This document shows, piece after piece, positions 1 through 64,000 of a stretch of 64,000 nt of DNA; the first letter of the stretch is position 1; each line of letters begins with the position of its first letter. The stretch is from Verrucomicrobiales bacterium. Lineage in GTDB: Bacteria > Verrucomicrobiota > Verrucomicrobiia > Limisphaerales > J093. Below the pieces are notes generated by a model, which saw nothing but the letters and a program-made list of their open reading frames with translations, was not told where the DNA came from and ran no database searches. The stretch covers positions 1 to 64,000 of the forward strand of contig JABTUJ010000035.1 of NCBI GenBank assembly GCA_015075445.1, in the 5' to 3' direction. Made by a program: the position numbers and the translations under genes.

Positions 1-18
1 CCGAGCATGCCCGATGGG

Positions 19-915
19 TCACGGCCCCCCCGTGGGAGAAGCCGGGCCATCCGCCCCCCGCCGCACCACCGCGGCCGCTTGTCCCGCCACGCCGAGCCGC
101 TGGCGCAGGTCCCGGAGATCTGCTTCCAGACGGTCGAGAATCTCCGTGAGCTGACCCGCGCCGGCGGACGCCGCCCGTGAGTCCAGTGCCGCCATCTCCT
201 GCATCGTCGAAACGATGATCCCGATGAACAGGTTGAGGATGGTGAAGGTGGCGATGACAATGAACGGCACGAAGAACGCCCAGGCCCAAGGGTGGCTTTC
301 CATCACCGGCCGCACGATGCCCATCGACCAGCTCTCCAGCGTCATGATCTGGAAAAGCGTGTACAGGCTCCTCCCCAGCGACCCAAACCACTGCGGGTGG
401 GTCGGGCTGAACAACGTCGTGGCCAGCACCCCGGCCGTGTAATAGAAAATGGCCATGACGGCGATCACGCCCAACAGACCGGGAATGGCGTGCAGGAAGG
501 CCGCCACCACACGGCGCAGTTGCGGCAGCACCGTGAGCAACCGCAATACCCGCAGCACCCGCAGCGAACGCAGCACCGCCCACGCCCCCGCCTCCGGCAC
601 CAGCGCGATGCCGATCACCACGGCGTCGAACCCGTTCCAGCCGTTGCGCCAGAACGCCCCGCGATACGCCACCATCTTGAGGCCGACCTCGATCACAAAC
701 ACCGTCAGGCACAGTTGGTCGATCGCCTCCAGCCAGGAACCCCACCGGGTCCGCCAGACCGCGCTGGTCTCGAGTCCCAGCACCACCGCGTTGAGCAGGA
801 TCAACACGATGATGCCGAGCTGCATGACGGGCGATTCCACCCGGCGGGCTAACGCCAGGCGCCACGCCGCCACGTCGCGGCGGGTCTCGAGGGCTTGCAG
901 GTCCTGTTCACTCAT
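19..915 (-). CDS. Bacterial voltage-gated sodium channel (NaChBac/NavBac type ion transporter)
   Basis: A 298-residue inner-membrane cation channel with a single six-transmembrane voltage-sensor/pore unit that should act as a tetramer. An arginine-rich S4 stretch (RSLRVLRVLRLLTVLPQLRR) is clear. The pore loop reads TLESWSM with the filter glutamate near residue 194, nearly the TLESWAS filter of NaChBac, so Na+ selectivity is expected from the family. S6 is followed by a short heptad-like tail (LTEILDRLEADLRDLRQRLG) that fits the known C-terminal four-helix coiled coil. I chose the ATG at 913-915; the frame stays open upstream, but that part is low-complexity and has no membrane segment. It stands alone and is divergent from the kinase at 1066. 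Confidence 0.93.
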   Translation of the reverse strand: MSEQDLQALETRRDVAAWRLALARRVESPVMQLGIIVLILLNAVVLGLETSAVWRTRWGSWLEAIDQLCLTVFVIEVGLKMVAYRGAFWRNGWNGFDAVVIGIALVPEAGAWAVLRSLRVLRVLRLLTVLPQLRRVVAAFLHAIPGLLGVIAVMAIFYYTAGVLATTLFSPTHPQWFGSLGRSLYTLFQIMTLESWSMGIVRPVMESHPWAWAFFVPFIVIATFTILNLFIGIIVSTMQEMAALDSRAASAGAGQLTEILDRLEADLRDLRQRLGVAGQAAAVVRRGADGPASPTGGP

Positions 916-989
916 ACGGTTCCGGTGCCGGCCGGCAGGTTGCGCCGGGGCGGCCAAGAGTGTACCGGGCGCGGTCCGGTGCAAGTGCG

Positions 990-1017
990 TTAAGTATTAA
1001 ATTAAGGGCTGACCCCT
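990..1017. repeat. GGGGTC/TTAA-type dispersed repeat arm
   Basis: An A+T-rich stretch in GC-rich DNA. Read on the minus strand it is GGGGTC-AGCCC-TTAA followed by another TTAA-like block. The same plan (GGGGTC, five bases, TTRA, spacer, TTRA) appears in the arms of the 128-bp element at 8048-8175 and at 18023-18052. No partner arm was found here, so this is a solo arm. Confidence 0.5.
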
Positions 1018-1065
1018 CAGGCTGCTTGCCGCGCCGCCCGCCCGAACGTTAGGCTCCGCTCTCCC

Positions 1066-2193
1066 GTGGTGAGGACCACCGGCACATTCCGGCCCTGGGC
1101 CAAATGGACGTTGCTGTTCGCGGCGTGGACCCTCATTGCCCTGGCCTTCGCCAGCCAGTTCAACTTCACCCAGGCCCGGCGCGGTTACCTCGTCACCTGG
1201 GGGTTCGCCCTCACCACCGCCCTGGCCGACTGGTACCTGTTTGCCCTCCTCTCCCTCCCCGCCTTGGCCCTGGCGCGACGCCACCACTTCGACGGCGCCC
1301 ACTGGCGCCGCAGCCTGGCAGTTCACGGACTCGCCGGCGCCGTCTTCGCCGTGGCCTGGGTCGTCCTCCGCGTGGGCGTCGAGCTGTGGCGCAGTCGCGA
1401 CCGCCTCCCCGTCTTCTACTTCGGCGAGATGTTCCACTGGACCCTGGTGCGGTCGTTCTACTTCAACCTCCTGGTCTATTGGGTCGTGGTGGGCGCCAGC
1501 CATGGGGTCGAGTTCTACCGGCGCTACCGCGAACGCGAGATGCGGGCCGTCGAACTCGAGAAGCTCCTCGCCCAGGCCCGGCTCCAAGCCCTCCAGGCCC
1601 AGCTCAACCCGCACTTCCTCTTCAACACCCTCAACGGCATCTCCACCCTCATGCACCGCGACGTCGAGGCCGCCGACCGGATGATCGTCCGGCTGAGCGA
1701 GCTGCTGCGACGCGCCCTCGAGAACGTGGGCGCGCAGGAGGTGCCGCTACGGGATGAACTCGAGTTCCTGCGAAGCTACCTCGAGATCGAACAGGTCCGG
1801 TTCGGCGCGCGGCTCGCGGTCGTGTTCGCGGTCCCCGCCGACCTGCTCGACGCCCCGGTGCCCAACCTGATCCTCCAGCCGTTGGTCGAAAATGCCATCA
1901 AACACGGAGTCGCCCCGCACAAGGCCGCCGGCCGCGTCGAAATCGCCGCCCGCCGCGAGGGCGAGATGCTGGTGTTGTCGGTGCGCGACAACGGGGCCGG
2001 CCCGCCGCCCACCGCCGCCACCGGGGCCGGGCTGGGCCTGGCGAACACCCGCGCCCGGCTGGGCCATCTGTACGGGACGCGGCACCGGTTCGAGGCGGGC
2101 CCGCTGCCGGAAGGAGGCTACGCGGTGGCGGTGGGAGTGCCGCTGCCGACTGCCTCCTGTGCGCCCGCCCCGCTCAGCGGATCTGAGGCGTGA
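1066..2193 (+). CDS. LytS/YehU-type sensor histidine kinase (His_kinase family)
   Basis: A 375-residue membrane sensor kinase. The N-terminal ~150 residues hold about four hydrophobic segments. A helix (LEKLLAQARLQALQAQLNPH) then leads to the phospho-acceptor motif QLNPHFLFNTL, with His183. A HATPase_c domain follows, with N-box PLVENAIKHGV and G-box DNGAG...GLGLANTRARL. This is the LytS/NatK architecture, which normally phosphorylates a LytTR-type response regulator. No regulator lies next to it: the downstream gene is a convergent hydrolase. The start is a GTG at 1066; a second GTG at 1069 is equally possible. The signal it senses cannot be read from the sequence. Confidence 0.88.
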   Translation: MVRTTGTFRPWAKWTLLFAAWTLIALAFASQFNFTQARRGYLVTWGFALTTALADWYLFALLSLPALALARRHHFDGAHWRRSLAVHGLAGAVFAVAWVVLRVGVELWRSRDRLPVFYFGEMFHWTLVRSFYFNLLVYWVVVGASHGVEFYRRYREREMRAVELEKLLAQARLQALQAQLNPHFLFNTLNGISTLMHRDVEAADRMIVRLSELLRRALENVGAQEVPLRDELEFLRSYLEIEQVRFGARLAVVFAVPADLLDAPVPNLILQPLVENAIKHGVAPHKAAGRVEIAARREGEMLVLSVRDNGAGPPPTAATGAGLGLANTRARLGHLYGTRHRFEAGPLPEGGYAVAVGVPLPTASCAPAPLSGSEA

Positions 2194-2229
2194 AATCCGG
2201 GTGTCCGGCCCGTCGTCCCGCAGCTTGGA

Positions 2230-2742
2230 TCAACCGCCCCGGGCCCGCTCCGGAAGGCGGTAGAAGTGCAGCTTGCCGAAGCGCGCCACCGGCTGATGGC
2301 CCCGCGTCCAGTAGGCCCGGGTGCCGACGCGTTCGAAATGGGTCGCGCCCCGGGCGATCCAGGTCAGTTCCTCCGGACGATTGTAGACACGACGAGCAAT
2401 CTCCACGGCCAGGGTGAAGTCGGGATGCCGCATGAATCGGCGGATCAACTTCGGCGGCTCGACCTTGTTGAGGCAGGAGAACTGGTACGGTTGTTTGACC
2501 ACCCAGAGCGGGCTTCGGCCCGCCGCATCCGCCCGCAGGCGAATCACCTCGGCCACGGCGGTCATCGCCGCTTCCCCTTCGCCCCAGGCCTCGGCCATCA
2601 ACACCGCCGCGACCACCTGCTGACCGTAGGTGGCTTCGGGTGGCGCGCTGGCGGCGGGCGTGGCCCACACGACGGCCCACACGGCCGCCCCGGCGGCCAT
2701 CCGACGCCATGGCGTTCTGCCCAATATTGTTGCTACAAGCAT
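2230..2742 (-). CDS. SleB-type cell-wall hydrolase (Hydrolase_2 family)
   Basis: A 170-residue exported protein with an N-terminal signal segment (about residues 1-32). The mature part has the SleB/CwlJ signature: AEAWGEGEAAMTAVAEVIRLR with the family's catalytic-type Glu, and YQFSCLN further on. Family members act as peptidoglycan lytic transglycosylases or amidases. This is not a spore former by context, so a role in wall remodelling is more likely than germination. It ends 36 bp from the convergent histidine kinase gene, with no visible functional link. Confidence 0.8.
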   Translation of the reverse strand: MLVATILGRTPWRRMAAGAAVWAVVWATPAASAPPEATYGQQVVAAVLMAEAWGEGEAAMTAVAEVIRLRADAAGRSPLWVVKQPYQFSCLNKVEPPKLIRRFMRHPDFTLAVEIARRVYNRPEELTWIARGATHFERVGTRAYWTRGHQPVARFGKLHFYRLPERARGG

Positions 2743-3190
2743 GCTACTAATCTCCAGGTGCTCTCCTTACCAGCACCTCACTTAAGGGCGAACAGTAGCG
2801 CGCTTGCCCGCGCAGCGCAAATCCGGGCTGACCGGCCGCAGCGGGTCGCATTTTGGCCCGGGGAGATCGCCGGGTGAGGGCACCCGGCCTACCGGAGCGC
2901 GGGTGGGCCGGGTTTTCGCCCGGGTGCCCTCACCGACCTGGGGATTCGGCCAAAACGAGAACTGCTGAGGTGGCCGCCCCCCAAGTCCTCCCAACGCGGC
3001 GGTGAATCGCACGCAGCCCACACGCTGCGCGCCTGCCCGCCGGGGTGGGTCTCGCGCCAGCGACTGGAGCGCGCCGACTTCCAGCGGCGCTTTGCGTTCA
3101 GTCCCGCCGCCCCGGCTCCCCAGGCGTCGCTTCGCCGCGCAGCGGCGGGATGGGCCGTTCGCGGTTGGGGGATGACGCGTTGGGGTGCCG
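2743..3190. other. Gene-free stretch with repeat remnants
   Basis: No convincing coding sequence. It holds the 130-bp element with IS-like ends at 2839-2967 and, at 3064-3094, a copy of a dispersed repeat (core GCGACTTCCAGCGGCGCTTT-like). Relatives of the latter, in inverted orientation, lie at 23384-23418 and 54397-54430. Confidence 0.6.
2839..2967. repeat. Short non-autonomous element: IS-like ends around a 15-bp-stem hairpin
   Basis: The right end at 2950-2967 matches the terminal inverted repeat of the complete IS at 28410-30965 in 17 of 18 positions (CCAAAACGAGAACTGCTG). The left end at 2839-2856 matches the opposite end in 15 of 18. Between them lies an inverted repeat (2873-2887 with 2920-2934, GGTGAGGGCACCCGG) that belongs to the hairpin family also seen at 8251, 26362 and 42146. 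No clear target duplication is visible. It is either a MITE mobilised by that IS or an IS footprint around an older repeat. Confidence 0.5.
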
Positions 3191-5560
3191 TCAGTCCTCG
3201 ACTTCGAAGACCTGCCACTCGTGCGCGCCGGCTGCCCAGTCAGGTTTCAACTGCACCATGAGCCGCAAAGCAGTGGTGGTCACCGGAGCGAAACGGACGG
3301 CACACCATTGATCGAGCGCGACGGGATAGGTCCCCTCGACGGCGACCGGTTTCCAGGTGTCCTGGTCGCGGTACTCGATCCGCCAGGCCGCGGGCAGCCG
3401 GCAGGCGCCGCGTCCGGTGTCATCAAACCAATAAACCCGCGCGCTGCCGAAGGTGCGGGGCTGAGGCCAGGTGTACTGGACCCATTCCTCGGTGTTCTTG
3501 TGCGGCCACCAGTGGCAGAGGGCGGCCGGTTGTTCGCTGCTGCTCTTGGGCTCGACGCCGTCATTGATGCCGCCCGGCTGCGAGTTGCTGTGGGCGAAGG
3601 AGACCTTGACGGCGGCCTGGGCCTCGGGTCCACCGACACGCGGCAGCGGCGGCGTGAGCGGGAGCCACACCCTCATGAGGCCAGCCGCGCGGTTGTCCCA
3701 GGCGTAATAGGGAACGGCCTTGAAGGGCACGGCCCGCGCCGGGGGCATCGGCTGATAGAGACGGCGGCCCCAATCGAGTTCGCCCACGACCCGGGCGTGG
3801 CCGCGCAGCGCGAAGACGCCGCCGAGCAGCGTGTCCTCGGCTTGCGCCGTCACCGCGTCGTCGGCACCGAAGCAGAGCGAGTCGAGGGGTTCGGTGTTAT
3901 CCACCTGTTCGAGGCAGTAGACCAGCGGCCCGCGCTGGAGGGCGAACCGACCGCGATTGGCCTCGACGCTGGGATGGGCCACGACGCGGGTCACGGAGAG
4001 GTCGAGGTCGAGGTCCACCCGGTCACCGGCACGCCAGGTGCGGTCGAGAACGAGGTAACCGGCCACGGGTTCGGTGGTGTTCACGCGTTCGCCGTTGACG
4101 GACACGCGGGCCTGCGGACACCAACCCGGCAGGCGGAGGTGCAGCGCGAATTGGCGCGGTTCCAGATCCCACTGGAACATGACGCGGCCGTCCCACGGGT
4201 AATCCGTGTTGACGAGGAGCCTCACGTCGTGGCCGGACACCTGGGTCTTGAGGACGCCCTGGAGGTAGAGGTTGACGTAAAGGGCGTCGGGCCCGGTGGC
4301 GTAGGCGTATCCGCCCAGCGAGGCGAGGGTACGCGCGACGTTGGGCGGGCAGCACGCGCAGCCGAACCACGGCGAGCGATGGTGATGGCCGCGGCTCTCG
4401 AGCGGGTTGACGTAGAAGAAGCGCTCCCCGTCCTGGGACACGCCGGCGAGGACACCGTTGTAGAGGGCGCGCTCGACGACATCGGCAAAGCGGGCGTCGC
4501 CGTGGAGGCAGGCGAGGCGATGGCCCCATTGGGCGAGGGCGATGGTGGCGCAGGTCTCCTGGTAGGCGGTGGCGTTGGGCAGGTCGTAGTCCTGCGTGAA
4601 CCCTTCGTTGTGCGCGCTGGGCCCGATGCCGCCGGTGATGTAGAGGTTGCGCTCCACGGTGTTGCGCCACACGCGGTGCAGCATCCGGAGGAGGTCGGAG
4701 TTCCCGGTTTCACGGACGACATCCGTGACGCCGGACATGAGGTAGGCGGCGCGGACGGCATGGCCTTTGATGTTGCGGTGCTCGGTGATCGGGACGTCGT
4801 CCTGCCAGTAATCGCCATGGTAACGCTCGAGGGGCGTGCGGTGTTCGGTGGCGAAGAACCGCTGGCCCCGATGCTCGACGAAGAAGCGGGCGAGCTCGAA
4901 GTAGCGGGCTTCGCCGGTGACGCGCGCGAGCTTGACGAGGGCGAGTTCGATCTCGGGATGTCCCGGGTAGCCCATCCGCTTGGGCGGCGGACCGAACACG
5001 CCGTCGATGCAGTCGGCGAACTTGGTGGCCACGGTGAGGAAGTTGCGTTTGCCGGTGGCCTGGAAGTGGGCGACGGCGGCCTCGAACAGGTGACCGGCGC
5101 AGTAGAGCTCGTGGTTGTCGCGCAGGTTGACCCAGCGCACGCCCGGTTCCTTCACGGTGTAGTAGCTGTTCAGGTAGCCATCGGGATGCTGGGCGGCGGC
5201 GAGGATCGCGATGATCTCATCCAGCTTCTGGTCGAGGGCCGGGTCGGGGTGGGTGGCGAGCGAGTACGACGCTGCTTCGAGCGCCTTGTAGACGTCCGAG
5301 TCCATGAACACGGGGCCCTGGAAGCCGGTGGTCGCGCGGCGGGCCGCCAGGCGGAGGTTCTCGAGGTTGCCGGATTTCTCGAGGTTCTCGAGGTTGATGG
5401 GGATCGATACGGTGCGGTTGATCTCGCGACGCGGCGCCCAGAAGCGGTCGTTGATCTCCACCTGGGTGAAGGGGACCGCGTCCAGTTTGGCGAACGAAGG
5501 GGGTGCCGGGGCGGCCAGCAGAACCGGGGCGACCCCGAGAAGGACGAACAAGGCTTTCAT
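3191..5560 (-). CDS. Glycoside hydrolase family 127 (beta-L-arabinofuranosidase type) with C-terminal F5/8-like domain
   Basis: A 789-residue secreted enzyme. Residues 1-24 form a signal peptide (MKALFVLLGVAPVLLAAPAP). The catalytic (alpha/alpha)6 region carries the GH127 zinc-site residues: Glu335 and Cys337 in QETCATIAL, and Cys403-Cys404 in GCACCPPNVART. These correspond in spacing to E338/C340/C417/C418 of the Bifidobacterium enzyme HypBA1. GH127 removes terminal beta-L-arabinofuranose from plant polysaccharides or glycoproteins. The last ~130 residues (HWWPHKNTEEWVQYTW...VYWFDDTGRG) resemble an F5/8 type C carbohydrate-binding beta-sandwich. The start is the ATG at 5558-5560, the only one followed by a signal peptide. 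It is divergent from a GH28 gene, which suggests a pectin/arabinan degradation locus. Confidence 0.93.
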   Translation of the reverse strand: MKALFVLLGVAPVLLAAPAPPSFAKLDAVPFTQVEINDRFWAPRREINRTVSIPINLENLEKSGNLENLRLAARRATTGFQGPVFMDSDVYKALEAASYSLATHPDPALDQKLDEIIAILAAAQHPDGYLNSYYTVKEPGVRWVNLRDNHELYCAGHLFEAAVAHFQATGKRNFLTVATKFADCIDGVFGPPPKRMGYPGHPEIELALVKLARVTGEARYFELARFFVEHRGQRFFATEHRTPLERYHGDYWQDDVPITEHRNIKGHAVRAAYLMSGVTDVVRETGNSDLLRMLHRVWRNTVERNLYITGGIGPSAHNEGFTQDYDLPNATAYQETCATIALAQWGHRLACLHGDARFADVVERALYNGVLAGVSQDGERFFYVNPLESRGHHHRSPWFGCACCPPNVARTLASLGGYAYATGPDALYVNLYLQGVLKTQVSGHDVRLLVNTDYPWDGRVMFQWDLEPRQFALHLRLPGWCPQARVSVNGERVNTTEPVAGYLVLDRTWRAGDRVDLDLDLSVTRVVAHPSVEANRGRFALQRGPLVYCLEQVDNTEPLDSLCFGADDAVTAQAEDTLLGGVFALRGHARVVGELDWGRRLYQPMPPARAVPFKAVPYYAWDNRAAGLMRVWLPLTPPLPRVGGPEAQAAVKVSFAHSNSQPGGINDGVEPKSSSEQPAALCHWWPHKNTEEWVQYTWPQPRTFGSARVYWFDDTGRGACRLPAAWRIEYRDQDTWKPVAVEGTYPVALDQWCAVRFAPVTTTALRLMVQLKPDWAAGAHEWQVFEVED

Positions 5561-5642
5561 CGCGCGCGATAGTGCGACGCAGCCCGCGGGAATCAAGTCA
5601 AGTCCGGCCTTCGCCAACTCCCCCACCGACGGTCCGGTCGAG

Positions 5643-6752
5643 GTGCGCATCACGTCGCCGCGATCATTGCGGGACACTGTGATTCGGCCGGCGCGACCCG
5701 ACGTCGCGATGCGCCTCGAGTCGGACCGCGTGCTGGTGGTGTCGTTGCCGGGGCCGCGCAAACTGAGCGTCGAACCGGACGGCAGGAAGGGGCCGTTGCT
5801 GCTGTTCGCCAACCCGCCCGAGGTGGATCCTCCGAAGCCCGAGACGCCGGGCGTGATCTACTTCGGGCCCGGGATCCACCGGCCCGGCCGGATCGAGGTT
5901 GCCAGCCACCAGACGCTTTACCTGGCAGCGGGGGCGATCGTGAAAGGCGGTGTCTGGGCCCAGGGCGAAAACATTCGCATCACGGGCTACGGCATCCTCG
6001 ACGGTTCAGGTTACGAATGGCGCAAGGGACCGACACCGCATGTGATCTCGATTCGCGGCACGAACGTCGATGTCAGCGGCCTCACCATCCGGGGCGCGTC
6101 GCATTGGACCATCGTGCCGCGGGACAGCCGCCACGTGACGATCCGGGGCGTCAAGCTGTGCGGCAGCCGCGTGCAGAACGACGACGGCATCAACCCGTGC
6201 AACTCCCAGGATGTGCGGATCACCGACTGCTTCATCCGGAGCGACGACGACTGCGTGGCGCTCAAGGGGCTCGAGTTCAGCGCCCCGAACAGCAACGTCG
6301 AGCGGATCACCGTCGAGGATTCGATCCTGTGGTGCGACCGCGCCCGCATCTTCCTGCTGGGCCACGAAAGCCGGGCCCCGTTCATGCGCGGGATCACCCT
6401 CCGGAACCTCGACATCCTTCACTTCACGATGACGCCGTTTCTGTTCGAGCCGGGGGAGGAGATGCGGTTGGAGGATGTGACGGTTGAGAACGTGCGGTTG
6501 CACGGAGCGGGTCAGGCCGAACTCATCCGGCTCAGACCGGTGGTGAACCAGTACATGCGCAACCAGGTGCCGGGGCACGTGCGGAACATCCGGTTCCGGA
6601 ACGTCAATCTCACGGGGACACCTGGGAGATACCGCGTCCACCTCAGCGGTGCCGACGCGACTCACGCCGTGCGGGACGTGACCTTCGAGAACGTCGTGGT
6701 TCTGGGCGAACCGTTGACCGCCGGCTACCGTCTGGAACGCCTCCGGCGTTGA
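5643..6752 (+). CDS. Glycoside hydrolase family 28 (polygalacturonase-like), N-terminus uncertain
   Basis: A right-handed beta-helix pectinase-family protein. The catalytic aspartates sit in NDDGINPCN and RSDDDCVALKG, and the usual GHG turn is GHE (FLLGHESRA). The N-terminal beta-domain seen in bacterial homologues (VEVRI...KLSVEPDGR..LLFANPPE) begins at about 5637. The only in-frame starts are GTG 5643 and ATG 5709, and neither gives a signal peptide, which is odd for a secreted enzyme. The 5' end may have been lost. The final residues (YRLERLRR) are encoded by a dispersed repeat (6721-6750). GH28 enzymes hydrolyse galacturonans; pairing with GH127 fits rhamnogalacturonan or arabinan breakdown. 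Confidence 0.82.
   Translation: MRITSPRSLRDTVIRPARPDVAMRLESDRVLVVSLPGPRKLSVEPDGRKGPLLLFANPPEVDPPKPETPGVIYFGPGIHRPGRIEVASHQTLYLAAGAIVKGGVWAQGENIRITGYGILDGSGYEWRKGPTPHVISIRGTNVDVSGLTIRGASHWTIVPRDSRHVTIRGVKLCGSRVQNDDGINPCNSQDVRITDCFIRSDDDCVALKGLEFSAPNSNVERITVEDSILWCDRARIFLLGHESRAPFMRGITLRNLDILHFTMTPFLFEPGEEMRLEDVTVENVRLHGAGQAELIRLRPVVNQYMRNQVPGHVRNIRFRNVNLTGTPGRYRVHLSGADATHAVRDVTFENVVVLGEPLTAGYRLERLRR
6721..6750. repeat. Dispersed 'CTGGAACGCCTCCGGCGTT' repeat forming the GH28 C-terminus
   Basis: The stretch with core TCTGGAACGCCTCCGGCGTT is the reverse complement, with one change, of the repeat flanking the tandem array at 42887-43021 (GGCGTTCCAGATGGTAGCCG). Here it encodes the last eight residues of the GH28 protein. 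Confidence 0.65.
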
Positions 6753-6853
6753 CCGGGACACCTCTGTCTCGATGAACCGGAATGCAGAAGGGCATCCGGC
6801 CTAGTCGGTCCATGGCCCCAGGGCAGGTCCGCAAGGAACACGCCGCGTCCCTT

Positions 6854-6923
6854 GAACTTCGAACTTCGAACTTCGAACTTCGCCCTCCGAACTTCGCCCT
6901 TCGCCCTTCGCCCTTCGCCCTTC
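6854..6923. repeat. 7-bp tandem repeat array (10 units)
   Basis: Ten exact 7-bp steps: four GAACTTC, one GCCCTCC, one GAACTTC, four GCCCTTC. It lies between the convergent GH28 and DUF4434 genes. Other arrays with period 7 and a shared TTYG core are at 10774, 17191, 42662 and 54521. Confidence 0.9.
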
Positions 6924-6937
6924 CCCCTGGCACACGT

Positions 6938-8014
6938 TCACCGCCCCTGGCCACTCCTCAGCCAGCGAACGTAGTCCAGGTAAAGGCGCGTCGAGTCGGG
7001 ATGACCGGCGAAGGCGGGACTGCCGGGACGGTTCATCAAGCCCTGGTACTGGTAGATCAGGATGGTGTCCACGTGTGCGGAGACCGCCTCGAGTTGAGCC
7101 TGGACCCGTTCCCACGGCGCCGGGATCAGCGGGCTGCTCTGCTGGTTGGCCGGGCCTTCCCAGGCGAACGTCTCGACGTCGGCCCACAGGGCTCGCTGAG
7201 GCACGCGGTCATGGGCGCGCCGCAGCGTGGCGAACGCCCGTTCGCTTTCCGCCGGCCCCATCCGCAGGCAGCCGACTTCATCCTGGTAGGCGATGATGTC
7301 GACATCCAGCCGCTCCAACTGGCGGACGAAGGTGTCGTCGTCCACCGCCTGGTGGGTGCCGTAGGGGGCGGTCAGGGTCTTGGCTTTCGGGGTGAGCCGG
7401 CGGGCCTCGCCGCTGCTGGCGTTCACGTACGCGACGAAGGAGTCGGCGAAGTAGGGGGAGAGACACGCCTCGGTGGGCCAGTACCAGCCGTGGAAGCTCG
7501 GATGGTGACTGTAACGCCGGGCGATCTCCTCCATCATCTGGAAACGCTTGCGCACCGGGTCCGGATCGGTGAGGGCCTGGGCGTCCCATTCGCCGTACCA
7601 GTCGCTGCTGACGAAGAACTTGACCCGGTGACGATCGGCGGCGGCGAGCATCGCTTCGAGAGGGTCGGGACAGGCCAGTTCCAGCTTCGGCAGGAGCGGC
7701 GTGTCGTAGAAGGCCCGGCCGCCTTTGGCGATGGCGAGCAGCACGAGATACTCCATGCCGAGGTCCGCCACATCCTGGACGGCCGCCTGCCATTGCTCGC
7801 GGGTGAAACGCTGGCAGACATCGTTCCAATAGAAGTGGCGACGGTCATCCCACCATACGCTGATCCAACTGCCCCGGATTGGCTTGACGTCCGGACGCTC
7901 AACGGGCCGGGAGGCGCAGGAGGTCAGCAGCGGGACCGCGAAAAGGCCTGTCCCGAGGCCCCACAGAAAGTCCCGGCGTGCCTTCACGTTGAGAGCAGCT
8001 TCACGCAATGTCAT
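6938..8014 (-). CDS. DUF4434-type putative glycosidase, lipoprotein with twin-arginine motif
   Basis: A 358-residue protein. The N-terminus has twin arginines (RRDFLWGLGTGLFAVPLL) followed by a lipobox LTSC, so it is probably a Tat-exported lipoprotein. The mature region reads as a TIM-barrel-like glycosidase of the DUF4434 group (RGSWISVWWDDR..., HHPSFHGWYWPTEAC, DIIAYQDEVGC, ILIYQYQGLM). Acidic residues at strand ends (YWPTEAC, YQDEVG) are candidate catalytic groups, but no substrate is known for this family. It sits beside another secreted glycosidase-like protein on the same strand, separated by the 128-bp inverted-repeat element. Confidence 0.75.
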   Translation of the reverse strand: MTLREAALNVKARRDFLWGLGTGLFAVPLLTSCASRPVERPDVKPIRGSWISVWWDDRRHFYWNDVCQRFTREQWQAAVQDVADLGMEYLVLLAIAKGGRAFYDTPLLPKLELACPDPLEAMLAAADRHRVKFFVSSDWYGEWDAQALTDPDPVRKRFQMMEEIARRYSHHPSFHGWYWPTEACLSPYFADSFVAYVNASSGEARRLTPKAKTLTAPYGTHQAVDDDTFVRQLERLDVDIIAYQDEVGCLRMGPAESERAFATLRRAHDRVPQRALWADVETFAWEGPANQQSSPLIPAPWERVQAQLEAVSAHVDTILIYQYQGLMNRPGSPAFAGHPDSTRLYLDYVRWLRSGQGR

Positions 8015-8047
8015 AAGTCGAGCGCGCCGGCGGAGGGCAACCGGCCC

Positions 8048-8175
8048 TGGGGTCGTGTCTTAACATTTAACATTTGGCCGGCATCGACCGTTGTCTGGCG
8101 CCTGTGGGAGGGCGATCACGCAGGCTGTCACCGTGGACCGCGCGGTCAAATGTTAAATGTTAAGACACGACCCCA
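8048..8175. mobile_element. 128-bp MITE-like element with perfect 29-bp inverted repeats
   Basis: Positions 8048-8076 and 8147-8175 are perfect 29-base inverted repeats (outer part TGGGGTCGTGTCTTAACATT). They enclose about 70 bp of GC-rich DNA. The arms are A+T-rich, unlike all neighbouring DNA. No ORF or transposase lies inside. Related single arms are at 990-1017 and 18023-18052. It lies between two minus-strand genes and could form a strong hairpin in the transcript. Confidence 0.8.
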
Positions 8176-8250
8176 AAACACGGGTGCGCCGGGCAGAGCA
8201 TCGCCCCGGAGGTAGCACCCCACGCCCAATCGCTCCAGGAGCGCATGGGG

Positions 8251-8294
8251 GGCCTGGCCGACAGGTTGCAGGCCCGTCGCCCTCACCGGGCGGT
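8251..8294. repeat. GGTGAGGGC-family hairpin repeat overlapping a gene end
   Basis: Carries GGCCTGGCCGACAGGTTGCAGG and CGCCCTCACCGGGCGG-like segments (each also seen at 42146-42203). The stop codon of the lipoprotein gene on the minus strand (8283-8285) lies within the CCTCACCGGG part. The repeat thus provides that protein's C-terminal end. Confidence 0.6.
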
Positions 8295-10505
8295 TCGGGG
8301 GGAGCGAGCGCGCGTGCGTGTGAAGATCCGGGCGTCGCCTGGTGGCACGACCCACGTTTGCGGCCCTTCCGCGGTGTAGCCCTGGCGCAGGCCGTCGGCG
8401 GCGGGGATCTCAACGGCTGTTTCCGTGGGATTGACCACGACGAAGCCGCGTTCGAACTCGCGCGCAAACGTGCCCGGTCCGTAGCGTCCCTCGACGAACG
8501 AGCCCCGCGGGTTTCCCAGGTCCACGTCGAACTCGTCGAACCACCAGAGATGCCCGTGGAGACAGTCGCCGCGGTCGAACCCGAAGTAACCGCCGTCCAG
8601 CAGCAACGTCGTCACCAGCCCGAGCCGGAGCCGGCGACGGTCGTTCGCCGTCAGCCCGGACAGACGCGCAGCGACATCCTGGGTGCGCCGATCCGCACGG
8701 ACGTCCACCTGGATGAAGTGATACGCGGGCCGCCCGGCAACCCGCGAGAGGGCGGTCCGGTAGGCCTCCCAAAGGCCGGGCCAGGCCTCGCCGCCGAACT
8801 GATCTCCCAGGGCGTTCTCGTGCATGCACCCGTTGGCGAATTCGTAGTAAGGACAGTCCGCGGGCCAGGGCACACCGCCGTTGCCGACGAGAAGGGCGCC
8901 GGGAAACTCGGCGCGGAGTTGTCGCAACAGGAACAGCATGCCTGTCTGCCAGGCGGCGGTGTCGCGCGCATCGTGGACCCCGTCGCCATTGGCGTCATGG
9001 CCGGCCGGTTCGGTGGGCCACAGACAATCCAACATCAGACCGTCATAGCCCCCCGGCCGGAGACAGTGCTGGCGGACGTAGTCCAACACGTGTCGCGGCC
9101 AGGCGTGGTCCTGGACGCAGACATTCATCAGGTGCCCGCCCCAAGGGGGCGTCAGATACGTCCCGTCCGCCGCCCGGGCGTACCAGTCCCGCTCCCCCTT
9201 GGGCGGCACGCCTCGGGCCAGACCCGCATTGGGCCCCTGGAGCGGGATCCAGGCGAGGAGTCTGAGCCCGGGATTCGTCTCGCGCATGCGCGCCAGCGAC
9301 AAGCCTTCACCGGTCACGAGGTCGTGGTTCAGAATGACGACATTCCACTGGGCGAGGCGCTCCTCCTTGCGGTCCACCCGGCCCTCGGGAAGGTCCATGT
9401 GAAAGTAGTTCACCAAGCCCGGCGTGCGGCGAGTGACCGGACCTCGTGGCGGCAGACGCCAGCCCGACGGGCTCGCCTGGCTTCCGGGCAGCGATCGCAC
9501 CCACGTCTCGTACTCCTGCAGACAATCCTCCGGGCTGACGAAGCGCTTCCAGATCAACCGCCCGCGATAGCCGTACTCTCTGCCCTTTTCCACGCGATGG
9601 ATCACATACTGGAAATCCCAGGCGGGGCGCCGGACCTGATCGCCCACCTTGAACTTGAAGAGGCTGAATCGGATCTCGTCCTCAACCGACCACGCGCGGT
9701 CGAACATCAGGATGAACACCATCCCGTGGGCGGCGAGACCGTAGTAACAGGGGACCGTGAAGCGCGGGTACTCGTAGCTCCAGAGGTTGAGCTTGAGGTT
9801 GTGGTCAGCATCGTATGCGAGCGGCGCTGCGCTCGCGTGCCGGTACGTGCCGCCTCCCACGTAATCGGGGGGACCCGCCGGGGCGTTGGCGGCCACCCAT
9901 TGCTCCGGCCCGCTGGGACCTGTGACCCCGCGGAAATGCAGGGCCACATCCTCGACATCGTTCATGTAATTGGCCCAGAACAACACGGCGTAACCGTGCC
10001 GGCCAAACCGCCGGGCGTCGTGCGGCCGGCAACGGAACTCGAAGTCAATCGCGTGCGGCGCCGTGACCGTGTATTGCATGGTGCTTTCGAGTGCCCACGG
10101 GTCGTCCGTGGCTCGCCGCGCCAGGATCACGGAGTTGGCCTCGCTCCCCCGCCGTAACGCATAGGTGCCGTGGCGTGGGGCGAACCAGTTCGCCGGGTCC
10201 GCGTGACCGGCGATGATGTGCTCGAAGTTCAGCCCCGCCGAGGAACCGGGATCCTGCGGGTCAAAGGCGTCGAAGTCGGGCGTGTCCGTGACGTGGACCA
10301 GGCGGTCGATCCCGCTCAGCACTTCGGGCGACGCGGCGTTGTCCCGGAACTGCACGGCCAGCTCCCCCGCCTGGATCTCGATCGGCACACCTGCCACTTC
10401 CGATCTCACGTCGCCCGTCTGACAGGCCGTCAAGACGGCGATGATCGCCGTGCATCCCAACGCGAGACAGGACCGGACTCTCCCGGAGCCGCCAGTTGAG
10501 GGCAT
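8283..10505 (-). CDS. Large secreted lipoprotein with putative glycoside hydrolase domain
   Basis: A 740-residue protein with a signal peptide and lipobox (IIAVLTAC). Residues ~70-300 look like a beta-rich jelly-roll domain (HGTYALRRGSEANSVILARR, FRCRPHDARRFGRHGYAVLFWANY). Residues ~370-740 resemble the TIM-barrel of putative glycosidases (GHL15-like): LLAWIPLQGPN, GGYDGLMLDCLW, LLVGNGGV and YHFIQVDV are barrel-strand-like. The DANGDGVHDARD loop looks like a calcium site. I chose the ATG at 10503-10505, where the signal peptide starts; an upstream ATG (10556) adds 17 residues. The substrate is unknown; context suggests polysaccharide utilisation. The stop codon lies inside a dispersed repeat. 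Confidence 0.7.
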   Translation of the reverse strand: MPSTGGSGRVRSCLALGCTAIIAVLTACQTGDVRSEVAGVPIEIQAGELAVQFRDNAASPEVLSGIDRLVHVTDTPDFDAFDPQDPGSSAGLNFEHIIAGHADPANWFAPRHGTYALRRGSEANSVILARRATDDPWALESTMQYTVTAPHAIDFEFRCRPHDARRFGRHGYAVLFWANYMNDVEDVALHFRGVTGPSGPEQWVAANAPAGPPDYVGGGTYRHASAAPLAYDADHNLKLNLWSYEYPRFTVPCYYGLAAHGMVFILMFDRAWSVEDEIRFSLFKFKVGDQVRRPAWDFQYVIHRVEKGREYGYRGRLIWKRFVSPEDCLQEYETWVRSLPGSQASPSGWRLPPRGPVTRRTPGLVNYFHMDLPEGRVDRKEERLAQWNVVILNHDLVTGEGLSLARMRETNPGLRLLAWIPLQGPNAGLARGVPPKGERDWYARAADGTYLTPPWGGHLMNVCVQDHAWPRHVLDYVRQHCLRPGGYDGLMLDCLWPTEPAGHDANGDGVHDARDTAAWQTGMLFLLRQLRAEFPGALLVGNGGVPWPADCPYYEFANGCMHENALGDQFGGEAWPGLWEAYRTALSRVAGRPAYHFIQVDVRADRRTQDVAARLSGLTANDRRRLRLGLVTTLLLDGGYFGFDRGDCLHGHLWWFDEFDVDLGNPRGSFVEGRYGPGTFAREFERGFVVVNPTETAVEIPAADGLRQGYTAEGPQTWVVPPGDARIFTRTRARSPRTAR

Positions 10506-10892
10506 CAGCCCCACAACTCGGAGGCTGGGTCTGTTGACCCGGCGCGGATGGCTCATGGGCGTTGAACATAAGCACCGCGGTCCGGACGATCAATGTCCGG
10601 CAGCCGCCGGCAAACCAGGTCGCCACGAGCCCTGCCGGGGTTTCGACCACGGTCGAGGCGTGGCACTCGGGCGCCGGGCCACACTCGAAAAGGACCCCCT
10701 GGCTGACCAGGCCGGGTGCAGACCGGCCGGCCGAGGTTGAGTCGGTTCTCCCCCTGACATCCTGGACCTTCCCTTGAGCTTTGAACTTTGAACTTTGAGC
10801 TTCGAGCTTTGTGCTTTGAGCTTTGCGCTTTCCGCTCCTTCTCAACGGCCCACGCCCCCAGCGATTTGACGCGCGGACAGCGCCGATCCATA
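10506..10892. other. Gene-free stretch containing a 7-bp array
   Basis: No supported gene. Nine 7-bp units (TTGAGCT/TTGAACT variants) occupy 10774-10836. The rest of the stretch shows nothing I recognise, and no clear promoter could be assigned for the rightward gene. Confidence 0.6.
10774..10836. repeat. 7-bp tandem repeat array (9 units)
   Basis: Nine 7-bp steps: TTGAGCT, TTGAACT twice, TTGAGCT, TCGAGCT, TTGTGCT, TTGAGCT, TTGCGCT, TTCCGCT. It is close in sequence to the array at 54521-54604 and lies just before the helical protein gene. Confidence 0.88.
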
Positions 10893-12923
10893 ATGACGAC
10901 ATCTGAACAACCCAATTACCGAACCCAAACACCTGCTGCCATGATCTCCCCCTCCACGGCCGCGGTGGCGATCTCGGTCGCCCGCGGCGTCATCAAGTTC
11001 GGTCGTCGTCTGGACTCGTTGCTCGCCGAGAAGGAGGCCGTGCAGGGTGGCCTCGTGCTGGTCATGCCGCCGGTGTACGCCGGCCCGAGCGCGTCGCGTC
11101 GGAAGAAGGAGCTGAAGCAATACCTGACCGAATGGGGGCGGTCGGGCGGTCCGGATCTCCTGGGGACCGACCGGGCGGAACTCGAACGCGAGCTCGCGAA
11201 GGACGTCGCGGACGACACCTTCCTCGGCGCGTGCTATGCGCGGGTCTTCCCGGACCGCTTGAGCGTCGTGCCGCTGGACCCGGACAAGGAGTACGTGGCG
11301 GAGCTGCGGAAGCTGCTGCCGCGGTTCGATCTGAGTGATCCGGACTGCGTGGCCGCCGCGTTCCACGTTGCTGCCGGCAAGGACGACCGGCAGATCGGAT
11401 ACGGGGCGCGCGTGGGTTTGCTGGTGGCGGATGTGGTGGCGGAATTCGGCGCGGAGCATGCGGCGCTGTTCGTGCGCCACCCCGGCGTGCGGGACATCGT
11501 GCAGACGGTCCTCGAACGCTTTGCGCGTCCGGACCTCGAGTCGTACAGCCAGTGGAGCCCGTTGTTGCGGCACGCGCTCGGGGCCACGCTCAACGGGTTG
11601 CTTGACGCCCGGGGGGCTCTCGTGACCGACCGCCGCTGGCTCGAGGTCCTGCTCGACGTGCTGGTCGAGGCCCGCAACGATCCGGCCGGCGGCGAGGATT
11701 TCCTGGTCGGTCTGCTCCAGGGGCGCGGGTACTCGTTGCTCGTCGGGAAGGGATTGGGCCGGGCCGCCGAGGTGCTGGCCGAGGACCAGGCGGACGCGTT
11801 TAAACAACTTGCTGCCGACGTGCTCAAGGCCGCCGGGCCGCTGGTCCAGTCGAGCACGGGTTTCCGGAGCTTCTTCGCTGAACACTGGGGTGACCTCCTG
11901 CGCGCCGGCCTCACCGCCATGGAGCGGCACGGGCCAGCGTTGCTGCAACACCAGCCGGACTTGCTGCGCGACGTGCTCCTGAGCCTGGTTACCGAACTCA
12001 AGGCCATCCCCCAGGCAAACCTCCTCAGCCACGAGACCTTGTTCCGACTGGGCGACGCCGCCATCGCCGCCGTGGCCGCCCAACCCGACCTGCTCACCAC
12101 CCAGCTCAACGGCGAGCCGTGGTTGCGCGTGCTGCTGAAATCCGTCGTCAGCACCGTCGCCCGCGACGGCCTCCGGCTCTCCTTCAGCCGCGAAGGACTC
12201 GAGCACATCGTGACCGACGCCGCGGGCATCCTCGCCGCCCATCCGGAACTGATCACCGACAAGGAGAATGCGGAAGTCATTCGCCGGGTGGTCGGGGGTA
12301 TCCTGCGCGCCGTCAGCGAACTGCCCAGCCTCGATGCCCGGAACCTCGCGACGGCCGCCGCCAGCGGGACCCTGCAAGCCCTGGCGGCCAATCCCGCCCT
12401 GGCCAAGACCCAGTACGCCGGGCTGGTCGCGGAGTTCGCCGGTCGCCTGGCCGAACTGGTCCGGGCACGCACCCTGACCGGTTTGGACGCGGCCGCCATC
12501 GCCAGCGCCGCCGTGGAAACGCTCCTCCACAACCCTGTGCTGTTCGACGAGGCCCGGAGCAACCTGGCCACCGCCACGCTGAACGCCGTGCTGCAGGCCG
12601 CCGGCCACAGCCCGACCCGACTGCTCGCCGGCCGTACCCTGGTCGACACGGTGCGGGAGGTCCTGGCGGCATTGGCCCGGTACGGCAAGGCCCGGCTCCA
12701 GTCCGCGCCCTTCGAGGAAGCCGTCGAACAACTCCAGGAAGTCCTCCAGGATTCGCTTGCCCAGGTCAGCACCGAGCTGGGTCGCCGCCTGGATCTGCCG
12801 GCCGTGCCGCCGGTCATCGGCGGGCTCGTGGCCGCCTGGGCGCGGGGGGACTTCGTGAAAGTCGATCCCGACGCACCGGCGTTCCGCGATTTGCTGACCC
12901 GTCTTCTGGCCACCCACCCCTAA
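10893..12923 (+). CDS. Uncharacterised large alpha-helical protein
   Basis: I do not recognise a family. With the ATG at 10893 the product is 676 residues; an ATG at 10941 (660 residues) is as plausible. There is no clear signal peptide. The first ~60 residues include SVARGVIKFGRRLDSLLAEKE. From about residue 170 the sequence is nearly all helix-forming Ala/Leu/Arg with recurring segments of similar plan (LLxHxALGATLNGLLDARG, LFRLGDAAIAAVAAQPDLL, NLATAAASGTLQALAANPAL, AIASAAVETLLHNPVLF). This suggests an ARM/HEAT-like superhelix. The next gene, a lipoprotein, starts 10 bp downstream, so the two are probably co-transcribed. The pair converges on the SLOG-TIR genes; membership in that system is unproven. 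Confidence 0.75.
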   Translation: MTTSEQPNYRTQTPAAMISPSTAAVAISVARGVIKFGRRLDSLLAEKEAVQGGLVLVMPPVYAGPSASRRKKELKQYLTEWGRSGGPDLLGTDRAELERELAKDVADDTFLGACYARVFPDRLSVVPLDPDKEYVAELRKLLPRFDLSDPDCVAAAFHVAAGKDDRQIGYGARVGLLVADVVAEFGAEHAALFVRHPGVRDIVQTVLERFARPDLESYSQWSPLLRHALGATLNGLLDARGALVTDRRWLEVLLDVLVEARNDPAGGEDFLVGLLQGRGYSLLVGKGLGRAAEVLAEDQADAFKQLAADVLKAAGPLVQSSTGFRSFFAEHWGDLLRAGLTAMERHGPALLQHQPDLLRDVLLSLVTELKAIPQANLLSHETLFRLGDAAIAAVAAQPDLLTTQLNGEPWLRVLLKSVVSTVARDGLRLSFSREGLEHIVTDAAGILAAHPELITDKENAEVIRRVVGGILRAVSELPSLDARNLATAAASGTLQALAANPALAKTQYAGLVAEFAGRLAELVRARTLTGLDAAAIASAAVETLLHNPVLFDEARSNLATATLNAVLQAAGHSPTRLLAGRTLVDTVREVLAALARYGKARLQSAPFEEAVEQLQEVLQDSLAQVSTELGRRLDLPAVPPVIGGLVAAWARGDFVKVDPDAPAFRDLLTRLLATHP

Positions 12924-12933
12924 GCCCTGTCCC

Positions 12934-13770
12934 ATGAAAACCACCTCGCCTGCCGTCCCGTCCCGCTGGCGCCGCGTCACCGCGCCGGTTGTCCCGCTCC
13001 TGCTGGTCCTCACCCTGTCGTTCGCGGGCTGTGCCACCCGGCAACAGGTCGCCGACATCGTGGCCGGATCAAACGCCACCATGCTGGCCGGCTCGGTCCT
13101 CCTGCCGGAACCCAACGCCCAGGGCACGCCGGCGGCCTGGCAGACCGAGTCCGCCCGCATCGACGCCTTCATCGCCGCCCACCCGAACCAGCCGGCCACC
13201 ACGGCGCCGTTGCGTCTCCGACAGGCCATGCTGCTCCTCGCGCACGGGCAGTTTCACCTGGCTGCCGCGGCCTTCAACGCCGTCGACCCCGAGGCGCTGC
13301 ACACCGCCCGTGACCAGGCCCTCAAACGCCAGGAGCGCACCCTCCTCTGGTGGTTCGCCAACAGCACCAAAGCGATCTGGGACGACACCGACCGCGCCCA
13401 GGCCCGCAGCTCGCTGCGGGAACTCCAGGAAGAGCAGCGGCGCCTCGGCCACAGCCCGGAGATCCGCGATTACCTGGCCGAGATGCGGGCGTGGATCGGC
13501 CTCGCCACCGCGCGGCAAAGCTCGTCCGAGGCGAAGACCCTGCTCGAGGACGCCCTCGACGGGTACGCCGAAACCTTCACCGCCGAGGACCTCGTCAGCC
13601 TGTTGACCGGCCAGGAACAGTTGCCCGACCCCAAGGCGCTCGGCCCGGATGTGCGGCGTCGCCTCCGCGCGAAGGCCGTGATCGCCGACGCCCAACGACT
13701 CAACCGGGAGGACCGCCTCGGCGCCCAGCCCGCGAACCGGACCTTCGCCGAGTTGCTCCACCGGCCCTGA
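12934..13770 (+). CDS. Uncharacterised lipoprotein paired with the helical protein
   Basis: A 278-residue protein with an N-terminal positively charged stretch, a hydrophobic core (VVPLLLVLTLSF) and lipobox AGC, hence a predicted lipoprotein. The mature region is helical and has TPR-like character (LRLRQAMLLLAHGQFHLAAAAFNAVD, SLRELQEEQRRLGHSPEIRDYLAEM). It starts 10 bp after the preceding gene, which supports a two-gene operon. No enzymatic motif is visible. It may be the membrane-side partner of the helical protein. The function is unknown. Confidence 0.72.
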   Translation: MKTTSPAVPSRWRRVTAPVVPLLLVLTLSFAGCATRQQVADIVAGSNATMLAGSVLLPEPNAQGTPAAWQTESARIDAFIAAHPNQPATTAPLRLRQAMLLLAHGQFHLAAAAFNAVDPEALHTARDQALKRQERTLLWWFANSTKAIWDDTDRAQARSSLRELQEEQRRLGHSPEIRDYLAEMRAWIGLATARQSSSEAKTLLEDALDGYAETFTAEDLVSLLTGQEQLPDPKALGPDVRRRLRAKAVIADAQRLNREDRLGAQPANRTFAELLHRP

Positions 13771-14010
13771 GCCGCCGGCGGACCATTCCCCGCACCCTCG
13801 CCCGGAACCCCGGGCCGAGGCATCCGCTCGGAGAAGAGCGACACCCTGGCCGCGCCCCGTCGCCCTCGCCTCGACCGAGTGAGGTCTGGTGCCGGTGCAG
13901 GTCCATCTGAATGCCATGGTTCCTCGTGTGGCCTTTTGCGTGGTCATTGCCTCATCCCCGCCGAACTCCCGAGGATTGGTGCCCTCACGCGGCGGGGTGA
14001 AGGCGCGTTC

Positions 14011-15042
14011 TCACGCCGGCAGGGCGCGTAACTGGTGCTGATTGGCCAGGCCGGCGCGCACCAGGCGGACGGCGGTGTTCATGTCGCGCGTGGTAAGCAG
14101 TTCGCGGGTCTCCTCGTCGGTAAGGCTCGTGCGCAGCGTCGCTCCCGGTTGGGCACGGGCCGCTTCGATGAATTGCCACAGGGCCTCAAACGCCACCGGG
14201 ATCGCCGGCAGTGGGGGCGGCAGGCGGAACTGATCAAAGGACTTCAGGAGCGCGCTGAAACCCGCCGAGTGCTTCTCGTGCCAGGCCACGATGAGTTCCG
14301 GCGGCCGCGCGCCATCCGGCCGCGCGATGGCGTTTGCCAGCACCTCGGCCGCCCCCCCGAAACCGCCCAGCAGAAAGAGCGGACAACCCTTTTCCAGGGC
14401 GGTCAGTGCTTCTTCGAAGATGCCCGGCATGACACCCGAGTAATCCTGCACCTTGCCGCCGAGCGTGACGCGGGCGCAGACCGGCGGGACCGGTTCGGGC
14501 GCGGCCTCGGGGATCTCGATCCGCATCGGTTCGAGCATGCGCCGCCGCATCACGCTCTGGGTGAGGACGCGGTTGAAATGGACCCGCGGCCCGCCGCTGG
14601 CCACGTCCGCATCCGGCACGATCTCCTCGTCGGTGAACCCGGCGGCTTGCTGGGTGATGCGCACGATGCGACAGCAGTTGATCCACTGGGCTTCGAGCTG
14701 CGGCGTGATGTCGAGGTAATACGGCCAGGCCGTGTGATTGTACAGGCGGCCGATGGTGAGGTTCGAGTCGGGTCCGCCCAGACGGTTGTCCTCCTGTTCC
14801 GCACTGATCAGCCGCAGGAGTTCGTAGGTGAAGTTGTCCTCGGCCTCCTTCCAGCCGCCGCCGTAGGCCAGGCTGGCGCCCTGGCGCAGCAGGAGACGGC
14901 CCAGCCCCAACAGCATCTCGCGGAGATGCTCGAAACCCAGGCCGCGGGCCAGCAGGTGGTCGCGCTGGTAGCCGATGCTCAGACCGATGACCCGGTCGGC
15001 AAGGTCACGCGAACGGTAGCGGGGGGAGGTCGTGGGTTTCAT
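14011..15042 (-). CDS. SLOG-domain (LOG/DprA-like) nucleotide-binding protein of a TIR-SLOG conflict system
   Basis: A 343-residue cytoplasmic protein with a Rossmann-like SLOG fold. The N-terminal half has DLADRVIGLSIG, LARGLGFEHLREML and LLLRQGASLAYGGGWKE. The C-terminal half has the LOG-type glycine motif PLFLLGGFGGAAE (Glu233), equivalent to the PGGxGTxxE of LOG/DprA proteins. In published comparative work SLOG domains of this kind accompany TIR proteins, and in Thoeris they bind TIR-made cyclic ADP-ribose signals. The ATG overlaps the stop of the upstream TIR gene in an ATGA (15039-15042), indicating translational coupling. Unlike ThsA it carries no fused SIR2 or membrane effector, so the effector is not obvious. 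Confidence 0.82.
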   Translation of the reverse strand: MKPTTSPRYRSRDLADRVIGLSIGYQRDHLLARGLGFEHLREMLLGLGRLLLRQGASLAYGGGWKEAEDNFTYELLRLISAEQEDNRLGGPDSNLTIGRLYNHTAWPYYLDITPQLEAQWINCCRIVRITQQAAGFTDEEIVPDADVASGGPRVHFNRVLTQSVMRRRMLEPMRIEIPEAAPEPVPPVCARVTLGGKVQDYSGVMPGIFEEALTALEKGCPLFLLGGFGGAAEVLANAIARPDGARPPELIVAWHEKHSAGFSALLKSFDQFRLPPPLPAIPVAFEALWQFIEAARAQPGATLRTSLTDEETRELLTTRDMNTAVRLVRAGLANQHQLRALPA

Positions 15043-16331
15043 GCCAGGGTTTCTTCGAAGGAACAGAAGGTCAGGTTGCCGAAGAACTCGGAGAGCACAT
15101 CCAGCTCCAGTCCCGACAACCCGCGGCCCGGGTGGATCAACTGCAGCTCCCGCCCGCTGCGAACGTCCGGCAGATGCAGCAGGGTGGTGGGGTCGGGAAT
15201 CCAGTTGAGAATGATCTGGTCCGCGGCCGGCGGGATCGCGGCGGCGCAGGCGGAGTGGAATGCGCCCAACATCACATCGCGCAGGACCGTCGTGATGACC
15301 TGTTCCTCCTGGTCCGGCGCCCCGTCGTTCCACCGGATGCACGGGCTGTTGCCGAGTTCGGGGATGCCGGCGGTCTGCTTGCCGGCCTCGAGCGCATCGA
15401 CCACCAACGTCGGATGGAGCCGCCATCGGTTCGGCGCCTGGCCCGGCAGGGGATCGGGACTCGGACGCCGAAACTGGGCCACCTCGCGCCGGCACCACGG
15501 CCGCGTCGCGTAGCGGGCCGTCCGGACGGCGATCAGGGCGGCGGTTTCGTTTGCCTGCAGGTCGGTCTGCAGCACGCGCGAGAACACCGAGCCAAACGCG
15601 ATGTCGTTCTCATCATAGAACGCCGCCAACTGCGTCTGGCTGTAGATGTAGTCCCGCAGCCGCCGCGCCGGCGTCGTGCCGTCCGCCTTGGCATGACTCA
15701 GGAAGACCTTCAGCTTCGGCATCGCGTCGGCCTCCGCCAGGTCCGTGCTCGGTGGTCCGGGGGCGGCCTTCTCCGGGCCGGGAACCGCGGCCTGCCCAGC
15801 GAGCATGAAGCGGCAGAGCGCTTCGGTGAGCTGCTTGATCAACGAACGGACCGCCGGTTCGAGGGCGGCCGCATCGACCGGGCCCGCCGTGGTGGGCGGC
15901 AGCCCGGACGGTCGCAGGAAATTCAGCTCCCGCAGTGGCGACGGGACGTTGAACGCCGTGGCATCCAGCGCCACGGGTAGGAAGACGCGACGGCAGGAGG
16001 CGGCGTTCGCGCCCAATTGCGTCAGCCAGTGCCGCCACGCCGCGTCGGCCACGAGGTGGGCGTCGAGGAGCGGCAGCACGATCTGCACGTTGCTGATGCG
16101 CGAGCGGCTGCTGGTCTCCGATCCCGGACGCGATTCACCCGGCAAAGGCGGTGGCAGTCCGCCGGCGGGGGCCTCGGGCGCTTTGAGACTGCGGTAATAG
16201 ACCTGGGGACCCAGCCCGTTGCCGGGACGCAGCCAGGTGTGGATGCGGCGCGCGAGCAACTCGCCGAGACCACAGGCCGGATGCCACAGGACATACACCT
16301 CGGGAATCGGGCGCGGGCGGCTGGCGTTCAT
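15039..16331 (-). CDS. TIR-domain protein with a second, N-terminal TIR-like domain
   Basis: A 430-residue protein. A canonical TIR domain spans about residues 204-345: it opens with KLKVFLSHAKAD, has FYDENDIAFG, and carries the catalytic-type glutamate (Glu283) in RPWCRREVAQF, as in NADase TIRs. The N-terminal ~190 residues (EVYVLWHPACGLGELLARRI, SNVQIVLPLLDAHLVADAAW) look like another TIR-like fold without a clear catalytic Glu. A ~85-residue C-terminal extension (NWIPDPTTLLHLPDV...) is unassigned. The gene is first in a two-gene unit with the SLOG gene. The expected role is making or cleaving an NAD+-derived signal during phage infection; the domain calls are firm, the role is inferred. 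Confidence 0.85.
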   Translation of the reverse strand: MNASRPRPIPEVYVLWHPACGLGELLARRIHTWLRPGNGLGPQVYYRSLKAPEAPAGGLPPPLPGESRPGSETSSRSRISNVQIVLPLLDAHLVADAAWRHWLTQLGANAASCRRVFLPVALDATAFNVPSPLRELNFLRPSGLPPTTAGPVDAAALEPAVRSLIKQLTEALCRFMLAGQAAVPGPEKAAPGPPSTDLAEADAMPKLKVFLSHAKADGTTPARRLRDYIYSQTQLAAFYDENDIAFGSVFSRVLQTDLQANETAALIAVRTARYATRPWCRREVAQFRRPSPDPLPGQAPNRWRLHPTLVVDALEAGKQTAGIPELGNSPCIRWNDGAPDQEEQVITTVLRDVMLGAFHSACAAAIPPAADQIILNWIPDPTTLLHLPDVRSGRELQLIHPGRGLSGLELDVLSEFFGNLTFCSFEETLA

Positions 16332-16505
16332 GCGGGGCAAACATGGCCTTGCGCCGGCTGAATTCAAGGCCGGGTCCTGGTCCCGGAGCAGGCCCAACGG
16401 AACCCGGGATGCTCTCACCTCTCTCTTTCGCGTCTTTTCGCCGGTTTGGCGGGCTGCCCTCGTAGTTGCATTCCCTCACCTCTGCGCGGGATCCTGCCGC
16501 TCGCC

Positions 16506-18045
16506 ATGCGCCGGACCGCCGTTCTGAATGTCGTGGGTCTGACCGAGTCCTTGTTCGGTCCGCACACGCCGCACCTCGAGCGCTTTCGCGCCCGGGGCTC
16601 GTGGACCCGCATCGTGCCTGCCTTCCCGGCCGTCACCTGCACCGCCCAGGCCAACTACCTCACCGGCCAACCGCCGCGCGTCCACGGGATCGTCGGCAAT
16701 GGCTGGTACCACCGCGAACTCGCCGAGGTCCACTTCTGGAAGCAGTCCAACCACCTCGTCACCGCGCCCAAGCTCTGGGAAACCCTCCGGGCTCGTCACG
16801 CGCAGGAGCCTACCGCATCGGCCCCGTTCACCTGTGCCACGCTCTTCTGGTGGTTCAACATGTACTCAACCGCGGATTACTCGATCACCCCGCGTCCGCT
16901 CTATCCCGCCGACGGGCGCAAGGTCTTCGACATCCACACCTGGCCCTATGACATCCGTTCCGAGATCAAGCGCGACCTCGGCGAGTTTCCCTTCCCGTGT
17001 TTCTGGGGACCCGCCGCCGGCCGGGCCACCCCCGCCGGATCCCCGGACGCCGCGTCGCGTTGGATCGCTGAATCCGCCAAGTGGATCGAACAACGCTACG
17101 CCCCCACCCTCAGCCTCATCTACCTGCCGCACCTCGACTACAATCTCCAGCGGTTCGGACCGCCGGCTGCGGGGATGAGGGATCGGGGACCACGAATCAC
17201 GAATCACGAATCACGAATCACGAATCACGAATCACGAATCACGAATCACGAATCACGCCCCCGAAGCCGCCCCTGGCGTCTGGGCGGACGTCGCGGCCAT
17301 TGACGCGATTGTGGGGGATCTGATCGCCTTTTTCCAGGCCCGGGGCGTTCAGGTCATCATCCTGTCGGAGTACGGCCTGACCCGGGTGGACACGCCCATC
17401 GACATCAACCGTCTCTTCCACCGGCAGGGCTGGCTGACCGTGAAGGACGAGCTGGGCCGCGAAACCCTCGACGCCGGGGCCAGCCGCGTCTTCGCCGTCG
17501 CCGACCATCAAGTCGCCCACGTTTACCTCAACGACCGGTCGCTGGAGGGCAGGGTGCGGGGTGCCCTCGAGGCCCTGCCCGGGGTCGCCCAGGTCCTGGA
17601 CGCCGACGCCAAGCGTGCGGGCGGTCTGGATCATCCGCGGGCGGGCGATCTCGTGGCGGTCGCGCGGGAGAACGCCTGGTTCACCTACTACTACTGGCTT
17701 GACGACGCGGTCGCGCCCGACTTCGCGCGCTGCGTGGACATCCACCGCAAGCCGGGTTACGACCCGGTCGAGCTGTTCACCAACCCGGCGTGGTCCACGT
17801 TGGGACTGCGCGCCCGGCTGGTCTGGCGGCTTCTTCGAAAGCGATTGGGTTTCCGGATGCTGATGGATGTGATCCCGCTGGACGCTTCCCTGGTCCGGGG
17901 CTCGCACGGCGGTCGTCCGTCCCGTGAATCCGAGTGGCCCGTGCTGTTGTTCGAAGCGCCCGGCGTCCTGCCCGTGCACCCGGTGCCCTCCCCCGACGTT
18001 CACGGTCTCCTCGCCCAGGCAATGGGGTCAAACATTGACATTTGA
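16506..18045 (+). pseudogene. Type I phosphodiesterase/nucleotide pyrophosphatase, frame broken by a 7-bp tandem repeat
   Basis: Two open segments together make one alkaline-phosphatase-superfamily protein. Segment one (16506-17303) has the N-terminal VLNVVGLTESLFGPHTPHLE, the nucleophile region PAFPAVTCTAQANYLTG and IVGNGWYHRE. Segment two, open from about 17258 to 18045, resumes with VWADVAAIDAIVGDLIAFFQ, VIILSEYGLT and VFAVADHQVAHVY. Between them lies a 67-bp run of CACGAAT units that shifts the frame. Loss of one unit, or gain of two, would join the halves into one ORF, because the repeat has no stop in any frame. The final residues come from the dispersed repeat at 18023. Family members hydrolyse phosphodiester or pyrophosphate bonds. 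Confidence 0.82.
17191..17257. repeat. CACGAAT 7-bp tandem repeat inside a coding gene (9.6 units)
   Basis: Nine perfect CACGAAT units followed by CACG. Translated, it gives a repeating ITNHESR heptapeptide in the upstream frame. It has no stop in any plus-strand frame, so copy-number change would act only by shifting the frame. It is the only perfect 7-bp array in the window and the only one within a gene. Confidence 0.95.
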
Positions 18046-18106
18046 CAATTGAGGAGAGACAGACGGCTTTAGACAGACGGCTTCAGACAGACGAATGGGG
18101 ACAGGC
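18023..18106. repeat. GGGGTC/TTGA repeat arm followed by a 14-bp tandem repeat
   Basis: 18024-18051 follows the GGGGTC-N5-TTGA-spacer-TTGA plan of the arms at 8048 and 990; the stop codon of the phosphodiesterase frame lies in it. It is followed (18058-18106) by alternating 7-bp blocks GACAGAC and GGCTTYA/GAATGGG, i.e. a 14-bp repeat made of two 7-mers. Confidence 0.7.
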
Positions 18107-18226
18107 GAATGAATCGGCCGGCTCTCTCGTTCCGCTTTCCCTGTCGCGTCGGTTCGTGTGGTTGGCGGGCCGGGCTCCGCTTCGCGCTTCCTCCTTCCGC
18201 GGGACCCGGAGGCTGCCTGACGCGCA

Positions 18227-19273
18227 CTACACCCCGGCCTGCGCGGGTGGGTGGTCGGACGGCTCAGTGCCGTCTGGGCGCACGGCGTGGCGATCGTCGT
18301 GTTCGATCGCGCGCCGCCGCTCGAGTTCCTGCAACACGGTGCAGAGGGCTTCGAGGCGCGGCATGGCCACCCCCGCGGCCCGCGCCTGGCGCAGCGGCTC
18401 GGCAAAGAGGCTCCCGACCTCGAGCGGAAACCCGCGTTCGAAGTCCAGCAACGTTGAGGCCTTGTACGCCCCCATGCAGCGGGTGCGCTCCAGGTTCTGA
18501 TCCGCCAACGTCTCGCTCAGCGGAAAACCCAGCGCGCGCCCGGCGCGGATGACCTCGTCCATCAATTCCCGCACGCACTGCGCCCAGCGCTCATTTCCCA
18601 GCAGTTCGTCCGTCGGCAGCGTCGTCGTGCGGATCCCGTGGTCGGGCACACGGCCGGCGAGGAGGTTCTCGACACCCACCACGCCCGCCACCCCCAGGCC
18701 GTTGAACGGCACGTTCCAGACCAGCTTCTCCCAGTGCGCCCGGGCCAGATCCGGCGCGACCCGGCAACGCACTCCCGCCCGTTCAAACCAGTCCGCCAGT
18801 TCGGCCACCCGTTCGGACGGCGGCCGCTGGTACTCGCCCAGCACCACCTGCCCGTGTGCGAGGTGCCGGATCACCCCGGGCGCGACCCGGTTGAGGCACA
18901 CAAAGCAGAGCCCGCCAAAGACGCGGTCCGGACCGAAGATCTCTGCCAACCGTTCTTCGTTCCCCAATCCGTTCTGCAACGTGAGCAGCCGGGTGGTCGG
19001 ACCGGTCAGCGGGGGCAGCAGCGCGCGGAACTGGTCGTTCGCGGTGGTCTTGAGGGCGATGAGAACCGTGTCGCAGACGCCGATGTCCTCGGGACGGCAG
19101 GCGGCGGGCGGGCGGGCGGTGAAGTCGCCGTCGACGCTCTCGATCTGCACGCCTTGGCGGCGGACGACGTCGTAGTCTGAGCGCAGGAGGAAATGGACGT
19201 CGGCACCGGCCTGGCAGAGGCGGGCGCCGTAGAAGCTGCCCACGGCGCCACAGCCCACGACGGCGATCTTCAT
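18227..19273 (-). CDS. panE: 2-dehydropantoate 2-reductase (ketopantoate reductase)
   Basis: A 348-residue cytoplasmic NADPH-dependent enzyme of pantothenate/CoA synthesis, reducing ketopantoate to pantoate. The Rossmann motif GCGAVGSFYGA is at residues 8-18. LLTLQNGLGNEE and the catalytic-lysine region WEKLVWNVPFNG are family hallmarks, and the helical ApbA_C domain follows (ASTLLDFERGFPLEV). The last ~30 residues (DDRHAVRPDGTEPSDHPPAQAGV) extend past the usual end and look unconserved. It starts close after a terminator-like hairpin for the HU gene, so it probably has its own promoter. The family is also called ApbA. Confidence 0.93.
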   Translation of the reverse strand: MKIAVVGCGAVGSFYGARLCQAGADVHFLLRSDYDVVRRQGVQIESVDGDFTARPPAACRPEDIGVCDTVLIALKTTANDQFRALLPPLTGPTTRLLTLQNGLGNEERLAEIFGPDRVFGGLCFVCLNRVAPGVIRHLAHGQVVLGEYQRPPSERVAELADWFERAGVRCRVAPDLARAHWEKLVWNVPFNGLGVAGVVGVENLLAGRVPDHGIRTTTLPTDELLGNERWAQCVRELMDEVIRAGRALGFPLSETLADQNLERTRCMGAYKASTLLDFERGFPLEVGSLFAEPLRQARAAGVAMPRLEALCTVLQELERRRAIEHDDRHAVRPDGTEPSDHPPAQAGV

Positions 19274-19281
19274 GGCATCAA

Positions 19282-19313
19282 AGAAAAAGGCACCCGGCGC
19301 GGGCCGGAGTGCC
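19282..19313 (-). terminator. Intrinsic terminator downstream of the HU gene
   Basis: On the minus strand, GGCACTCCGG pairs with CCGGGTGCC across a short GC-rich loop and is followed directly by TTTTTCTTT. It lies between the HU stop and the panE start. Confidence 0.75.
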
Positions 19314-19373
19314 TCGTGAAAGACCGGTGGAGAAGCCGGGCCGCGGGTCGGACTCCGACAGCCCGACAGGCGG

Positions 19374-19655
19374 CTAGCCGAGGATCGCGTCCTTGGCGGC
19401 CTTGGCGACGCGGAACTTCACGACCTTCTTGGCCGGGATCTTGATGGTCTCACCGGTCTTCGGGTTGCGGCCGAGTCGGGCCTTGCGGTTGACGAGCACC
19501 AGTTTGCCCACCCCGGGGAACGTGAAGCTGTTCTTGGCATTCTTGTAGGCCATCTCCGCGAGCGTGGCGAGCACCTCGGCGCCCTGCTTCTTGGTGAGGC
19601 CCACTTTGTCCGCCAACGCGGCGGCGATCTGCGACTTCGAGAGGGGTTTTCCCAT
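19374..19655 (-). CDS. HU/IHF-family DNA-binding protein
   Basis: A 93-residue histone-like protein that dimerises and bends DNA. It shows the full family pattern: GKPLSKSQIAAALADKVGLTKKQ, then FTFPGVGKLVLVNRKARLGRNPKTGE in the DNA-binding arm, then IKIPAKKVVKFRVAKAAKDAI. The conserved arm proline (GRNP) is present. The start is the ATG at 19653-19655; the longer open frame upstream is unlike the family. An intrinsic terminator follows. HU or IHF subtype cannot be decided from the sequence. Confidence 0.95.
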   Translation of the reverse strand: MGKPLSKSQIAAALADKVGLTKKQGAEVLATLAEMAYKNAKNSFTFPGVGKLVLVNRKARLGRNPKTGETIKIPAKKVVKFRVAKAAKDAILG

Positions 19656-19781
19656 AGCGTTAGTTTGGTAGCTTTTGTGATTCGTCAGTGAACTGCGCGG
19701 CCCTTTTAACAACGTCCGGTGCCTTCGCAAGCGAAAAATGCCCGAAAATCAAGGGTTTCCCGCCGTCCCCGCGTGACGGCC

Positions 19782-22700
19782 TCAGGGCTGCGACGCGCGA
19801 TACGCCTTGAAATAGCGCTCTCGATACGCCGCGCGCGCACTCGCATCGGTCAACAACAGGTCCCACTCGAGCGTCGGGCGGAGCACTTCCACCGGTCGCC
19901 GCAATGGCTCGCGCACGAGCGTCCGCGCCAGGTCGCGAAACTCCCGTGCCCACGCCTTCTCGTGTCCGTCCGCCGTCAGCAGCCCGATCCACTCGGTCAC
20001 GTCGCGTGCGCCCGGGTGATCGTACAAACCCCAGTTCAACCACCCGCACGCCCAGCCCGCCGTGGTCTCGACGACCCGCCGGCACCAGCGCGCCTGCTGT
20101 TCCTCGGTCGCGGCCCGATGACGCCCGCCGTCGATGGAGGGCTGGCCACCGCCGTACCAGCCGAACTCCGCGATCACCGTGGGTTTGCCGGCTCGCGCCA
20201 CCTCGCGCACCACGCTCTCGAGATACGCGAGGTTCCGCTGCTCGTCCTCCTCGCTCGCGTACTCGTAGAACCCGCGGGCCAGCGGATAGAAGTGCACCTC
20301 GAGGAAGTCCAGCATCGGCGCCTGCCGCGTCGGGCGGAATCCCGAATACTGCCAGGACCCGGCCAACCCGACCGGCACCGACCACTGGATGAGGCCCACG
20401 GTCACCAACGCGTCGGGATCCGCGGCCTTGATGGCGGCCACCTGACGGCGCGTCCACGTGTCGGCGACCGCCTCCCGAAATCGCTGGTAATCCAGCAACA
20501 CACGTCCGGGCGGGCTGTCCCGCGGAGGCACCGGTTGTTTGCCCCACTCCACCGACGGCACGCCCCAGGCCGCTGCGAGCGCCTTCGCGCTGCCGTACTG
20601 GTCGGCCAGCCAGACATTCCAGCGTTCGCGCATGGCCGGGGAATCCCAGCGCACCTCGGGCTCGTTCAGCAGGTCGTAGGCAAACAGCGCCGAGCGGCCC
20701 CGATAGCGCGCGGCGAACTCCCGCCAGAACGCCTCCAGGGCCTCGAGCACGCGCTCGTCCGCGATCCGATCCCCGCGCGCCCATTCGGGCAATCCCTCCC
20801 AATGATCCGGTCCGGTCGGATGCACGTACAACCCCGCCGCCTCCGCCAGGTCGAGGAATTGATCGAACTTCGCCAGCCCCTCGGGCGCGAGCCGGCCCGG
20901 TTCGGTGTAGAACGAACCGAACGTGAGAAACACGCGCACGCAGTTCGCCCCCAACTCGCGCAGCCGCGCGAAATCGCGACGCGTTGCCTCGGGATCGAAC
21001 TGCTTCCACACCTGCGGCGCCCAGCCGGTGCCCGGCCGGAAGTAAGTCACCCCAAACGGCAGATACGCCCGGCCGGTGGCATCCACAAACCCGCGGCGGT
21101 CGTCGGCCACGCGCACTTTCGGCAGCGCGGCGGTTCGGCCTTCCGGCACCGGGAAGCCGCGATCGCGCATGAGCGCCTCGATCCCGGCATCGCGTCCGCG
21201 GAAACGGCGATAGGCCTCGGCCGGGTCGACGGTGTTGCCGGCGGACAGCACGTGGGTTCGGAAGCGCGTGGCGACGGCGCGGTCGTAGAGTCCGCCGGCT
21301 TCCTTGAACGCCTCGGCGGCGTCGGCGGTGAGGGTGTCGGCCCACAGGTAGCTGTAGTAACCCGCCGAGTAGCCGTCGCCGGCAAACAGGTGCGCGAACT
21401 GCGGCAGGCGATGGCGCATGACGATCTCGGAAGGCATGCCCAACCGCTCGAGTTCGCGGCGCTCGAACGCGGCGGGGTCGATCGGTTCGGCGCCTGCGAG
21501 ATGCAGCCGCATGTCCACGAGCGCGCTGGCGAGGAACTCGACGGTGGCGAAGCCCTGGTTGAACGTGGCGGCCTGTTCGAGGCGTTTCACCAGCGGGGTC
21601 GGCAACGGTTCACCCGTCTCGTGATGGAGGGCGAACCGGCCGAGCAGTTCCGGCGTGGGCAGCCAGCGTTCGAGGATCTGGGAGGGCAGCTCGACGTAGT
21701 CGCGCGGGACCCGCGTTCCGGAGAGCGAGGGGTAGGTGACGTCCGAGCACAGGCCGTGCAAGGCGTGGCCGAACTCGTGGAACAGTGTCTTGGCGTCGTC
21801 CCAGGAAACCAGCACCGGACGGCCCGGGGTGCCCGGCATGAAATTCGAGTTGTTCGAAACCAGCGGGGTCAAGGCGCCGGCCAGACGTTCCTGGCTGCGA
21901 TAGGCGGTCATCCAGGCCCCCGACCGCTTGCCGGGCCGCGCGTAGGGGTCGAAGTAGAACAACCCCACCGGCCGCCCGCCGCCCGTCGTCACGTCCCAGA
22001 CGCGGACGTCGGGGTGGAAGACGGGCACGTTGGTCACGGGCGCAAAGCGGAAGTCGAAGAGCTGTTCGGCCACCCAGAACATGCCGTCGCGCAGCTTGTC
22101 GATCTGGAGGTAGGGTTTCACCGCGTTCTCGTCCAGGTCGTACTTCGCCAGGCGCACCTTCTCCGCGTAGTACCGATAGTCCCACGGTTCGATGCGCACC
22201 CCGGCCCCTTCGGCGTCAGCGATGGTCTGCATGTCTTCCACCTCTTCGCGCACGCGCGCCACCGCTGGCGTCCAGACCGCTTCCAGCAAGGCCAGCGCGC
22301 GCTCGGGGGTTTGGGCCATGGCGTTCTCCAGCCGCCAATGCGCGTGCGTCGGGTAGCCCAACTGCTTCGCCCGCTCGGCGCGCAGGGCGAGGATCTCGGT
22401 GATCAACGGGTTGTTGTCGCGCTCGCCGGGATGGTCGCCACGACTGACAAAACGGCGCCAGACCTGTTCGCGCAGGTCGCGCCGGCTCGCATAGGTGAGG
22501 AATGGCTCGGCGCTCGAACGCGTATTGGCGATGACCCATTGCCCGGGCAGCCCGCGCCGTTCCGCCTCGGCAGAGGCGGCGGCGCGCACCGACTCGGGCA
22601 GGCCCGCGAGCTCGGCTTCCTTCGTGAGCACGACGCCGAGTGCTTCCTCGTCGGCGAGCAGGTTTTGGCTGAACTGCGTGAAGAGCCCCGCCAGCCGCTG

Positions 22701-23312
22701 GTTGATTTCCGCGACACGCGCCTTGCCGGCGGCGTCCAGCTTCGCGCCGGCCCGCACGAAATCCGTGTAGCGGAGCCACACCAGGCGCTGTTGCTCGGGC
22801 GTGAGCGCGGCCTTGTCCGGCGCGTGATACACGGCCTCGAGCCGACGGAAGAGCGGTTCGTTCTGCGTGATTTCGTCCTCGAAAGCCGCGAGCCGCGGTT
22901 CGACCTCGCGCTCGACGGCCTGGAATTCCGGCGTGCTGCGGTTCGCGCTCCACACCCGGTACACGGCCAGGACCCGGCGATAGGCGCGGCCTGCCTGTTC
23001 GAGGGGCACGAGCGTGTTGGCGAAGGTCGGGGCCTCGGGCTGCCGGGTGAGGGCATCGAGCTCCGCCCGGTACGCCGCCATCGCCGCGGCAAGGGCCGGC
23101 TGGAAATCGGCGACCTCAACCTGGTCAAACGGCGGCACCCCGCCGTGGGGTCCGGACCACGCCTCGACGAGCGGCAGGGCACGGGAGGTCGGTGCCGGGG
23201 CTTCCGCCGCGACGGCTAACGACAAGGCGCCGGTTCCGGCGGCAAGGAGCTGGGTCATGACTCGTTTCGATGCAAGGGCACGGACAAGTCGGGGGTAGGA
23301 TTTCGCACGCAT
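19782..23312 (-). CDS. M3-family oligopeptidase fused to a GH5-like (clan GH-A) glycosidase
   Basis: A 1176-residue secreted two-enzyme fusion. The n-region MRAKSYPRLVRALASKR and a hydrophobic core give a signal peptide if the ATG at 23310-23312 is used. Residues ~45-715 are a complete M3 (Dcp/oligopeptidase A-like) metallopeptidase with the zinc motif HEFGHALHG at 512-520 and the C-terminal substrate region AGYYSYLWADTLTADAAEAF. From ~residue 730 a glycosidase begins (GFVDATGRAYLPFGVTYF), with acid/base motif DLLNEPEVRW and nucleophile motif VIAEFGWYGGG typical of GH5-like TIM barrels (mannanase/cellulase type). The frame is continuous through the junction (EALMRDRGFPVPEGRTAALPK). I know of no such fusion as a standard architecture. 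Confidence 0.85.
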   Translation of the reverse strand: MRAKSYPRLVRALASKRVMTQLLAAGTGALSLAVAAEAPAPTSRALPLVEAWSGPHGGVPPFDQVEVADFQPALAAAMAAYRAELDALTRQPEAPTFANTLVPLEQAGRAYRRVLAVYRVWSANRSTPEFQAVEREVEPRLAAFEDEITQNEPLFRRLEAVYHAPDKAALTPEQQRLVWLRYTDFVRAGAKLDAAGKARVAEINQRLAGLFTQFSQNLLADEEALGVVLTKEAELAGLPESVRAAASAEAERRGLPGQWVIANTRSSAEPFLTYASRRDLREQVWRRFVSRGDHPGERDNNPLITEILALRAERAKQLGYPTHAHWRLENAMAQTPERALALLEAVWTPAVARVREEVEDMQTIADAEGAGVRIEPWDYRYYAEKVRLAKYDLDENAVKPYLQIDKLRDGMFWVAEQLFDFRFAPVTNVPVFHPDVRVWDVTTGGGRPVGLFYFDPYARPGKRSGAWMTAYRSQERLAGALTPLVSNNSNFMPGTPGRPVLVSWDDAKTLFHEFGHALHGLCSDVTYPSLSGTRVPRDYVELPSQILERWLPTPELLGRFALHHETGEPLPTPLVKRLEQAATFNQGFATVEFLASALVDMRLHLAGAEPIDPAAFERRELERLGMPSEIVMRHRLPQFAHLFAGDGYSAGYYSYLWADTLTADAAEAFKEAGGLYDRAVATRFRTHVLSAGNTVDPAEAYRRFRGRDAGIEALMRDRGFPVPEGRTAALPKVRVADDRRGFVDATGRAYLPFGVTYFRPGTGWAPQVWKQFDPEATRRDFARLRELGANCVRVFLTFGSFYTEPGRLAPEGLAKFDQFLDLAEAAGLYVHPTGPDHWEGLPEWARGDRIADERVLEALEAFWREFAARYRGRSALFAYDLLNEPEVRWDSPAMRERWNVWLADQYGSAKALAAAWGVPSVEWGKQPVPPRDSPPGRVLLDYQRFREAVADTWTRRQVAAIKAADPDALVTVGLIQWSVPVGLAGSWQYSGFRPTRQAPMLDFLEVHFYPLARGFYEYASEEDEQRNLAYLESVVREVARAGKPTVIAEFGWYGGGQPSIDGGRHRAATEEQQARWCRRVVETTAGWACGWLNWGLYDHPGARDVTEWIGLLTADGHEKAWAREFRDLARTLVREPLRRPVEVLRPTLEWDLLLTDASARAAYRERYFKAYRASQP

Positions 23313-23383
23313 CAGGGCGGCAAAACTACCGGCCGGCCCCCCTCCTGACAAGCGAGGTGGCCTGACCCGCGCCCATCGTTCAC

Positions 23384-23418
23384 GCAAAGCGGTGCTGAAG
23401 CACTCGCACTCCAGACGC
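23384..23418. repeat. Dispersed repeat copy (CAAAGCGGTG...CTCCAGACG type)
   Basis: The sequence resembles the reverse complement of the repeat at 3064-3094 and the copy at 54397-54430 (AAAGCGNYGCTGAAG-like, then GCACTCCARACGC). It lies in the spacer upstream of the fusion gene. Confidence 0.45.
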
Positions 23419-23508
23419 TCCGCGCCGTTCCGGCCGCCCGGCTGAAGGAATCTCCCGGCTCCGCCAATCTCCGAGGTTCGTAATCGGCGGAGGAAATCCA
23501 TTCCCGCG

Positions 23509-24414
23509 TCACTTGAACTGCTCCCAGAAGGGCGCGGGGGCCATCCGGCCTTCCAGCGTCACGCCGAGTTCGGTCAGGGAACTCATGTTCCGCGCGGCTT
23601 CGAGGCCGTTGGTGATGCGGGCGGGGTTGAAGATGAGGCGGGTGAGTTCGAGGCCGGCCAGGGGCGCGAGATCCTGAACCGGCGTATCGCCAAGGTGCAG
23701 GCGCCGGAGGGTTCGGATACCGGCCAGTGGGCGCAGGTCGGTGACGCGGGTGCCTTCGAGCGTGAGGGTGACCAGCGGGCACTGGGCCAGGGGCGTGAGG
23801 TTGGTGACCGGGTTGTGGTTAAGCCAGAGCGCTTCGAGCGGCGCGCCGCGCAGCGGTTCGAGGTCTTCGATGTGGGTGCCGACGGCCATGAACTCGGTCA
23901 ACGGCATGCCGGCCAACGCGCTGAGGTCGCGCACGGAGGTCTGGTTCAGGTAGAGCTTCTGCAGCTTCATCCCCCGGAGCGGACTCAGGTCCGCGACCCG
24001 GGTTTGCTCGAGGGCGAGCAGGGTCAGGGGCATCCCGGCCAGGGGGGTGAGGTCGGCGACCGGGGTGAGGCGCAAGTCGAGGGCGTTGAACGGCAGGCCG
24101 CGGAGAGGCGTCAGGTCCACGAGGGCGCTCTCGACGATTTCGGCGACCAGCCCGGAGGCGGGTTCGAGGGCGACGCGGGCTTCGTTCTGGTAGTACGGGT
24201 TCCGCTCCTTAATGCGGGCATGGAGGGTCTCGGGCTGGGCGACCACTTGCTCGGCGGTCCAGGTGGCGCGGGGGGAATCCGTGTCCCGCGCCTGGGCACC
24301 GGGTGGTGGAAGGATCGGGCGCGAGGGGGGGGCGGGATCGTCGCAACCCGTGCCGACGAGGCAGCCGAGCACGACCAGCCACAGGGTAGGGCGACGCTGA
24401 GTTCGGAGGAACAT
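23509..24414 (-). CDS. Leucine-rich-repeat lipoprotein
   Basis: A 301-residue exported lipoprotein: signal peptide LWLVVLGCLVGTGC with a lipobox cysteine. A Pro-rich linker follows. From about residue 95 there are at least eight consecutive ~22-residue repeats of the plan DLxPLxGxPLxxLxLxxTxV (DLTPLAGMPLTLLALEQTRV, DLSPLRGMKLQKLYLNQTSV). These form a leucine-rich solenoid, so a surface binding role is likely. It lies downstream of an ECF sigma/anti-sigma pair on the same strand with a 63-bp gap, and could be co-transcribed with it. Confidence 0.82.
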   Translation of the reverse strand: MFLRTQRRPTLWLVVLGCLVGTGCDDPAPPSRPILPPPGAQARDTDSPRATWTAEQVVAQPETLHARIKERNPYYQNEARVALEPASGLVAEIVESALVDLTPLRGLPFNALDLRLTPVADLTPLAGMPLTLLALEQTRVADLSPLRGMKLQKLYLNQTSVRDLSALAGMPLTEFMAVGTHIEDLEPLRGAPLEALWLNHNPVTNLTPLAQCPLVTLTLEGTRVTDLRPLAGIRTLRRLHLGDTPVQDLAPLAGLELTRLIFNPARITNGLEAARNMSSLTELGVTLEGRMAPAPFWEQFK

Positions 24415-24477
24415 ACCGGCCGCATGATGCCGGCATCGAACCAGCAATGCCAGCGATCCTGGCGAGGTGCTTCCGGT

Positions 24478-25026
24478 TCAGAACGACGGGGTGGCCTGAG
24501 GCAGGAAGGCGGCGGACAAGGCTCGGGCGGCGTCTTGGGCATCGGCCAGCAGGAATTCCCATTCGCGGGCGAGCGGGGCGTCCCATCGCTGGCTGAGGGC
24601 CCATAACGAGTCTGCGTCCGGCAGCAGACCCGGCATGTCCATCGCCAGCACGGTGACGGCAGGGGCGGAGGTTTCCGGTGAAGCAAAGTCTGGAGTGCGG
24701 AACCACCAGCCGAGGCCCAGGGCCAAAGCGGCGGCGACACCCAACCCGCCAAGGGTCAGCCGCCGCCAGGGAACGGGCGGGGGGTCGAGCCGGGTGGTAC
24801 CTTCGGCGTTCACGCGGTTCAGGATGCGGGTGACGAGGAACGGCGGGGCGAGGGGGCGGGGCGGGCCGGATTGAGCTTCGAGCATCTGGCCGAGCTGAAT
24901 CTGTTGCTGATGCTGGCCTTGGCAGACCGGGCACGCGGCGAGGTGGCGCCCACACCAACGGGGGGTGGGAGCGCTGGGGGCATGACGGAGCGCCAGCGCC
25001 AATCGGACCAGTGGGCAGAGGGGCAT
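24478..25026 (-). CDS. Putative zinc-finger anti-sigma factor with one transmembrane segment
   Basis: A 182-residue protein with a single membrane segment (LTLGGLGVAAALALGLGWWF, about residues 90-109). Its N-terminal cytoplasmic part has the HLAACPVCQGQ motif, the HxxxCxxC arrangement of zinc-binding anti-sigma domains. It starts 12 bp after the ECF sigma gene, the usual sigma/anti-sigma arrangement. The C-terminal part is unrecognised. The call rests mainly on context and the HCC motif. Confidence 0.7.
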   Translation of the reverse strand: MPLCPLVRLALALRHAPSAPTPRWCGRHLAACPVCQGQHQQQIQLGQMLEAQSGPPRPLAPPFLVTRILNRVNAEGTTRLDPPPVPWRRLTLGGLGVAAALALGLGWWFRTPDFASPETSAPAVTVLAMDMPGLLPDADSLWALSQRWDAPLAREWEFLLADAQDAARALSAAFLPQATPSF

Positions 25027-25038
25027 GGACGGGAGGGG

Positions 25039-25632
25039 TCAGGGGTTCGGGGGTGGCAGGATCATGCCGGTGCGGCGGGCCTTTTCGAGCAGCGCCAGGC
25101 GCGCGCGGTGCAGGAGCACTTTGATGTGAATCGGGCTGGTACGCATGACGGACGCCGCCTCGACCGCGGTGAGCCCTTCGCCGTAGCAGAGGCAGAGGGC
25201 CTCATATTGCTTGGGTTTGAGCCGGTGGGCCCACTGCCAGAGCAGCGCGCTATCGTCGCGGTTGGCGAGGGCGTTTGCGGGGTTGCCCTCCGGGGTCTCG
25301 GCGATGAGATCGGACGTCTCATCCGCGTGTGACCGCTGGTGACGCCGGTGGTTCAAGGCCGTGCGGCGGGCGATGGTGAACAGCCAGGGGAGAAAACGCC
25401 GCGACACGTCGAATCGAGGAAGACTGCGGTAGGCCTTGAGGAAGGTCTCCTGGGCCAGATCCTCGGCGTCCTGGACGTGGCCGGTGTAGCGGAAGAGGAA
25501 CTGGAACACCCGCTCGGCGCACTGCTCGACCAGGCGGGTGAAGGCGGCTTGGTCGCCGTCGCGGTAGCGACGGACGAGGGCCACCAAGCCGGCCTCGGCA
25601 GCCTCGCGGCCGGTTTCCGGGAGGCGCCCCAC
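25039..25632 (-). CDS. ECF-type RNA polymerase sigma factor
   Basis: A 197-residue sigma-70 family group IV factor. Region 2 reads DQAAFTRLVEQCAERVFQFLFRYTGHVQDAEDLAQETFLKAYRSL with the core-binding DAEDLAQETF. Region 4 follows (LKPKQYEALCLCYGEGLTAVEAASVMRTSP...VLLHRARLALLEKAR), with the HTH less standard than usual. The start is a GTG (25630-25632). It is followed immediately by the anti-sigma gene, which presumably holds it inactive until a signal arrives. Confidence 0.92.
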   Translation of the reverse strand: MGRLPETGREAAEAGLVALVRRYRDGDQAAFTRLVEQCAERVFQFLFRYTGHVQDAEDLAQETFLKAYRSLPRFDVSRRFLPWLFTIARRTALNHRRHQRSHADETSDLIAETPEGNPANALANRDDSALLWQWAHRLKPKQYEALCLCYGEGLTAVEAASVMRTSPIHIKVLLHRARLALLEKARRTGMILPPPNP

Positions 25633-25727
25633 CCGCCGCAGCCCGGCGGTCCCGAAGCCATCGTTCGTCGGGGACCGCCGGGGAGGACCCGACGCAGGCG
25701 GGTGGGGCGCAGGCCATGGCCGGGGCT

Positions 25728-26342
25728 CTAGTGGCGGTCCCGTTTCTTCTGTTCTTCCTCGGTGATTCTTTGGGCCACGGTGGTGGCCGGCAGGGCGATG
25801 TCCACCGTGACGGTCCGGTCACCCAAGCCGACCCGGCTGCCGCGGAGCAGGGTTTGGAGTTCCTGGTTGTCGGGCTGGGTGAGCGAGAGGAGGGCGATCA
25901 TGCCCTGGAGGACCTGGTGCATCTGGCGGGCGGTCTCGGGCTGTTTCGCACTCAGGGCGAGGTGGGCGTGCACCTGGCCATCGGTTTCCGCCAGACGGAG
26001 ATGCAAGGCCTCTGCCAGCTTCAAGACCTGGGCTTGGGGCGGTACGAGGGCGGCTTCACTGAAGCCGTGTGCGGCGGTCAGGAGGAAGCAGCCCTGTTCG
26101 GTCCGGCAGAGGTCGCTGAAGGCAGGGTTGGCGTTCAGGTTGGGAGCTCCGCCCGTGAGGACCTCCTGGGCCTTCACCAGGGTCTGACGAGCCCGGGAGA
26201 GGATGACGGGGGCGCCCGGCTGCGGGGCGATATAGAGCCGTTCATGGATGGCGTACACGGGGCCGGTCTCGGTCTCGAGTCGTTCGAGGGCCGGGGTTCC
26301 GCCGAGTTGGGCCATTTTCTGCGCCTGGTATTGCAGGGCCAA
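25728..26342 (-). CDS. Uncharacterised protein, possibly 5'-truncated
   Basis: A 204-residue product using the TTG at 26340-26342; there is no ATG or signal peptide. The sequence (ALERLETETGPVYAIHERLYIA, CFLLTAAHGFSEAALVPPQAQ, GLGDRTVTVDIALPATTVAQRI) resembles the C-terminal part of longer exported proteins that assess substrate-like domains, but I cannot name a family. The frame continues upstream through the dispersed repeat at 26362-26390, right up to the end of rpoD. The normal N-terminus may therefore have been lost or replaced by the repeat. It sits between rpoD and an ECF sigma gene. Confidence 0.5.
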   Translation of the reverse strand: MALQYQAQKMAQLGGTPALERLETETGPVYAIHERLYIAPQPGAPVILSRARQTLVKAQEVLTGGAPNLNANPAFSDLCRTEQGCFLLTAAHGFSEAALVPPQAQVLKLAEALHLRLAETDGQVHAHLALSAKQPETARQMHQVLQGMIALLSLTQPDNQELQTLLRGSRVGLGDRTVTVDIALPATTVAQRITEEEQKKRDRH

Positions 26343-26361
26343 TTCGAGGCCCTGGGCGAGT

Positions 26362-26390
26362 CGCCGGGTGAGGGCACCCGGCCTACAGGC
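26362..26390. repeat. GGTGAGGGC-family repeat half-site
   Basis: CGCCGGGTGAGGGCACCCGG followed by CCTACAGGC, the left half of the hairpin family seen at 2868-2938 and 42146-42203. It sits just upstream of the TTG start of the preceding minus-strand gene. Confidence 0.75.
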
Positions 26391-26403
26391 GTGCGGGAAG
26401 CGG

Positions 26404-28311
<1,908 letters not shown>

Positions 28312-28550
28312 ACAAAGCGGTCCGACGTGTGACCAGCGGGGGCGGGTCAAAATCAGCCGCGCAATATGTTGGCCCGGCGGGTCGGCGTCAAGCAGCGACC
28401 CTGGTTTTACAGCAGTTCTCATTTTGGGAGCTGAGGGCTGAGACCGACAAGGCGGCGGCGGGGGTGACGGAGACTTCCGGCGGCAGGGCCTGAAAGATTT
28501 TTGCACTTTTTGCGGGACTCACCTTCCCCTTCTCGCTATACCTCCCGCGG

Positions 28551-29420
28551 ATGGCGAGCGAGTGGATCGTGCAGGGCCGCACCCTGAGTGCGGAGGACCT
28601 GGCCCAGATTCGGGCCTGGCGGGCCGCCCATCCCACCTGGCACCGGACCCGCCTGGCGCGCGAACTCTGTGCCCGGTGGGGGTGGCGCAACGGGGTGGGG
28701 CAGCTCAAGGACATGGCCGCCCGCTCGCTGCTGCTCAAACTGGAAGCCCGCGGCTGGATCACGTTGCCCCCCCGCCAGGGCCCCTCGGTCAACGGCCGCC
28801 GCAACCATCGGGCCCTCGCGCCGGCGGGGGCGGCGGTGGGGATCCAGGCCTCCCTGGCCAGCTTGCACCCGCTGCACCTGAGGCGGGTCGCTCCGGGCAC
28901 GGCGGAGGCCCGGGAGTTCGGGGCCCTGCTCCAGGAGCACCATTACCTGGGTCACCGCAACTGTGTGGGCGAGAACCTCCAGTACCTGGTGCGCGATCGC
29001 CAGGATCGCCCGCTGGCGTGCGCGCTGTTTGGTTCAGCCGCCTGGCAGTGCCAGGCCCGCGACGGGTTCATCGGCTGGAGCCCGCCCGCCCGGCGCCGCC
29101 ACCTGGGGCTGATCACCAACAACACCCGCTTCCTGATCCTGCGCGGGGTGCGGGTGCCGCATCTGGCCAGCCACCTGCTGGGCTGCCTGACCCGCCGCCT
29201 GAGCGCCGACTGGCAGGCGCGCTACGGGCATCCGATCCACCTGGTGGAAACCTTCGTCGAGCCCGAACGCTTTGCCGGCACCAGTTACCAGGCCGCCGGC
29301 TGGATCCGGGTCGGCGCCACCACCGGCCGCGGTCGCAACGGGGCCGCCCCCCAGCGCCCGATCAAGGAGGTCTGGCTGTGCCCGCTCGGCGCGGACTTCC
29401 GGGAGCGCCTCGGCGCATGA
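28551..29420 (+). CDS. DruA-family (DUF4338) protein encoded by the IS
   Basis: A 289-residue protein with the DUF4338 core known from the DruA subunit of Druantia anti-phage systems: EHHYLGHRNCVGENLQYLVR, LACALFGSAAWQCQARDGF, IGWS, LITNNTRFLIL and VPHLASHLLG. The N-terminal ~90 residues form a helical, possibly DNA-binding part (LARELCARWGWRNGVGQLKD). The stop overlaps the transposase ATG (ATGA, 29417-29420), so the two are translationally coupled. In an IS it may be an accessory transposition or regulatory protein rather than a defence factor. Its biochemical activity is not established as far as I know. Confidence 0.88.
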   Translation: MASEWIVQGRTLSAEDLAQIRAWRAAHPTWHRTRLARELCARWGWRNGVGQLKDMAARSLLLKLEARGWITLPPRQGPSVNGRRNHRALAPAGAAVGIQASLASLHPLHLRRVAPGTAEAREFGALLQEHHYLGHRNCVGENLQYLVRDRQDRPLACALFGSAAWQCQARDGFIGWSPPARRRHLGLITNNTRFLILRGVRVPHLASHLLGCLTRRLSADWQARYGHPIHLVETFVEPERFAGTSYQAAGWIRVGATTGRGRNGAAPQRPIKEVWLCPLGADFRERLGA

Positions 29421-30730
29421 GCCGCCTGGCTTTCGCCACCCTGGTGGACGGCTTGCGGCGCACCCTGGCCGGGTTGACGGACCGGCGCAGGGGCCGCAAC
29501 CGCTCCTATGCGATGGCGGACTTCGGCCTGGCCGCCTTCGCCGTCTTCTTCACCCAATCGCCCTCCTTTCTGGCCCACCAGAAAGCGATGCAGCGGGCCC
29601 GGGGGGTCAACAACGCCCTGAGTCTCTTTGGCATCCAGAGCTTCCCCTCCGACAACCAGATCCGCGGCATGCTCGATCCCGTGTCGCCGGCCGCGCTCTT
29701 CCCGGTCTACGACCAGATCTACGAGGCGCTCGGCGAGCAGGGCCTTCTCCGGCACTTCCGGGGGTTCCACGACTCCACCCTCCTGGCGCTGGACGGCACG
29801 TGGTACTACAGCTCCCAGAAGATCCACTGCCCGTGTTGTTCCTCGCTCCAGCACGCCAACGGCCAGACCACCTTCTATCACAGCGCCCTGACCCCGGTCC
29901 TCGTCGCCCCGGGGCGCGCGGAGGTCATTGCCTTGCGGCCTGAGTTCATCACCCCGCAGGACGGCCACACCAAGCAGGATTGCGAGTTGGCCGCGGCCAA
30001 ACGCTGGCTGGAGCAGAACGCCGCCCGCTATGGCCAGGGCCCCGTCACTCTCTTGGGCGACGATCTCTACGCCCACCAACCCTTCTGCCGGCGCGCCCTC
30101 CTCCACGGCTTCCACTTTATCTTCACCTGCCAGCCCGACTCCCATACCACCCTCTACCGCTGGGTGAACCTGCTCCAGAGGCCGGAGCTGGGAACCCTCT
30201 GCCTCCGCGTCAAGGTCGGCGGCCAGTGGCACACTTACACCTACCGCTGGGCCAACCGGGTCCCGCTGGCCGACGGGGAGGACGCCCTGCGCGTCAACTG
30301 GTGTGAACTCACCGTGACCGATCCGCAGGGTCAGGTCCTCTACCATAACGCCTGGATCACCGACTGGCCGCTGAGCGAGTCGAACGTGGCAGCCGTCGTC
30401 GCCTCGGGCCGCGCCCGTTGGAAGATCGAGAACGAGAACAACAACACCCTCAAGACCAAGGGCTATCATCTGGAGCACAACTTCGGTCACGGCCACAAAC
30501 ACCTCGCCGCCTTCCTGCTGGCCTTGAACCTCCTGGCCTTCCTCTTCCACACCGTCCTGGGTTTCACCGACGAGCACTACCGCCTCATCCGGGCCACGCT
30601 GCCCTCGCGCCAGACCTTCTTCGACGATCTGCGAGCCCTCACCCGCTACCTGCACTTCCCCAGTTGGCAGGCCCTCCTGCGGTTCATGATGCGCGGACTG
30701 GAGATCGGCCCCTACGCCAAGCCAACCTGA
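29417..30730 (+). CDS. DDE-type transposase (IS4/ISNCY-like)
   Basis: A 437-residue transposase. Acidic residues fit a DDE triad: ALDGTWYYSSQ, LLGDDLYAHQ and the C-terminal WKIENENNNTLKTKGYHLEHNFGHG. HCPCCSSLQHANGQTTFYH is a Cys/His-rich patch that may bind zinc. It begins four bases inside the DUF4338 gene. The reading frame is intact to within 235 bp of the right end, so the element looks potentially active. Family assignment within the DDE groups is tentative. Confidence 0.9.
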   Translation: MSRLAFATLVDGLRRTLAGLTDRRRGRNRSYAMADFGLAAFAVFFTQSPSFLAHQKAMQRARGVNNALSLFGIQSFPSDNQIRGMLDPVSPAALFPVYDQIYEALGEQGLLRHFRGFHDSTLLALDGTWYYSSQKIHCPCCSSLQHANGQTTFYHSALTPVLVAPGRAEVIALRPEFITPQDGHTKQDCELAAAKRWLEQNAARYGQGPVTLLGDDLYAHQPFCRRALLHGFHFIFTCQPDSHTTLYRWVNLLQRPELGTLCLRVKVGGQWHTYTYRWANRVPLADGEDALRVNWCELTVTDPQGQVLYHNAWITDWPLSESNVAAVVASGRARWKIENENNNTLKTKGYHLEHNFGHGHKHLAAFLLALNLLAFLFHTVLGFTDEHYRLIRATLPSRQTFFDDLRALTRYLHFPSWQALLRFMMRGLEIGPYAKPT

Positions 30731-31014
30731 GCCAACCGGCCCGCCCAGGCGAGGTGTGCCCACACCCGGCGATCGGGGGCAGGGAGGGTCCCAAGAACCT
30801 CCCCGAGGCCGCCGGACCGATCCCCCCAGGCTTCCAGCCGCGACTCCGGTTGCGCCGTACGCCGCGGTAGCCCTGCCAACACCATCGCCCCTCGCCCTCG
30901 CCCTCGCCCAGTTGCCTTCCCAACCCCGGCGTGCTGAGCCGTTCATGCCAAAATGAGAACTGCTGCTGGTTTTACCCGTTGAAAAGGGCGGCGGGGCGGC
31001 TATCCTGCGGCAGT

Positions 31015-31899
31015 ATGATTTCTGACCGGCCCTACATGCGTGCCACGGGGCGGGGGGCATGGGGAATGCCTTCGGCCACGACCGTGTTGTTGCTGGTCAA
31101 CCTGGCGTTCTTCATTCTGCAGAACATCAACGCGGTCTATCTGCGCTGGCCGCTGGAGCGGTATCTGGCGCTGAGCCGCGACGGCCTGGAAGCGGGGTAT
31201 TTCTGGCAGTTGTTCACGTTTCAGTTCCTGCACGGCGGGACCTGGCATTTTGTGGCCAACGCCGTCGGGCTCTATTTCCTGGGGCGACCGCTGGAGGCGG
31301 CGCTTGGCCCGGCGCGGTTGTTTGAGGTCTATTTCGGCAGCAGTGTGCTGGGCGGGGTGTTCCAGGCGGTGTTGGGGCTGGTTTTCCCGACGCACTTTGG
31401 GGGTCCGACGCTCGGGGCGTCGGCAGGGGTATGCGGCCTGCTGGCGGCCTTCGCGCTGCTGCAGCGGGACCGGATGTTCCTGTTCATGTTTTTCCTGCCG
31501 ATCCGGGCATGGAACCTGTTGTTGATCGCGCTGGGGGTCGCGATTTTCTTCGTGCTGGTGCCCTCGGAGCCGGGTGTGGCCCACGCCGCGCACCTGGGCG
31601 GCTTGTTGGGGGGCATGGCCTATGTGCACTGGCTGGTGCGGGCCGAGCGTCGCCTGTTTGACTGGCGGCCGTTCCGCAACGTCCGTCCGCGCCCGGAACT
31701 CGTGCATGCCAAGACTTTGCCGCCGCGCTTGCGTCGGACCCATGAGCAGGCAGGGGAGGAGGAGGTGCCGGAGGCGGAGTTCATCAGCCGCACGGTCGAC
31801 CCGATCCTCGAGAAGATCTCCGCCCACGGTCTGCACAGCCTCACGGAACGGGAACGGCGGATACTCGAGCAGGCTCGGGCGAAGATGCTCAAGCGCTGA
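31015..31899 (+). CDS. Rhomboid-family intramembrane serine protease
   Basis: A 294-residue inner-membrane protease with about six membrane segments. The catalytic serine is in GASAGVCGLLAAF and the catalytic histidine in VAHAAHLGGLLGGM. The L1-loop-type sequence WQLFTFQFLHGGTWHFVANAVGLYFLG carries the conserved HxxxxHxxxN-like block. A ~90-residue soluble tail follows, ending in EISRTVDPILEKISAHGLHSLTERERRILEQAR, common in rhomboids of this phylum. The start is the ATG at 31015. The IS right end lies 50 bp upstream and may have replaced part of its promoter. Confidence 0.93.
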   Translation: MISDRPYMRATGRGAWGMPSATTVLLLVNLAFFILQNINAVYLRWPLERYLALSRDGLEAGYFWQLFTFQFLHGGTWHFVANAVGLYFLGRPLEAALGPARLFEVYFGSSVLGGVFQAVLGLVFPTHFGGPTLGASAGVCGLLAAFALLQRDRMFLFMFFLPIRAWNLLLIALGVAIFFVLVPSEPGVAHAAHLGGLLGGMAYVHWLVRAERRLFDWRPFRNVRPRPELVHAKTLPPRLRRTHEQAGEEEVPEAEFISRTVDPILEKISAHGLHSLTERERRILEQARAKMLKR

Positions 31900-31912
31900 G
31901 CGGCGTTGCGGA

Positions 31913-32923
31913 TCAGAACTGGCGCAGGAAGCGGATGTCGTTCTGGTAGAACATCCGGATGTCGTGGATGGCGTACCGGATCATCGCGATCCGTTCGATG
32001 CCGAAGCCGAACGCCCAGCCGGTCCAGACTTCCGGATCGTATCCGACGTTCTCGAACACCTGGGGGTGGACCATGCCGCAACCGGCGATCTCGAGCCATT
32101 CCCGGCCCATTTTGCGGGTGAGCGCGCTGCTGAAATCGATCTCGAAGCTCGGTTCGGTGTAGCTGAAGTAGTGGGGGCGGAAGCGAATCCGCGTCTCGGG
32201 CCCCATGAGATCGCGGAACACGAATTCCACAGTGCCCTTCAGATCCGCCACGGTCACCCCGCGATCCACGTACAAGCCCTCGACCTGATGGAACGTCGGG
32301 TTGTGCGTGGCATCGGCGTTGTCGCGGCGGTACACGCGCCCGGGGACGATAATTCGTACCGGCGGGGTCTGGCGGGCCATGACCCGGATTTGCACCGACG
32401 AAGTGTGGGTCCTGAGGAGCTGCCGGTTGGGCGTGTCGAGGTAGAAAGTGTCCTGGGTGTCGCGCGCGGGGTGATCGGCGGGCGTGTTCAGGGCATCGAA
32501 ACAATGGTATTCGTCCTCGATTTCCGGGCCGTCGGCGACGGCGAAGCCCAGTTTCCGGAAGCTGCGGACGATGTCCTCGGTGACGAGCGTGAGCGGATGC
32601 AGTCGGCCGAGGGAACGGCGGCGTCCGGGCAGGGTGAAATCGGTCGGCTCGGTCGGCGTGGCGGCGAGGAGTTCCAGCTCGCGGCGGCGGGTTTCGAGGG
32701 CGGCTTCGAGCTCGGTCTTGGCAGCGTTGATGGCCTTGCCGGCCTCGGGCCGGGCCTCTTTGGGGAGGGTACCGAGCTGTTTGAGCAAGGCGGTGAAGCG
32801 GCCTTGGGTACCGAGGAAGCTGGTGCGCGCCCGGTCCAGGGTGGCGGCGTCGGGCGCCGCCTTGAATCCATCCAGCGCGGCCTGCCGCAGGGCGGCAAGT
32901 TCATCCAGCAAAGGGAGGCTCAT
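31913..32923 (-). CDS. pheS: Phenylalanyl-tRNA synthetase alpha subunit
   Basis: A 336-residue class II aminoacyl-tRNA synthetase subunit. It has the N-terminal coiled-coil arm, then LHPLTLVTEDIVRSFRKLGF, the active-site stretches VYRRDNADATHNPTFHQVEGL and FRPHYFSYTEPSFEIDF, and the C-terminal GWAFGFGIERIAMIRYAI (motif 3). It charges tRNA-Phe together with PheT. pheT does not follow: downstream is a convergent rhomboid gene. It lies after rpmI-rplT on the same strand, separated by a terminator-like hairpin. Confidence 0.97.
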   Translation of the reverse strand: MSLPLLDELAALRQAALDGFKAAPDAATLDRARTSFLGTQGRFTALLKQLGTLPKEARPEAGKAINAAKTELEAALETRRRELELLAATPTEPTDFTLPGRRRSLGRLHPLTLVTEDIVRSFRKLGFAVADGPEIEDEYHCFDALNTPADHPARDTQDTFYLDTPNRQLLRTHTSSVQIRVMARQTPPVRIIVPGRVYRRDNADATHNPTFHQVEGLYVDRGVTVADLKGTVEFVFRDLMGPETRIRFRPHYFSYTEPSFEIDFSSALTRKMGREWLEIAGCGMVHPQVFENVGYDPEVWTGWAFGFGIERIAMIRYAIHDIRMFYQNDIRFLRQF

Positions 32924-32964
32924 GGGTACCTGGGTTCGGTTCGGGTGGGCCGGGGCGGGGCCAA

Positions 32965-32992
32965 AGCAAAAGGGGCGGCCGAAAGACCGCCC
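32965..32992 (-). terminator. Hairpin with U-run between rplT and pheS
   Basis: On the minus strand GGGCGGTC, loop TTTC, GGCCGCCC, then CCTTTTGC: a short GC stem followed by four T residues. It lies 32 bp after the rplT stop and 42 bp before the pheS start. It may terminate rpmI-rplT or act as an attenuator for pheS. Confidence 0.6.
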
Positions 32993-33024
32993 GCAATGTG
33001 GTCACCGCCGGGGGTTGAGACGGC

Positions 33025-33402
33025 TCACGCCTTGGCGCTGGCGGTCTTGGCGGCGAGGGCGTCCCGGACCCGCTGGACCACGGCGCCGAACGCGTTGGTA
33101 TCGGTCGCCGCCAGATCGGCGAGCATCTGGCGATCGAGGCCGATTTGGGCCGCCTTGAGGCCTTCGATGAACCGGCTGTAAGTCAGGCCGGCGGCGCGGA
33201 CAGCGGCATTGATGCGGATCTGCCAGAGGGCGCGGAAGGTGCGTTTCCGGACCTTGCGGTCGCGGGTGGCGTAGACCATGCCATGGTCCACGGCGTCGGA
33301 GGCGTAGCGGTAGAGCTTGGAGCGGCGCATCCGGAAGCCCTTGGCGCGCTGGAGCATCCGTTTGCGGCGTTTGCGGGAGGCAACGGCGTTGGTAACTCGC
33401 AT
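33025..33402 (-). CDS. rplT: 50S ribosomal protein L20
   Basis: A 125-residue large-subunit protein that nucleates 50S assembly on 23S rRNA. It shows the L20 signature: [23 protein letters not shown], then [25 protein letters not shown], then [30 protein letters not shown]. It follows rpmI by 40 bp, the usual order. infC, which normally precedes this pair, is absent from the window. Confidence 0.98.
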
Positions 33403-33442
33403 GATGAGGCAGGGGGTAAAGGCCAGGAACCGGGGGCACCGG

Positions 33443-33658
33443 TCAGCCGCGGTGGCTGAACGGCAGACTTTGGGTCACCCGGTACGCGTCGCTGGGATCG
33501 ACCACCACGGACTCCCGCAGACGCCGACGGCGCTTGGCATTCTTGGTGGACAGCAAGTGACGCCGGCCCGCGTGGGCGCGCATCACTTTTCCGGTGCCGG
33601 TGATTTTGAATCGCTTGGCCACGGACTTCCGTGTTCGGTTCCCTTTGGGGCGTCGCAT
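33443..33658 (-). CDS. rpmI: 50S ribosomal protein L35
   Basis: A 71-residue basic protein with the L35 pattern [38 protein letters not shown]. The start is the ATG at 33656-33658. It is the first gene of the rpmI-rplT unit; its promoter would lie in the 230-bp spacer shared with the divergent RRM gene. Confidence 0.97.
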
Positions 33659-33890
33659 AGGTCAATGGTCCCGTCGAAAAGAGCGGGGACACTACGGGGG
33701 TGAGTCGGGCAAGGCAAGCTGGAATTTCGTCCGGATTGTGATTGACGCCGGGGCGGCGTTTGTTAGGGTCCGCCGGCTTCAAGAAGCAGATGGTGTCAGT
33801 TGTGACAGATGTCCGGTTAACGATCGGCTTCGGCGGTTCTGCGCATGCAGGTTCCTCGCTCCTCGCTTTTTGTGAGCCATCCCCCACCCT

Positions 33891-34214
33891 ATGAGCGATT
33901 GCAGATTGTTCGTCGGTAACATCTCCTACCGCACTCTTGAATCGGACCTTCAGGAGCACTTTGGTCAGGCCGGCGTGGTCACGAGTTGCAACCTGATGCT
34001 CGACAAGTTCACCGGCAAGTCGCGGGGCTTCGCGTTCGTCGAGTACGGCACGAGCGAGGAAGCCAACAAGGCGGTCGAGATGTTTCACAACAAGGATTTC
34101 CAGGGCCGTTCGCTGACGGTGAACATCGCCCGGCCTCGCGAGGAGCGGCCACCCCGGGAACCGCGCGGCGATCGCGGTGACCGGCCGCCGCGCGAGAGCC
34201 GGTACGATTCCTGA
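33891..34214 (+). CDS. RNA-binding protein with a single RRM
   Basis: A 107-residue protein. Residues 1-80 are one RRM with RNP2 LFVGNI (residues 6-11) and RNP1 KSRGFAFVEY. The tail (PREERPPREPRGDRGDRPPRESRYDS) is Arg/Pro/Gly/Asp-rich and probably disordered. Bacterial RRM proteins of this size bind single-stranded RNA and are often cold-responsive. A strong intrinsic terminator follows at 34270. Confidence 0.95.
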   Translation: MSDCRLFVGNISYRTLESDLQEHFGQAGVVTSCNLMLDKFTGKSRGFAFVEYGTSEEANKAVEMFHNKDFQGRSLTVNIARPREERPPREPRGDRGDRPPRESRYDS

Positions 34215-34269
34215 ACCGGGGGGTACCGCCGGCTGGGATCGAGCCCCGGCGCGCGAGGGTTTCTCGTTG

Positions 34270-34309
34270 CGGGCACCGAGCCACGCGGGCTCCGTGCCCG
34301 TTTTCTTTT
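34270..34309 (+). terminator. Intrinsic terminator after the RRM gene
   Basis: CGGGCACCGAGCC, short loop, GGGCTCCGTGCCCG form a stem with one mismatch, followed by TTTTCTTTT. It lies 55 bp after the RRM stop. Confidence 0.88.
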
Positions 34310-34358
34310 CCTGAGCGCGAACCGGCAACCTCGCGCGTCGACGGGCGGGGCGGTCGTC

Positions 34359-35588
34359 TCAGATCTTCAGGAACAGACGCCGGCGATACATCCAGAGGAG
34401 GAGGAACCAAAGCACGGCGAGCACGGCGAACCCGCGCAGCAACGGAGCGTAGCCTGAGCCCATCGCCTCGAAACAGCGCGCTCCGAGGTGCGTGTCGAGG
34501 GTGCCGCGGATGAAGCCGACGAAGAGCCAGTCCATGAGATAGGCCGCGATCGAGTTCATGCCCACGACGATCAACGGGAAGGCCAGGGCCTTCAGCCCGA
34601 AGCGATCCACCGTGGCGCAGAAGGCCGCCAGCAGGAGGAAACACCATCCACCGCTGAAGAGCACCCACGCCGGGGTCCAGATCCGCTTGACGTTGGGGCA
34701 GGCCCCGGTGGCGTCCAGCAGCCAGCCCAGCGCCAGGCCAGCAATGCCCGCGAGCAGGAGGTGGAAGACACGATCCACCGTGTCGGGAAAGCGCTGCAGC
34801 CAACGGCCGGCGATCAGTCCCAGGATCATGGTGCCGAGCGTGGGAATGAAGCTCAGCGTGGCGTACCCGCCGGTGTTATGCAGGAACATCTCCTGGCGCG
34901 GGAAGAGGTTGAGAAACCAGCGGTCGAAGGCCCACGCGAAGTTGGTGTTCTTGTTCCAGTGCGCGGCGAAGCCCCGGAGGTGGTGCGGCCAATCCTGGGC
35001 CACCCCCGCCTGCGCCCAGTCAAACTCCGGGCCCGGCAGCGGATGGAGGGCGAACGCCGCCCAGTAGCCGGCGAGGATCACGCCCAGCGCGACCCAGACC
35101 ACGCGGGGTGATGCCCAGCCGAGAAGGAAGAGGAACGTGTAGCCCAGGCCGATCTGCGTGAGCGTGTCCTCGAAGGTGAAGTTCGTCTGGGGCCGGCCGA
35201 TGGAGCGGAGGAAGATCCCCAGCGCGATCAAGACGAGCGAGCGCCAGACGGCGTGGACGAACAGGCCGCCAAAGCGACTTCCTCGGGCCAGCCGGCCGGC
35301 GATCGAAAACGGCACGGCTACGCCCACCAGGAAGGAGAAGGCGGGTTGGATCAGGTCGTGGAGCGAGGCTCCCACCCATGGGACATGGCTTTGGTGATGA
35401 GCCAGGAAGGCCCAGAACTCGCTGCCTGGAAAGGCGTCGGCCACCCGCTGGAGGGCCAGGACTTCGGCCATCATCAGCATCATCACCAAGCCCCGAAAGG
35501 CGTCGACGGAAGCCAGGCGGGCTGGACGGGCGCCGGGGGCGGCGGCAGCCGGTGTTTGGATGGAGTCAGGGACGGCGGTTGAGGGCAT
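34359..35588 (-). CDS. DUF5009/heparan-N-acetyltransferase-like membrane protein
   Basis: A 409-residue inner-membrane protein with about ten hydrophobic segments. It begins with the family signature ARLASVDAFRGLVMMLMM, then AHHQSHVPWVGASLHDLIQPAFSFLVGVAVPFS, GLFVHAVWRSLVLIALGIFLRS and FPLIVVGMNSIAAYLMDWL. Related proteins transfer acetyl groups to sugars across membranes. The acceptor here is unknown. The start is the ATG at 35586-35588, before a Pro/Ala-rich leader. A large palindromic repeat lies directly upstream. Confidence 0.85.
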   Translation of the reverse strand: MPSTAVPDSIQTPAAAAPGARPARLASVDAFRGLVMMLMMAEVLALQRVADAFPGSEFWAFLAHHQSHVPWVGASLHDLIQPAFSFLVGVAVPFSIAGRLARGSRFGGLFVHAVWRSLVLIALGIFLRSIGRPQTNFTFEDTLTQIGLGYTFLFLLGWASPRVVWVALGVILAGYWAAFALHPLPGPEFDWAQAGVAQDWPHHLRGFAAHWNKNTNFAWAFDRWFLNLFPRQEMFLHNTGGYATLSFIPTLGTMILGLIAGRWLQRFPDTVDRVFHLLLAGIAGLALGWLLDATGACPNVKRIWTPAWVLFSGGWCFLLLAAFCATVDRFGLKALAFPLIVVGMNSIAAYLMDWLFVGFIRGTLDTHLGARCFEAMGSGYAPLLRGFAVLAVLWFLLLWMYRRRLFLKI

Positions 35589-35624
35589 GGGGTGCGGGGG
35601 TAGTCCGGTCAATGCCAACGTGGC

Positions 35625-35755
35625 GTAGGCGACGACGTGAGGAGGCGTTGCGGGCGTAGGTGCCGACGTGAGGAGGCGAAGGGTATCGTTCCTGGTTCAA
35701 AACGCCTCCTCACGTCGGCGCCTACAGCCGTTCGCCTCCTGACGTCGGCGCCTAC
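35625..35755. repeat. Palindromic repeat, GCCGACGTGAGGAGGCG family (double copy)
   Basis: Two ~23-bp arms (35625-35647, 35656-35678) are answered by two inverted arms (35703-35725, 35733-35755), all variants of GTAGGCGCCGACGTGAGGAG plus GCG. It could fold into a long cruciform or hairpin. Other copies: 39466-39545, 46135-46231, 55809-55873. Confidence 0.92.
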
Positions 35756-35794
35756 GGTCGGTAGCGGCTTCATGTAGACGATGAACGGGGCGGG

Positions 35795-37054
35795 TTACGG
35801 CGCGGTGCCGAGCGCGAAGAGGTGGCGGTCGCTGCGCAGGAAGATCTGGCCCTGGCTGAGCGCAGGGGACGCGAAACACTTTTCGCCGAGGGGATTGCGA
35901 GCGACCACATCGAAGGTCGGGCCCGGGCGGAGCACGGTGGTCAAGCCGTCGTCGCTGAGGCAATAAACGAGGCCGTTGGCGGAAACGAGCGAGGCGTGGT
36001 GTTCGCCGACCTTCTCCTGCCACATCAGCTTGCCGGTGGCGGCTTCAAAACAGCAGGCGAACCCGGGATCCGAGATCACAAGGAAGTAGTCGGCAGCGGC
36101 AATCGGGGAGGGGACGTAGCTGACATAGGAAGCCCGGCTGTGGCGCCAGGCGATGTGGGACTTCGTGACGTTGCCGGAACCGTCGGGCCGGATGGCCAGG
36201 AGATGGTGCTCGGGAAAGCCGCCGGTCATGAAGAAGAGGTCGGCGCCCCGGTGGTAAACGATCGAGGCCACGAATTGCTCCGTGGGGCCGTCGATGATCC
36301 AGTGGAGGTCGCCGTTGCGCGGATCGTAGCTGGCCACGCAGAGGGTGCCGGACAGGACCATCTGGGTGCGGCCAGCCGCCTCGAAGAGGGTCGGGACGCA
36401 GTAGCTGCGGGTGCGGTTGGGGCGGGCGACACGCCACCGTTCGCGGCCGTCTTCCCGGGCGAGGGCGACGAGATAGCCGTCGCCGTCGTGGTCACAGTTC
36501 ACGATGACGAGGTCTTCGAAGAGGACCGGGGAGCTGCAGAAGCCGTGCATGCTGGCGAATGGGCCGGGGCGGACCTGCCAGACCAGGCGACCGGCGAAGT
36601 CGTGGGCGGAGACCACCACCTCGCGGACGTCGAGAAAGGCGGTGAAGACGCGGGTGCCATCGGTGGCGGGGGTGCTTGAGGCGTGGCTGTTCAGGGCATG
36701 TTTGCGTTCAAACGGCGACGTGAGGACGGGGGTCTGCCAGCGGGTCCGGCCGGAGCGACGGTCGAAGGCGAGGAGCACGCGTTCTTCGGTGTCGGGCAGG
36801 GCGGAGACGGTGAAGACATGGTTGTCCCAGACGATGGGTGAGGCATGGCCGGAGCCGGGCACTTCGACTTTCCAGGCGACGTTGCTGGTGGCGGTCCAGC
36901 GGACGGGGATTGCGGTTTCGTGGCTGGTGCCGTCGCCGCGTGGACCGCGCCAGCCGGGCCAGTTCTCGGCTCGGTTCGTACAAGTGGCAAGGACCAGCGC
37001 GGCGGCGAGCAAGCAGAGGAAACGCGGGGATGCACCCGTGGCCTCCGCGGCCAT
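35795..37054 (-). CDS. PQQ-like beta-propeller repeat protein, exported
   Basis: A 419-residue secreted protein, using the ATG at 37052-37054 where a signal segment begins (RFLCLLAAALVLATC). The mature protein opens with ENWPGWRGPRGDGTSHE, the standard entry of verrucomicrobial and planctomycetal PQQ-like propellers. It continues with WD/PQQ-type blades (VLLAFDRRSGRTRWQTPV, YLVALAREDGRERWRV, FEAATGKLMWQEKV). Binding partner or cofactor is unknown. An in-frame upstream ATG (37159) would add 35 residues, most of them translated from the dispersed repeat at 37071-37117. Confidence 0.86.
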   Translation of the reverse strand: MAAEATGASPRFLCLLAAALVLATCTNRAENWPGWRGPRGDGTSHETAIPVRWTATSNVAWKVEVPGSGHASPIVWDNHVFTVSALPDTEERVLLAFDRRSGRTRWQTPVLTSPFERKHALNSHASSTPATDGTRVFTAFLDVREVVVSAHDFAGRLVWQVRPGPFASMHGFCSSPVLFEDLVIVNCDHDGDGYLVALAREDGRERWRVARPNRTRSYCVPTLFEAAGRTQMVLSGTLCVASYDPRNGDLHWIIDGPTEQFVASIVYHRGADLFFMTGGFPEHHLLAIRPDGSGNVTKSHIAWRHSRASYVSYVPSPIAAADYFLVISDPGFACCFEAATGKLMWQEKVGEHHASLVSANGLVYCLSDDGLTTVLRPGPTFDVVARNPLGEKCFASPALSQGQIFLRSDRHLFALGTAP

Positions 37055-37070
37055 GCTCCGGGACCCTGAA

Positions 37071-37117
37071 CCCTGGGAGTGCAGGCGGGACGCCCGCACC
37101 ACAGGGTCAGGGAGAGT
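37071..37117. repeat. GCAGGC-palindrome dispersed repeat
   Basis: AGTGCAGGCGGGACGCCCGC followed by ACCAC and then AGGGTCAGGGAGAGT. Relatives: 50194-50223 (inside the MBOAT gene) and 51589-51638 (end of the SGNH gene). The shared core is GCAGGC-N5-6-GCCYGCACCAC. Confidence 0.75.
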
Positions 37118-37310
37118 ACAGGGGCGCGCGAGGAGCGCCGGGGAGGGATGCGCATTCATGGCCATCAGGGTGACCCGCGAGGGTGACGGCGGTTGATTGT
37201 TGCGGTGGCGGCAAGGGGAACAAGCAGAAAGCGCAACTGGATTCGGGTTTGAAGCGCGGGGGAGCGGGCGGCATGCTGGGCTGGTCAACAGACGGCTGCT
37301 GTAATTGATT

Positions 37311-39404
37311 ATGACCTCCAAAATGATCTCCCGGAGAACGGTCGGTGTGTGGCTGGTGCTGGCCTGCGGGCTGCACTTCGCCAAGGCGGACGAAGGCATG
37401 TGGCTGTTCACGGCGCCGCCGCGGGAACGGCTGCAGGCGGACTATCAGTTCACGCTCACGGACGAGTGGCTCGGCCACTTGCAGCAGGCGTCGGTGCGGT
37501 TCAACAGCGGCGGCTCGGGCTCGTTCGTGTCGCCGGACGGCCTGGTGATGTCCAATCATCACGTGGGCGCGGACGCCCTGCAGAAGCTCGGGGACGAACA
37601 GCACAACTATCTGCGGGACGGTTTCCACGCGCGGACGCTGGCGGAGGAGAAGCGTTGTCATGACCTCGAGCTGAACGTGCTGGTGAGCATCGAGGATGTG
37701 ACGGACCGGGTGAATGCCGCGGTCCCGGCCGACGCTGCGCCCGAGGCGGCCTTCGCGGCACGCCGGCAGGTGATGGCGGCGATTGAGAAGGAATCGCTCG
37801 AGCAAACGGGGCTGCGGTCGGACGTGGTGACGCTCTTCCAGGGCGGGGCGTACCATCTTTACCGCTTCAAGCGCTACACGGACGTACGGCTGGTGTTCGC
37901 GCCCGAGCAGGCCGTGGCGTTCTTCGGGGGCGACCCGGACAACTTCGAGTTTCCGCGGTACTGCCTGGATGTGTGCTTCTTCCGGGTTTACGAGGATGGG
38001 CGGCCGGCGCGTGTGCCGCATCACTTGGTGTGGAGCCAGACGGGGGTGGCGGAGAACGAGCTCATCTTTGTATCGGGACATCCGGGCCGCACCAGCCGGT
38101 TGCTGACGGTGGCGGAGCTCGAATACCTGCGGGACTTCGCGTACCCGCGTGTGCTCGAATACATCCTGCGCGGTGAGGTGCTTCTGACGGCGTACAGCGC
38201 GCGGAGCGAAGAGAACGCGCGGCGGGCCAAGGACGATCTGCTGGGCTATCAGAACAGTCGCAAGGCTCGGCAGGGCGGGCTCGAGGGGTTGCTTGACCCG
38301 CGGTTCTTCGCCGCCAAGCGGGAGTCGGAGCAGAAGTTGCGGGCCGCGGCAGGTGCCCGGGCCGAGTTGCAGGCGTTCGCTTCGGCGTGGGACCGGATTG
38401 CCGCGGCGCAGCGGCGGATCGGGGAAGTGGCACTCGAGTACCGGTTCCTGGAGCAGGGGTTGGGCTTTCGGTGCGAGCTGTTTGGCATCGCCCGGACGCT
38501 GCTGCGCGCGGCCGAGGAGCAGGCGAAGCCGGACGGCAGCCGGCTGCGGGAGTTCCGCGAGTCGGGTCGGGCGTCCCTGGAACTGGATCTGTTCTCGACG
38601 CGGCCGCTCTACGATGACTACGAGACGTTGCGGTTGGCCGATGCGCTGACGTGGATGGCGGGGGAACTGGGGTTCGGGCACGAGCTGGTGCAGCGGGTGC
38701 TGGCCGGTCAGCCGCCTCGGCAACGTGCTGCCGAGCTGGTGCGGGGGACGCGTCTTAAGGATGTGGCGCTGCGAAAGCAGCTCTACGGCGGGGGTACGGC
38801 GGCGGTCGCCGCCGCCCAGGACCCGATGATCGAGCTGGCGCGGTTGGTGGATGCGGCGGCGCGCGCGGTGCGGGAGGTGGTCGAGACCCAGGAGGAGATC
38901 AAGCGCCAGGCGCACGCGCAGATTGCCCGGGTGCGACTGGCGGTGGAAGGGACGGGCAATTATCCGGATGCGACTTTCACGCTGCGGCTGGCATACGGGG
39001 TGGCGAAGGGCTACGAGGAGGCGGGGCGGCCGGTGCCCTTCCAGACGACGATGGCGGGGTTGTACGACCGGTGGGAGGCACAGGGGGGCCGGGAACCGTT
39101 CGAGCTGCCGAAGCGCTGGCTGGACCGCAAGCGCCGGCTGGACTTGCGGACGCCGTTCAACTTCGTGAACACGGCGGACATCATCGGCGGGAACTCGGGA
39201 AGTCCCGTGGTGAACCGGGCAGGGGAGCTGGTGGGGATCATCTTCGACGGGAACCTGTCGTCACTGGTGCTGGACTTCTATTTCACGGAGGAACAGGCGC
39301 GGGCGATTGCGGTGAACTCGCAGGCGATCCTGGAGGCGTTGCGGCGCGTGTATCGGGCGGACCGGCTGGCGGACGAGTTGCTGGGCCGGCGCGGGCCGGC
39401 GTGA
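37311..39404 (+). CDS. S46-family dipeptidyl-peptidase (DPP7/DPP11 type)
   Basis: A 697-residue secreted serine exopeptidase. A signal peptide (VGVWLVLACGLHFAKA) precedes DEGMWLFTAPP, the usual mature start. The chymotrypsin-like catalytic parts are visible: His in GLVMSNHHVGADAL, Asp in the VAFFGGDPDNFEFPRY region, and Ser in NTADIIGGNSGSPVVNRAGELVGIIFDGN. The helical cap domain lies between. S46 enzymes release dipeptides from peptide N-termini in the periplasm or outside. The start is the ATG at 37311; a second in-frame ATG is at 37323. It is divergent from the PQQ-propeller gene. Subclass specificity (acidic or hydrophobic P1) cannot be read safely. Confidence 0.95.
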   Translation: MTSKMISRRTVGVWLVLACGLHFAKADEGMWLFTAPPRERLQADYQFTLTDEWLGHLQQASVRFNSGGSGSFVSPDGLVMSNHHVGADALQKLGDEQHNYLRDGFHARTLAEEKRCHDLELNVLVSIEDVTDRVNAAVPADAAPEAAFAARRQVMAAIEKESLEQTGLRSDVVTLFQGGAYHLYRFKRYTDVRLVFAPEQAVAFFGGDPDNFEFPRYCLDVCFFRVYEDGRPARVPHHLVWSQTGVAENELIFVSGHPGRTSRLLTVAELEYLRDFAYPRVLEYILRGEVLLTAYSARSEENARRAKDDLLGYQNSRKARQGGLEGLLDPRFFAAKRESEQKLRAAAGARAELQAFASAWDRIAAAQRRIGEVALEYRFLEQGLGFRCELFGIARTLLRAAEEQAKPDGSRLREFRESGRASLELDLFSTRPLYDDYETLRLADALTWMAGELGFGHELVQRVLAGQPPRQRAAELVRGTRLKDVALRKQLYGGGTAAVAAAQDPMIELARLVDAAARAVREVVETQEEIKRQAHAQIARVRLAVEGTGNYPDATFTLRLAYGVAKGYEEAGRPVPFQTTMAGLYDRWEAQGGREPFELPKRWLDRKRRLDLRTPFNFVNTADIIGGNSGSPVVNRAGELVGIIFDGNLSSLVLDFYFTEEQARAIAVNSQAILEALRRVYRADRLADELLGRRGPA

Positions 39405-39465
39405 CGGCGAGCCAGGGTGGACGCGGGCCGGGCGTTTGGTGATCACTCTGAACCGCAACGGACCG

Positions 39466-39545
39466 TTGGCGCCGACGTGAGGAGGCGCAGCGGAGGGACA
39501 GCCTCGAGGCCCGAGCCCGCAACGCCTCCTCCCGTCGGCGCCTAC
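39466..39545. repeat. Palindromic repeat, GCCGACGTGAGGAGGCG family
   Basis: The left arm 39466-39487 (TTGGCGCCGACGTGAGGAGG) and inverted right arm 39523-39545 (CGCCTCCTCCCGTCGGCGCC) flank a 35-bp loop. Confidence 0.9.
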
Positions 39546-39660
39546 GGGGTACGGAGGTGGGGCGTCGCGCCTGGAAATGGCTAGGGATGGCTGAGTTGCG
39601 CGGCGGTCCGGCGGGCGTGACCTGTGCGGGTTTGGCCTAAGTGGTTGGCAAAAAAAGCGG

Positions 39661-39688
39661 TTGACACCTAGTCAATTGCGCTTAAGGT
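39661..39688 (+). promoter_or_regulatory. Possible sigma-70 promoter for the PEP-CTERM gene
   Basis: A perfect -35 hexamer TTGACA is at 39661-39666. The best -10 candidate, TAAGGT at 39683-39688 after a 16-bp spacer, is weak. The region is notably A+T-richer than its surroundings. Confidence 0.35.
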
Positions 39689-39740
39689 CCCACCCGCACG
39701 GTTGACGTACGACAACTAAACAAGAAGAGTGATTAAAACT

Positions 39741-40373
39741 ATGAAAGTTCCATCAATTGCGAAAGGTCTGGCTGTTGCCATGGGGTTCGGGGCGGCGGCA
39801 GCAGTCAGCGCGCAGGTGCTTCTGAACCCGGGTTCTGCGGGAACCATGACGGCGAACTTGGTGGCAGGCCCTGCCGGCACCATCGCTGCCTGGAGTTCGG
39901 CCGGGACGGCGGATGACCTCGGTAACTTCACTGCCCAAGTGGATTCCGCTGTAACGGCGGGCAATACGTATGGTGGCAATGCGCTAACCTTCTGGTATCG
40001 CCTGACCAACGTGTCGCCGGCTCCCACCGCAGGGGCACCGCTAGTGTCGCTGGGTGTTCCTATGCCGGGGAGTTCGCCGGTCGTTGTGGACCAAGTGAGC
40101 GCCGGGGGTAACCTCAGCAACTTGGGAGTCAACACGGGCTCGGCTGTCGCGTTCTTCTGGTCGGTCAATCAGATCACCCTGGGCCAGGCCAGTTCGTGGC
40201 AGGCAATTGAGACGCCCTTCACGGCTTACTATAAAGGCTTCGTGGGCGCCATCGACGGTACGTCCGAAGACGTCGTCGCGCTGGTTCCTCTCATCCCTGA
40301 GCCGTCCACCTACGTGGGTCTGTTCGCTCTCGGGTTGGCGGGCTTCGCGGCCTATCGCCGCTTCCGCGCCTAA
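39741..40373 (+). CDS. PEP-CTERM sorted exported protein
   Basis: A 210-residue protein with a signal peptide (GLAVAMGFGAAAAVSA) and a C-terminal PEP-CTERM tripartite tail: PEPSTYVGLFALGLAGFAAYRRFRA. Such proteins are processed by an exosortase and usually belong to the extracellular matrix. The mature part is Gly/Ala/Thr/Val-rich with no enzymatic motif. Its base composition is lower in GC than its neighbours. A GTG at 39729 is an alternative start. An intrinsic terminator follows, so it is monocistronic. Confidence 0.92.
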   Translation: MKVPSIAKGLAVAMGFGAAAAVSAQVLLNPGSAGTMTANLVAGPAGTIAAWSSAGTADDLGNFTAQVDSAVTAGNTYGGNALTFWYRLTNVSPAPTAGAPLVSLGVPMPGSSPVVVDQVSAGGNLSNLGVNTGSAVAFFWSVNQITLGQASSWQAIETPFTAYYKGFVGAIDGTSEDVVALVPLIPEPSTYVGLFALGLAGFAAYRRFRA

Positions 40374-40394
40374 TCCCAAAGGATTCCTTCACCC

Positions 40395-40424
40395 AGCCGG
40401 CTCGCGTTGCGGGTCGGCTTTTTT
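40395..40424 (+). terminator. Intrinsic terminator after the PEP-CTERM gene
   Basis: AGCCGGCTCGCG, short loop, then GGGTCGGCT followed by a run of T residues; it lies 21 bp after the stop codon. Confidence 0.82.
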
Positions 40425-40492
40425 GCTTTTTGGGAGGTAGGCAGAGGCTTTCCCTTGTCGGGCGGATCCGAGGACTTACACTCCCCCGCCCG

Positions 40493-42661
40493 ATGTCAGA
40501 TCACCGCCGTCTGAACCCCCAGCAACGCGAGGCTGTCGAGACCCTTCGAGGGCCAGTCCTGATTCTGGCGGGTGCCGGCACGGGCAAGACGCGGGTGATC
40601 ACCCACCGCATCGCCCACCTCATCGCCTGCGGGATTGCTCCCGGGCATATCCTCGGCGTGACATTCACCAACAAAGCCGCCCGGGAGATGCTCGAGCGGG
40701 TGCGCGAGCTGTTGCCCCGGAGGCAGGCCGAAGGGAAGACGCGGTCGGAAGAGCGCCCGACGATTTGCACCTTCCATTCGCTGTGTGTCCGGATCCTGCG
40801 GCAGCACATCGAGCGGCTCGGGTACAAGCGCAACTTCGTGATCTACGACGAGTCGGAACAACTGGCGGCGATCCGGAAGATCCTGAGCCACCTGTCCGCC
40901 CGGGGCGAGAAGACCGATCCGCACGCGATCTTGAGCTGGCTGAGCCGGTATCGGAATGGCGGCGAACGGGCGGTGGCGTCGGCGGATCCCGGGGTGCGCG
41001 CGATGGCCGAGCACGTGGCGTCGCGTTACGAGTCCGCGTTGCGGGCGTGCAACGCGGTGGACTTCGACGACTTGATCCTGCTGACGCTGCGGCTGTTCCG
41101 GGAGCATCCGGACGCCCTTGAGGCCTGTCGCGAGCGGTATCGGTACGTGCTGGTGGATGAGTACCAGGACACGAACGCGGCGCAGTTCGAGCTCGTCCAT
41201 GCGTTGACCCGTGAACATCGGAACCTTTGTGTGGTGGGTGATGACGACCAGAGCATCTACGGCTGGCGCGGCGCGGAGATTGCGAACCTGCTGGACCTCG
41301 AGCGGCATTATCCCGAGGTGAAGGTCGTCACCCTCGAGCAGAACTACCGGTCCACGACCACGATTCTGAAGGCGGCCAACGCCGTGATCCGACACAACGC
41401 GCGTCGGCGCGCAAAGCAGCTCTGGTCGGATCAGGGGGCGGGGGCCAAGCTGACGCTGTTCAGCTTCGCGAACGACGATGAGGAGGCGACCAGCGTGGTA
41501 CGGGAGATCGAGAATGCCCGGTTGGCCCGGCGGGCGGGTTGGCAGGACCACGCTGTGCTGTTCCGGACGAATGGCCAGTCGCGACCCCTCGAGACGGCCC
41601 TGCGAAAGGCGGGGGTGCGGTATCGGCTGATCGGGGGGCAGAGCTTCTTCGACCGTCGCGAAGTGCGGGACCTGCTGGCCTATCTGAAGCTGATGGTGAA
41701 CCCGGCGGATGACATCAGCCTGTTGCGCATCGCGAACGTGCCGGCGCGCGGGCTAAGCGAGGCGACGATGCAGCGGTTGCTGGCGGCGAGCCAGGAACGG
41801 AAGGGCTCCGTGTTCGACGCGATGAAGAACCCGGTGGTGCTGGCGGGCTTTCCGTTGCGGAGCCGGGAGAGCATCGAGCGGTTTGTGGCATGGGTCGAGG
41901 CCACGGCGGGCAGGCTCGAGACGCCGGTCCACGGGGCGGCGGGAGCCTTGGCGGCCTGGGCAGATGGGTTCCTGGAGGAGATCGGGTACTACCAGGAACT
42001 GCGGCGCGGGGAAAAAGACGCCGAGGCAGCGGAGAACCGGGTGCGGAACCTGAAGGATCTGGTCGGTTCGCTCGATGGCCCGGCGTCGGGACAAGAGCCC
42101 TTGGCTGCACAGGGACGCCCAGGGCCCTTGAATCTGAATCCTCCCCGCCGGGTCCGGTGACCCGGCCTACAGGCTGCAGGCCCGGTGCCCTCACCGGGCG
42201 GCGCGGGGGAACGCTCGCTTCGGACCCGGCTCGAGCGGTTCCTCGAGGATGTCACGTTGGATGCCGAGCGGGAGGAGGAGGAGCCGGGCGTAGGGGACGC
42301 GGTGACTTTGATTACGATGCATAGCTGCAAGGGGCTCGAGTTTCCGCACGTCTTCATTGTGGGGCTCGAGGAGGGGTTGCTCCCGCATGCACGGTCGAAG
42401 GCCGAAGGCACGCTGGACGAGGAGCGCCGGCTGTTCTATGTGGCGATCACGCGGGCGCGGCAGACGCTCAAGCTCAGCCACTGCGCCACGCGGCGGAAGT
42501 ACGGTCAGCCCACCCCCTGCCATCCTTCGCAGTTCCTGAAGGAGCTGCCGGAGGAGCTGGTCGAGCGGGCCGAGGATCGACCGAAGCAGCCGGTGACGCA
42601 GGCGGCGGGTACGGAGTGGTTCGCACAGATGCGCGCGCGGCTGGCCGCGGCCAAGGGGTGA
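40493..42661 (+). pseudogene. UvrD/PcrA-type superfamily 1 helicase with an in-frame stop inside a repeat insertion
   Basis: A DNA helicase split in two. Residues 1-555 carry motif I GAGTGKT, Ia TFTNKAARE, II DEYQD, III DDDQSIYGWRGA and IV LEQNYRST. The remainder, open to 42661 in the same frame, carries motif V TLITMHSCKGLEFPHVF and motif VI EERRLFYVAITRARQTL. Between them the dispersed hairpin repeat (42146-42203) supplies a TGA at 42158-42160. The frame is otherwise uninterrupted (PGLQAAGPVPSPGGAGERSLRTRLERFLED). Without readthrough, both halves lack essential motifs. UvrD/PcrA acts in repair and in resolving replication-transcription conflicts. Another copy elsewhere in the genome is possible. 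Confidence 0.88.
42146..42203. repeat. GGTGAGGGC-family hairpin repeat inside the helicase gene
   Basis: CGCCGGGTCCGGTGACCCGG, then CCTACAGGCTGCAGG, then CCCGGTGCCCTCACCGGGCG. It is an imperfect palindrome of the family at 2868-2938. Where other copies have GTGAGGGCA this one has GTCCGGTGA, which creates the in-frame stop. Confidence 0.85.
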
Positions 42662-42759
42662 GGGCGAGGGGCGAAGGGGGAAGTCTGAAAGTCGAAGGGC
42701 GAAGGGCGAGGGGCGAAGGAGGAAGTCCGAAAGTCGAAGGGCGAAGTACGAGGTGCGAG
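42662..42759. repeat. 7-bp tandem repeat array (14 units) with 49-bp higher-order unit
   Basis: Fourteen 7-bp steps such as GGGCGAA, GGGGGAA, GTCTGAA and AGTCGAA. The order of unit variants repeats after seven units, so a 49-bp block was duplicated and then diverged. In reverse complement the units match the TTCGCCC type at 6854-6923. Confidence 0.88.
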
Positions 42760-42886
42760 GGCGCATCCCGGGTTTCTGTAAGGTTGCTGTCGCCTCCAGC
42801 ACGCAGGCAGTCATTGTTGCTGATCGCACCCGCAAGGGATCTCAGAACTCGCCCGGCCGGACGTCCCGCGGTCAATGCCGATGACA

Positions 42887-43021
42887 TTCCCGTCCCAACG
42901 CCGGGGTGTTCCCGTCCCAACGCCGGAGTCGTTCCCGTCCCAACGCCGGAGCGTTCCCGTCCCAACGCCGGGGTGTTCCCGTCCCAACGCCGGAGGCGTT
43001 CCAGATGGTAGCCGGAGGTCG
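42887..43021. repeat. Tandem array of TTCCCGTCCCAACGCCGG units
   Basis: Five copies of an 18-bp core TTCCCGTCCCAACGCCGG are separated by only 3-5 bp. They are followed by a GGCGTTCCAGATGGTAGCCG segment that also occurs inverted at the end of the GH28 gene (6721-6750). Confidence 0.92.
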
Positions 43022-43144
43022 CCGTGTGGCGGCGACCTCCGGGACCGCGGGTGGAATCGGTGGCACCCCGGAGGCGGTACCAGGGTTCGCTCGCAGATCG
43101 CCCGACCTCTGGCGGTTTGGCGCCCGGGCGGTTTGGCGCCCGGG
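43014..43144. repeat. Perfect hairpin and 16-bp tandem repeat
   Basis: 43014-43024 (GGAGGTCGCCG) pairs perfectly with 43030-43040 around a 5-base loop. Further on, CGGTTTGGCGCCCGGG occurs twice in tandem (43113-43144) with a degenerate third unit. Confidence 0.8.
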
Positions 43145-43182
43145 TGGTTTGACGGCGGCGGCGGCGGGGGCACATTCGGGGC

Positions 43183-43788
43183 ATGAAAGCGGGCAGGTGG
43201 ATGTGGTTGAAGGGTTGGCTGGGCCTGGGTGTTGGCCTCGGGCTCGGAGTGAGCGGGCTGGTTTGTCTGGGTGCCGAGAAGGCGACGCCGGACTCCCCGG
43301 CCCAAGGGGAAGCGTGGAACATGAAAGACAAGGTGGTGAAATCCGAGGCGGAATGGCGGAAGCAGCTCACGCCTGAGCAGTACTACGTGACCCGGCAGAA
43401 GGGGACGGAGCGGGCGTTCACCGGGAAGTTCTGGAACACGAAGCAGGCAGGGCTGTACCGGTGCGTGGCATGCGGGCTCGAGCTGTTCCGGTCCACCGAG
43501 AAGTACGATTCGGGGTGCGGCTGGCCCAGCTACTGGAAGCCGCTCGAGTCGAAGCACATCGACACCGCGGAGGACCGGAGCCACGGGATGCGTCGGACGG
43601 AGGTGCTCTGTGCCCGCTGCGGGGCGCATCTGGGCCACGTCTTTGACGACGGCCCGCCGCCCACGGGACTGCGTTATTGCATCAACTCCGCCTCGCTGAG
43701 TTTCGAGCCGAAGGCAGAAGACAAGGCGACGACGGAGAAGGGTGAAGCCGGGTCACCGGAGCGCGCGAAGCCGCCGGGGCCGGAGTGA
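43183..43788 (+). CDS. msrB: Peptide-methionine (R)-S-oxide reductase, exported
   Basis: A 201-residue enzyme that repairs R-methionine sulfoxide in proteins. The N-terminus has a signal-type hydrophobic stretch ([20 protein letters not shown]) that suggests envelope location. The MsrB core is complete: two zinc-binding pairs (CVACG, CARCG), [32 protein letters not shown] and the catalytic cysteine in [12 protein letters not shown]. The C-terminal ~30 residues are Lys/Glu/Pro-rich. The start is the ATG at 43183. Confidence 0.95.
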
Positions 43789-43792
43789 GGGT

Positions 43793-44290
43793 TCAGGCGA
43801 TCTGCAGGCGCGGGTCGCTGCCGAGGAGGGCCTCGAGGTTGGGCCACTGGACGCCGCTGGTGGCGTGGATCGTGTTGAGGTAAAGGGTGACCTTCTCCTT
43901 GGGGTGTTTGGCGAGGAGGTTCTCGACGGCGGTCTTCAGCTTCTCGTCATCGACGGTGGGCGGGAAGTCTTCGACCACGCCCTTGTCATGGGTGATGCCG
44001 AGGGTGTCGAGGAATTCGGTCAGCATCTGGGTTTGGGCTTTCAGGAGCCAACCGCGGAGGAGGGTGGCGGCGGCCTCTTCCATGCGGGGCCGGCCCAGGG
44101 CGTTGATCATCTCGGCGTGACGCTGGACGCGTGGCTTGCGTTCGAGGAAGACGGGTCGGACGCGGTTGGCCTCGGCGACGGCGGCGAGGACGCCGCGGTA
44201 AAGCGGTTTGTCGGCCTGGTAGGCGTAGTCGAGGATCTCGCGAGACAACTCGGCCGGCATGAAGCCCAGCAGTTCGTAACACTTCAGCAT
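43793..44290 (-). CDS. Conserved hypothetical protein
   Basis: A 165-residue, mostly helical cytoplasmic protein beginning MLKCYELLGFMPAELSREIL. Notable segments: YQADKPLYRGVLAAVAEANR, INALGRPRMEEAAATLLRGWL, EFLDTLGITHDKGVVEDFPP. It has no membrane segment, cofactor motif or Cys cluster. I do not recognise the family. It ends 5 bp from the convergent msrB stop. The even, codon-like composition and a clean start argue for a real gene. Confidence 0.65.
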   Translation of the reverse strand: MLKCYELLGFMPAELSREILDYAYQADKPLYRGVLAAVAEANRVRPVFLERKPRVQRHAEMINALGRPRMEEAAATLLRGWLLKAQTQMLTEFLDTLGITHDKGVVEDFPPTVDDEKLKTAVENLLAKHPKEKVTLYLNTIHATSGVQWPNLEALLGSDPRLQIA

Positions 44291-44432
44291 AGGTGATCGC
44301 ACCGGGCCGGGCGCAAGGCAGGGCCGGGCATGGGCACGGCCACTGGCGATACTGGCGGGGCGGGCGGTTAGCAAGGCTTTTTTGCCAGGAACACACTTGC
44401 TGGCGGCGTCGGCGCTTCCCTACAGTGCGGCC

Positions 44433-45122
44433 ATGCCCTTGTGGGTCCATGCGTTGGTGGCGGTGGCGGGTTACCTGCTGGGCAGCGTTCCGACCGGCTA
44501 CCTGGTGGCGAAGGCGCGGGGGGTGGACATCCGGCGGGTGGGCAGCGGGAACATCGGCGCGACCAACGCGCTGCGCGTCCTGGGCAAGCCGCTGGGCATT
44601 CTGGTGCTGGTGGTGGATGCACTCAAAGGCGCTCTCGCGTGCGGTGGCCTGCCGCGACTGGCGGCGGCGTTGGGCGCGGGACCGGCGGCGCCGGCCATGG
44701 ACGCGGGCGGCGTGGCGATCACGGCTGGCGTGGCGGTGATCCTGGGCCACAATTACACGTGCTGGCTGGGTTTTCGCGGCGGCAAAGGCATCGCGACTTC
44801 GGCTGGGGTGTTGTTGGTGCTGATGCCCTGGGTGGTGCTGGTGGTGTTTGGAGTGTGGGTTCTGGTGCTGGCCGTCGGGCGGTGGGTCTCGCTGGCATCG
44901 ATCAGTGCGGCGGTGGCGTTGCCAGTGGTGATCGTGAGCTTTGGGCATCCGCCGGTGATTCTGGTCCTGGGGCTGTTCCTGAGTGCCATGGCCCTCTACC
45001 GCCATCGCTCGAACATCCAGCGGTTGCTGGCCGGCACCGAGCCCCGCCTCGGCCAGGCGACCCGGCGGAAAGAGGCGGGGGTGCCGGACCAAGTTCGGCG
45101 GGACGGTTCAAGCTCCGCATGA
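44433..45122 (+). CDS. plsY: Acyl-phosphate:glycerol-3-phosphate acyltransferase
   Basis: A 229-residue inner-membrane enzyme that makes lysophosphatidic acid, the first step of phospholipid synthesis. The three PlsY motifs are present: GSVPTGYLVAK, GSGNIGATNALRVLGK and GHNYTCWLGFRGGKGIATSAGVLL. Later membrane helices end in ALYRHRSNIQRLLAGTE. The stop overlaps the gpsA start (ATGA, 45119-45122), an efficient arrangement because GpsA makes its substrate glycerol-3-phosphate. The start is the ATG at 44433. Confidence 0.96.
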   Translation: MPLWVHALVAVAGYLLGSVPTGYLVAKARGVDIRRVGSGNIGATNALRVLGKPLGILVLVVDALKGALACGGLPRLAAALGAGPAAPAMDAGGVAITAGVAVILGHNYTCWLGFRGGKGIATSAGVLLVLMPWVVLVVFGVWVLVLAVGRWVSLASISAAVALPVVIVSFGHPPVILVLGLFLSAMALYRHRSNIQRLLAGTEPRLGQATRRKEAGVPDQVRRDGSSSA

Positions 45123-46099
45123 AAATCACTGTGCTTGGCATGGGTGCCTGGGGCACCGCCCTGGGGAAGCTGCTCCTCGAGGACGGCCACGAGCTCACCC
45201 TCTGGGATTGGGACCAGCCCAACTTGCGCCGCGTCGCCGAGACCGGTCGCAACGAGAAATACCTGCCCGGCTTCGCCCTGGGGAGCGGGTTTCAGGTGGC
45301 GAACGATCCGGAGGCAGCCGCGCGGGAGGGTGAGGTCATGGTGTTGGCGACACGTTCGAGTGCGCTGCGCGAGGTCAGCGGCCGGTTGGCGCGTTTCCGG
45401 GGGATCGTGGTCAGTGTGACCAAGGGGATCGAGTTCGAGACTGGGCTGACCATGAGCGGTGTGCTGCAGGAGACCCTGCCAGCGGGCCGGGTGGTGGCGC
45501 TTTCGGGTCCCACGCTGGCCGTCGAGGTGGCCCGCGGCATCCCGACGGCGGCGGTGGCAGGCAGTGCCGATGCGGAGGCCGCGCGGGCGGTTCAGGGACT
45601 GCTGCACCGGCCGACCTTCCGGGTGTACACCAGCCCGGACATTCTGGGGGTCGAGTTGGGGGGCGCGCTCAAGAATGTCATCGCCATTGCCGCCGGGGTG
45701 TGCGACGGCCTGGGTTTTGGCGACAACGCGAAGGCGGCGCTGGTGACGCGGGCGTTGGCCGAGATGCGGCGGCTGGGGGTGGCGTGCGGCGCGCAACCGG
45801 AGACGTTCAGCGGTCTGAGCGGGCTGGGGGATCTGGTGGTCACCTGTTTTTCCTCGCTGAGTCGCAACCACACGCTTGGGGAGCGGCTGGGCCGCGGGGA
45901 GGCGCTGGAGAGCATCCTGGCCGGGTCCGTGGCCGTGGCGGAGGGCCATCCCACGGCCCGCGCGGCACGGCAGTTGGCGCAGCGACATGGGGTGCCAACG
46001 CCGGTGTTGGACGAGGTGTACGCGATGCTCTACGAGGGGAAGAACCCGCAACAAGCCTTGCAGGACCTGACCCGACGGGGGTCGAAAGCCGAGGACTGA
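45119..46099 (+). CDS. gpsA: NAD(P)-dependent glycerol-3-phosphate dehydrogenase
   Basis: A 326-residue cytoplasmic enzyme reducing dihydroxyacetone phosphate to sn-glycerol-3-phosphate for phospholipid synthesis. It has the Rossmann motif GMGAWGTALGKLL, the VVSVTKGIEF and LSGPTLAVEVARGIPTA stretches, the catalytic-lysine region ELGGALKNVIAIAAG, and GLSGLGDLVVTCFSSLSRNHTLGERLG. It is translationally coupled to plsY. Confidence 0.97.
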   Translation: MKITVLGMGAWGTALGKLLLEDGHELTLWDWDQPNLRRVAETGRNEKYLPGFALGSGFQVANDPEAAAREGEVMVLATRSSALREVSGRLARFRGIVVSVTKGIEFETGLTMSGVLQETLPAGRVVALSGPTLAVEVARGIPTAAVAGSADAEAARAVQGLLHRPTFRVYTSPDILGVELGGALKNVIAIAAGVCDGLGFGDNAKAALVTRALAEMRRLGVACGAQPETFSGLSGLGDLVVTCFSSLSRNHTLGERLGRGEALESILAGSVAVAEGHPTARAARQLAQRHGVPTPVLDEVYAMLYEGKNPQQALQDLTRRGSKAED

Positions 46100-46134
46100 G
46101 GGCGGGGTTGCGTGTAAATCTCCACCCACTGTGA

Positions 46135-46231
46135 GCGCCAAACGTGAGGAGGCCCGGAAGGTATCCCTGGCCCGAAAACGCCTCCTCACGTCGGCGCCTA
46201 CGCTCTGAACGCCTCTGACGTCAGCGCCTAC
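46135..46231. repeat. Palindromic repeat, GCCGACGTGAGGAGGCG family
   Basis: A left arm (46135-46153) with a degenerate core is answered by inverted arms at 46179-46201 (CGCCTCCTCACGTCGGCGCC) and 46210-46231 (CGCCTCTGACGTCAGCGCCT). It lies directly after gpsA. Confidence 0.85.
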
Positions 46232-46287
46232 AGTCCGAGCGGATTGGACGGCGGGGGTTGGGGGAGTGATAATGCCCTCAGATCACG

Positions 46288-47515
46288 ATGAAGGTGAAAC
46301 GCTTGGACGGGAAGGCCGCGGTGCGACTGGCGGCGGGACTGATCCTGGGATGGCTTCCGCAGGATGGCATCTGCGTGCAGCCAACCATGTGTATCTGACC
46401 GACGTGCCCGATTACGAATGGCATGCGGGCTGTTTCGGAACCGCGACTGGCAACCTGATGGGGTTCTGGGATCGCCACGGTTTTCCGGATTTCTACACGG
46501 GCCCAACCGCCGGGGGTGAAGCACCGTTGACCAGTCAACCGCCGAATCGCGGGATTCAAGCGCTGTAGGCCAGCCGGGCGGGTCGCGACGGCCGGCCGGC
46601 CGACCAACCGGGGCACGAGGACGATACTGTGGACTATGAATCGACGGCTCCCGATCCCTACGTGACGGCCGGGCGGGAGGAGCATCCGCCTGATTGCCTT
46701 GGGGACTTCATCGGGTTGAGCCAAAAGAAGTGGCAGAACCTGGGGGGCGAGTGCGACGGCAACGTGGATGGTTACTGCTTCACCTATTGGGATCCCACGG
46801 GGGCGCGCCGGTGGAACTACGAGCCGGGACCGGAGGCGGGGTTGCCGGCGGTGGACCTGGCGTCGGGCCTGCGGGCGTGGACGGCCTGGCGGGGTTTCGA
46901 GGCGGATGTGTTCACGCAACTGGCGGACTTCAACCCGCAGGTGTCGCCGGGCGCGGGGTTCCGGTATGCCGATCTGCGGGCGGAAATTGATGCCGGCTAT
47001 CCGGTGCTGGTGTGGCTGCAGAACTACGACGAGTATTCGCGGCCGCTGTACGAGATGCCGCGAGCGAACCCGAATCTGCACGGCATGTTGATCCACGGGT
47101 ACTACGTGGACGAGGCGGGGACCGAGCGGGTGTATGTGCGGAACAGTTGGGGGGACAGCCAGTGGGACATGTTCCGCGAAGGAAACGGGTGTCCTGGACG
47201 CCGACGCTGCCGGTGTATCTGCCGGTGCGAGGTGTGATCGGATACCGCCCCAAACCGCGGCTCACGGAGGTGGAGCGGGCGGGCGATGCGCTGGTGCTGC
47301 GATGGCAGGGGCCGTCGGCGCAGCTTCACGATGTCGAGACCGGAACCACCCGGGATCTTCACTGGTACGTCGTCGAAAGGCGGGCCGCGATTGACTCCGG
47401 GGACTTTGAGCTGGTGACCGAACCCGCCGTGGCGCGGGAAGCCACGGTGCCGCTGCTCTCCGAGGGGGCAGGTTTCTACCGGGTACGGCTGGTGCCGCCG
47501 CCGTCCTCCGACTAG
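46288..47515 (+). pseudogene. Decayed secreted C39-like cysteine peptidase family gene
   Basis: Three lesions break one gene. The ATG at 46288 starts a signal peptide (MKVKRLDGKAAVRLAAGLI) whose frame ends soon after. The mature part continues in another frame (ANHVYLTDVPDYEWHAGC, with the cysteine in FGTATGNLMGFWDRHG). A TAG at 46566-46568 replaces what is probably a Trp codon (GIQAL*ASRAG), after which the same frame continues with TVDYESTAPDPYVTAGREEH and HGMLIHGYYVDEAGTERVYVRNSWGDS. A frameshift near 47187 moves the C-terminal part (YLPVRGVIGYRPKPRL...GFYRVRLVPPPSS) to a third frame. The His (HGMLIHGY) and Asn/Trp (NSWGD) regions resemble papain-like or C39-like active sites. Confidence 0.78.
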
Positions 47516-47525
47516 ACCGACGGGT

Positions 47526-48263
47526 TCAGAACAACCGCGGGTAAGCCGCGCGGACGGCGCCGACGTTCTCGGCGATGATGAGGAGGAAGCGACGCTCGAA
47601 CTCGGCCCAGTCGTCCGTGGCGGGCGCGGCGGACGCGGGGGGACTGCCGGGACGTTCCATGACCACGGCGGCGAGCTTGCCGGAGGTGATGGCGGCCTCG
47701 ACCCCCTCCCAACCGCCGAGCATGCGGAGATCGGGAAAGAGGAGCGCCAGAACAGGCTCGGGATGTTGCCAGAGCTCGAGGGCGGCCAGGTTGGCCGGGA
47801 CGCCGATGAGGCTCACAAGCACGTCGGCCCCGGGATGTTGGGCGAGGAGTTCGTCCCAGGCGCGGTCGGTCTGGAGGAAGCTGAGCGGCGTCTTGGTTTC
47901 GGGATCCATCGGGAGGCGCTCGGGATGGGTGAGGGCCTCGGGACGCAGCGCAGGGGGAAACACGCCCAGGAGTTGGATGCGATCCCCCCACCCGCGAGAA
48001 AGGCCGGCCAGGGCGGCCTGCTCGAACTGACGGATCTCCTCCGCAGCCCCGGGCAGGGCGACGAACGGGTTCGAGACGACGATCACGCGGCGGGCGGGGA
48101 ATTGGCGGGCGAGCGATTCACCGAGGACGCGCGCGGCGATTTCCCGGTGCTGCGCGGCCCGGTTACGCAGCGCCTGGTCCGGGGAAGGTGTGAACCAGCG
48201 CCAGGCCAGGGCCGCGCCGAGAAGGCCGGCGAGAACCCACGCTGCCTTCGGGGAAATACGCAT
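47526..48263 (-). CDS. Uncharacterised membrane-anchored or exported protein
   Basis: A 245-residue protein with one N-terminal hydrophobic segment (AAWVLAGLLGAALAWRWF), so anchored or secreted. The rest alternates beta-like hydrophobic strands and helices (RRVIVVSNPFVAL, GADVLVSLIGVPANLAAL, PVLALLFPDLRML, KLAAVVMERPGS). This could be a Rossmann-like or periplasmic-binding fold. I cannot name a family. It lies 51 bp downstream of the pseudopilin gene on the same strand and may be co-expressed with it. Confidence 0.65.
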   Translation of the reverse strand: MRISPKAAWVLAGLLGAALAWRWFTPSPDQALRNRAAQHREIAARVLGESLARQFPARRVIVVSNPFVALPGAAEEIRQFEQAALAGLSRGWGDRIQLLGVFPPALRPEALTHPERLPMDPETKTPLSFLQTDRAWDELLAQHPGADVLVSLIGVPANLAALELWQHPEPVLALLFPDLRMLGGWEGVEAAITSGKLAAVVMERPGSPPASAAPATDDWAEFERRFLLIIAENVGAVRAAYPRLF

Positions 48264-48314
48264 CGAGTGCTGGGTTGAACGAGGTCAAGGGAGCGGGGAG
48301 CGGCGCGCGGCAGC

Positions 48315-48959
48315 TCAGAAATACCCCGGCGCAGTGTCCGTTTCGTAGAGGGCGGTGATCCCGAGGTTCTCGAGACGGCGGCGGGCGGCGGCCTCGGCGT
48401 GGCCATCGAGGAAAAGGCCGTTGGCACGGAGCTGGTGGCGGGCGTGCACCTCGTTTTCACTCGCGACCCGGAAGTAATAGAACTGCTGGGCCTTGACGCC
48501 TTTGCGGCCCTGGCTGGTGGTGTCCGCGACGTGGAGGTACTCGGTGGGCTGAGGGACAGCGTCGAGGTTCAGGACTTCCCCGAAGGCGCCGCGGACGTAA
48601 TTGGTGGGCGGATCGAAACGGACGCCGAAGGTGCGGTACCAGTTCGTGAGCTCGCGTGGAGGATAGGCGGGGCAGAGGAAGATCTCGGGAGGGCGGAGGT
48701 CCTGGTTGGTGCTGAGGGAACTGGCCCACGTGGTGCCGGGGGTGAGGGGGAAGTTGAGCTGGAAAAGGCCGCGGTGATCCTGGGCGTAGAGGAGGGTGGC
48801 GACGCCGATCTGGCGGAGCTGATTGAGGCACTGCACCTGGCGGGCGCGGGCCTTGGCCTGGCTGATGGCTGGCATGAGGAGGCTGGCCAGGATGGCGATG
48901 ATGGCGATCACCACCAACAGCTCGATCAACGTAAAGGCCCTGGCCGAGGATCTTGGCAT
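48315..48959 (-). CDS. Type II secretion-like pseudopilin (prepilin-type N-terminal cleavage/methylation protein)
   Basis: A 214-residue protein with the class III signal [25 protein letters not shown] at the N-terminus. The expected prepilin peptidase site is before Phe9, with Glu at mature position 5; Ala instead of Gly precedes the cut. The helix continues as [21 protein letters not shown]. The C-terminal [12 protein letters not shown] motif is the usual ending of the large verrucomicrobial/planctomycetal pseudopilin families. These genomes carry many such genes, so assignment to one secretion system is not possible. Confidence 0.92.
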
Positions 48960-49104
48960 GGCAACGGAGGACGCGGCGTCCGGTCGCCGTGGCTTTTGCC
49001 TCGCCGGTGTCGCGCGCTCCGGGCTACAGTACGCGGCGCCCGGGATGGGTCAACCGCGCGGCGGAACCTGATCCCTCCGGGCGGATGGCAGCCGCCGGAA
49101 CGCG

Positions 49105-50550
49105 ATGCAGTTCAATTCCGTTGTCTTTCTGAAGTTCTTCGCGGCGTTTCTGCTGCTCTACCATCTGGTACGTGGCCACCGCGGGGCGCGGAACTGGCTG
49201 GTGGTGGTGGGCAGCTACACGTTTTACGGCTGGTGGGACTACCGGTTTCTGGCCCTGCTGCTCGCCTCGAGCCTGCTCGACTATGCCGTGGGGCTGCGAC
49301 TCGAGGCGACGTCCGCGGCACCGGCCCGCCGGCGATGGGTGATGCTGAGCCTGGCTGGGAACCTCGGCATCCTGGGCGTGTTCAAGTACTGCGGGTTCTT
49401 TGTGGACTCGCTGGCGGAGGTGCTGACAGCGCTGGGTTTCCGCGCGGACCTGCCGACGTTGCACCTGGTGCTGCCCGTCGGCATCTCGTTCTACACCTTC
49501 CAGACGTTGAGCTACACGCTGGACGTGTACCGGCGGCAGATGGTGGCGACGCGCGATCTGGGGGCGTTTCTGGCGTACGTGTCGTTCTTTCCGCAACTCG
49601 TGGCGGGGCCGATCGAGCGGGCGAGCGCACTGCTGCCGCAGTTTATGCAGCCGCGGGTCATCACGCGGTCACACCTCGAGGAGGGCGGGTGGCTGGTGCT
49701 TTGGGGCCTGTTCAAGAAGGTGGTGGTGGCGGACAACCTGGCGCCACTGGTCGAGATGGCCTTCGAACATCCCACGCCGTCCGGGCCGCTGGTGGTGTTG
49801 GGGACGGTGGCTTTTGGCTTCCAGATCTACGCGGACTTCTCGGGCTACTCCGACCTGGCGCGGGGCCTGGCGCGGCTGTTGGGGTTCGAGCTGCGCTGGA
49901 ACTTCCGTCTCCCGTACGGCGCGGGCAATGTGCGCGAATTTTGGCGGCGCTGGCACATCAGTCTTTCCACGTGGCTGCGGGACTACCTTTACATCAGCCT
50001 GGGCGGGAACCGGCGGGGCCCGGCGCGGACGCGGCTGAACCTGCTGCTCACCATGGTGCTGGGCGGCTTGTGGCACGGCGCGGCCTGGCATTTTGTGGCC
50101 TGGGGTCTGTGGCATGGTCTGGGGCTGCTCGGGCACCGGCTTTGGGAATCGTCCCGGCCGCGGCGAACCGTGCTCGCGGTACCGGACGGCCACGGTGCAG
50201 GCTGGAAGCCCGCACCACCCTGGAGTGGGTTGGGATGGCTGCTGACGATCGCGTTCGTGTTCTACGGTTGGCTGCTGTTCCGCGCGCCGTCGCTCGGCCA
50301 CGCCTGGGTCATGACGAAGGCGCTGAGTGACTGGAGCTCGCCGGTGTGGCTGGGGAGTTACGGGATCAGCCTGGTGGCGTTCGCGGCCCCGCTCGTCGCC
50401 ATGCAGGTCTGGCAGGCACGCCGCGGCGACCTGCTGGTGGCCCTCACGCTCCCCGGCTGGGGACGGGCGCTGCTTCAGGGGGCGCTGCTGGTGGGGGTGC
50501 TCTTGTTCTGGGAAAAGGGCGTGACGCCTTTCATCTACTTCCAGTTTTGA
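49105..50550 (+). CDS. MBOAT-family O-acyltransferase (AlgI-like)
   Basis: A 481-residue polytopic membrane protein with about ten segments. It has the AlgI/MBOAT hallmarks: LPVGISFYTFQTLSYTLDVYRR, FFPQLVAGPIERA, QIYADFSGYSDLARGLARLLGF and the catalytic histidine in VLGGLWHGAAWHF. These proteins move acetyl groups across the membrane for O-acetylation of polysaccharide. An unusual loop (VLAVPDGHGAGWKPAPPWSG) is encoded by the dispersed repeat at 50194-50223. It is followed, with TGATG overlap, by an SGNH-like partner, the usual AlgI + AlgJ/X type pairing. Confidence 0.94.
   Translation: MQFNSVVFLKFFAAFLLLYHLVRGHRGARNWLVVVGSYTFYGWWDYRFLALLLASSLLDYAVGLRLEATSAAPARRRWVMLSLAGNLGILGVFKYCGFFVDSLAEVLTALGFRADLPTLHLVLPVGISFYTFQTLSYTLDVYRRQMVATRDLGAFLAYVSFFPQLVAGPIERASALLPQFMQPRVITRSHLEEGGWLVLWGLFKKVVVADNLAPLVEMAFEHPTPSGPLVVLGTVAFGFQIYADFSGYSDLARGLARLLGFELRWNFRLPYGAGNVREFWRRWHISLSTWLRDYLYISLGGNRRGPARTRLNLLLTMVLGGLWHGAAWHFVAWGLWHGLGLLGHRLWESSRPRRTVLAVPDGHGAGWKPAPPWSGLGWLLTIAFVFYGWLLFRAPSLGHAWVMTKALSDWSSPVWLGSYGISLVAFAAPLVAMQVWQARRGDLLVALTLPGWGRALLQGALLVGVLLFWEKGVTPFIYFQF
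50194..50223. repeat. GCAGGC-palindrome repeat inside the MBOAT gene
   Basis: GGTGCAGGCTGGAAGCCCGC followed by ACCACCCTGG; it matches the core of the copies at 37071 and 51589 and is read through in frame as a protein loop. Confidence 0.75.
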
Positions 50551-51641
50551 TGACGAGTCACGAATACCGGTTTGCGCGGCAGGACGTTGTCCGGCTGGCC
50601 GGCGGGCCGCTGCTGGTGGTGGCGTTGTTTGCCGCGGCCCTGCAGGGGCTGGCGTGGCTGGGCTGGCTGCCCCGTCCCTGGCCGGCGCTGGACATGGACC
50701 GGGTCGTGCTGTTGCACCAGGCCGAGGCGAGCCGTTCCGGAGCGGTGGCGGACCTGGTGCTGGTGGGGGATTCGTCGTGCCTGATGAATGTGGACGCGGT
50801 GCGGCTGGGGGAGCGGCTGGGGATCGAGGTGTTGAACCTGGGAACCCTGAGCTACGTGGATGTCGAGACCCACGGTCGGTTGCTGGCGACTTTTGCCGCC
50901 ACGCACCCGGGTGAGCCCGGGGCGGCGGTGTTGCTGCTGCATCCCCATCGCCTCCGGCTGAGACCGGGGGACCGCTATCACACGGAAGTGCTGCAAAGCC
51001 ATCTGGAAGGGCGCGACCCGTTGGCTGCCTTCACGGAGGCGGGGCGTTTGGGCCGTTGGCTTGGGCTGGAGTCATGGCGCGAGCGGGTCTTGTCCCGGGT
51101 CTTGCCCTGGCCGCTGCAGGGTGCGTATCGGGTCCGGTACGGCTTCACGCACGATCTCTGGCGGCACCTCGAGGCGAACCGCGGCAGCGCGGTGGATCCG
51201 AACCGCTACGAGGCAGGGAAGGCACCGGGGGGTGCCGAGTACCGCCTTGCGCCGGGGTTGGAGGCGGAAAGCCGCGCGTTCCGGCGGCTGGTGCCGGAGA
51301 ACACGGTTCTGTGGGCGGGAGTCACACCCGTGCCGGCGGATGAGGTCTCGGTTGCCCCAGGTTCCGCGGCGCGGCCGACGGCGGACGGGGATCGCACGGG
51401 CTTGGGGGGCGTTGGAAAGGCCTTACTCGACGGCTGGTCCGAGTGGCTGAGGCCGGTCGAGCCGTTGGCCGGACTGCCGTTCGCCCTGCCGTCCGACTGG
51501 TTTGCCAGCAGCACGCATCTGAACGCCGCGGGGCGGGAGCGATACACGGATCTTCTGGCGGAAGAGCTGCGGGGACGACTTGGGAAGCGGCAGGCTAGAA
51601 GCCTGCACCACGAGTCCGGGGAGAGTGTTGCCGCGGAATAG
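50550..51641 (+). CDS. SGNH-hydrolase-like partner of the MBOAT protein
   Basis: A 363-residue protein with one N-terminal membrane anchor (LAGGPLLVVALFAAALQGLAWL). An SGNH-type block I, ADLVLVGDSSCLMNV, has the GDS serine, and block V-like SSTHLNAAGRERYTDLLAEEL has the histidine. AlgJ/AlgX-like or DltD-like proteins of this form accept the acetyl group from MBOAT proteins and pass it to the polymer outside. Its ATG overlaps the MBOAT stop (TGATG). The last ~20 residues (RQARSLHHESGESVAAE) are translated from a dispersed repeat, so the native C-terminus was probably replaced. Confidence 0.82.
   Translation: MTSHEYRFARQDVVRLAGGPLLVVALFAAALQGLAWLGWLPRPWPALDMDRVVLLHQAEASRSGAVADLVLVGDSSCLMNVDAVRLGERLGIEVLNLGTLSYVDVETHGRLLATFAATHPGEPGAAVLLLHPHRLRLRPGDRYHTEVLQSHLEGRDPLAAFTEAGRLGRWLGLESWRERVLSRVLPWPLQGAYRVRYGFTHDLWRHLEANRGSAVDPNRYEAGKAPGGAEYRLAPGLEAESRAFRRLVPENTVLWAGVTPVPADEVSVAPGSAARPTADGDRTGLGGVGKALLDGWSEWLRPVEPLAGLPFALPSDWFASSTHLNAAGRERYTDLLAEELRGRLGKRQARSLHHESGESVAAE
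51589..51638. repeat. GCAGGC-palindrome repeat at the end of the SGNH gene
   Basis: GCAGGCTAGAAGCCTGCACC followed by ACGAGTCCGGGGAGAGTG. Its GCAGGCT/AGCCTGC arms form a hairpin. The tail (GGGGAGAGTG) also matches the copy at 37071-37117 (AGGGAGAGT). Confidence 0.75.
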
Positions 51642-51642
51642 G

Positions 51643-52254
51643 CTACGCCCCGGCGATCTCGCGACGGAGGTGCTCGAGGAAGTCCGGGTAGGAGTCGACG
51701 GCCTGGAACTGGGGGAATTCGCGCCGGACATTTTCCGGGGCACGGAACAGGAAGCCGACATGGGCCTCGGTGAGCATCGCGGTGTCGTTGTAGGAATCGC
51801 CGCCGGCGATGACGCGGTAGTTGAGGAGCTTGAGGGCGGCGACGGCGCGCTGTTTCTGTTCAGGGATGCGCAGTTGGTAATTCACGACGCGGTCCTGTTC
51901 CACGACGAGGCGATGGCAGAGCAGGGTGGGCCATTCGAGCTGCTGGAGGAGGGGTTGCGCGAACTGCTCGAAGGTGTCTGAGAGAATGATGACCGGGCTG
52001 AGGCGGCGCAGTTCCCGGAGGAAATCGAGGGCACCGGGGAGCGGGTGGAGGGTGCCGATGACGGCCTGGAGGTCGGGGAGTTTCAGGCCGTGCTCGGCGA
52101 GGAGCTGGAGGCGGCCGCGCATCAGGACGTCGTAATCCGGCTCGTCGCGGGTGGTGCGGCGCAGCGCCGGGATGCCGGTTCGTTCGGCGATGGCGATCCA
52201 GATCTCGGGCGTGAGCACGCCTTCCAGGTCAAGGGTGACAATCGACTGCGGCAC
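51643..52254 (-). CDS. thrH: ThrH-type phosphoserine phosphatase/phosphoserine:homoserine phosphotransferase
   Basis: A 203-residue HAD-superfamily enzyme. The N-terminal nucleophile motif is TLDLEGVLTPEIW, nearly the DLEGVLVPEIW of Pseudomonas ThrH rather than the DxDxT of SerB. Motif II is VIILSDTFEQFAQPLL and motif III/IV VIAGGDSYNDTAML. ThrH dephosphorylates phosphoserine and can transfer the phosphate to homoserine, linking serine and threonine synthesis. The start is a GTG at 52252-52254. It is convergent with the SGNH gene, with 1 bp between the stops. Confidence 0.94.
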   Translation of the reverse strand: MPQSIVTLDLEGVLTPEIWIAIAERTGIPALRRTTRDEPDYDVLMRGRLQLLAEHGLKLPDLQAVIGTLHPLPGALDFLRELRRLSPVIILSDTFEQFAQPLLQQLEWPTLLCHRLVVEQDRVVNYQLRIPEQKQRAVAALKLLNYRVIAGGDSYNDTAMLTEAHVGFLFRAPENVRREFPQFQAVDSYPDFLEHLRREIAGA

Positions 52255-52452
52255 GCCGGCATGGTTTCAGCCGGGGGGCGGATTGTCGAGCCCGGGACGG
52301 AGCGTCCGGTTCCACGCGTCCGGTTCCACTTGAACCGCCGGGGTCGCCCCGGCATATTCCCGCCGCGCGCGAGGACACCCTCCGGAAGAGCCTCGGCGTC
52401 CTGGCGCCTGAACCACGGTGCGGGCCCTGCCCGCTCCGCATTCTGTACTGTT

Positions 52453-54321
52453 ATGACCCCTGACAAATACCATCCGCCGGCCGAAGCTGCCGAAGTGCTC
52501 GCCCATTGCCGGCGCCTGACCATTGCCAGCACCAGCGACGAGCTCATCGACCTCGCCTGTGGCGGACCGGGCAGCCAGCACTTCGAGGTGGCCTACGACG
52601 TGCCGGGCAAAGGACGCGTCGTCGAAGCCACCGTGGCGCGCGTCCGCAACGGCGTGGCCGCCAACTATACCGAGGCCTACATGCGCCGACGCGATCCGGA
52701 CTGCATGGTCATCGGGGACGCCCTGCCCACGGACAAAGAGACCTTCCAGCAGCGCTTCGGCGCGGAGTTCGCCCCGCTGCGCCAGCAGACCTTCGAGTGG
52801 TTGAAGAGTCAGGAACTGGCGATGTTCGGCTTTGTGGCCGGCCGGGCGGGCTTCGGCATGGACGCCCTGGTCATCGCGCCCGCCAATGCCGGCTTTTTCG
52901 CCCTCGGCCTCGCCATGCTGCAGGGCATCCTCCCCTACGACGCGATCCCGCCGGGTTTCCTGCCCCGGGCGATCATCTACGTGGCGCCAGTCTTTCGGCA
53001 CACGCACTTCGACGGCCGGCAGGTGGTGGTGCACAACCGGCGCGACGGGCTCCACGAGCTTTTCTCGTACAACCTCTACCCCGGGCCCAGCGCCAAGAAG
53101 GGCATCTACGGCGTCCTCATCGGCCAGGGCGAACGGGAAGGCTGGGTCACCAACCACTGCTCGACCGTCCAGGTCATCACCCCTTACGACAACGTGGTGA
53201 CGATCATGCACGAAGGCGCCAGCGGCGGCGGCAAGAGCGAGATGCTCGAACAAGCCCACCGCGAACCCGACGGCCGCCTTCTGCTGGGCCACAACCTCGT
53301 CACTGGCGAACAACGCTACCTGGAAATCCCGCGCAGTTGCGAACTCCACGCCGTCACGGACGACATGGCCCTCTGCCACCCGTCGCTGCAGGAGGGCAAG
53401 GGCAGGCTCACCCTCATCGACGCCGAGAGCGCCTGGTTCGTGCGCGTCAACCATCTCGAGCACTACGGCACGGACGTGCACCTCGAGAAACTGGCCGCCG
53501 AACCTCCCGTGCCCCTCCTGTTTCTCAGCATCGATGCCGTTCCCGGCGCGCGGGCGCTGGTGTGGGAGCACATCGAGGATGCGCCGGGTCAGCGCTGCCC
53601 CAACCCCCGCCTGATCATCCCGCGCCGCGCCTTCCCGGGGGTCGTCGAAGGTGCGGTGACGGTGGACATCCGCAGCTTTGGGGTGCGCACGCCGCCTTGT
53701 ACCCGGGAGAAGCCCACCTATGGCATCCTGGGCGTGTTTCACATCCTGCCTCCCGCCCTGGCCTGGCTCTGGCGGCTGGTCTCGCCGCGCGGCCACGCGA
53801 ACCCGAGCATCGTCGATACCGCCGGCATGACCAGCGAGGGCGTCGGTTCGTACTGGCCTTTCGCCACCGGGCGGCGGGTGGACCAGGCCAACCTCCTGCT
53901 CAGCCAGTTCGCCGAAAATACCCGGATGCGCCACATCCTGTGCCCCAACCAGCACATCGGCGCCTGGCGCGTCGGGTTCATGCCGCAATGGATTGCGCGT
54001 GAATACCTCGCCCGCCGCGGCGTCGCCCGGTTCCGCCCCGACCAACTCCGGCCGGCGCGCTGCCCGTTGCTGGGCCACACCCTCCACCAGCTCCAGGTCG
54101 AGGGCCGTTTCATCACCCGCTGGTTCCTCCAGGTCGAATCCCAGCCCGAAGTGGGCGAAACCGCCTACGACCAGGGTGCCGAGATCCTGCGCGCCTTCTT
54201 CCACCGGTGCCTGGCTGACTTCCAGGAATCGGACCTCGACCCCCTCGGCCGGCAGATCATCCAGTGCTGCCTGGACAACGGGAAACTCGAAGACTACGAA
54301 CACCTTATCCCGGCCGCGTAA
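52453..54321 (+). CDS. DUF4914 family protein with a PEPCK-like P-loop
   Basis: A 622-residue cytoplasmic protein of the DUF4914 family. A nucleotide-binding loop like that of ATP-dependent phosphoenolpyruvate carboxykinase is at about residues 254-265 (HEGASGGGKSEMLEQ). Strongly conserved-looking stretches include FGMDALVIAPANAGFFALGLAML, YGVLIGQGEREGWVTNHCSTVQV and MRHILCPNQHIGAWRVGFMPQW. Family members occur sporadically across bacteria without a proven reaction. A kinase-like or carboxykinase-like activity is a reasonable guess only. The start is the ATG at 52453. Confidence 0.88.
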   Translation: MTPDKYHPPAEAAEVLAHCRRLTIASTSDELIDLACGGPGSQHFEVAYDVPGKGRVVEATVARVRNGVAANYTEAYMRRRDPDCMVIGDALPTDKETFQQRFGAEFAPLRQQTFEWLKSQELAMFGFVAGRAGFGMDALVIAPANAGFFALGLAMLQGILPYDAIPPGFLPRAIIYVAPVFRHTHFDGRQVVVHNRRDGLHELFSYNLYPGPSAKKGIYGVLIGQGEREGWVTNHCSTVQVITPYDNVVTIMHEGASGGGKSEMLEQAHREPDGRLLLGHNLVTGEQRYLEIPRSCELHAVTDDMALCHPSLQEGKGRLTLIDAESAWFVRVNHLEHYGTDVHLEKLAAEPPVPLLFLSIDAVPGARALVWEHIEDAPGQRCPNPRLIIPRRAFPGVVEGAVTVDIRSFGVRTPPCTREKPTYGILGVFHILPPALAWLWRLVSPRGHANPSIVDTAGMTSEGVGSYWPFATGRRVDQANLLLSQFAENTRMRHILCPNQHIGAWRVGFMPQWIAREYLARRGVARFRPDQLRPARCPLLGHTLHQLQVEGRFITRWFLQVESQPEVGETAYDQGAEILRAFFHRCLADFQESDLDPLGRQIIQCCLDNGKLEDYEHLIPAA

Positions 54322-54652
54322 CCGGCGGTGGCGACCCTGCGCCAGCGCCTGGAGAGTGCGTGCGGTTTGCTGCCGCTTCGCGTGGGGGGATGAACGAAAA
54401 GCGTCGCTGGAAGTCGCCGCACTCCAAACGCTTCGCGTTCCCCGCACGACGGTAGCTTCTGCGCCGCCTGAAACAGGCCGGCCAGGGTCAGCCGGACGCC
54501 CCTGGAATCCTGGAACTTCCTTGAGCTTTGAGCTTTGAACTTTGAACTTTGAGCTTTGTCCTTCGAACTTCGAGCTTTGAACTTTGAGCTTTGAACTTTG
54601 AGCTTTGGCATGGTTTACGCAGACGGTTCGGACGTACGCTGCGAACACCACC
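54322..54652. other. Gene-free stretch with two repeats
   Basis: It holds a dispersed repeat copy at 54397-54430 (inverted relative of 3064-3094) and the 12-unit 7-bp array at 54521-54604. No gene is supported. Confidence 0.7.
54521..54604. repeat. 7-bp tandem repeat array (12 units)
   Basis: Twelve exact 7-bp steps of TTGAGCT, TTGAACT, TTGTCCT, TCGAACT and TCGAGCT, very similar to the array at 10774-10836. Confidence 0.9.
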
Positions 54653-56056
54653 ATGAAACCGACCCCCATTCCTCCGAAGCGTGTTGGGGCAGGGCAAGCG
54701 CTGCGGTTGACCGGGTTGCTTGCCGCCGCCTGCCTCTCCGCCCACGCCGGCGATGCAACCCCCGACCGGCTGCCCGGACCTGCAGCACCTCCCCCGCTGA
54801 CCATCACTCATTGCGACCGCACCGGCGGATGCGTGACGCTCGATCTTACTACACCGGCACCCGCCGGTCGCCATCAACTCGAAGCAAGCACCGACCTCCG
54901 CCACTGGCAGCCGATCCCGATTGCCACGTTCGAGAAGCGGAACGGTGGAACCCTGCGCACGGTGCTCGCCGGCGTGGTGGAGAGCGCTTGTTTCTATCGC
55001 GTGACGCTGCTCGAAGCCACCGCCACCAACCCGCCCGTCTACGTGAACCTGCAGGTGGACGGCGAACTGGAAGACACCCAGGGGTTGCGCACGGTGATGT
55101 CCGAACTGAAGCGACGCCAGATCACCGCGACCCTGTTCGTCACGGCCGATTACGCCAACCGGAACGCGATGCTGGTCACCGAGCTGTTTCAGAGCGGCTT
55201 CGAGGTCGCCCTGCACGGCTATTACACCGGCGAGCAACTGACCTCGATGACCTACGACGAGCAGAAGAACCTGCTCTCGCGGGCCAAGCTCGCGCTCGAA
55301 GGCTGCCGGCCGTGCGGGACGTACAAGCCGATCCTCGGGTTCCGCCCGCAGTACTTCAGCCAGAACGAAGACACCTTCCGGGTTCTGAAGGAGCTGGGCC
55401 TGACCTACAACAGCGGCTTCAAGGTCGGACAGTTGTCCCTCCCCGGCCACACCTGGGACGCCTGGCCGTACCAGGCCCCCGGGCACGACTTCTACGTGCT
55501 CCCCATCAGCACGGTCCCCTCCGACTGCACGCGGGTTTACCTCTGCGATCTCGCCTGCGGCCAGGTGGAGAAATGGACGCCTGCCCAATGGCGCGACGGA
55601 TTGCTCCAGGCGCTGGCAGAAGCGCTCGAGACCCGGCAGCCGCTCGTCGTCTTGCTCCATGGCTATTATGCCGGCGACGAGGCCAAGTACGGTTACTGGC
55701 AGCCCGTGCTCGACTTCCTGGACGCCGCCCAGGGCCAGGTCACCTTCGTCAAGTCCCAAGACCTGGTGGACCTGGCCAAGCCCTCGCCCGGAGGTTCTCT
55801 CCCCCCCCGTAGGCGCCGACGTGGGGAGGCGTTCAGGCGGACACCGCCACCTCGCCTCCTCACGTCGGCCTACGGTCGGGCGCGGTGCATTTTGCCGCTG
55901 CGGCCCGGACGCTCCCGAGGCATTCTGCAACGCTCGTCCCCCCTGCCGGGCGCCCGCCCACACGGCTGCAGGATGGATTTGCCCCGATCCAGCCTGGTCG
56001 TGCACGGTTGGCATCAGAATCGCAGCCAGCCGGGGTATGCTGGTCGCGATCCCTAA
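54653..56056 (+). CDS. Secreted polysaccharide-deacetylase-like protein with a repeat-derived tail
   Basis: A 467-residue exported protein. A signal region (RLTGLLAAACLSAHAG) is followed by a small beta domain of the kind widespread in verrucomicrobial exoproteins (HQLEASTDLRHWQPI...CFYRVTLLE). Residues ~125-380 resemble a NodB/polysaccharide deacetylase barrel (VYVNLQVDGELEDTQGL, TATLFVTADYA, GFEVALHGYYTG, GFRPQYFSQNEDTFRVLKELG, VVLLHGYY). The usual DD and HxxxH metal motifs are only partly present, so activity is doubtful. The native protein should end near 55795; the rest is translated from the palindromic repeat at 55809-55873 and beyond, overlapping the next gene's start. Confidence 0.75.
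   Translation: MKPTPIPPKRVGAGQALRLTGLLAAACLSAHAGDATPDRLPGPAAPPPLTITHCDRTGGCVTLDLTTPAPAGRHQLEASTDLRHWQPIPIATFEKRNGGTLRTVLAGVVESACFYRVTLLEATATNPPVYVNLQVDGELEDTQGLRTVMSELKRRQITATLFVTADYANRNAMLVTELFQSGFEVALHGYYTGEQLTSMTYDEQKNLLSRAKLALEGCRPCGTYKPILGFRPQYFSQNEDTFRVLKELGLTYNSGFKVGQLSLPGHTWDAWPYQAPGHDFYVLPISTVPSDCTRVYLCDLACGQVEKWTPAQWRDGLLQALAEALETRQPLVVLLHGYYAGDEAKYGYWQPVLDFLDAAQGQVTFVKSQDLVDLAKPSPGGSLPPRRRRRGEAFRRTPPPRLLTSAYGRARCILPLRPGRSRGILQRSSPLPGARPHGCRMDLPRSSLVVHGWHQNRSQPGYAGRDP
55809..55873. repeat. Palindromic repeat, GCCGACGTGAGGAGGCG family, inside a coding frame
   Basis: The left arm 55809-55831 (GTAGGCGCCGACGTGGGGAG plus GCG) and inverted right arm 55853-55873 (CGCCTCCTCACGTCGGCCTA) flank a 21-bp loop. 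It adds residues to the deacetylase-like protein. Confidence 0.9.
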
Positions 56057-56537
56057 CTTCCAGGGCCGTGTTTCGCCGGTGTTCGACGTCGCTTCGCGCC
56101 TGACCGTGGTGCGGGTCGAGCGCCGGTCGGAACGGGACCGACGCGAGATTGTGCTGCTCGAGGCCCGGCCCGAGGCCATCGCGCGTTCGCTGGCCGAGTT
56201 GGGGATTGCTGTGCTGATCTGCGGCGCCATTTCGCAGACGCTCGAGCGTTTGCTGCGACACGAGGGGGTGAGGGTCGTCGGCCAGGTCTGCGGGGAAGTC
56301 GACGCCGTGCTGCAGGCTTATCTTCGTGGGACACTGGATGACCCTGAGTTCGGGCTGCCGGGGTGCTTCCGTCGGCCCCGCGACCAAGTCTCCCAAGGGG
56401 CCGTTGGGCAAACGGCCGGAGCGCCGGGAAACACTGCCTCAGGAACCAGCCGAGCGGGATCGCGGAACCGCCTTCGCCTGCGCCCTCTGGCAACGCGCGG
56501 AGGAGGTAACCGTCCACCACGCCCCAAGGCCCGGTGA
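56037..56537 (+). CDS. NifX/NifB-type (dinitrogenase iron-molybdenum cofactor) domain protein
   Basis: A 166-residue cytoplasmic protein. Residues 1-105 follow the Nitro_FeMo-Co fold: MLVAIPNFQGRVSPVFDVASRLTVVRVE, GIAVLICGAISQTLERLLRHEGVRVVGQVCGEVDAVLQAYLRG. Proteins of this fold bind Fe-S or metal clusters and carry them in nitrogenase maturation; many homologues work outside nitrogen fixation. No nif gene is nearby. The C-terminal ~55 residues are low-complexity. The ATG at 56037 lies within the extended deacetylase frame. It is the first gene of a close-packed cluster with an ABC transporter and NosL, which suggests a metal-handling role. Confidence 0.78.
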   Translation: MLVAIPNFQGRVSPVFDVASRLTVVRVERRSERDRREIVLLEARPEAIARSLAELGIAVLICGAISQTLERLLRHEGVRVVGQVCGEVDAVLQAYLRGTLDDPEFGLPGCFRRPRDQVSQGAVGQTAGAPGNTASGTSRAGSRNRLRLRPLATRGGGNRPPRPKAR

Positions 56538-56562
56538 ACCGCCGGCCGTGGCGTCCCTACCC

Positions 56563-56925
56563 ATGCACCGCGCCTTGCCTTCCCTCGACAGATATTCTCT
56601 GGGGGTCATGGTCCTGGCCGCCGTCCTGGTCGTGGGTGCGGTGGCGATCACCGTCGATGCGGCGCGACAGCGGCGCCGGCAGGGTCGGGTGCTGCCCGAA
56701 ATGCGCGCCGCCGTCCGCCTCTTGGGCACCGCCGACATGGCGTTGTCGAGCGCTTCCCGGTGGCTGCGTCACCCGTCGCTGAGCGAACCGGGCGCGGCCT
56801 TCGCCGATGCCCCGGCCATCCTCGACGCCGACCCGGCCGGGGCGCTGATCGCGCCGCCGCCGGTGTTGTGGTCGGGAATCAACGCAGGACCGGTGGAGAT
56901 CCGGAAGGGGCGCGGCACACCATGA
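56563..56925 (+). CDS. Small single-pass membrane protein of the ABC/NosL cluster
   Basis: A 120-residue protein with one N-terminal membrane segment (LGVMVLAAVLVVGAVAITV), then RQRRRQGRVLPEMRAAVRLLGTADMALSSASRWLRHP and a Pro/Ala-rich tail. No family is recognised. Its stop overlaps the permease start (ATGA, 56922-56925), which strongly supports it being translated as part of the operon. The basic residues after the helix predict an N-out or signal-anchor topology that the sequence alone does not settle. Confidence 0.65.
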   Translation: MHRALPSLDRYSLGVMVLAAVLVVGAVAITVDAARQRRRQGRVLPEMRAAVRLLGTADMALSSASRWLRHPSLSEPGAAFADAPAILDADPAGALIAPPPVLWSGINAGPVEIRKGRGTP

Positions 56926-58106
56926 AGCGGCACCTGGCATTGATTCGCTTTGCGCTGGGCAGCAGCCGACGGCGGGCGGGGCGCACGGTCTCGCTTGGGG
57001 TGGCGCTGGCGCTGGTCACGTTCGGGTTCGCCGCCGTGCTCTTCCTCACCGAGGCGTTGCGGCGCGAGTTTCACCTCGGCGCCCAGGGCTTGCCGGACCT
57101 GACTGTGCAACGGTTGGTCGCCGGTCGCCCGGCGTTGATCGGGGAGGATTGGACGCAGGCCATCGCCGGCATCGCGGGCGTCACCCGGGTGGAACCTCGC
57201 GTCTGGGGCTACTACTTCGTCCCGGCCCTGGCGGGGAACTTCACCGTCGTGGGCGTCGAGGCCGACTCCCTGCCGGACGCCGCGGAGCGGGAGTTGGTGG
57301 TGGGCGAAGGCCGTTTCTTCGCGGCCGATGCCCCCGATGAAGTGGTCATGGGCGAAGCCCTGGCGGATTACCTCGGGCTCAGCGTGGGCGACGCCATTGA
57401 ACTGCCGGTCGGGCGCGGGCGGAAGCGGCTCGAAATCGTTGGTCTGTTCCGCGCCAGCGTCGCGCTGTGGACCGCCGACGTCCTCCTCATGAGCACCGCA
57501 GGCGCCCGCGCGTTCCTGCAGGTTCCGACCGGATCGGCGACCGATGTGGCCGTGCGTCTGAGCACGCCGGACGAAGCCACGGTGGCGGCCAGGAAGATTG
57601 CCGACCTTCTGCCTGATGCCCGCATCCTGGACCGCCAGCTCATGAACCGCGGGTACGACCTGACCTTCGACACGCGGGGCGGGATTCTGGGCGCCATGCT
57701 GCTGCCCGCGCTCGTGGCGTTCCTGGTGCTGGCCTGGGACCGGCTCACCGGCGTGGGCCCGGGCGAACGCCGGGAGATCGGCGCCCTCAAAGCCATGGGG
57801 TGGCAGACCAGCGATGTGCTCCTCGCCCGACTCTGGGAGAACCTGGTTCTGAGCTTTCAAGGGGCCTTGGTCGGCTTGATCGCGGCGTATCTGTATGTGT
57901 TCCACGCCCACGCACCGGGGTTGGCTGACGTGCTGCTCGGCTGGAGTTCGCTCTACCCGGCGCTGCAACTTGCCCCGGCCGTGACCGGTGGCCAGCTCCT
58001 GGCCCTCACCTGCCTGGTGGTCCTCCCGTTTGTCGCCTTAAGCCTCGTGCCGGCCTGGCGCGCAGCCACCCTCGATCCGCTCGGCTTGCTCCGGGGAGCC
58101 ACATGA
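56922..58106 (+). CDS. ABC transporter permease (FtsX/MacB type)
   Basis: A 394-residue permease. An N-terminal helix (VSLGVALALVTFGFAAVLFLTEAL) is followed by a ~230-residue periplasmic MacB_PCD-like domain (LADYLGLSVGDAIELPV, VVGVEADSLP) and three C-terminal helices (GAMLLPALVAFLVLAWDRL, ENLVLSFQGALVGLIAAYLY, LLALTCLVVLPFVALSLVPAWRAATLDPLGLLRG). The REIGALKAMGWQTSDVLLARLWE coupling region is typical of FtsX-fold permeases that drive work in the envelope. Its stop overlaps the ATPase start (58103-58106). The cargo is unknown. Confidence 0.92.
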   Translation: MKRHLALIRFALGSSRRRAGRTVSLGVALALVTFGFAAVLFLTEALRREFHLGAQGLPDLTVQRLVAGRPALIGEDWTQAIAGIAGVTRVEPRVWGYYFVPALAGNFTVVGVEADSLPDAAERELVVGEGRFFAADAPDEVVMGEALADYLGLSVGDAIELPVGRGRKRLEIVGLFRASVALWTADVLLMSTAGARAFLQVPTGSATDVAVRLSTPDEATVAARKIADLLPDARILDRQLMNRGYDLTFDTRGGILGAMLLPALVAFLVLAWDRLTGVGPGERREIGALKAMGWQTSDVLLARLWENLVLSFQGALVGLIAAYLYVFHAHAPGLADVLLGWSSLYPALQLAPAVTGGQLLALTCLVVLPFVALSLVPAWRAATLDPLGLLRGAT

Positions 58107-58792
58107 ACGACGCGCCCCCCATCGCTATCCGCACCGTCGGCCTGACCAAGCGCTACGCCAACGGCCGGCAGGAGAAGATCGCCTTGCGCGACGTCACCCT
58201 GTCCGTGCCGACCGCCGGGTTCTGGGTGGTGAGCGGCCCCAGCGGATCCGGCAAGACCACCTTGCTCGGCCTGCTGGCGGGCATGATCGCCCCGACCGCG
58301 GGCGAAGTGCACCTGAACGGCCGGCTGATCACCCACCTGCGCGACCACCACCGGGCGCTTGTCCGGCGCAACGAAGTGGGCATGGTCTTCCAGGAGTTCG
58401 CCTTGGTCACGGGCCTGACGGTGGCGGAGAACCTTTTTCTGCCGTTGGTCCCGACCGGGGGCCCGCCGGCGGCCACACGGGCGAAGGCAGCGGCCCTGCT
58501 CGAACGGTTCGGGGTGACGGCCCTGGCGCAGACGCGCGTCGAGCGCCTTTCGGCCGGCGAGCGCCAGCGGGTCGGGATCATCCGCGCCTTGTTGGGCGAG
58601 CCACCGATCCTTCTGTTGGACGAACCCACGGCGTCGCTGGACTCGACCAACGTTGAGCGTCTGGTGGACTTGTTGGCGAGCCTGCGCGCGGAAGGCCGCA
58701 CGCTGCTGGCGACCACCCACGACCAGCGGCTCGTGAACGATCCGCGGGTCGATGGCCGACTCCGGTTGGTGGACGGCGCCCTCGCAGGCTGA
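58103..58792 (+). CDS. ABC transporter ATP-binding protein (LolD/MacB type)
   Basis: A 229-residue ATPase partner of the preceding permease. Walker A GPSGSGKTTLLGLL, Q-loop VGMVFQEFALVTGLTV, signature LSAGERQRVGIIRALL (A in place of G after LS), Walker B ILLLDEPTASLD and H-loop LLATTHDQRLV are all present, so it should hydrolyse ATP. The gene overlaps the permease and precedes a membrane protein by 9 bp. Sequence resembles mechanotransmission-type ABC systems rather than importers; no binding protein is encoded here. Confidence 0.95.
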   Translation: MNDAPPIAIRTVGLTKRYANGRQEKIALRDVTLSVPTAGFWVVSGPSGSGKTTLLGLLAGMIAPTAGEVHLNGRLITHLRDHHRALVRRNEVGMVFQEFALVTGLTVAENLFLPLVPTGGPPAATRAKAAALLERFGVTALAQTRVERLSAGERQRVGIIRALLGEPPILLLDEPTASLDSTNVERLVDLLASLRAEGRTLLATTHDQRLVNDPRVDGRLRLVDGALAG

Positions 58793-58801
58793 AGCCGCGC
58801 C

Positions 58802-59836
58802 ATGTTGACCAACCTCCTCAACGTCTGGCTGCTGGCCCGCGTGATGCAATCCGGCGTGGCGGCCACCCTGGTGGTGTTGGGCGCGGCTTTCGGCCTGCGC
58901 ATCGCCTGGCGTTGGCGGTCCGGGCAGTCGGATGAAGCCCAACTGGCGCTGGAACGACAGGCTGAACTCGTCGCGGCTGTGATGCAGGTGGCGCTGGGCG
59001 TCGGGATCGTGGGACTGGCGCTGTCGGCGTTTGTCGCCGACCACCTGGTCGGAGGGATCCGGGGGGCGATGTGCGCATTCGGCGTGCTGGGCTCGACGGG
59101 CAGCGGGTTTCCGGGGCTGGCCGTGGGGGCGTTCGCCGCAGTGGCTTGCGGCTGGTGGGTGGTGCTTCACCGGTTCGATCTCCGGCTCGAAACCCCGGTG
59201 TTGACCCGCCGCAAGATGCTGGCCCTGCTCGCCGTGGCGCCCTGGTCGGTCGCCGACTTCGTGCTGGCCGTCCGGTTCGCGTACGAACTGGACTTCAGCG
59301 TCATTGCGTCCTGTTGCTCGGTCTGGCTGGACGACACCGCCCTCCAGAGCCAGGCGGCACGGCTCGTGGTGTCGCCGAACCTGGCGGGAGGACTGGGCCT
59401 GGCCACGGCGGTCCTGGCCGGCGCTTCGGCCCTGTGGGTCTGGCGGCGGCCGGGACGCGTGACCGCCTTGACGTGTGCCGCCTGTTCCGTCGTGGCGACC
59501 CTGGCCGCCCTGCCCGCGGTGTTGGGCGTGGTGGCGCCGTACACGCTGGCCACGCCAGGCCACCTGTGCCCGTTCTGCCTGCTGCACGCGCAAGGCGGCT
59601 GGCTGGGTTGGCCGCTGTTCGGGGCGCTGTTTGCCGCGGCCGTGACAGGGGTCGGCGTGGGCCTCGTGGAACTGCATCGGCCGGCCGACCAGCCCGCCGG
59701 CCGCGTCCGGGAATTCCAGCGCGTCCTGGCGCGCTGGTCCGCCCTGGCCTGGCTCGCCGTCCTGGTGTCCGGCGTGTTTCCAGTGGCGCGGTATCTGTTC
59801 CGTTCGGGGGGCATTTCGGTCTTCGGTGAGGTGTGA
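58802..59836 (+). CDS. Polytopic membrane protein with CPFC motif, NosL-associated
   Basis: A 344-residue protein with about eight hydrophobic segments (VAATLVVLGAAFGLRIAW, LALLAVAPWSVADFVLAV, FGALFAAAVTGVGVGLVEL, LAWLAVLVSGVFPVARYLF). It carries a cysteine pair in GHLCPFCLLHAQGGW, positioned between helices, and further cysteines (VIASCCSVWL, LTCAACSVV). The CxxC could be a thiol-redox or metal site. I do not recognise a named family. It sits between the ABC genes and NosL with 9-bp and 1-bp spacing, so it is part of the same process. Confidence 0.75.
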   Translation: MLTNLLNVWLLARVMQSGVAATLVVLGAAFGLRIAWRWRSGQSDEAQLALERQAELVAAVMQVALGVGIVGLALSAFVADHLVGGIRGAMCAFGVLGSTGSGFPGLAVGAFAAVACGWWVVLHRFDLRLETPVLTRRKMLALLAVAPWSVADFVLAVRFAYELDFSVIASCCSVWLDDTALQSQAARLVVSPNLAGGLGLATAVLAGASALWVWRRPGRVTALTCAACSVVATLAALPAVLGVVAPYTLATPGHLCPFCLLHAQGGWLGWPLFGALFAAAVTGVGVGLVELHRPADQPAGRVREFQRVLARWSALAWLAVLVSGVFPVARYLFRSGGISVFGEV

Positions 59837-59837
59837 C

Positions 59838-60302
59838 ATGAACGCGAAAACCAAGTCGGTATGGTGGTTGGGAATGCTGATCACGTGGCTGGGCACCGGC
59901 TGTGGCCCTTCCGGGGCGCGCTGCCTCAAGTGCGGCATGCGGGTGGATGACCACCCCCGCTGGGTGGCGGGCGCCACCACCGCGTCCGGGAACGAGGAAC
60001 GATTCTGCTGCCCCCGCTGCCTCTTTGCCTGGCATCTCAGCCCGCGCGGCGCGGGCAGCCACGACCTCTGGATCACCGAGTACTATTCCCAGCAGCGCAG
60101 ACCGGTAGGTGAAGTGCATTTCGTGATGGGCTCCGACGTCGTGGGCCCCATGGGCAAGGCGCTGGTGCCCATCGCCGGGCGCGAGGCCGCCGACCAGTTC
60201 CGCCAGGACCATCACGGCTCCCGCCTCCTGACCGCCACGGAGCTCACGCCGGAACTGCTGCGCGAAATCGCCGGGAAACCGCCGGAACCCTCCCCGCCTT
60301 GA
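59838..60302 (+). CDS. NosL-like lipoprotein (putative Cu(I)-binding)
   Basis: A 154-residue lipoprotein with signal peptide SVWWLGMLITWLGTGC. The NosL metal motif CxxCxMxxxD is present as CLKCGMRVDD, and a second pair follows in RFCCPRCLFAW. The C-terminal half has the NosL plan (VHFVMGSDVVGPMGKALVPIAGREAADQFRQDH, then LTPELLREI). NosL binds copper(I) for nitrous oxide reductase maturation; no nosZ is present in the window, so a different copper or thiol target is possible. It starts 1 bp after the CPFC membrane protein. Confidence 0.88.
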   Translation: MNAKTKSVWWLGMLITWLGTGCGPSGARCLKCGMRVDDHPRWVAGATTASGNEERFCCPRCLFAWHLSPRGAGSHDLWITEYYSQQRRPVGEVHFVMGSDVVGPMGKALVPIAGREAADQFRQDHHGSRLLTATELTPELLREIAGKPPEPSPP

Positions 60303-60414
60303 ATCCATGTGGCACGGACGCCTCCGGTGCGAGGAGGTGACAAGCGCGTTACAATCCGGCAAACCGGTGCGCGGACCATTGCCCGCGGGGACCGAAGCTG
60401 GCAGAACGCGTCCC

Positions 60415-60786
60415 ATGGTTCGCCCCACGACCACACTCAACATGTTTCGGAACACCCGGGATGCCGTCACCTTCGGTCCCGGCCAAGTGATCTTTGCCGA
60501 GGGCGAGCCTGGGGATTCGATGTACGTGGTGGTCGAGGGTGAGGTCGACATCTCCATCGGTTCCCGGCTCGTCCGGACGTTGGGACCGGGCGGCGTCTTT
60601 GGGGAGATGGCCCTGGTCGAACACGGACCGCGCAGTGCGACGGCCACTGCCCGGGGGGTGGTGCGCCTGGTGGTCATCGATGAACGGCGGTTCCACTTCC
60701 TGGTCCAGCAGACGCCGTTCTTCGCGCTGCAGATCATGCGGATCATGTCCGAGCGGCTGCGGGCCGAGGCGGGCGCGCGACCCTGA
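60415..60786 (+). CDS. Cyclic-nucleotide-binding-domain protein
   Basis: A 123-residue protein that is essentially one cNMP-binding (CRP-like) domain: VTFGPGQVIFAEGEPGDSMYVVVEGEVDISIGSRLVRTLGPGGVFGEMALVEHGPRSATATA, with the phosphate-binding-cassette glycine/glutamate (GEMAL) and RSATATA. No DNA-binding domain follows, so it is a stand-alone sensor or regulator subunit. The start is the ATG at 60415. It trails the NosL cluster by 112 bp and may or may not belong to it. Confidence 0.9.
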   Translation: MVRPTTTLNMFRNTRDAVTFGPGQVIFAEGEPGDSMYVVVEGEVDISIGSRLVRTLGPGGVFGEMALVEHGPRSATATARGVVRLVVIDERRFHFLVQQTPFFALQIMRIMSERLRAEAGARP

Positions 60787-60967
60787 GATGGCGGGGCGGT
60801 GACGAATGTAAAATCACGGCGTCGGAGGCCGTTCGTGATTGCACCCCGCGGCGTGGCGTGCCTAATGGACAGCGGTAGCATGAGCTGTTGCCCACGCCCC
60901 ACCTGCGGGCGGTTGGCCCCATTACAAGGCTGGTCTTGGGCGGCGGTTCGCTGCGCCCAGTACTACC

Positions 60968-62101
60968 ATGAAAATCCTCTTCACGGTCCAAGGCGAAGGC
61001 CGGGGCCACCTCACCCAGGCGCTGGCGCTGAAGGAAATGCTCGAGCGTCGCGGCCACACGATCGCGGGGGTGCTCGTGGGCAGCAACGGTTCGCGCCCGG
61101 TCCCGGCCTACTTTGCGGCGGACTTCGTGGTGCCGGTGCGCGAGCTGCGCGGGCCCGGCTTTGCCTTTCCGGGAGCGCGCGGCGTTTCCGCACTGGCTTC
61201 GCTCCAGGGGTTGCTGCGCGACCTCCCCCGGTATCGGCGGAGCCTCGGCCAGGTGCGCGCGACGCTGCGTGAGACCGAACCCGATCTCGTGGTCAACTTC
61301 CTCGAGCCGATGATGGGGGTGCACAACCTCCTGTTCGGCGCGCGCGTGCCCACCGTGGTGGTCGGGCACCAATACATGTTGGAGCACCCGGCGTTTCCGT
61401 CCGTGGACCGTTTCCGGATGGCCCAGCGCGGCATGCGCGCCTATCTGACGCTGGTCGGCGCGCGTTCGCTGCGCCTGGCTCTGTCGTTCTATCCGGCGTC
61501 CGATGCCCCGGACCGGAAGGTCGTGGTCTGCCCGCCTTTGCTGCGCCGGCAGTTGTTCGAGTTGGATCCCGTGCCTGGGGACTATGTGCTGGTCTACCTC
61601 CTCAACCATGGCTATGCCGACGCGATTCGCCGCTGGCACACGCTGCATCCGCACATCCCCGTCCACTGTTTCTACGACCGTCCGGGGGCTCCCGCCGAAG
61701 AGCGTGTCACGCCGAACCTGGTCTTTCACCGACTGCACGGTGACACGTTCCTGCGGATGATGGCGGGAGCGCGGGCGGTGGTGTGCACCGCCGGGTTCGA
61801 GTCGGTGTGCGAGGCGGCTTATCTGCGCAAGCCGCTGTTGATGATCCCGGTGGAGAACCACGTGGAGCAGTACCTGAACGCCTGCGACGCGGAGCAGGCG
61901 GGCTTGGGCCTCCGCGACGAGGGGTTCCGGCTGTCCCGGGTTCTGGGTCCCGGCGCGAAGGTGGCGCCGCCGCGGCTCCGGCAGTGGGTGGCCCGCGCGG
62001 AAGCCATCGCGATGAAGACCCTCGAGGCGGCGGCGGGGTCGCGTCCCGAGGCGAGGGCGGCCGAACCCATTCCCTGCCTCCGGCGCGAACCGGCCGCGTA
62101 G
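60968..62101 (+). CDS. Glycosyltransferase of the GT28/MJ1255-like type
   Basis: A 377-residue protein with a GT-B fold pattern. The N-terminal domain starts MKILFTVQGEGRGHLTQALALKEMLERRGH, the usual opening of MurG/UGT-like enzymes. The C-terminal donor-binding part has YVLVYLLNHGYADAIRRW, then MMAGARAVVCTAGFESVCEAAYLRKPLLMIPVENHVEQYLNA. Its donor and acceptor are unknown. The DUF/Glyco_trans_1_3 family is the closest I can name. The start is the ATG at 60968. No other glycan-synthesis genes adjoin it. Confidence 0.86.
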   Translation: MKILFTVQGEGRGHLTQALALKEMLERRGHTIAGVLVGSNGSRPVPAYFAADFVVPVRELRGPGFAFPGARGVSALASLQGLLRDLPRYRRSLGQVRATLRETEPDLVVNFLEPMMGVHNLLFGARVPTVVVGHQYMLEHPAFPSVDRFRMAQRGMRAYLTLVGARSLRLALSFYPASDAPDRKVVVCPPLLRRQLFELDPVPGDYVLVYLLNHGYADAIRRWHTLHPHIPVHCFYDRPGAPAEERVTPNLVFHRLHGDTFLRMMAGARAVVCTAGFESVCEAAYLRKPLLMIPVENHVEQYLNACDAEQAGLGLRDEGFRLSRVLGPGAKVAPPRLRQWVARAEAIAMKTLEAAAGSRPEARAAEPIPCLRREPAA

Positions 62102-62422
62102 GGAGTTCATCCGTCAAGTGCAGAGGCGACAGTCCCGCAGGGCAACACCGACCTTTCCACTCCCACCCCCGGTAGGAGTCGAGGTGACGAGACTCGGCCT
62201 GGTTGGTACCATCGGGGTCGGGATGGTGCCAGGGGATGCGACAACCTCCGGGAGCGAATCCGAAGTTCTCCGTCCGTCACCGCAGGTTCGCGCGCACGTA
62301 ACGGTGCCGTCTTTGACCCGGGGATCGGGGATGAGTCAGGCTGGCGTCTCCCGGCGAGTAGCCGGGATATCACCCGAGAAAACAGATCCAAGCTCACGCG
62401 CTCAGCCTCGTACTCAGACCCT
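62102..62422. other. Gene-free leader before the alkaline phosphatase gene
   Basis: No coding sequence or known riboswitch is recognised. An imperfect hairpin is present (GGTACCATC, loop GGGGTCG, GATGGTGCC-like, about 62205-62231). No convincing Pho-box was seen. Confidence 0.5.
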
Positions 62423-64000
62423 ATGAAAACGAACCCCTCCTGCCTGACCCTCCTTCTTGCGACGGTCGGCGTTTCCTCGCTCGGTGCCCTCGGACAGGGC
62501 GATCCCGGGCGGAATCCTGTCCCTGCCAACCGCCAGTTCCCGACCGGCAATGTGATCTTCTTTCACCCGGACGGCACCGGCGCGAACCACTGGTGTGCGA
62601 CGCGGATGTACTTCGCCGGACCCGACGGCTATCTGAACTGGGACTTGCTCCCGCAGATGGCCCTGTACCGCGGGCACATGAAGAACAACCTGATCGGCAC
62701 CTCGAACGGCGGCGCCACCACCCACGCCTTCGGCTACCGCGTGGACGGCCTGGGCTCGTTCGGCAAGGACGGCAACGGACCCGACGCCCTCTTCATCAAC
62801 AGCCTCTCTGGCTACCCGGGTTCGATCGCGCGCGAAGCCGCCAACGCCGGGATCCCCGTGGGTATGGTCAATGACGGCCACATCGGCGAGCCCGGCACCG
62901 GCTGCTTCCTGTCCGAGGTGGGTAACCGCAACGACTGGCAGGAGATCACGCGGCAGATGATCCAGGGCCGGCCCGGCTTCAGCGACACGCCTCCCTGGGT
63001 GCTCATGGGGGGCGGCGAGGCGGACACGCGGCCGGCCGGGACCGTCCTGGTCCACCGCAACCACAACCAGGAACGCGGCCAACCGCTGCTCGCCCAGACC
63101 AGTCTGCGAACGGATGATCTGGACCTCGAGTTGGATTGGAACGACAACGGCTCGGGCGATCTGAGCAACGACCCGGCGTTGCGGGATGACTGGATTGTGA
63201 TCAAGACGCGCGACGAGTTTGAAGCGCTGCGGACCGCCCTGACGGCCGACGCCGGCTACGCGCCCCACGTGCTGGGCTTGTTTGCTTACCAGGATCTCTT
63301 CAACGACCGGAACGAGGAAGACCTGATCGCGCGTGGCAAGGTCACCGGCGATCCAGTCAACCACGTCGGGCCGCTCGAAGATCCCGCCGCACCGTCCCGC
63401 ACCCCGGGTTTCCGGTCGAAGGCCAGTGGCCTGATCCTGTGGGGCGATTTGCCCGGCGAAGCGGGCCACAACCCGCCCACCTTCAAGGAAATGTTTGAGG
63501 TCACGCTCACGATCCTCGACCGCGCCGCCAAGCAGCAGACCTCTCCCGCCCAGCGGCGGTTCTTCATGGTCGCCGAACAGGAGGCCAACGACAACTTCGG
63601 CAACAATGACAACGCCGTGGGCATCCTGCACGCCATGCACGACACCGACCAGGCCATCGGCGTGGCGCGGGATTACCTGGCCAGGAATCCGCGCACCCTG
63701 ATCTTCACCGCGGCGGACAGCGATGCCGGCGGGCTGCAGGTCACGGCGCCTTACCGCAACGCCGTCGTCGAGGAGGCGGGAGAGATCAACACCAGCAACT
63801 ACGCCTTCGGCTTCAACGCCAACACTGCCACCGGTTCGCCGGCCCTGCCCAACATCCCGGACGGCCTCGAGGGCCGTGGCGCCAACGCGCCCACCGGCGG
63901 CACCAAAATGTTCCTGTCGGAACCCGACGCGCTCGGTCAACGCATGGAGTTCGGCATCCAATGGGCCGGGCTCGGGGACTACGGCGGGGCGATCCTCAGC
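62423..64000 (+). CDS. Alkaline phosphatase family protein (5' part, runs off the window)
   Basis: 526 residues of an exported phosphomonoesterase-like protein; the 3' end is outside the window. A signal peptide (SCLTLLLATVGVSSLGALGQ) precedes NVIFFHPDGTGANHW, the first metal-site motif (Asp near residue 50). The nucleophile region is GTSNGGATTHAFGYR (about 93-107), HIGEPGTGCFLSEVGNRN follows, and the later metal motifs appear as MVAEQEANDNFGNNDNA and FTAADSDAGGLQVT. In E. coli PhoA the equivalent regions read DSAATA, EGxxID and ADHxH, so several ligands differ; a distinct metal set or substrate is possible. The start is the ATG at 62423. Confidence 0.85.
   Translation, partial: MKTNPSCLTLLLATVGVSSLGALGQGDPGRNPVPANRQFPTGNVIFFHPDGTGANHWCATRMYFAGPDGYLNWDLLPQMALYRGHMKNNLIGTSNGGATTHAFGYRVDGLGSFGKDGNGPDALFINSLSGYPGSIAREAANAGIPVGMVNDGHIGEPGTGCFLSEVGNRNDWQEITRQMIQGRPGFSDTPPWVLMGGGEADTRPAGTVLVHRNHNQERGQPLLAQTSLRTDDLDLELDWNDNGSGDLSNDPALRDDWIVIKTRDEFEALRTALTADAGYAPHVLGLFAYQDLFNDRNEEDLIARGKVTGDPVNHVGPLEDPAAPSRTPGFRSKASGLILWGDLPGEAGHNPPTFKEMFEVTLTILDRAAKQQTSPAQRRFFMVAEQEANDNFGNNDNAVGILHAMHDTDQAIGVARDYLARNPRTLIFTAADSDAGGLQVTAPYRNAVVEEAGEINTSNYAFGFNANTATGSPALPNIPDGLEGRGANAPTGGTKMFLSEPDALGQRMEFGIQWAGLGDYGGAILS

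Follow-up and report, generated by a model that had tools for sequence, protein, structure and literature searches.

The CuZ centre depends on NosL as its Cu(I) chaperone (PMC6530538; PMC7558416), and NosL has been described as relaying copper to NosD together with NosFY (PMC13068155). According to the latter study, Parageobacillus thermoglucosidasius carries NosL and NosDFY without NosZ, and the relay is inferred there to serve another recipient (PMC13068155). In Rhodobacter, CopA and CutF are reported to mature a periplasmic multicopper oxidase (PMC8456105). The locus presented here lies in a window of 64,000 nucleotides, the whole stretch of Verrucomicrobiales DNA that we analysed, and consists of six frames on the + strand between positions 56037 and 60302, as the original prediction had placed them. 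To our knowledge, the route of copper to large surface multicopper oxidases is not settled, and neither is the reason why NosL occurs in the absence of nosZ. We consider it fairly probable that the segment 56563-60302 is one copy of a conserved envelope copper-handling module, which would load copper onto periplasmic or surface enzymes via NosL. The earlier interpretation of this cluster stands in part: the reading as a copper delivery system with no nosZ nearby is retained, whereas the NifX-like gene is removed from the core.

Like NosDFYL, the module combines NosL, here a probable lipoprotein, with an ABC transporter, and in two genomes (G458 and G638) the two systems are found side by side. 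However, the module permease is LolC/MacB-like whereas NosY is of the ABC-2 type, a Pfam scan of the six genes revealed neither a NosD beta-helix nor an ABC-2 domain, the small transmembrane (TM) protein and the membrane protein with a CPFC motif (hereafter the CPFC protein) are extra, and nosZ was not found in most of the module genomes searched. The P. thermoglucosidasius relay likewise uses NosD, NosF and NosY, in contrast to the Lol/MacB-type permease and CPFC protein of the module (PMC13068155). The likeness to LolCDE and LolDF concerns the permease fold and sequence, the LolD-like ATPase and the probable lipoprotein NosL encoded alongside; the module differs in its single permease gene, its copper context and its scores below the LolCE and LolD cut-offs. 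With CopA and CutF, it would share the principle of dedicated multicopper-oxidase metallation factors, but the proteins differ (PMC8456105).

Table 1. Genes of the cluster in the window, with the matches that identify them
Gene product	Coordinates	Strand	Evidence
NifX/NafY-type domain protein, 166 aa	56037..56537	+	PF02579 E 1.2e-8
Small one-TM protein, 120 aa	56563..56925	+	no Pfam family; tblastn to L006 E 5.9e-9
Type VII (MacB/LolC-like) ABC permease, periplasmic domain	56922..58106	+	MacB_PCD 6.8e-12, FtsX 4.6e-6
ABC ATPase, FtsE/LolD-like	58103..58792	+	ABC_tran 9.6e-33
CPFC membrane protein	58802..59836	+	no Pfam match (E limit 0.1)
NosL-family probable lipoprotein	59838..60302	+	PF05573 E 2.2e-20, CLKCGM plus FCCPRC

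The genes are tightly packed, and the ATGA overlaps or short spacers noticed earlier were confirmed: the permease gene overlaps the small TM gene (56922-56925) and the ATPase gene (58103-58106) by ATGA, and gaps of 25, 9 and 1 bases separate the NifX-like gene from the small TM gene, the ATPase gene from the CPFC gene and the CPFC gene from the NosL gene, respectively. This arrangement goes beyond chance, since the last five genes recur together in unrelated genomes. Relatives were found at no fewer than 82 other loci; going by record titles, these span about ten phyla and include archaea. The scan accepted only frames with a GAMC-type or HxC[PI]FC-type pattern, and of 384 matches the best 80 were retained. 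By record title, the cultured genera Methylobacter, Methylocaldum, Desulfoferrobacter, Desulforhabdus and Imhoffiella are represented; most source genomes are metagenome-assembled. Frames were picked mechanically as the longest or most homologous ones, so that their starts in the loci are only approximately placed. The five genes, all adjacent in the window, co-occur across the 83 loci compared (CPFC in 83, ATPase in 81, permease in 76, small TM in 72 and NosL in 68) in a stable order. Moreover, CPFC identity correlates with permease identity (Mantel r 0.94), and also with that of the ATPase (0.81), the small TM protein (0.70) and the two NosL classes (0.71 and 0.84). Judged by these comparisons, the small one-TM protein, FtsX-type permease, ATPase, CPFC and NosL genes are a conserved module. 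The NifX-like gene, present in only two of the 83 loci (the window and its closest relative, L010), is by the same comparison a lineage-specific neighbour outside the core. No relative was matched among IMG/VR viral contigs and plasmids, and a PMC full-text search found no paper describing the module. Three apparent genomes were left aside: G112 gave a chance match to an Lgt-like frame, and the matching frames of G429 and G631 read as unrelated proteins and were not counted.

The CPFC protein is modelled by AlphaFold as eight long helices (pLDDT 93). Its invariant residues are M90 C91, C171 C172, C256 and C259, that is, five cysteines and one methionine; positive-inside counts put the cysteine loops in the periplasm, and the invariant residues are probably located on the periplasmic face. 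Within the scanned set, cysteine conservation is partly selected because the pattern was required. The five cysteines and Met90 were nevertheless kept in 16/16 distant relatives found by profile alone, which we chose ourselves from the matches of 44 module genomes, mostly from the weaker ones. Beside three of 16 distant homologues (L105, L109 and L111), the permease and the ATPase are both absent. A C-x-x-C motif and five invariant cysteines, together with the thioredoxin- or DsbD-type genes present in 17 of the 82 non-window loci, would suit a thiol-disulfide system, with the CPFC protein acting as an oxidoreductase like DsbB or VKOR, the transporter moving a thiol compound and NosL being a side partner. 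We find this quite improbable: none of 72 CPFC proteins matched Pfam DsbB or VKOR at E 0.1, only one of the 72 gave a weak match to NCBIfam DsbB (E 0.0094), Foldseek returned 455 matches at E <= 10 and zero at E <= 0.001, and the permease is Lol/MacB-like, not CydDC-like. The best VIA-align row was a designed bundle (Z 14.2 over 138 residues) and several rows exceeded 9, levels that the program's note describes as common for helical bundles. A VKOR/DsbB or other known fold received no support from Foldseek or VIA-align, and an internal duplication was discarded after hhalign of the two halves (probability 0.4%). The CPFC proteins appear to form a family that, in the searches made, matches no described family or solved structure; the module gives a context to this family, which has no convincing Pfam, NCBIfam or PDB relative.

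The transporter has the features of type VII ABC systems: a four-TM permease, the helices being counted on the predicted model (pLDDT 90.8), a MacB-like periplasmic domain and an FtsX C-terminal domain, with Pfam matches over the cut-off, and a separate ATPase. Against PDB profiles, the permease matched LolC (1.4e-9) and LolF (1.8e-7) best, then LolE and YtrF; Foldseek placed LolE (3.2e-16) and MacB (9.2e-15) among matches to MacB, LolCE, HrtB and YtrF ranging from E 1e-9 to 1e-16. It is closest to LolC/LolF/LolE and MacB, with a score of 44.2 bits against the NCBIfam LolCE equivalog that lies below the cut-off of 362.45. The ATPase is also below the cut-off for the LolD equivalog (156.5 bits against 307.75) and for the FtsE model (171 bits). 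An FtsX/MacB-type permease, an ATPase and a thiol-bearing membrane protein resemble the parts list of iron-uptake systems of the FetMP/P19 kind, but such a function is barely plausible here since none of the six genes matched the FTR1-permease or P19 family in Pfam and the neighbours are copper genes. The small TM family carries the motif DLCLFTEARYTRHP..PFQDHP..EHFPSG. In the alignment, the 120-aa protein of the window is a divergent member, and its clade lacks the family's cysteine and two of its histidines.

The window NosL belongs to its family by a PF05573 score of 73.8 bits (cut-off 24) and the CLKCGM motif, it matches the PDB NosL 7osf (E 1.8e-4), and it is the sole NosL found in its genome. 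Besides this motif it has FCCPRC, a second group of cysteines that is absent from NosL proteins of the classical class. Read by eye, its N-terminus shows a hydrophobic stretch followed by WLGTG-C, a candidate lipobox that is off the usual consensus at -3; the protein is a probable lipoprotein.

NosL and the nosZ locus of a sibling module genome (G389), where NosD-like and ATPase frames lie alongside, could evoke a displaced accessory set serving a nosZ operon elsewhere in the window's genome. We hold this to be very improbable. A search for the nos_propeller domain (PF18764) found no match in that genome (87% complete) while the closest relative's genome (L010) gave a positive, and the cluster therefore does not present itself as such a set. 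The same search was positive in G389, used as positive control, and in none of 14 control genomes. Moreover, 62 of the 67 distinct module genomes searched had no PF18764 match, and the cluster permease is not of the NosY type. These results, together with the copper genes that neighbour the module across phyla, support copper delivery in the absence of a nearby nosZ. The module is not strictly separate from NosZ, however, since it adjoins a nos operon in two of 46 other module genomes: in G458 and G638, a nosZ-nosD-nosF-NosL-nosY-thioredoxin run leads straight into it.

The original prediction suggested checking the conservation of the cluster and co-occurring cupro-enzymes; the five-gene module recurs, as described above, and multicopper oxidase and CusA genes are linked to it. 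Among the 44 genomes of a single phylum that carry the module, NosL lies within 8 kb of it in 32 of the 39 NosL-bearing genomes (0.43 expected), a PF07731 multicopper oxidase within 20 kb in 13 of the 27 having both (0.85 expected) and CusA (TIGR00914) within 20 kb in 8 of the 40 having both (0.89 expected), the expectations assuming uniform random placement and ignoring contig ends. The underlying position lists, compiled by hand, omit five genomes outside the phylum, the two chance genomes and most second matches per frame; one NosL row (G434) lacked a coordinate and was assigned one by the script. PF07731 had no match in 17/44 module genomes, and CusA was not near the module in 32 of the 40 CusA-bearing ones. 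CusA, CusB, CopA, multicopper oxidase or YtkA-family genes occur in 35 of the 82 non-window loci. A role in copper handling is therefore supported beyond NosL itself, as far as gene neighbourhoods can tell.

These neighbours also suit copper detoxification, in which the module would capture excess periplasmic Cu(I) and feed CusAB/CopA efflux and cuprous-oxidase-type multicopper oxidases instead of metallating enzymes. Indeed, CusA, CusB and CopA are present in 28, 19 and 7 of the 82 non-window loci, CusA is close to the module more often than expected, and multicopper oxidases can be cuprous oxidases. We nonetheless judge detoxification unlikely: the window genome's CusA homologue is on a separate contig (C17), the continuation of the nosZDFY operon by the module in G458 and G638 speaks for enzyme maturation, and the linked oxidases of seven loci are large (1201-1594 aa, one frame of 518 aa being cut by a contig end), unlike CueO. 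These loci come from an HCHxxxH motif scan that gave eight, L035 being discarded as a chance frame.

What the genes themselves display is a stable order and co-inheritance, linkage to copper genes and nos, a chaperone of the NosL family, a Lol/MacB-type transporter and an undescribed membrane protein with invariant cysteines and methionine. On this basis, the module probably supplies copper to enzymes that lie beyond the cell membrane. In the scenario we propose for copper delivery, the cysteines of NosL would bind Cu(I) in the periplasm, and the CPFC protein would provide a membrane-embedded periplasmic site for Cu(I) or thiols, either loading NosL or maintaining the NosL cysteines in reduced form. 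The permease may transmit ATP hydrolysis to the periplasm, so that the NosL lipoprotein or its copper is moved or released in the direction of the recipient; the small TM protein would serve as adaptor. Recipients probably differ by lineage, and could be giant multicopper oxidases in Geobacter-related bacteria and NosZ in a few. For the window's organism, in whose genome searches gave neither a PF07731 oxidase nor nosZ, any recipient is conjectural, and one candidate is CuA of cytochrome c oxidase. As a defined set of five genes that cultured genera carry and whose invariant residues can be mutated, the module is a candidate for the copper route to large surface multicopper oxidases.

More tentatively, the module could possibly be a separate machine for the copper metallation of envelope enzymes, in which a Lol/MacB-type ABC transporter mobilises NosL lipoproteins, some of them barrel-fused, and a new eight-helix family relays Cu(I) through a periplasmic cluster of Met-Cys, Cys-Cys and His-x-Cys-x-x-Cys; its use would be the assembly of NosZ and of giant multicopper oxidases at the surface, in archaea as well as bacteria. 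NosL is fused to an outer-membrane-barrel domain at loci L007, L019, L022, L040, L055, L081 and L116.

The six genes of the original prediction are real plus-strand frames; neighbours either share an ATGA overlap or stand 1-25 bases apart. Four products have Pfam assignments: NifX-type domain, MacB_PCD/FtsX permease, ABC ATPase and NosL. The small transmembrane (TM) protein and the membrane protein carrying the CPFC motif (hereafter CPFC) had zero matches. This NosL is the only one found in the 8.2 Mb assembly. Directly after it lies a stand-alone cyclic-nucleotide-binding domain (PF00027), with no DNA-binding domain matched by Pfam.

The small TM protein, permease, ATPase, CPFC and NosL form a conserved, co-inherited module that is linked to copper genes. 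A contig scan selecting GAMC or HCPFC patterns confirmed 384 CPFC loci, and the best 80 of these, the window and two loci from its phylum (L006 and L007) make up a set of 83. In this set tblastn found CPFC in 83 loci, the ATPase in 81, the permease in 76, the small TM protein in 72 and NosL in 68; NifX was found in 2/83. In the usual arrangement, NosL-NosL-small TM-permease-ATPase-CPFC, the median spacing of adjacent genes ranges from −4 to 27 bases, and CPFC and permease identities are correlated (r = 0.94, 74 loci). According to their record labels, the best 80 of 384 include Desulfobacterota-type bacteria, Methylococcales, Nitrospirae, Geobacter, Anaeromyxobacter, Holophagaceae, Methylomirabilis, Marinimicrobia, Epsilonproteobacteria, Verrucomicrobiota and Hydrothermarchaeota. 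Profile searches matched 46/297 genomes (two by chance) in the phylum of L071, 32/198 in that of L029 and 16/151 in the order of L040. Searching the window's phylum with the CPFC protein itself gave 4/387 genomes: the window, L006, L007 and one chance match. A CusA-type pump precedes the genes for permease, ATPase, CPFC and NosL in both L006 and L007. No description of the module was found in PMC full text, outside which most subscription journals lie.

Linkage was compared with random placement using 44 module-carrying genomes from a single phylum. NosL lay within 8 kb of the module in 32/39 genomes (0.43 expected), a PF07731 multicopper oxidase within 20 kb in 13 of the 27 genomes having one (0.85 expected), and CusA (TIGR00914) within 20 kb in 8/40 (0.89 expected). 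As raw counts with no background rate, copper genes occur in 35 and thioredoxin/DsbD-type genes in 17 of the 82 non-window loci. HCHILSHEExDMMRP-motif oxidases occur in seven loci, and in the loci from methanotrophs CopA, DsbD, thioredoxin and NosL-barrel genes are found together. In G162, of the window's own phylum, a PF07731 match lies about 16 kb away on the module's contig. The window's genome gave zero PF07731 matches; it has one CusA homologue (contig C17) and one COX2 with an intact CuA motif (CSQLCGNGH), and cytochrome c oxidase is one candidate copper recipient there.

NosL has an established role as the Cu(I) chaperone that serves the CuZ site in NosZ (PMC6530538, PMC7558416). A PF18764 search found nosZ in 5/46 module genomes (G389, G458, G469, G504, G638) and not in the window's genome, G238 or G162; in both genome sets combined, 62/67 distinct genomes had no match. 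Two of these genomes, G458 and G638, have a nos operon (nosZ, NosD, ATPase, NosL, ABC-2 permease and thioredoxin-like protein; Pfam was run on G458 alone) that runs directly into the module. In the sibling module genome G389, nosZ is on contig C266 and the only NosL on C7. An excerpt of PMC13068155 already describes a NosL-NosDFY set without NosZ, interpreted as serving another recipient. In G458, an FGE-sulfatase (formylglycine-generating-enzyme-like) gene immediately follows CPFC; this type of enzyme is itself copper-dependent.

In an alignment of 72 CPFC members, Q47, L56, G88-A89-M90-C91, G94, D126, C171, C172 and C256 are invariant and C259 is kept in 70. Because the scan had selected on motif patterns, we examined 16 relatives found by profile alone, and all retained M90, C91, C171, C172, C256 and C259. 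The AlphaFold model is confident (pLDDT 93, pTM 0.90), with eight long helices. Membrane-protein loops follow the positive-inside rule; K+R is low in the Cys-bearing loops (0.32, 1.28 over 29 residues, 0.61) and high in the alternate ones (1.61, 3.03, 2.14, 1.92), which places all five cysteines on the probable periplasmic side. Neither Pfam (best E 0.0014) nor NCBIfam (0.001), each for a single member, gave a convincing match, and PDB gave no sequence relative or confident fold match.

The permease profile's top PDB relatives are LolC (1.4e-9), LolF (1.8e-7), LolE and YtrF; Foldseek ranked LolE (3.2e-16) and MacB (9.2e-15) among the first, and VIA-align gave Z 23-24 over ~360-370 residues with a Streptococcus MacB-like transporter and LolE. 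The transporter scores far under the LolCE and LolD cut-offs and is therefore Lol-like rather than a Lol member. We propose that NosL would be a shuttle, that this permease may drive ATP-dependent mobilisation of NosL or its copper, and that CPFC could be a Cu(I)/thiol relay; the Cu(I) chemistry is putative.

Among 94 NosL members of 110-280 aa, 58 are classical (CPVCGM) and 36 have a second Cys pair, as in the window (CLKCGM ... FCCPRC). One 348-aa frame in L083 joins two NosL domains, one per class. NosL precedes a Phenol_MetA_deg (outer-membrane-barrel) domain in one protein in L007, L019, L022, L040, L055, L081 (barrel slightly under its cut-off) and L116. In the window clade, the small TM protein no longer has the Cys and two of the His that are conserved in the wider family.

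Coordinates of the features discussed
Feature	Locus	Position
Six-gene cluster (+)	window	56037-60302
CPFC (+)	window	58802-59836
NosL (+)	window	59838-60302
PF00027 domain	window	60307-60786
Double NosL frame	L083	5746-6792
NosL-Phenol_MetA_deg	L007	8536-9855
NosL-Phenol_MetA_deg	L040	11051-12454
NosL-Phenol_MetA_deg	L116 (G458)	6000-7355
FGE-sulfatase gene	L116 (G458)	10705-11745
Second NifX-like, thioredoxin-like and sigma-54-type regulator genes	L010	11081-13781
Extent of locus L098	L098 (G693:C57)	28000-46000

Distant CPFC homologues in L105, L109 and L111 have no adjoining permease or ATPase (NosL is nearby in 2/3) and possibly form a stand-alone branch. Within ~25 kb, the L098 contig carries two CPFC genes with permeases, two multicopper oxidase matches and one CusA. 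In L010, the closest relative's locus, the first NifX-like gene is broken across two frames; read by eye, the stretch 3' of the module encodes another NifX-like protein, this one with a His-rich tail, and then a thioredoxin-like protein and a sigma-54-type regulator.
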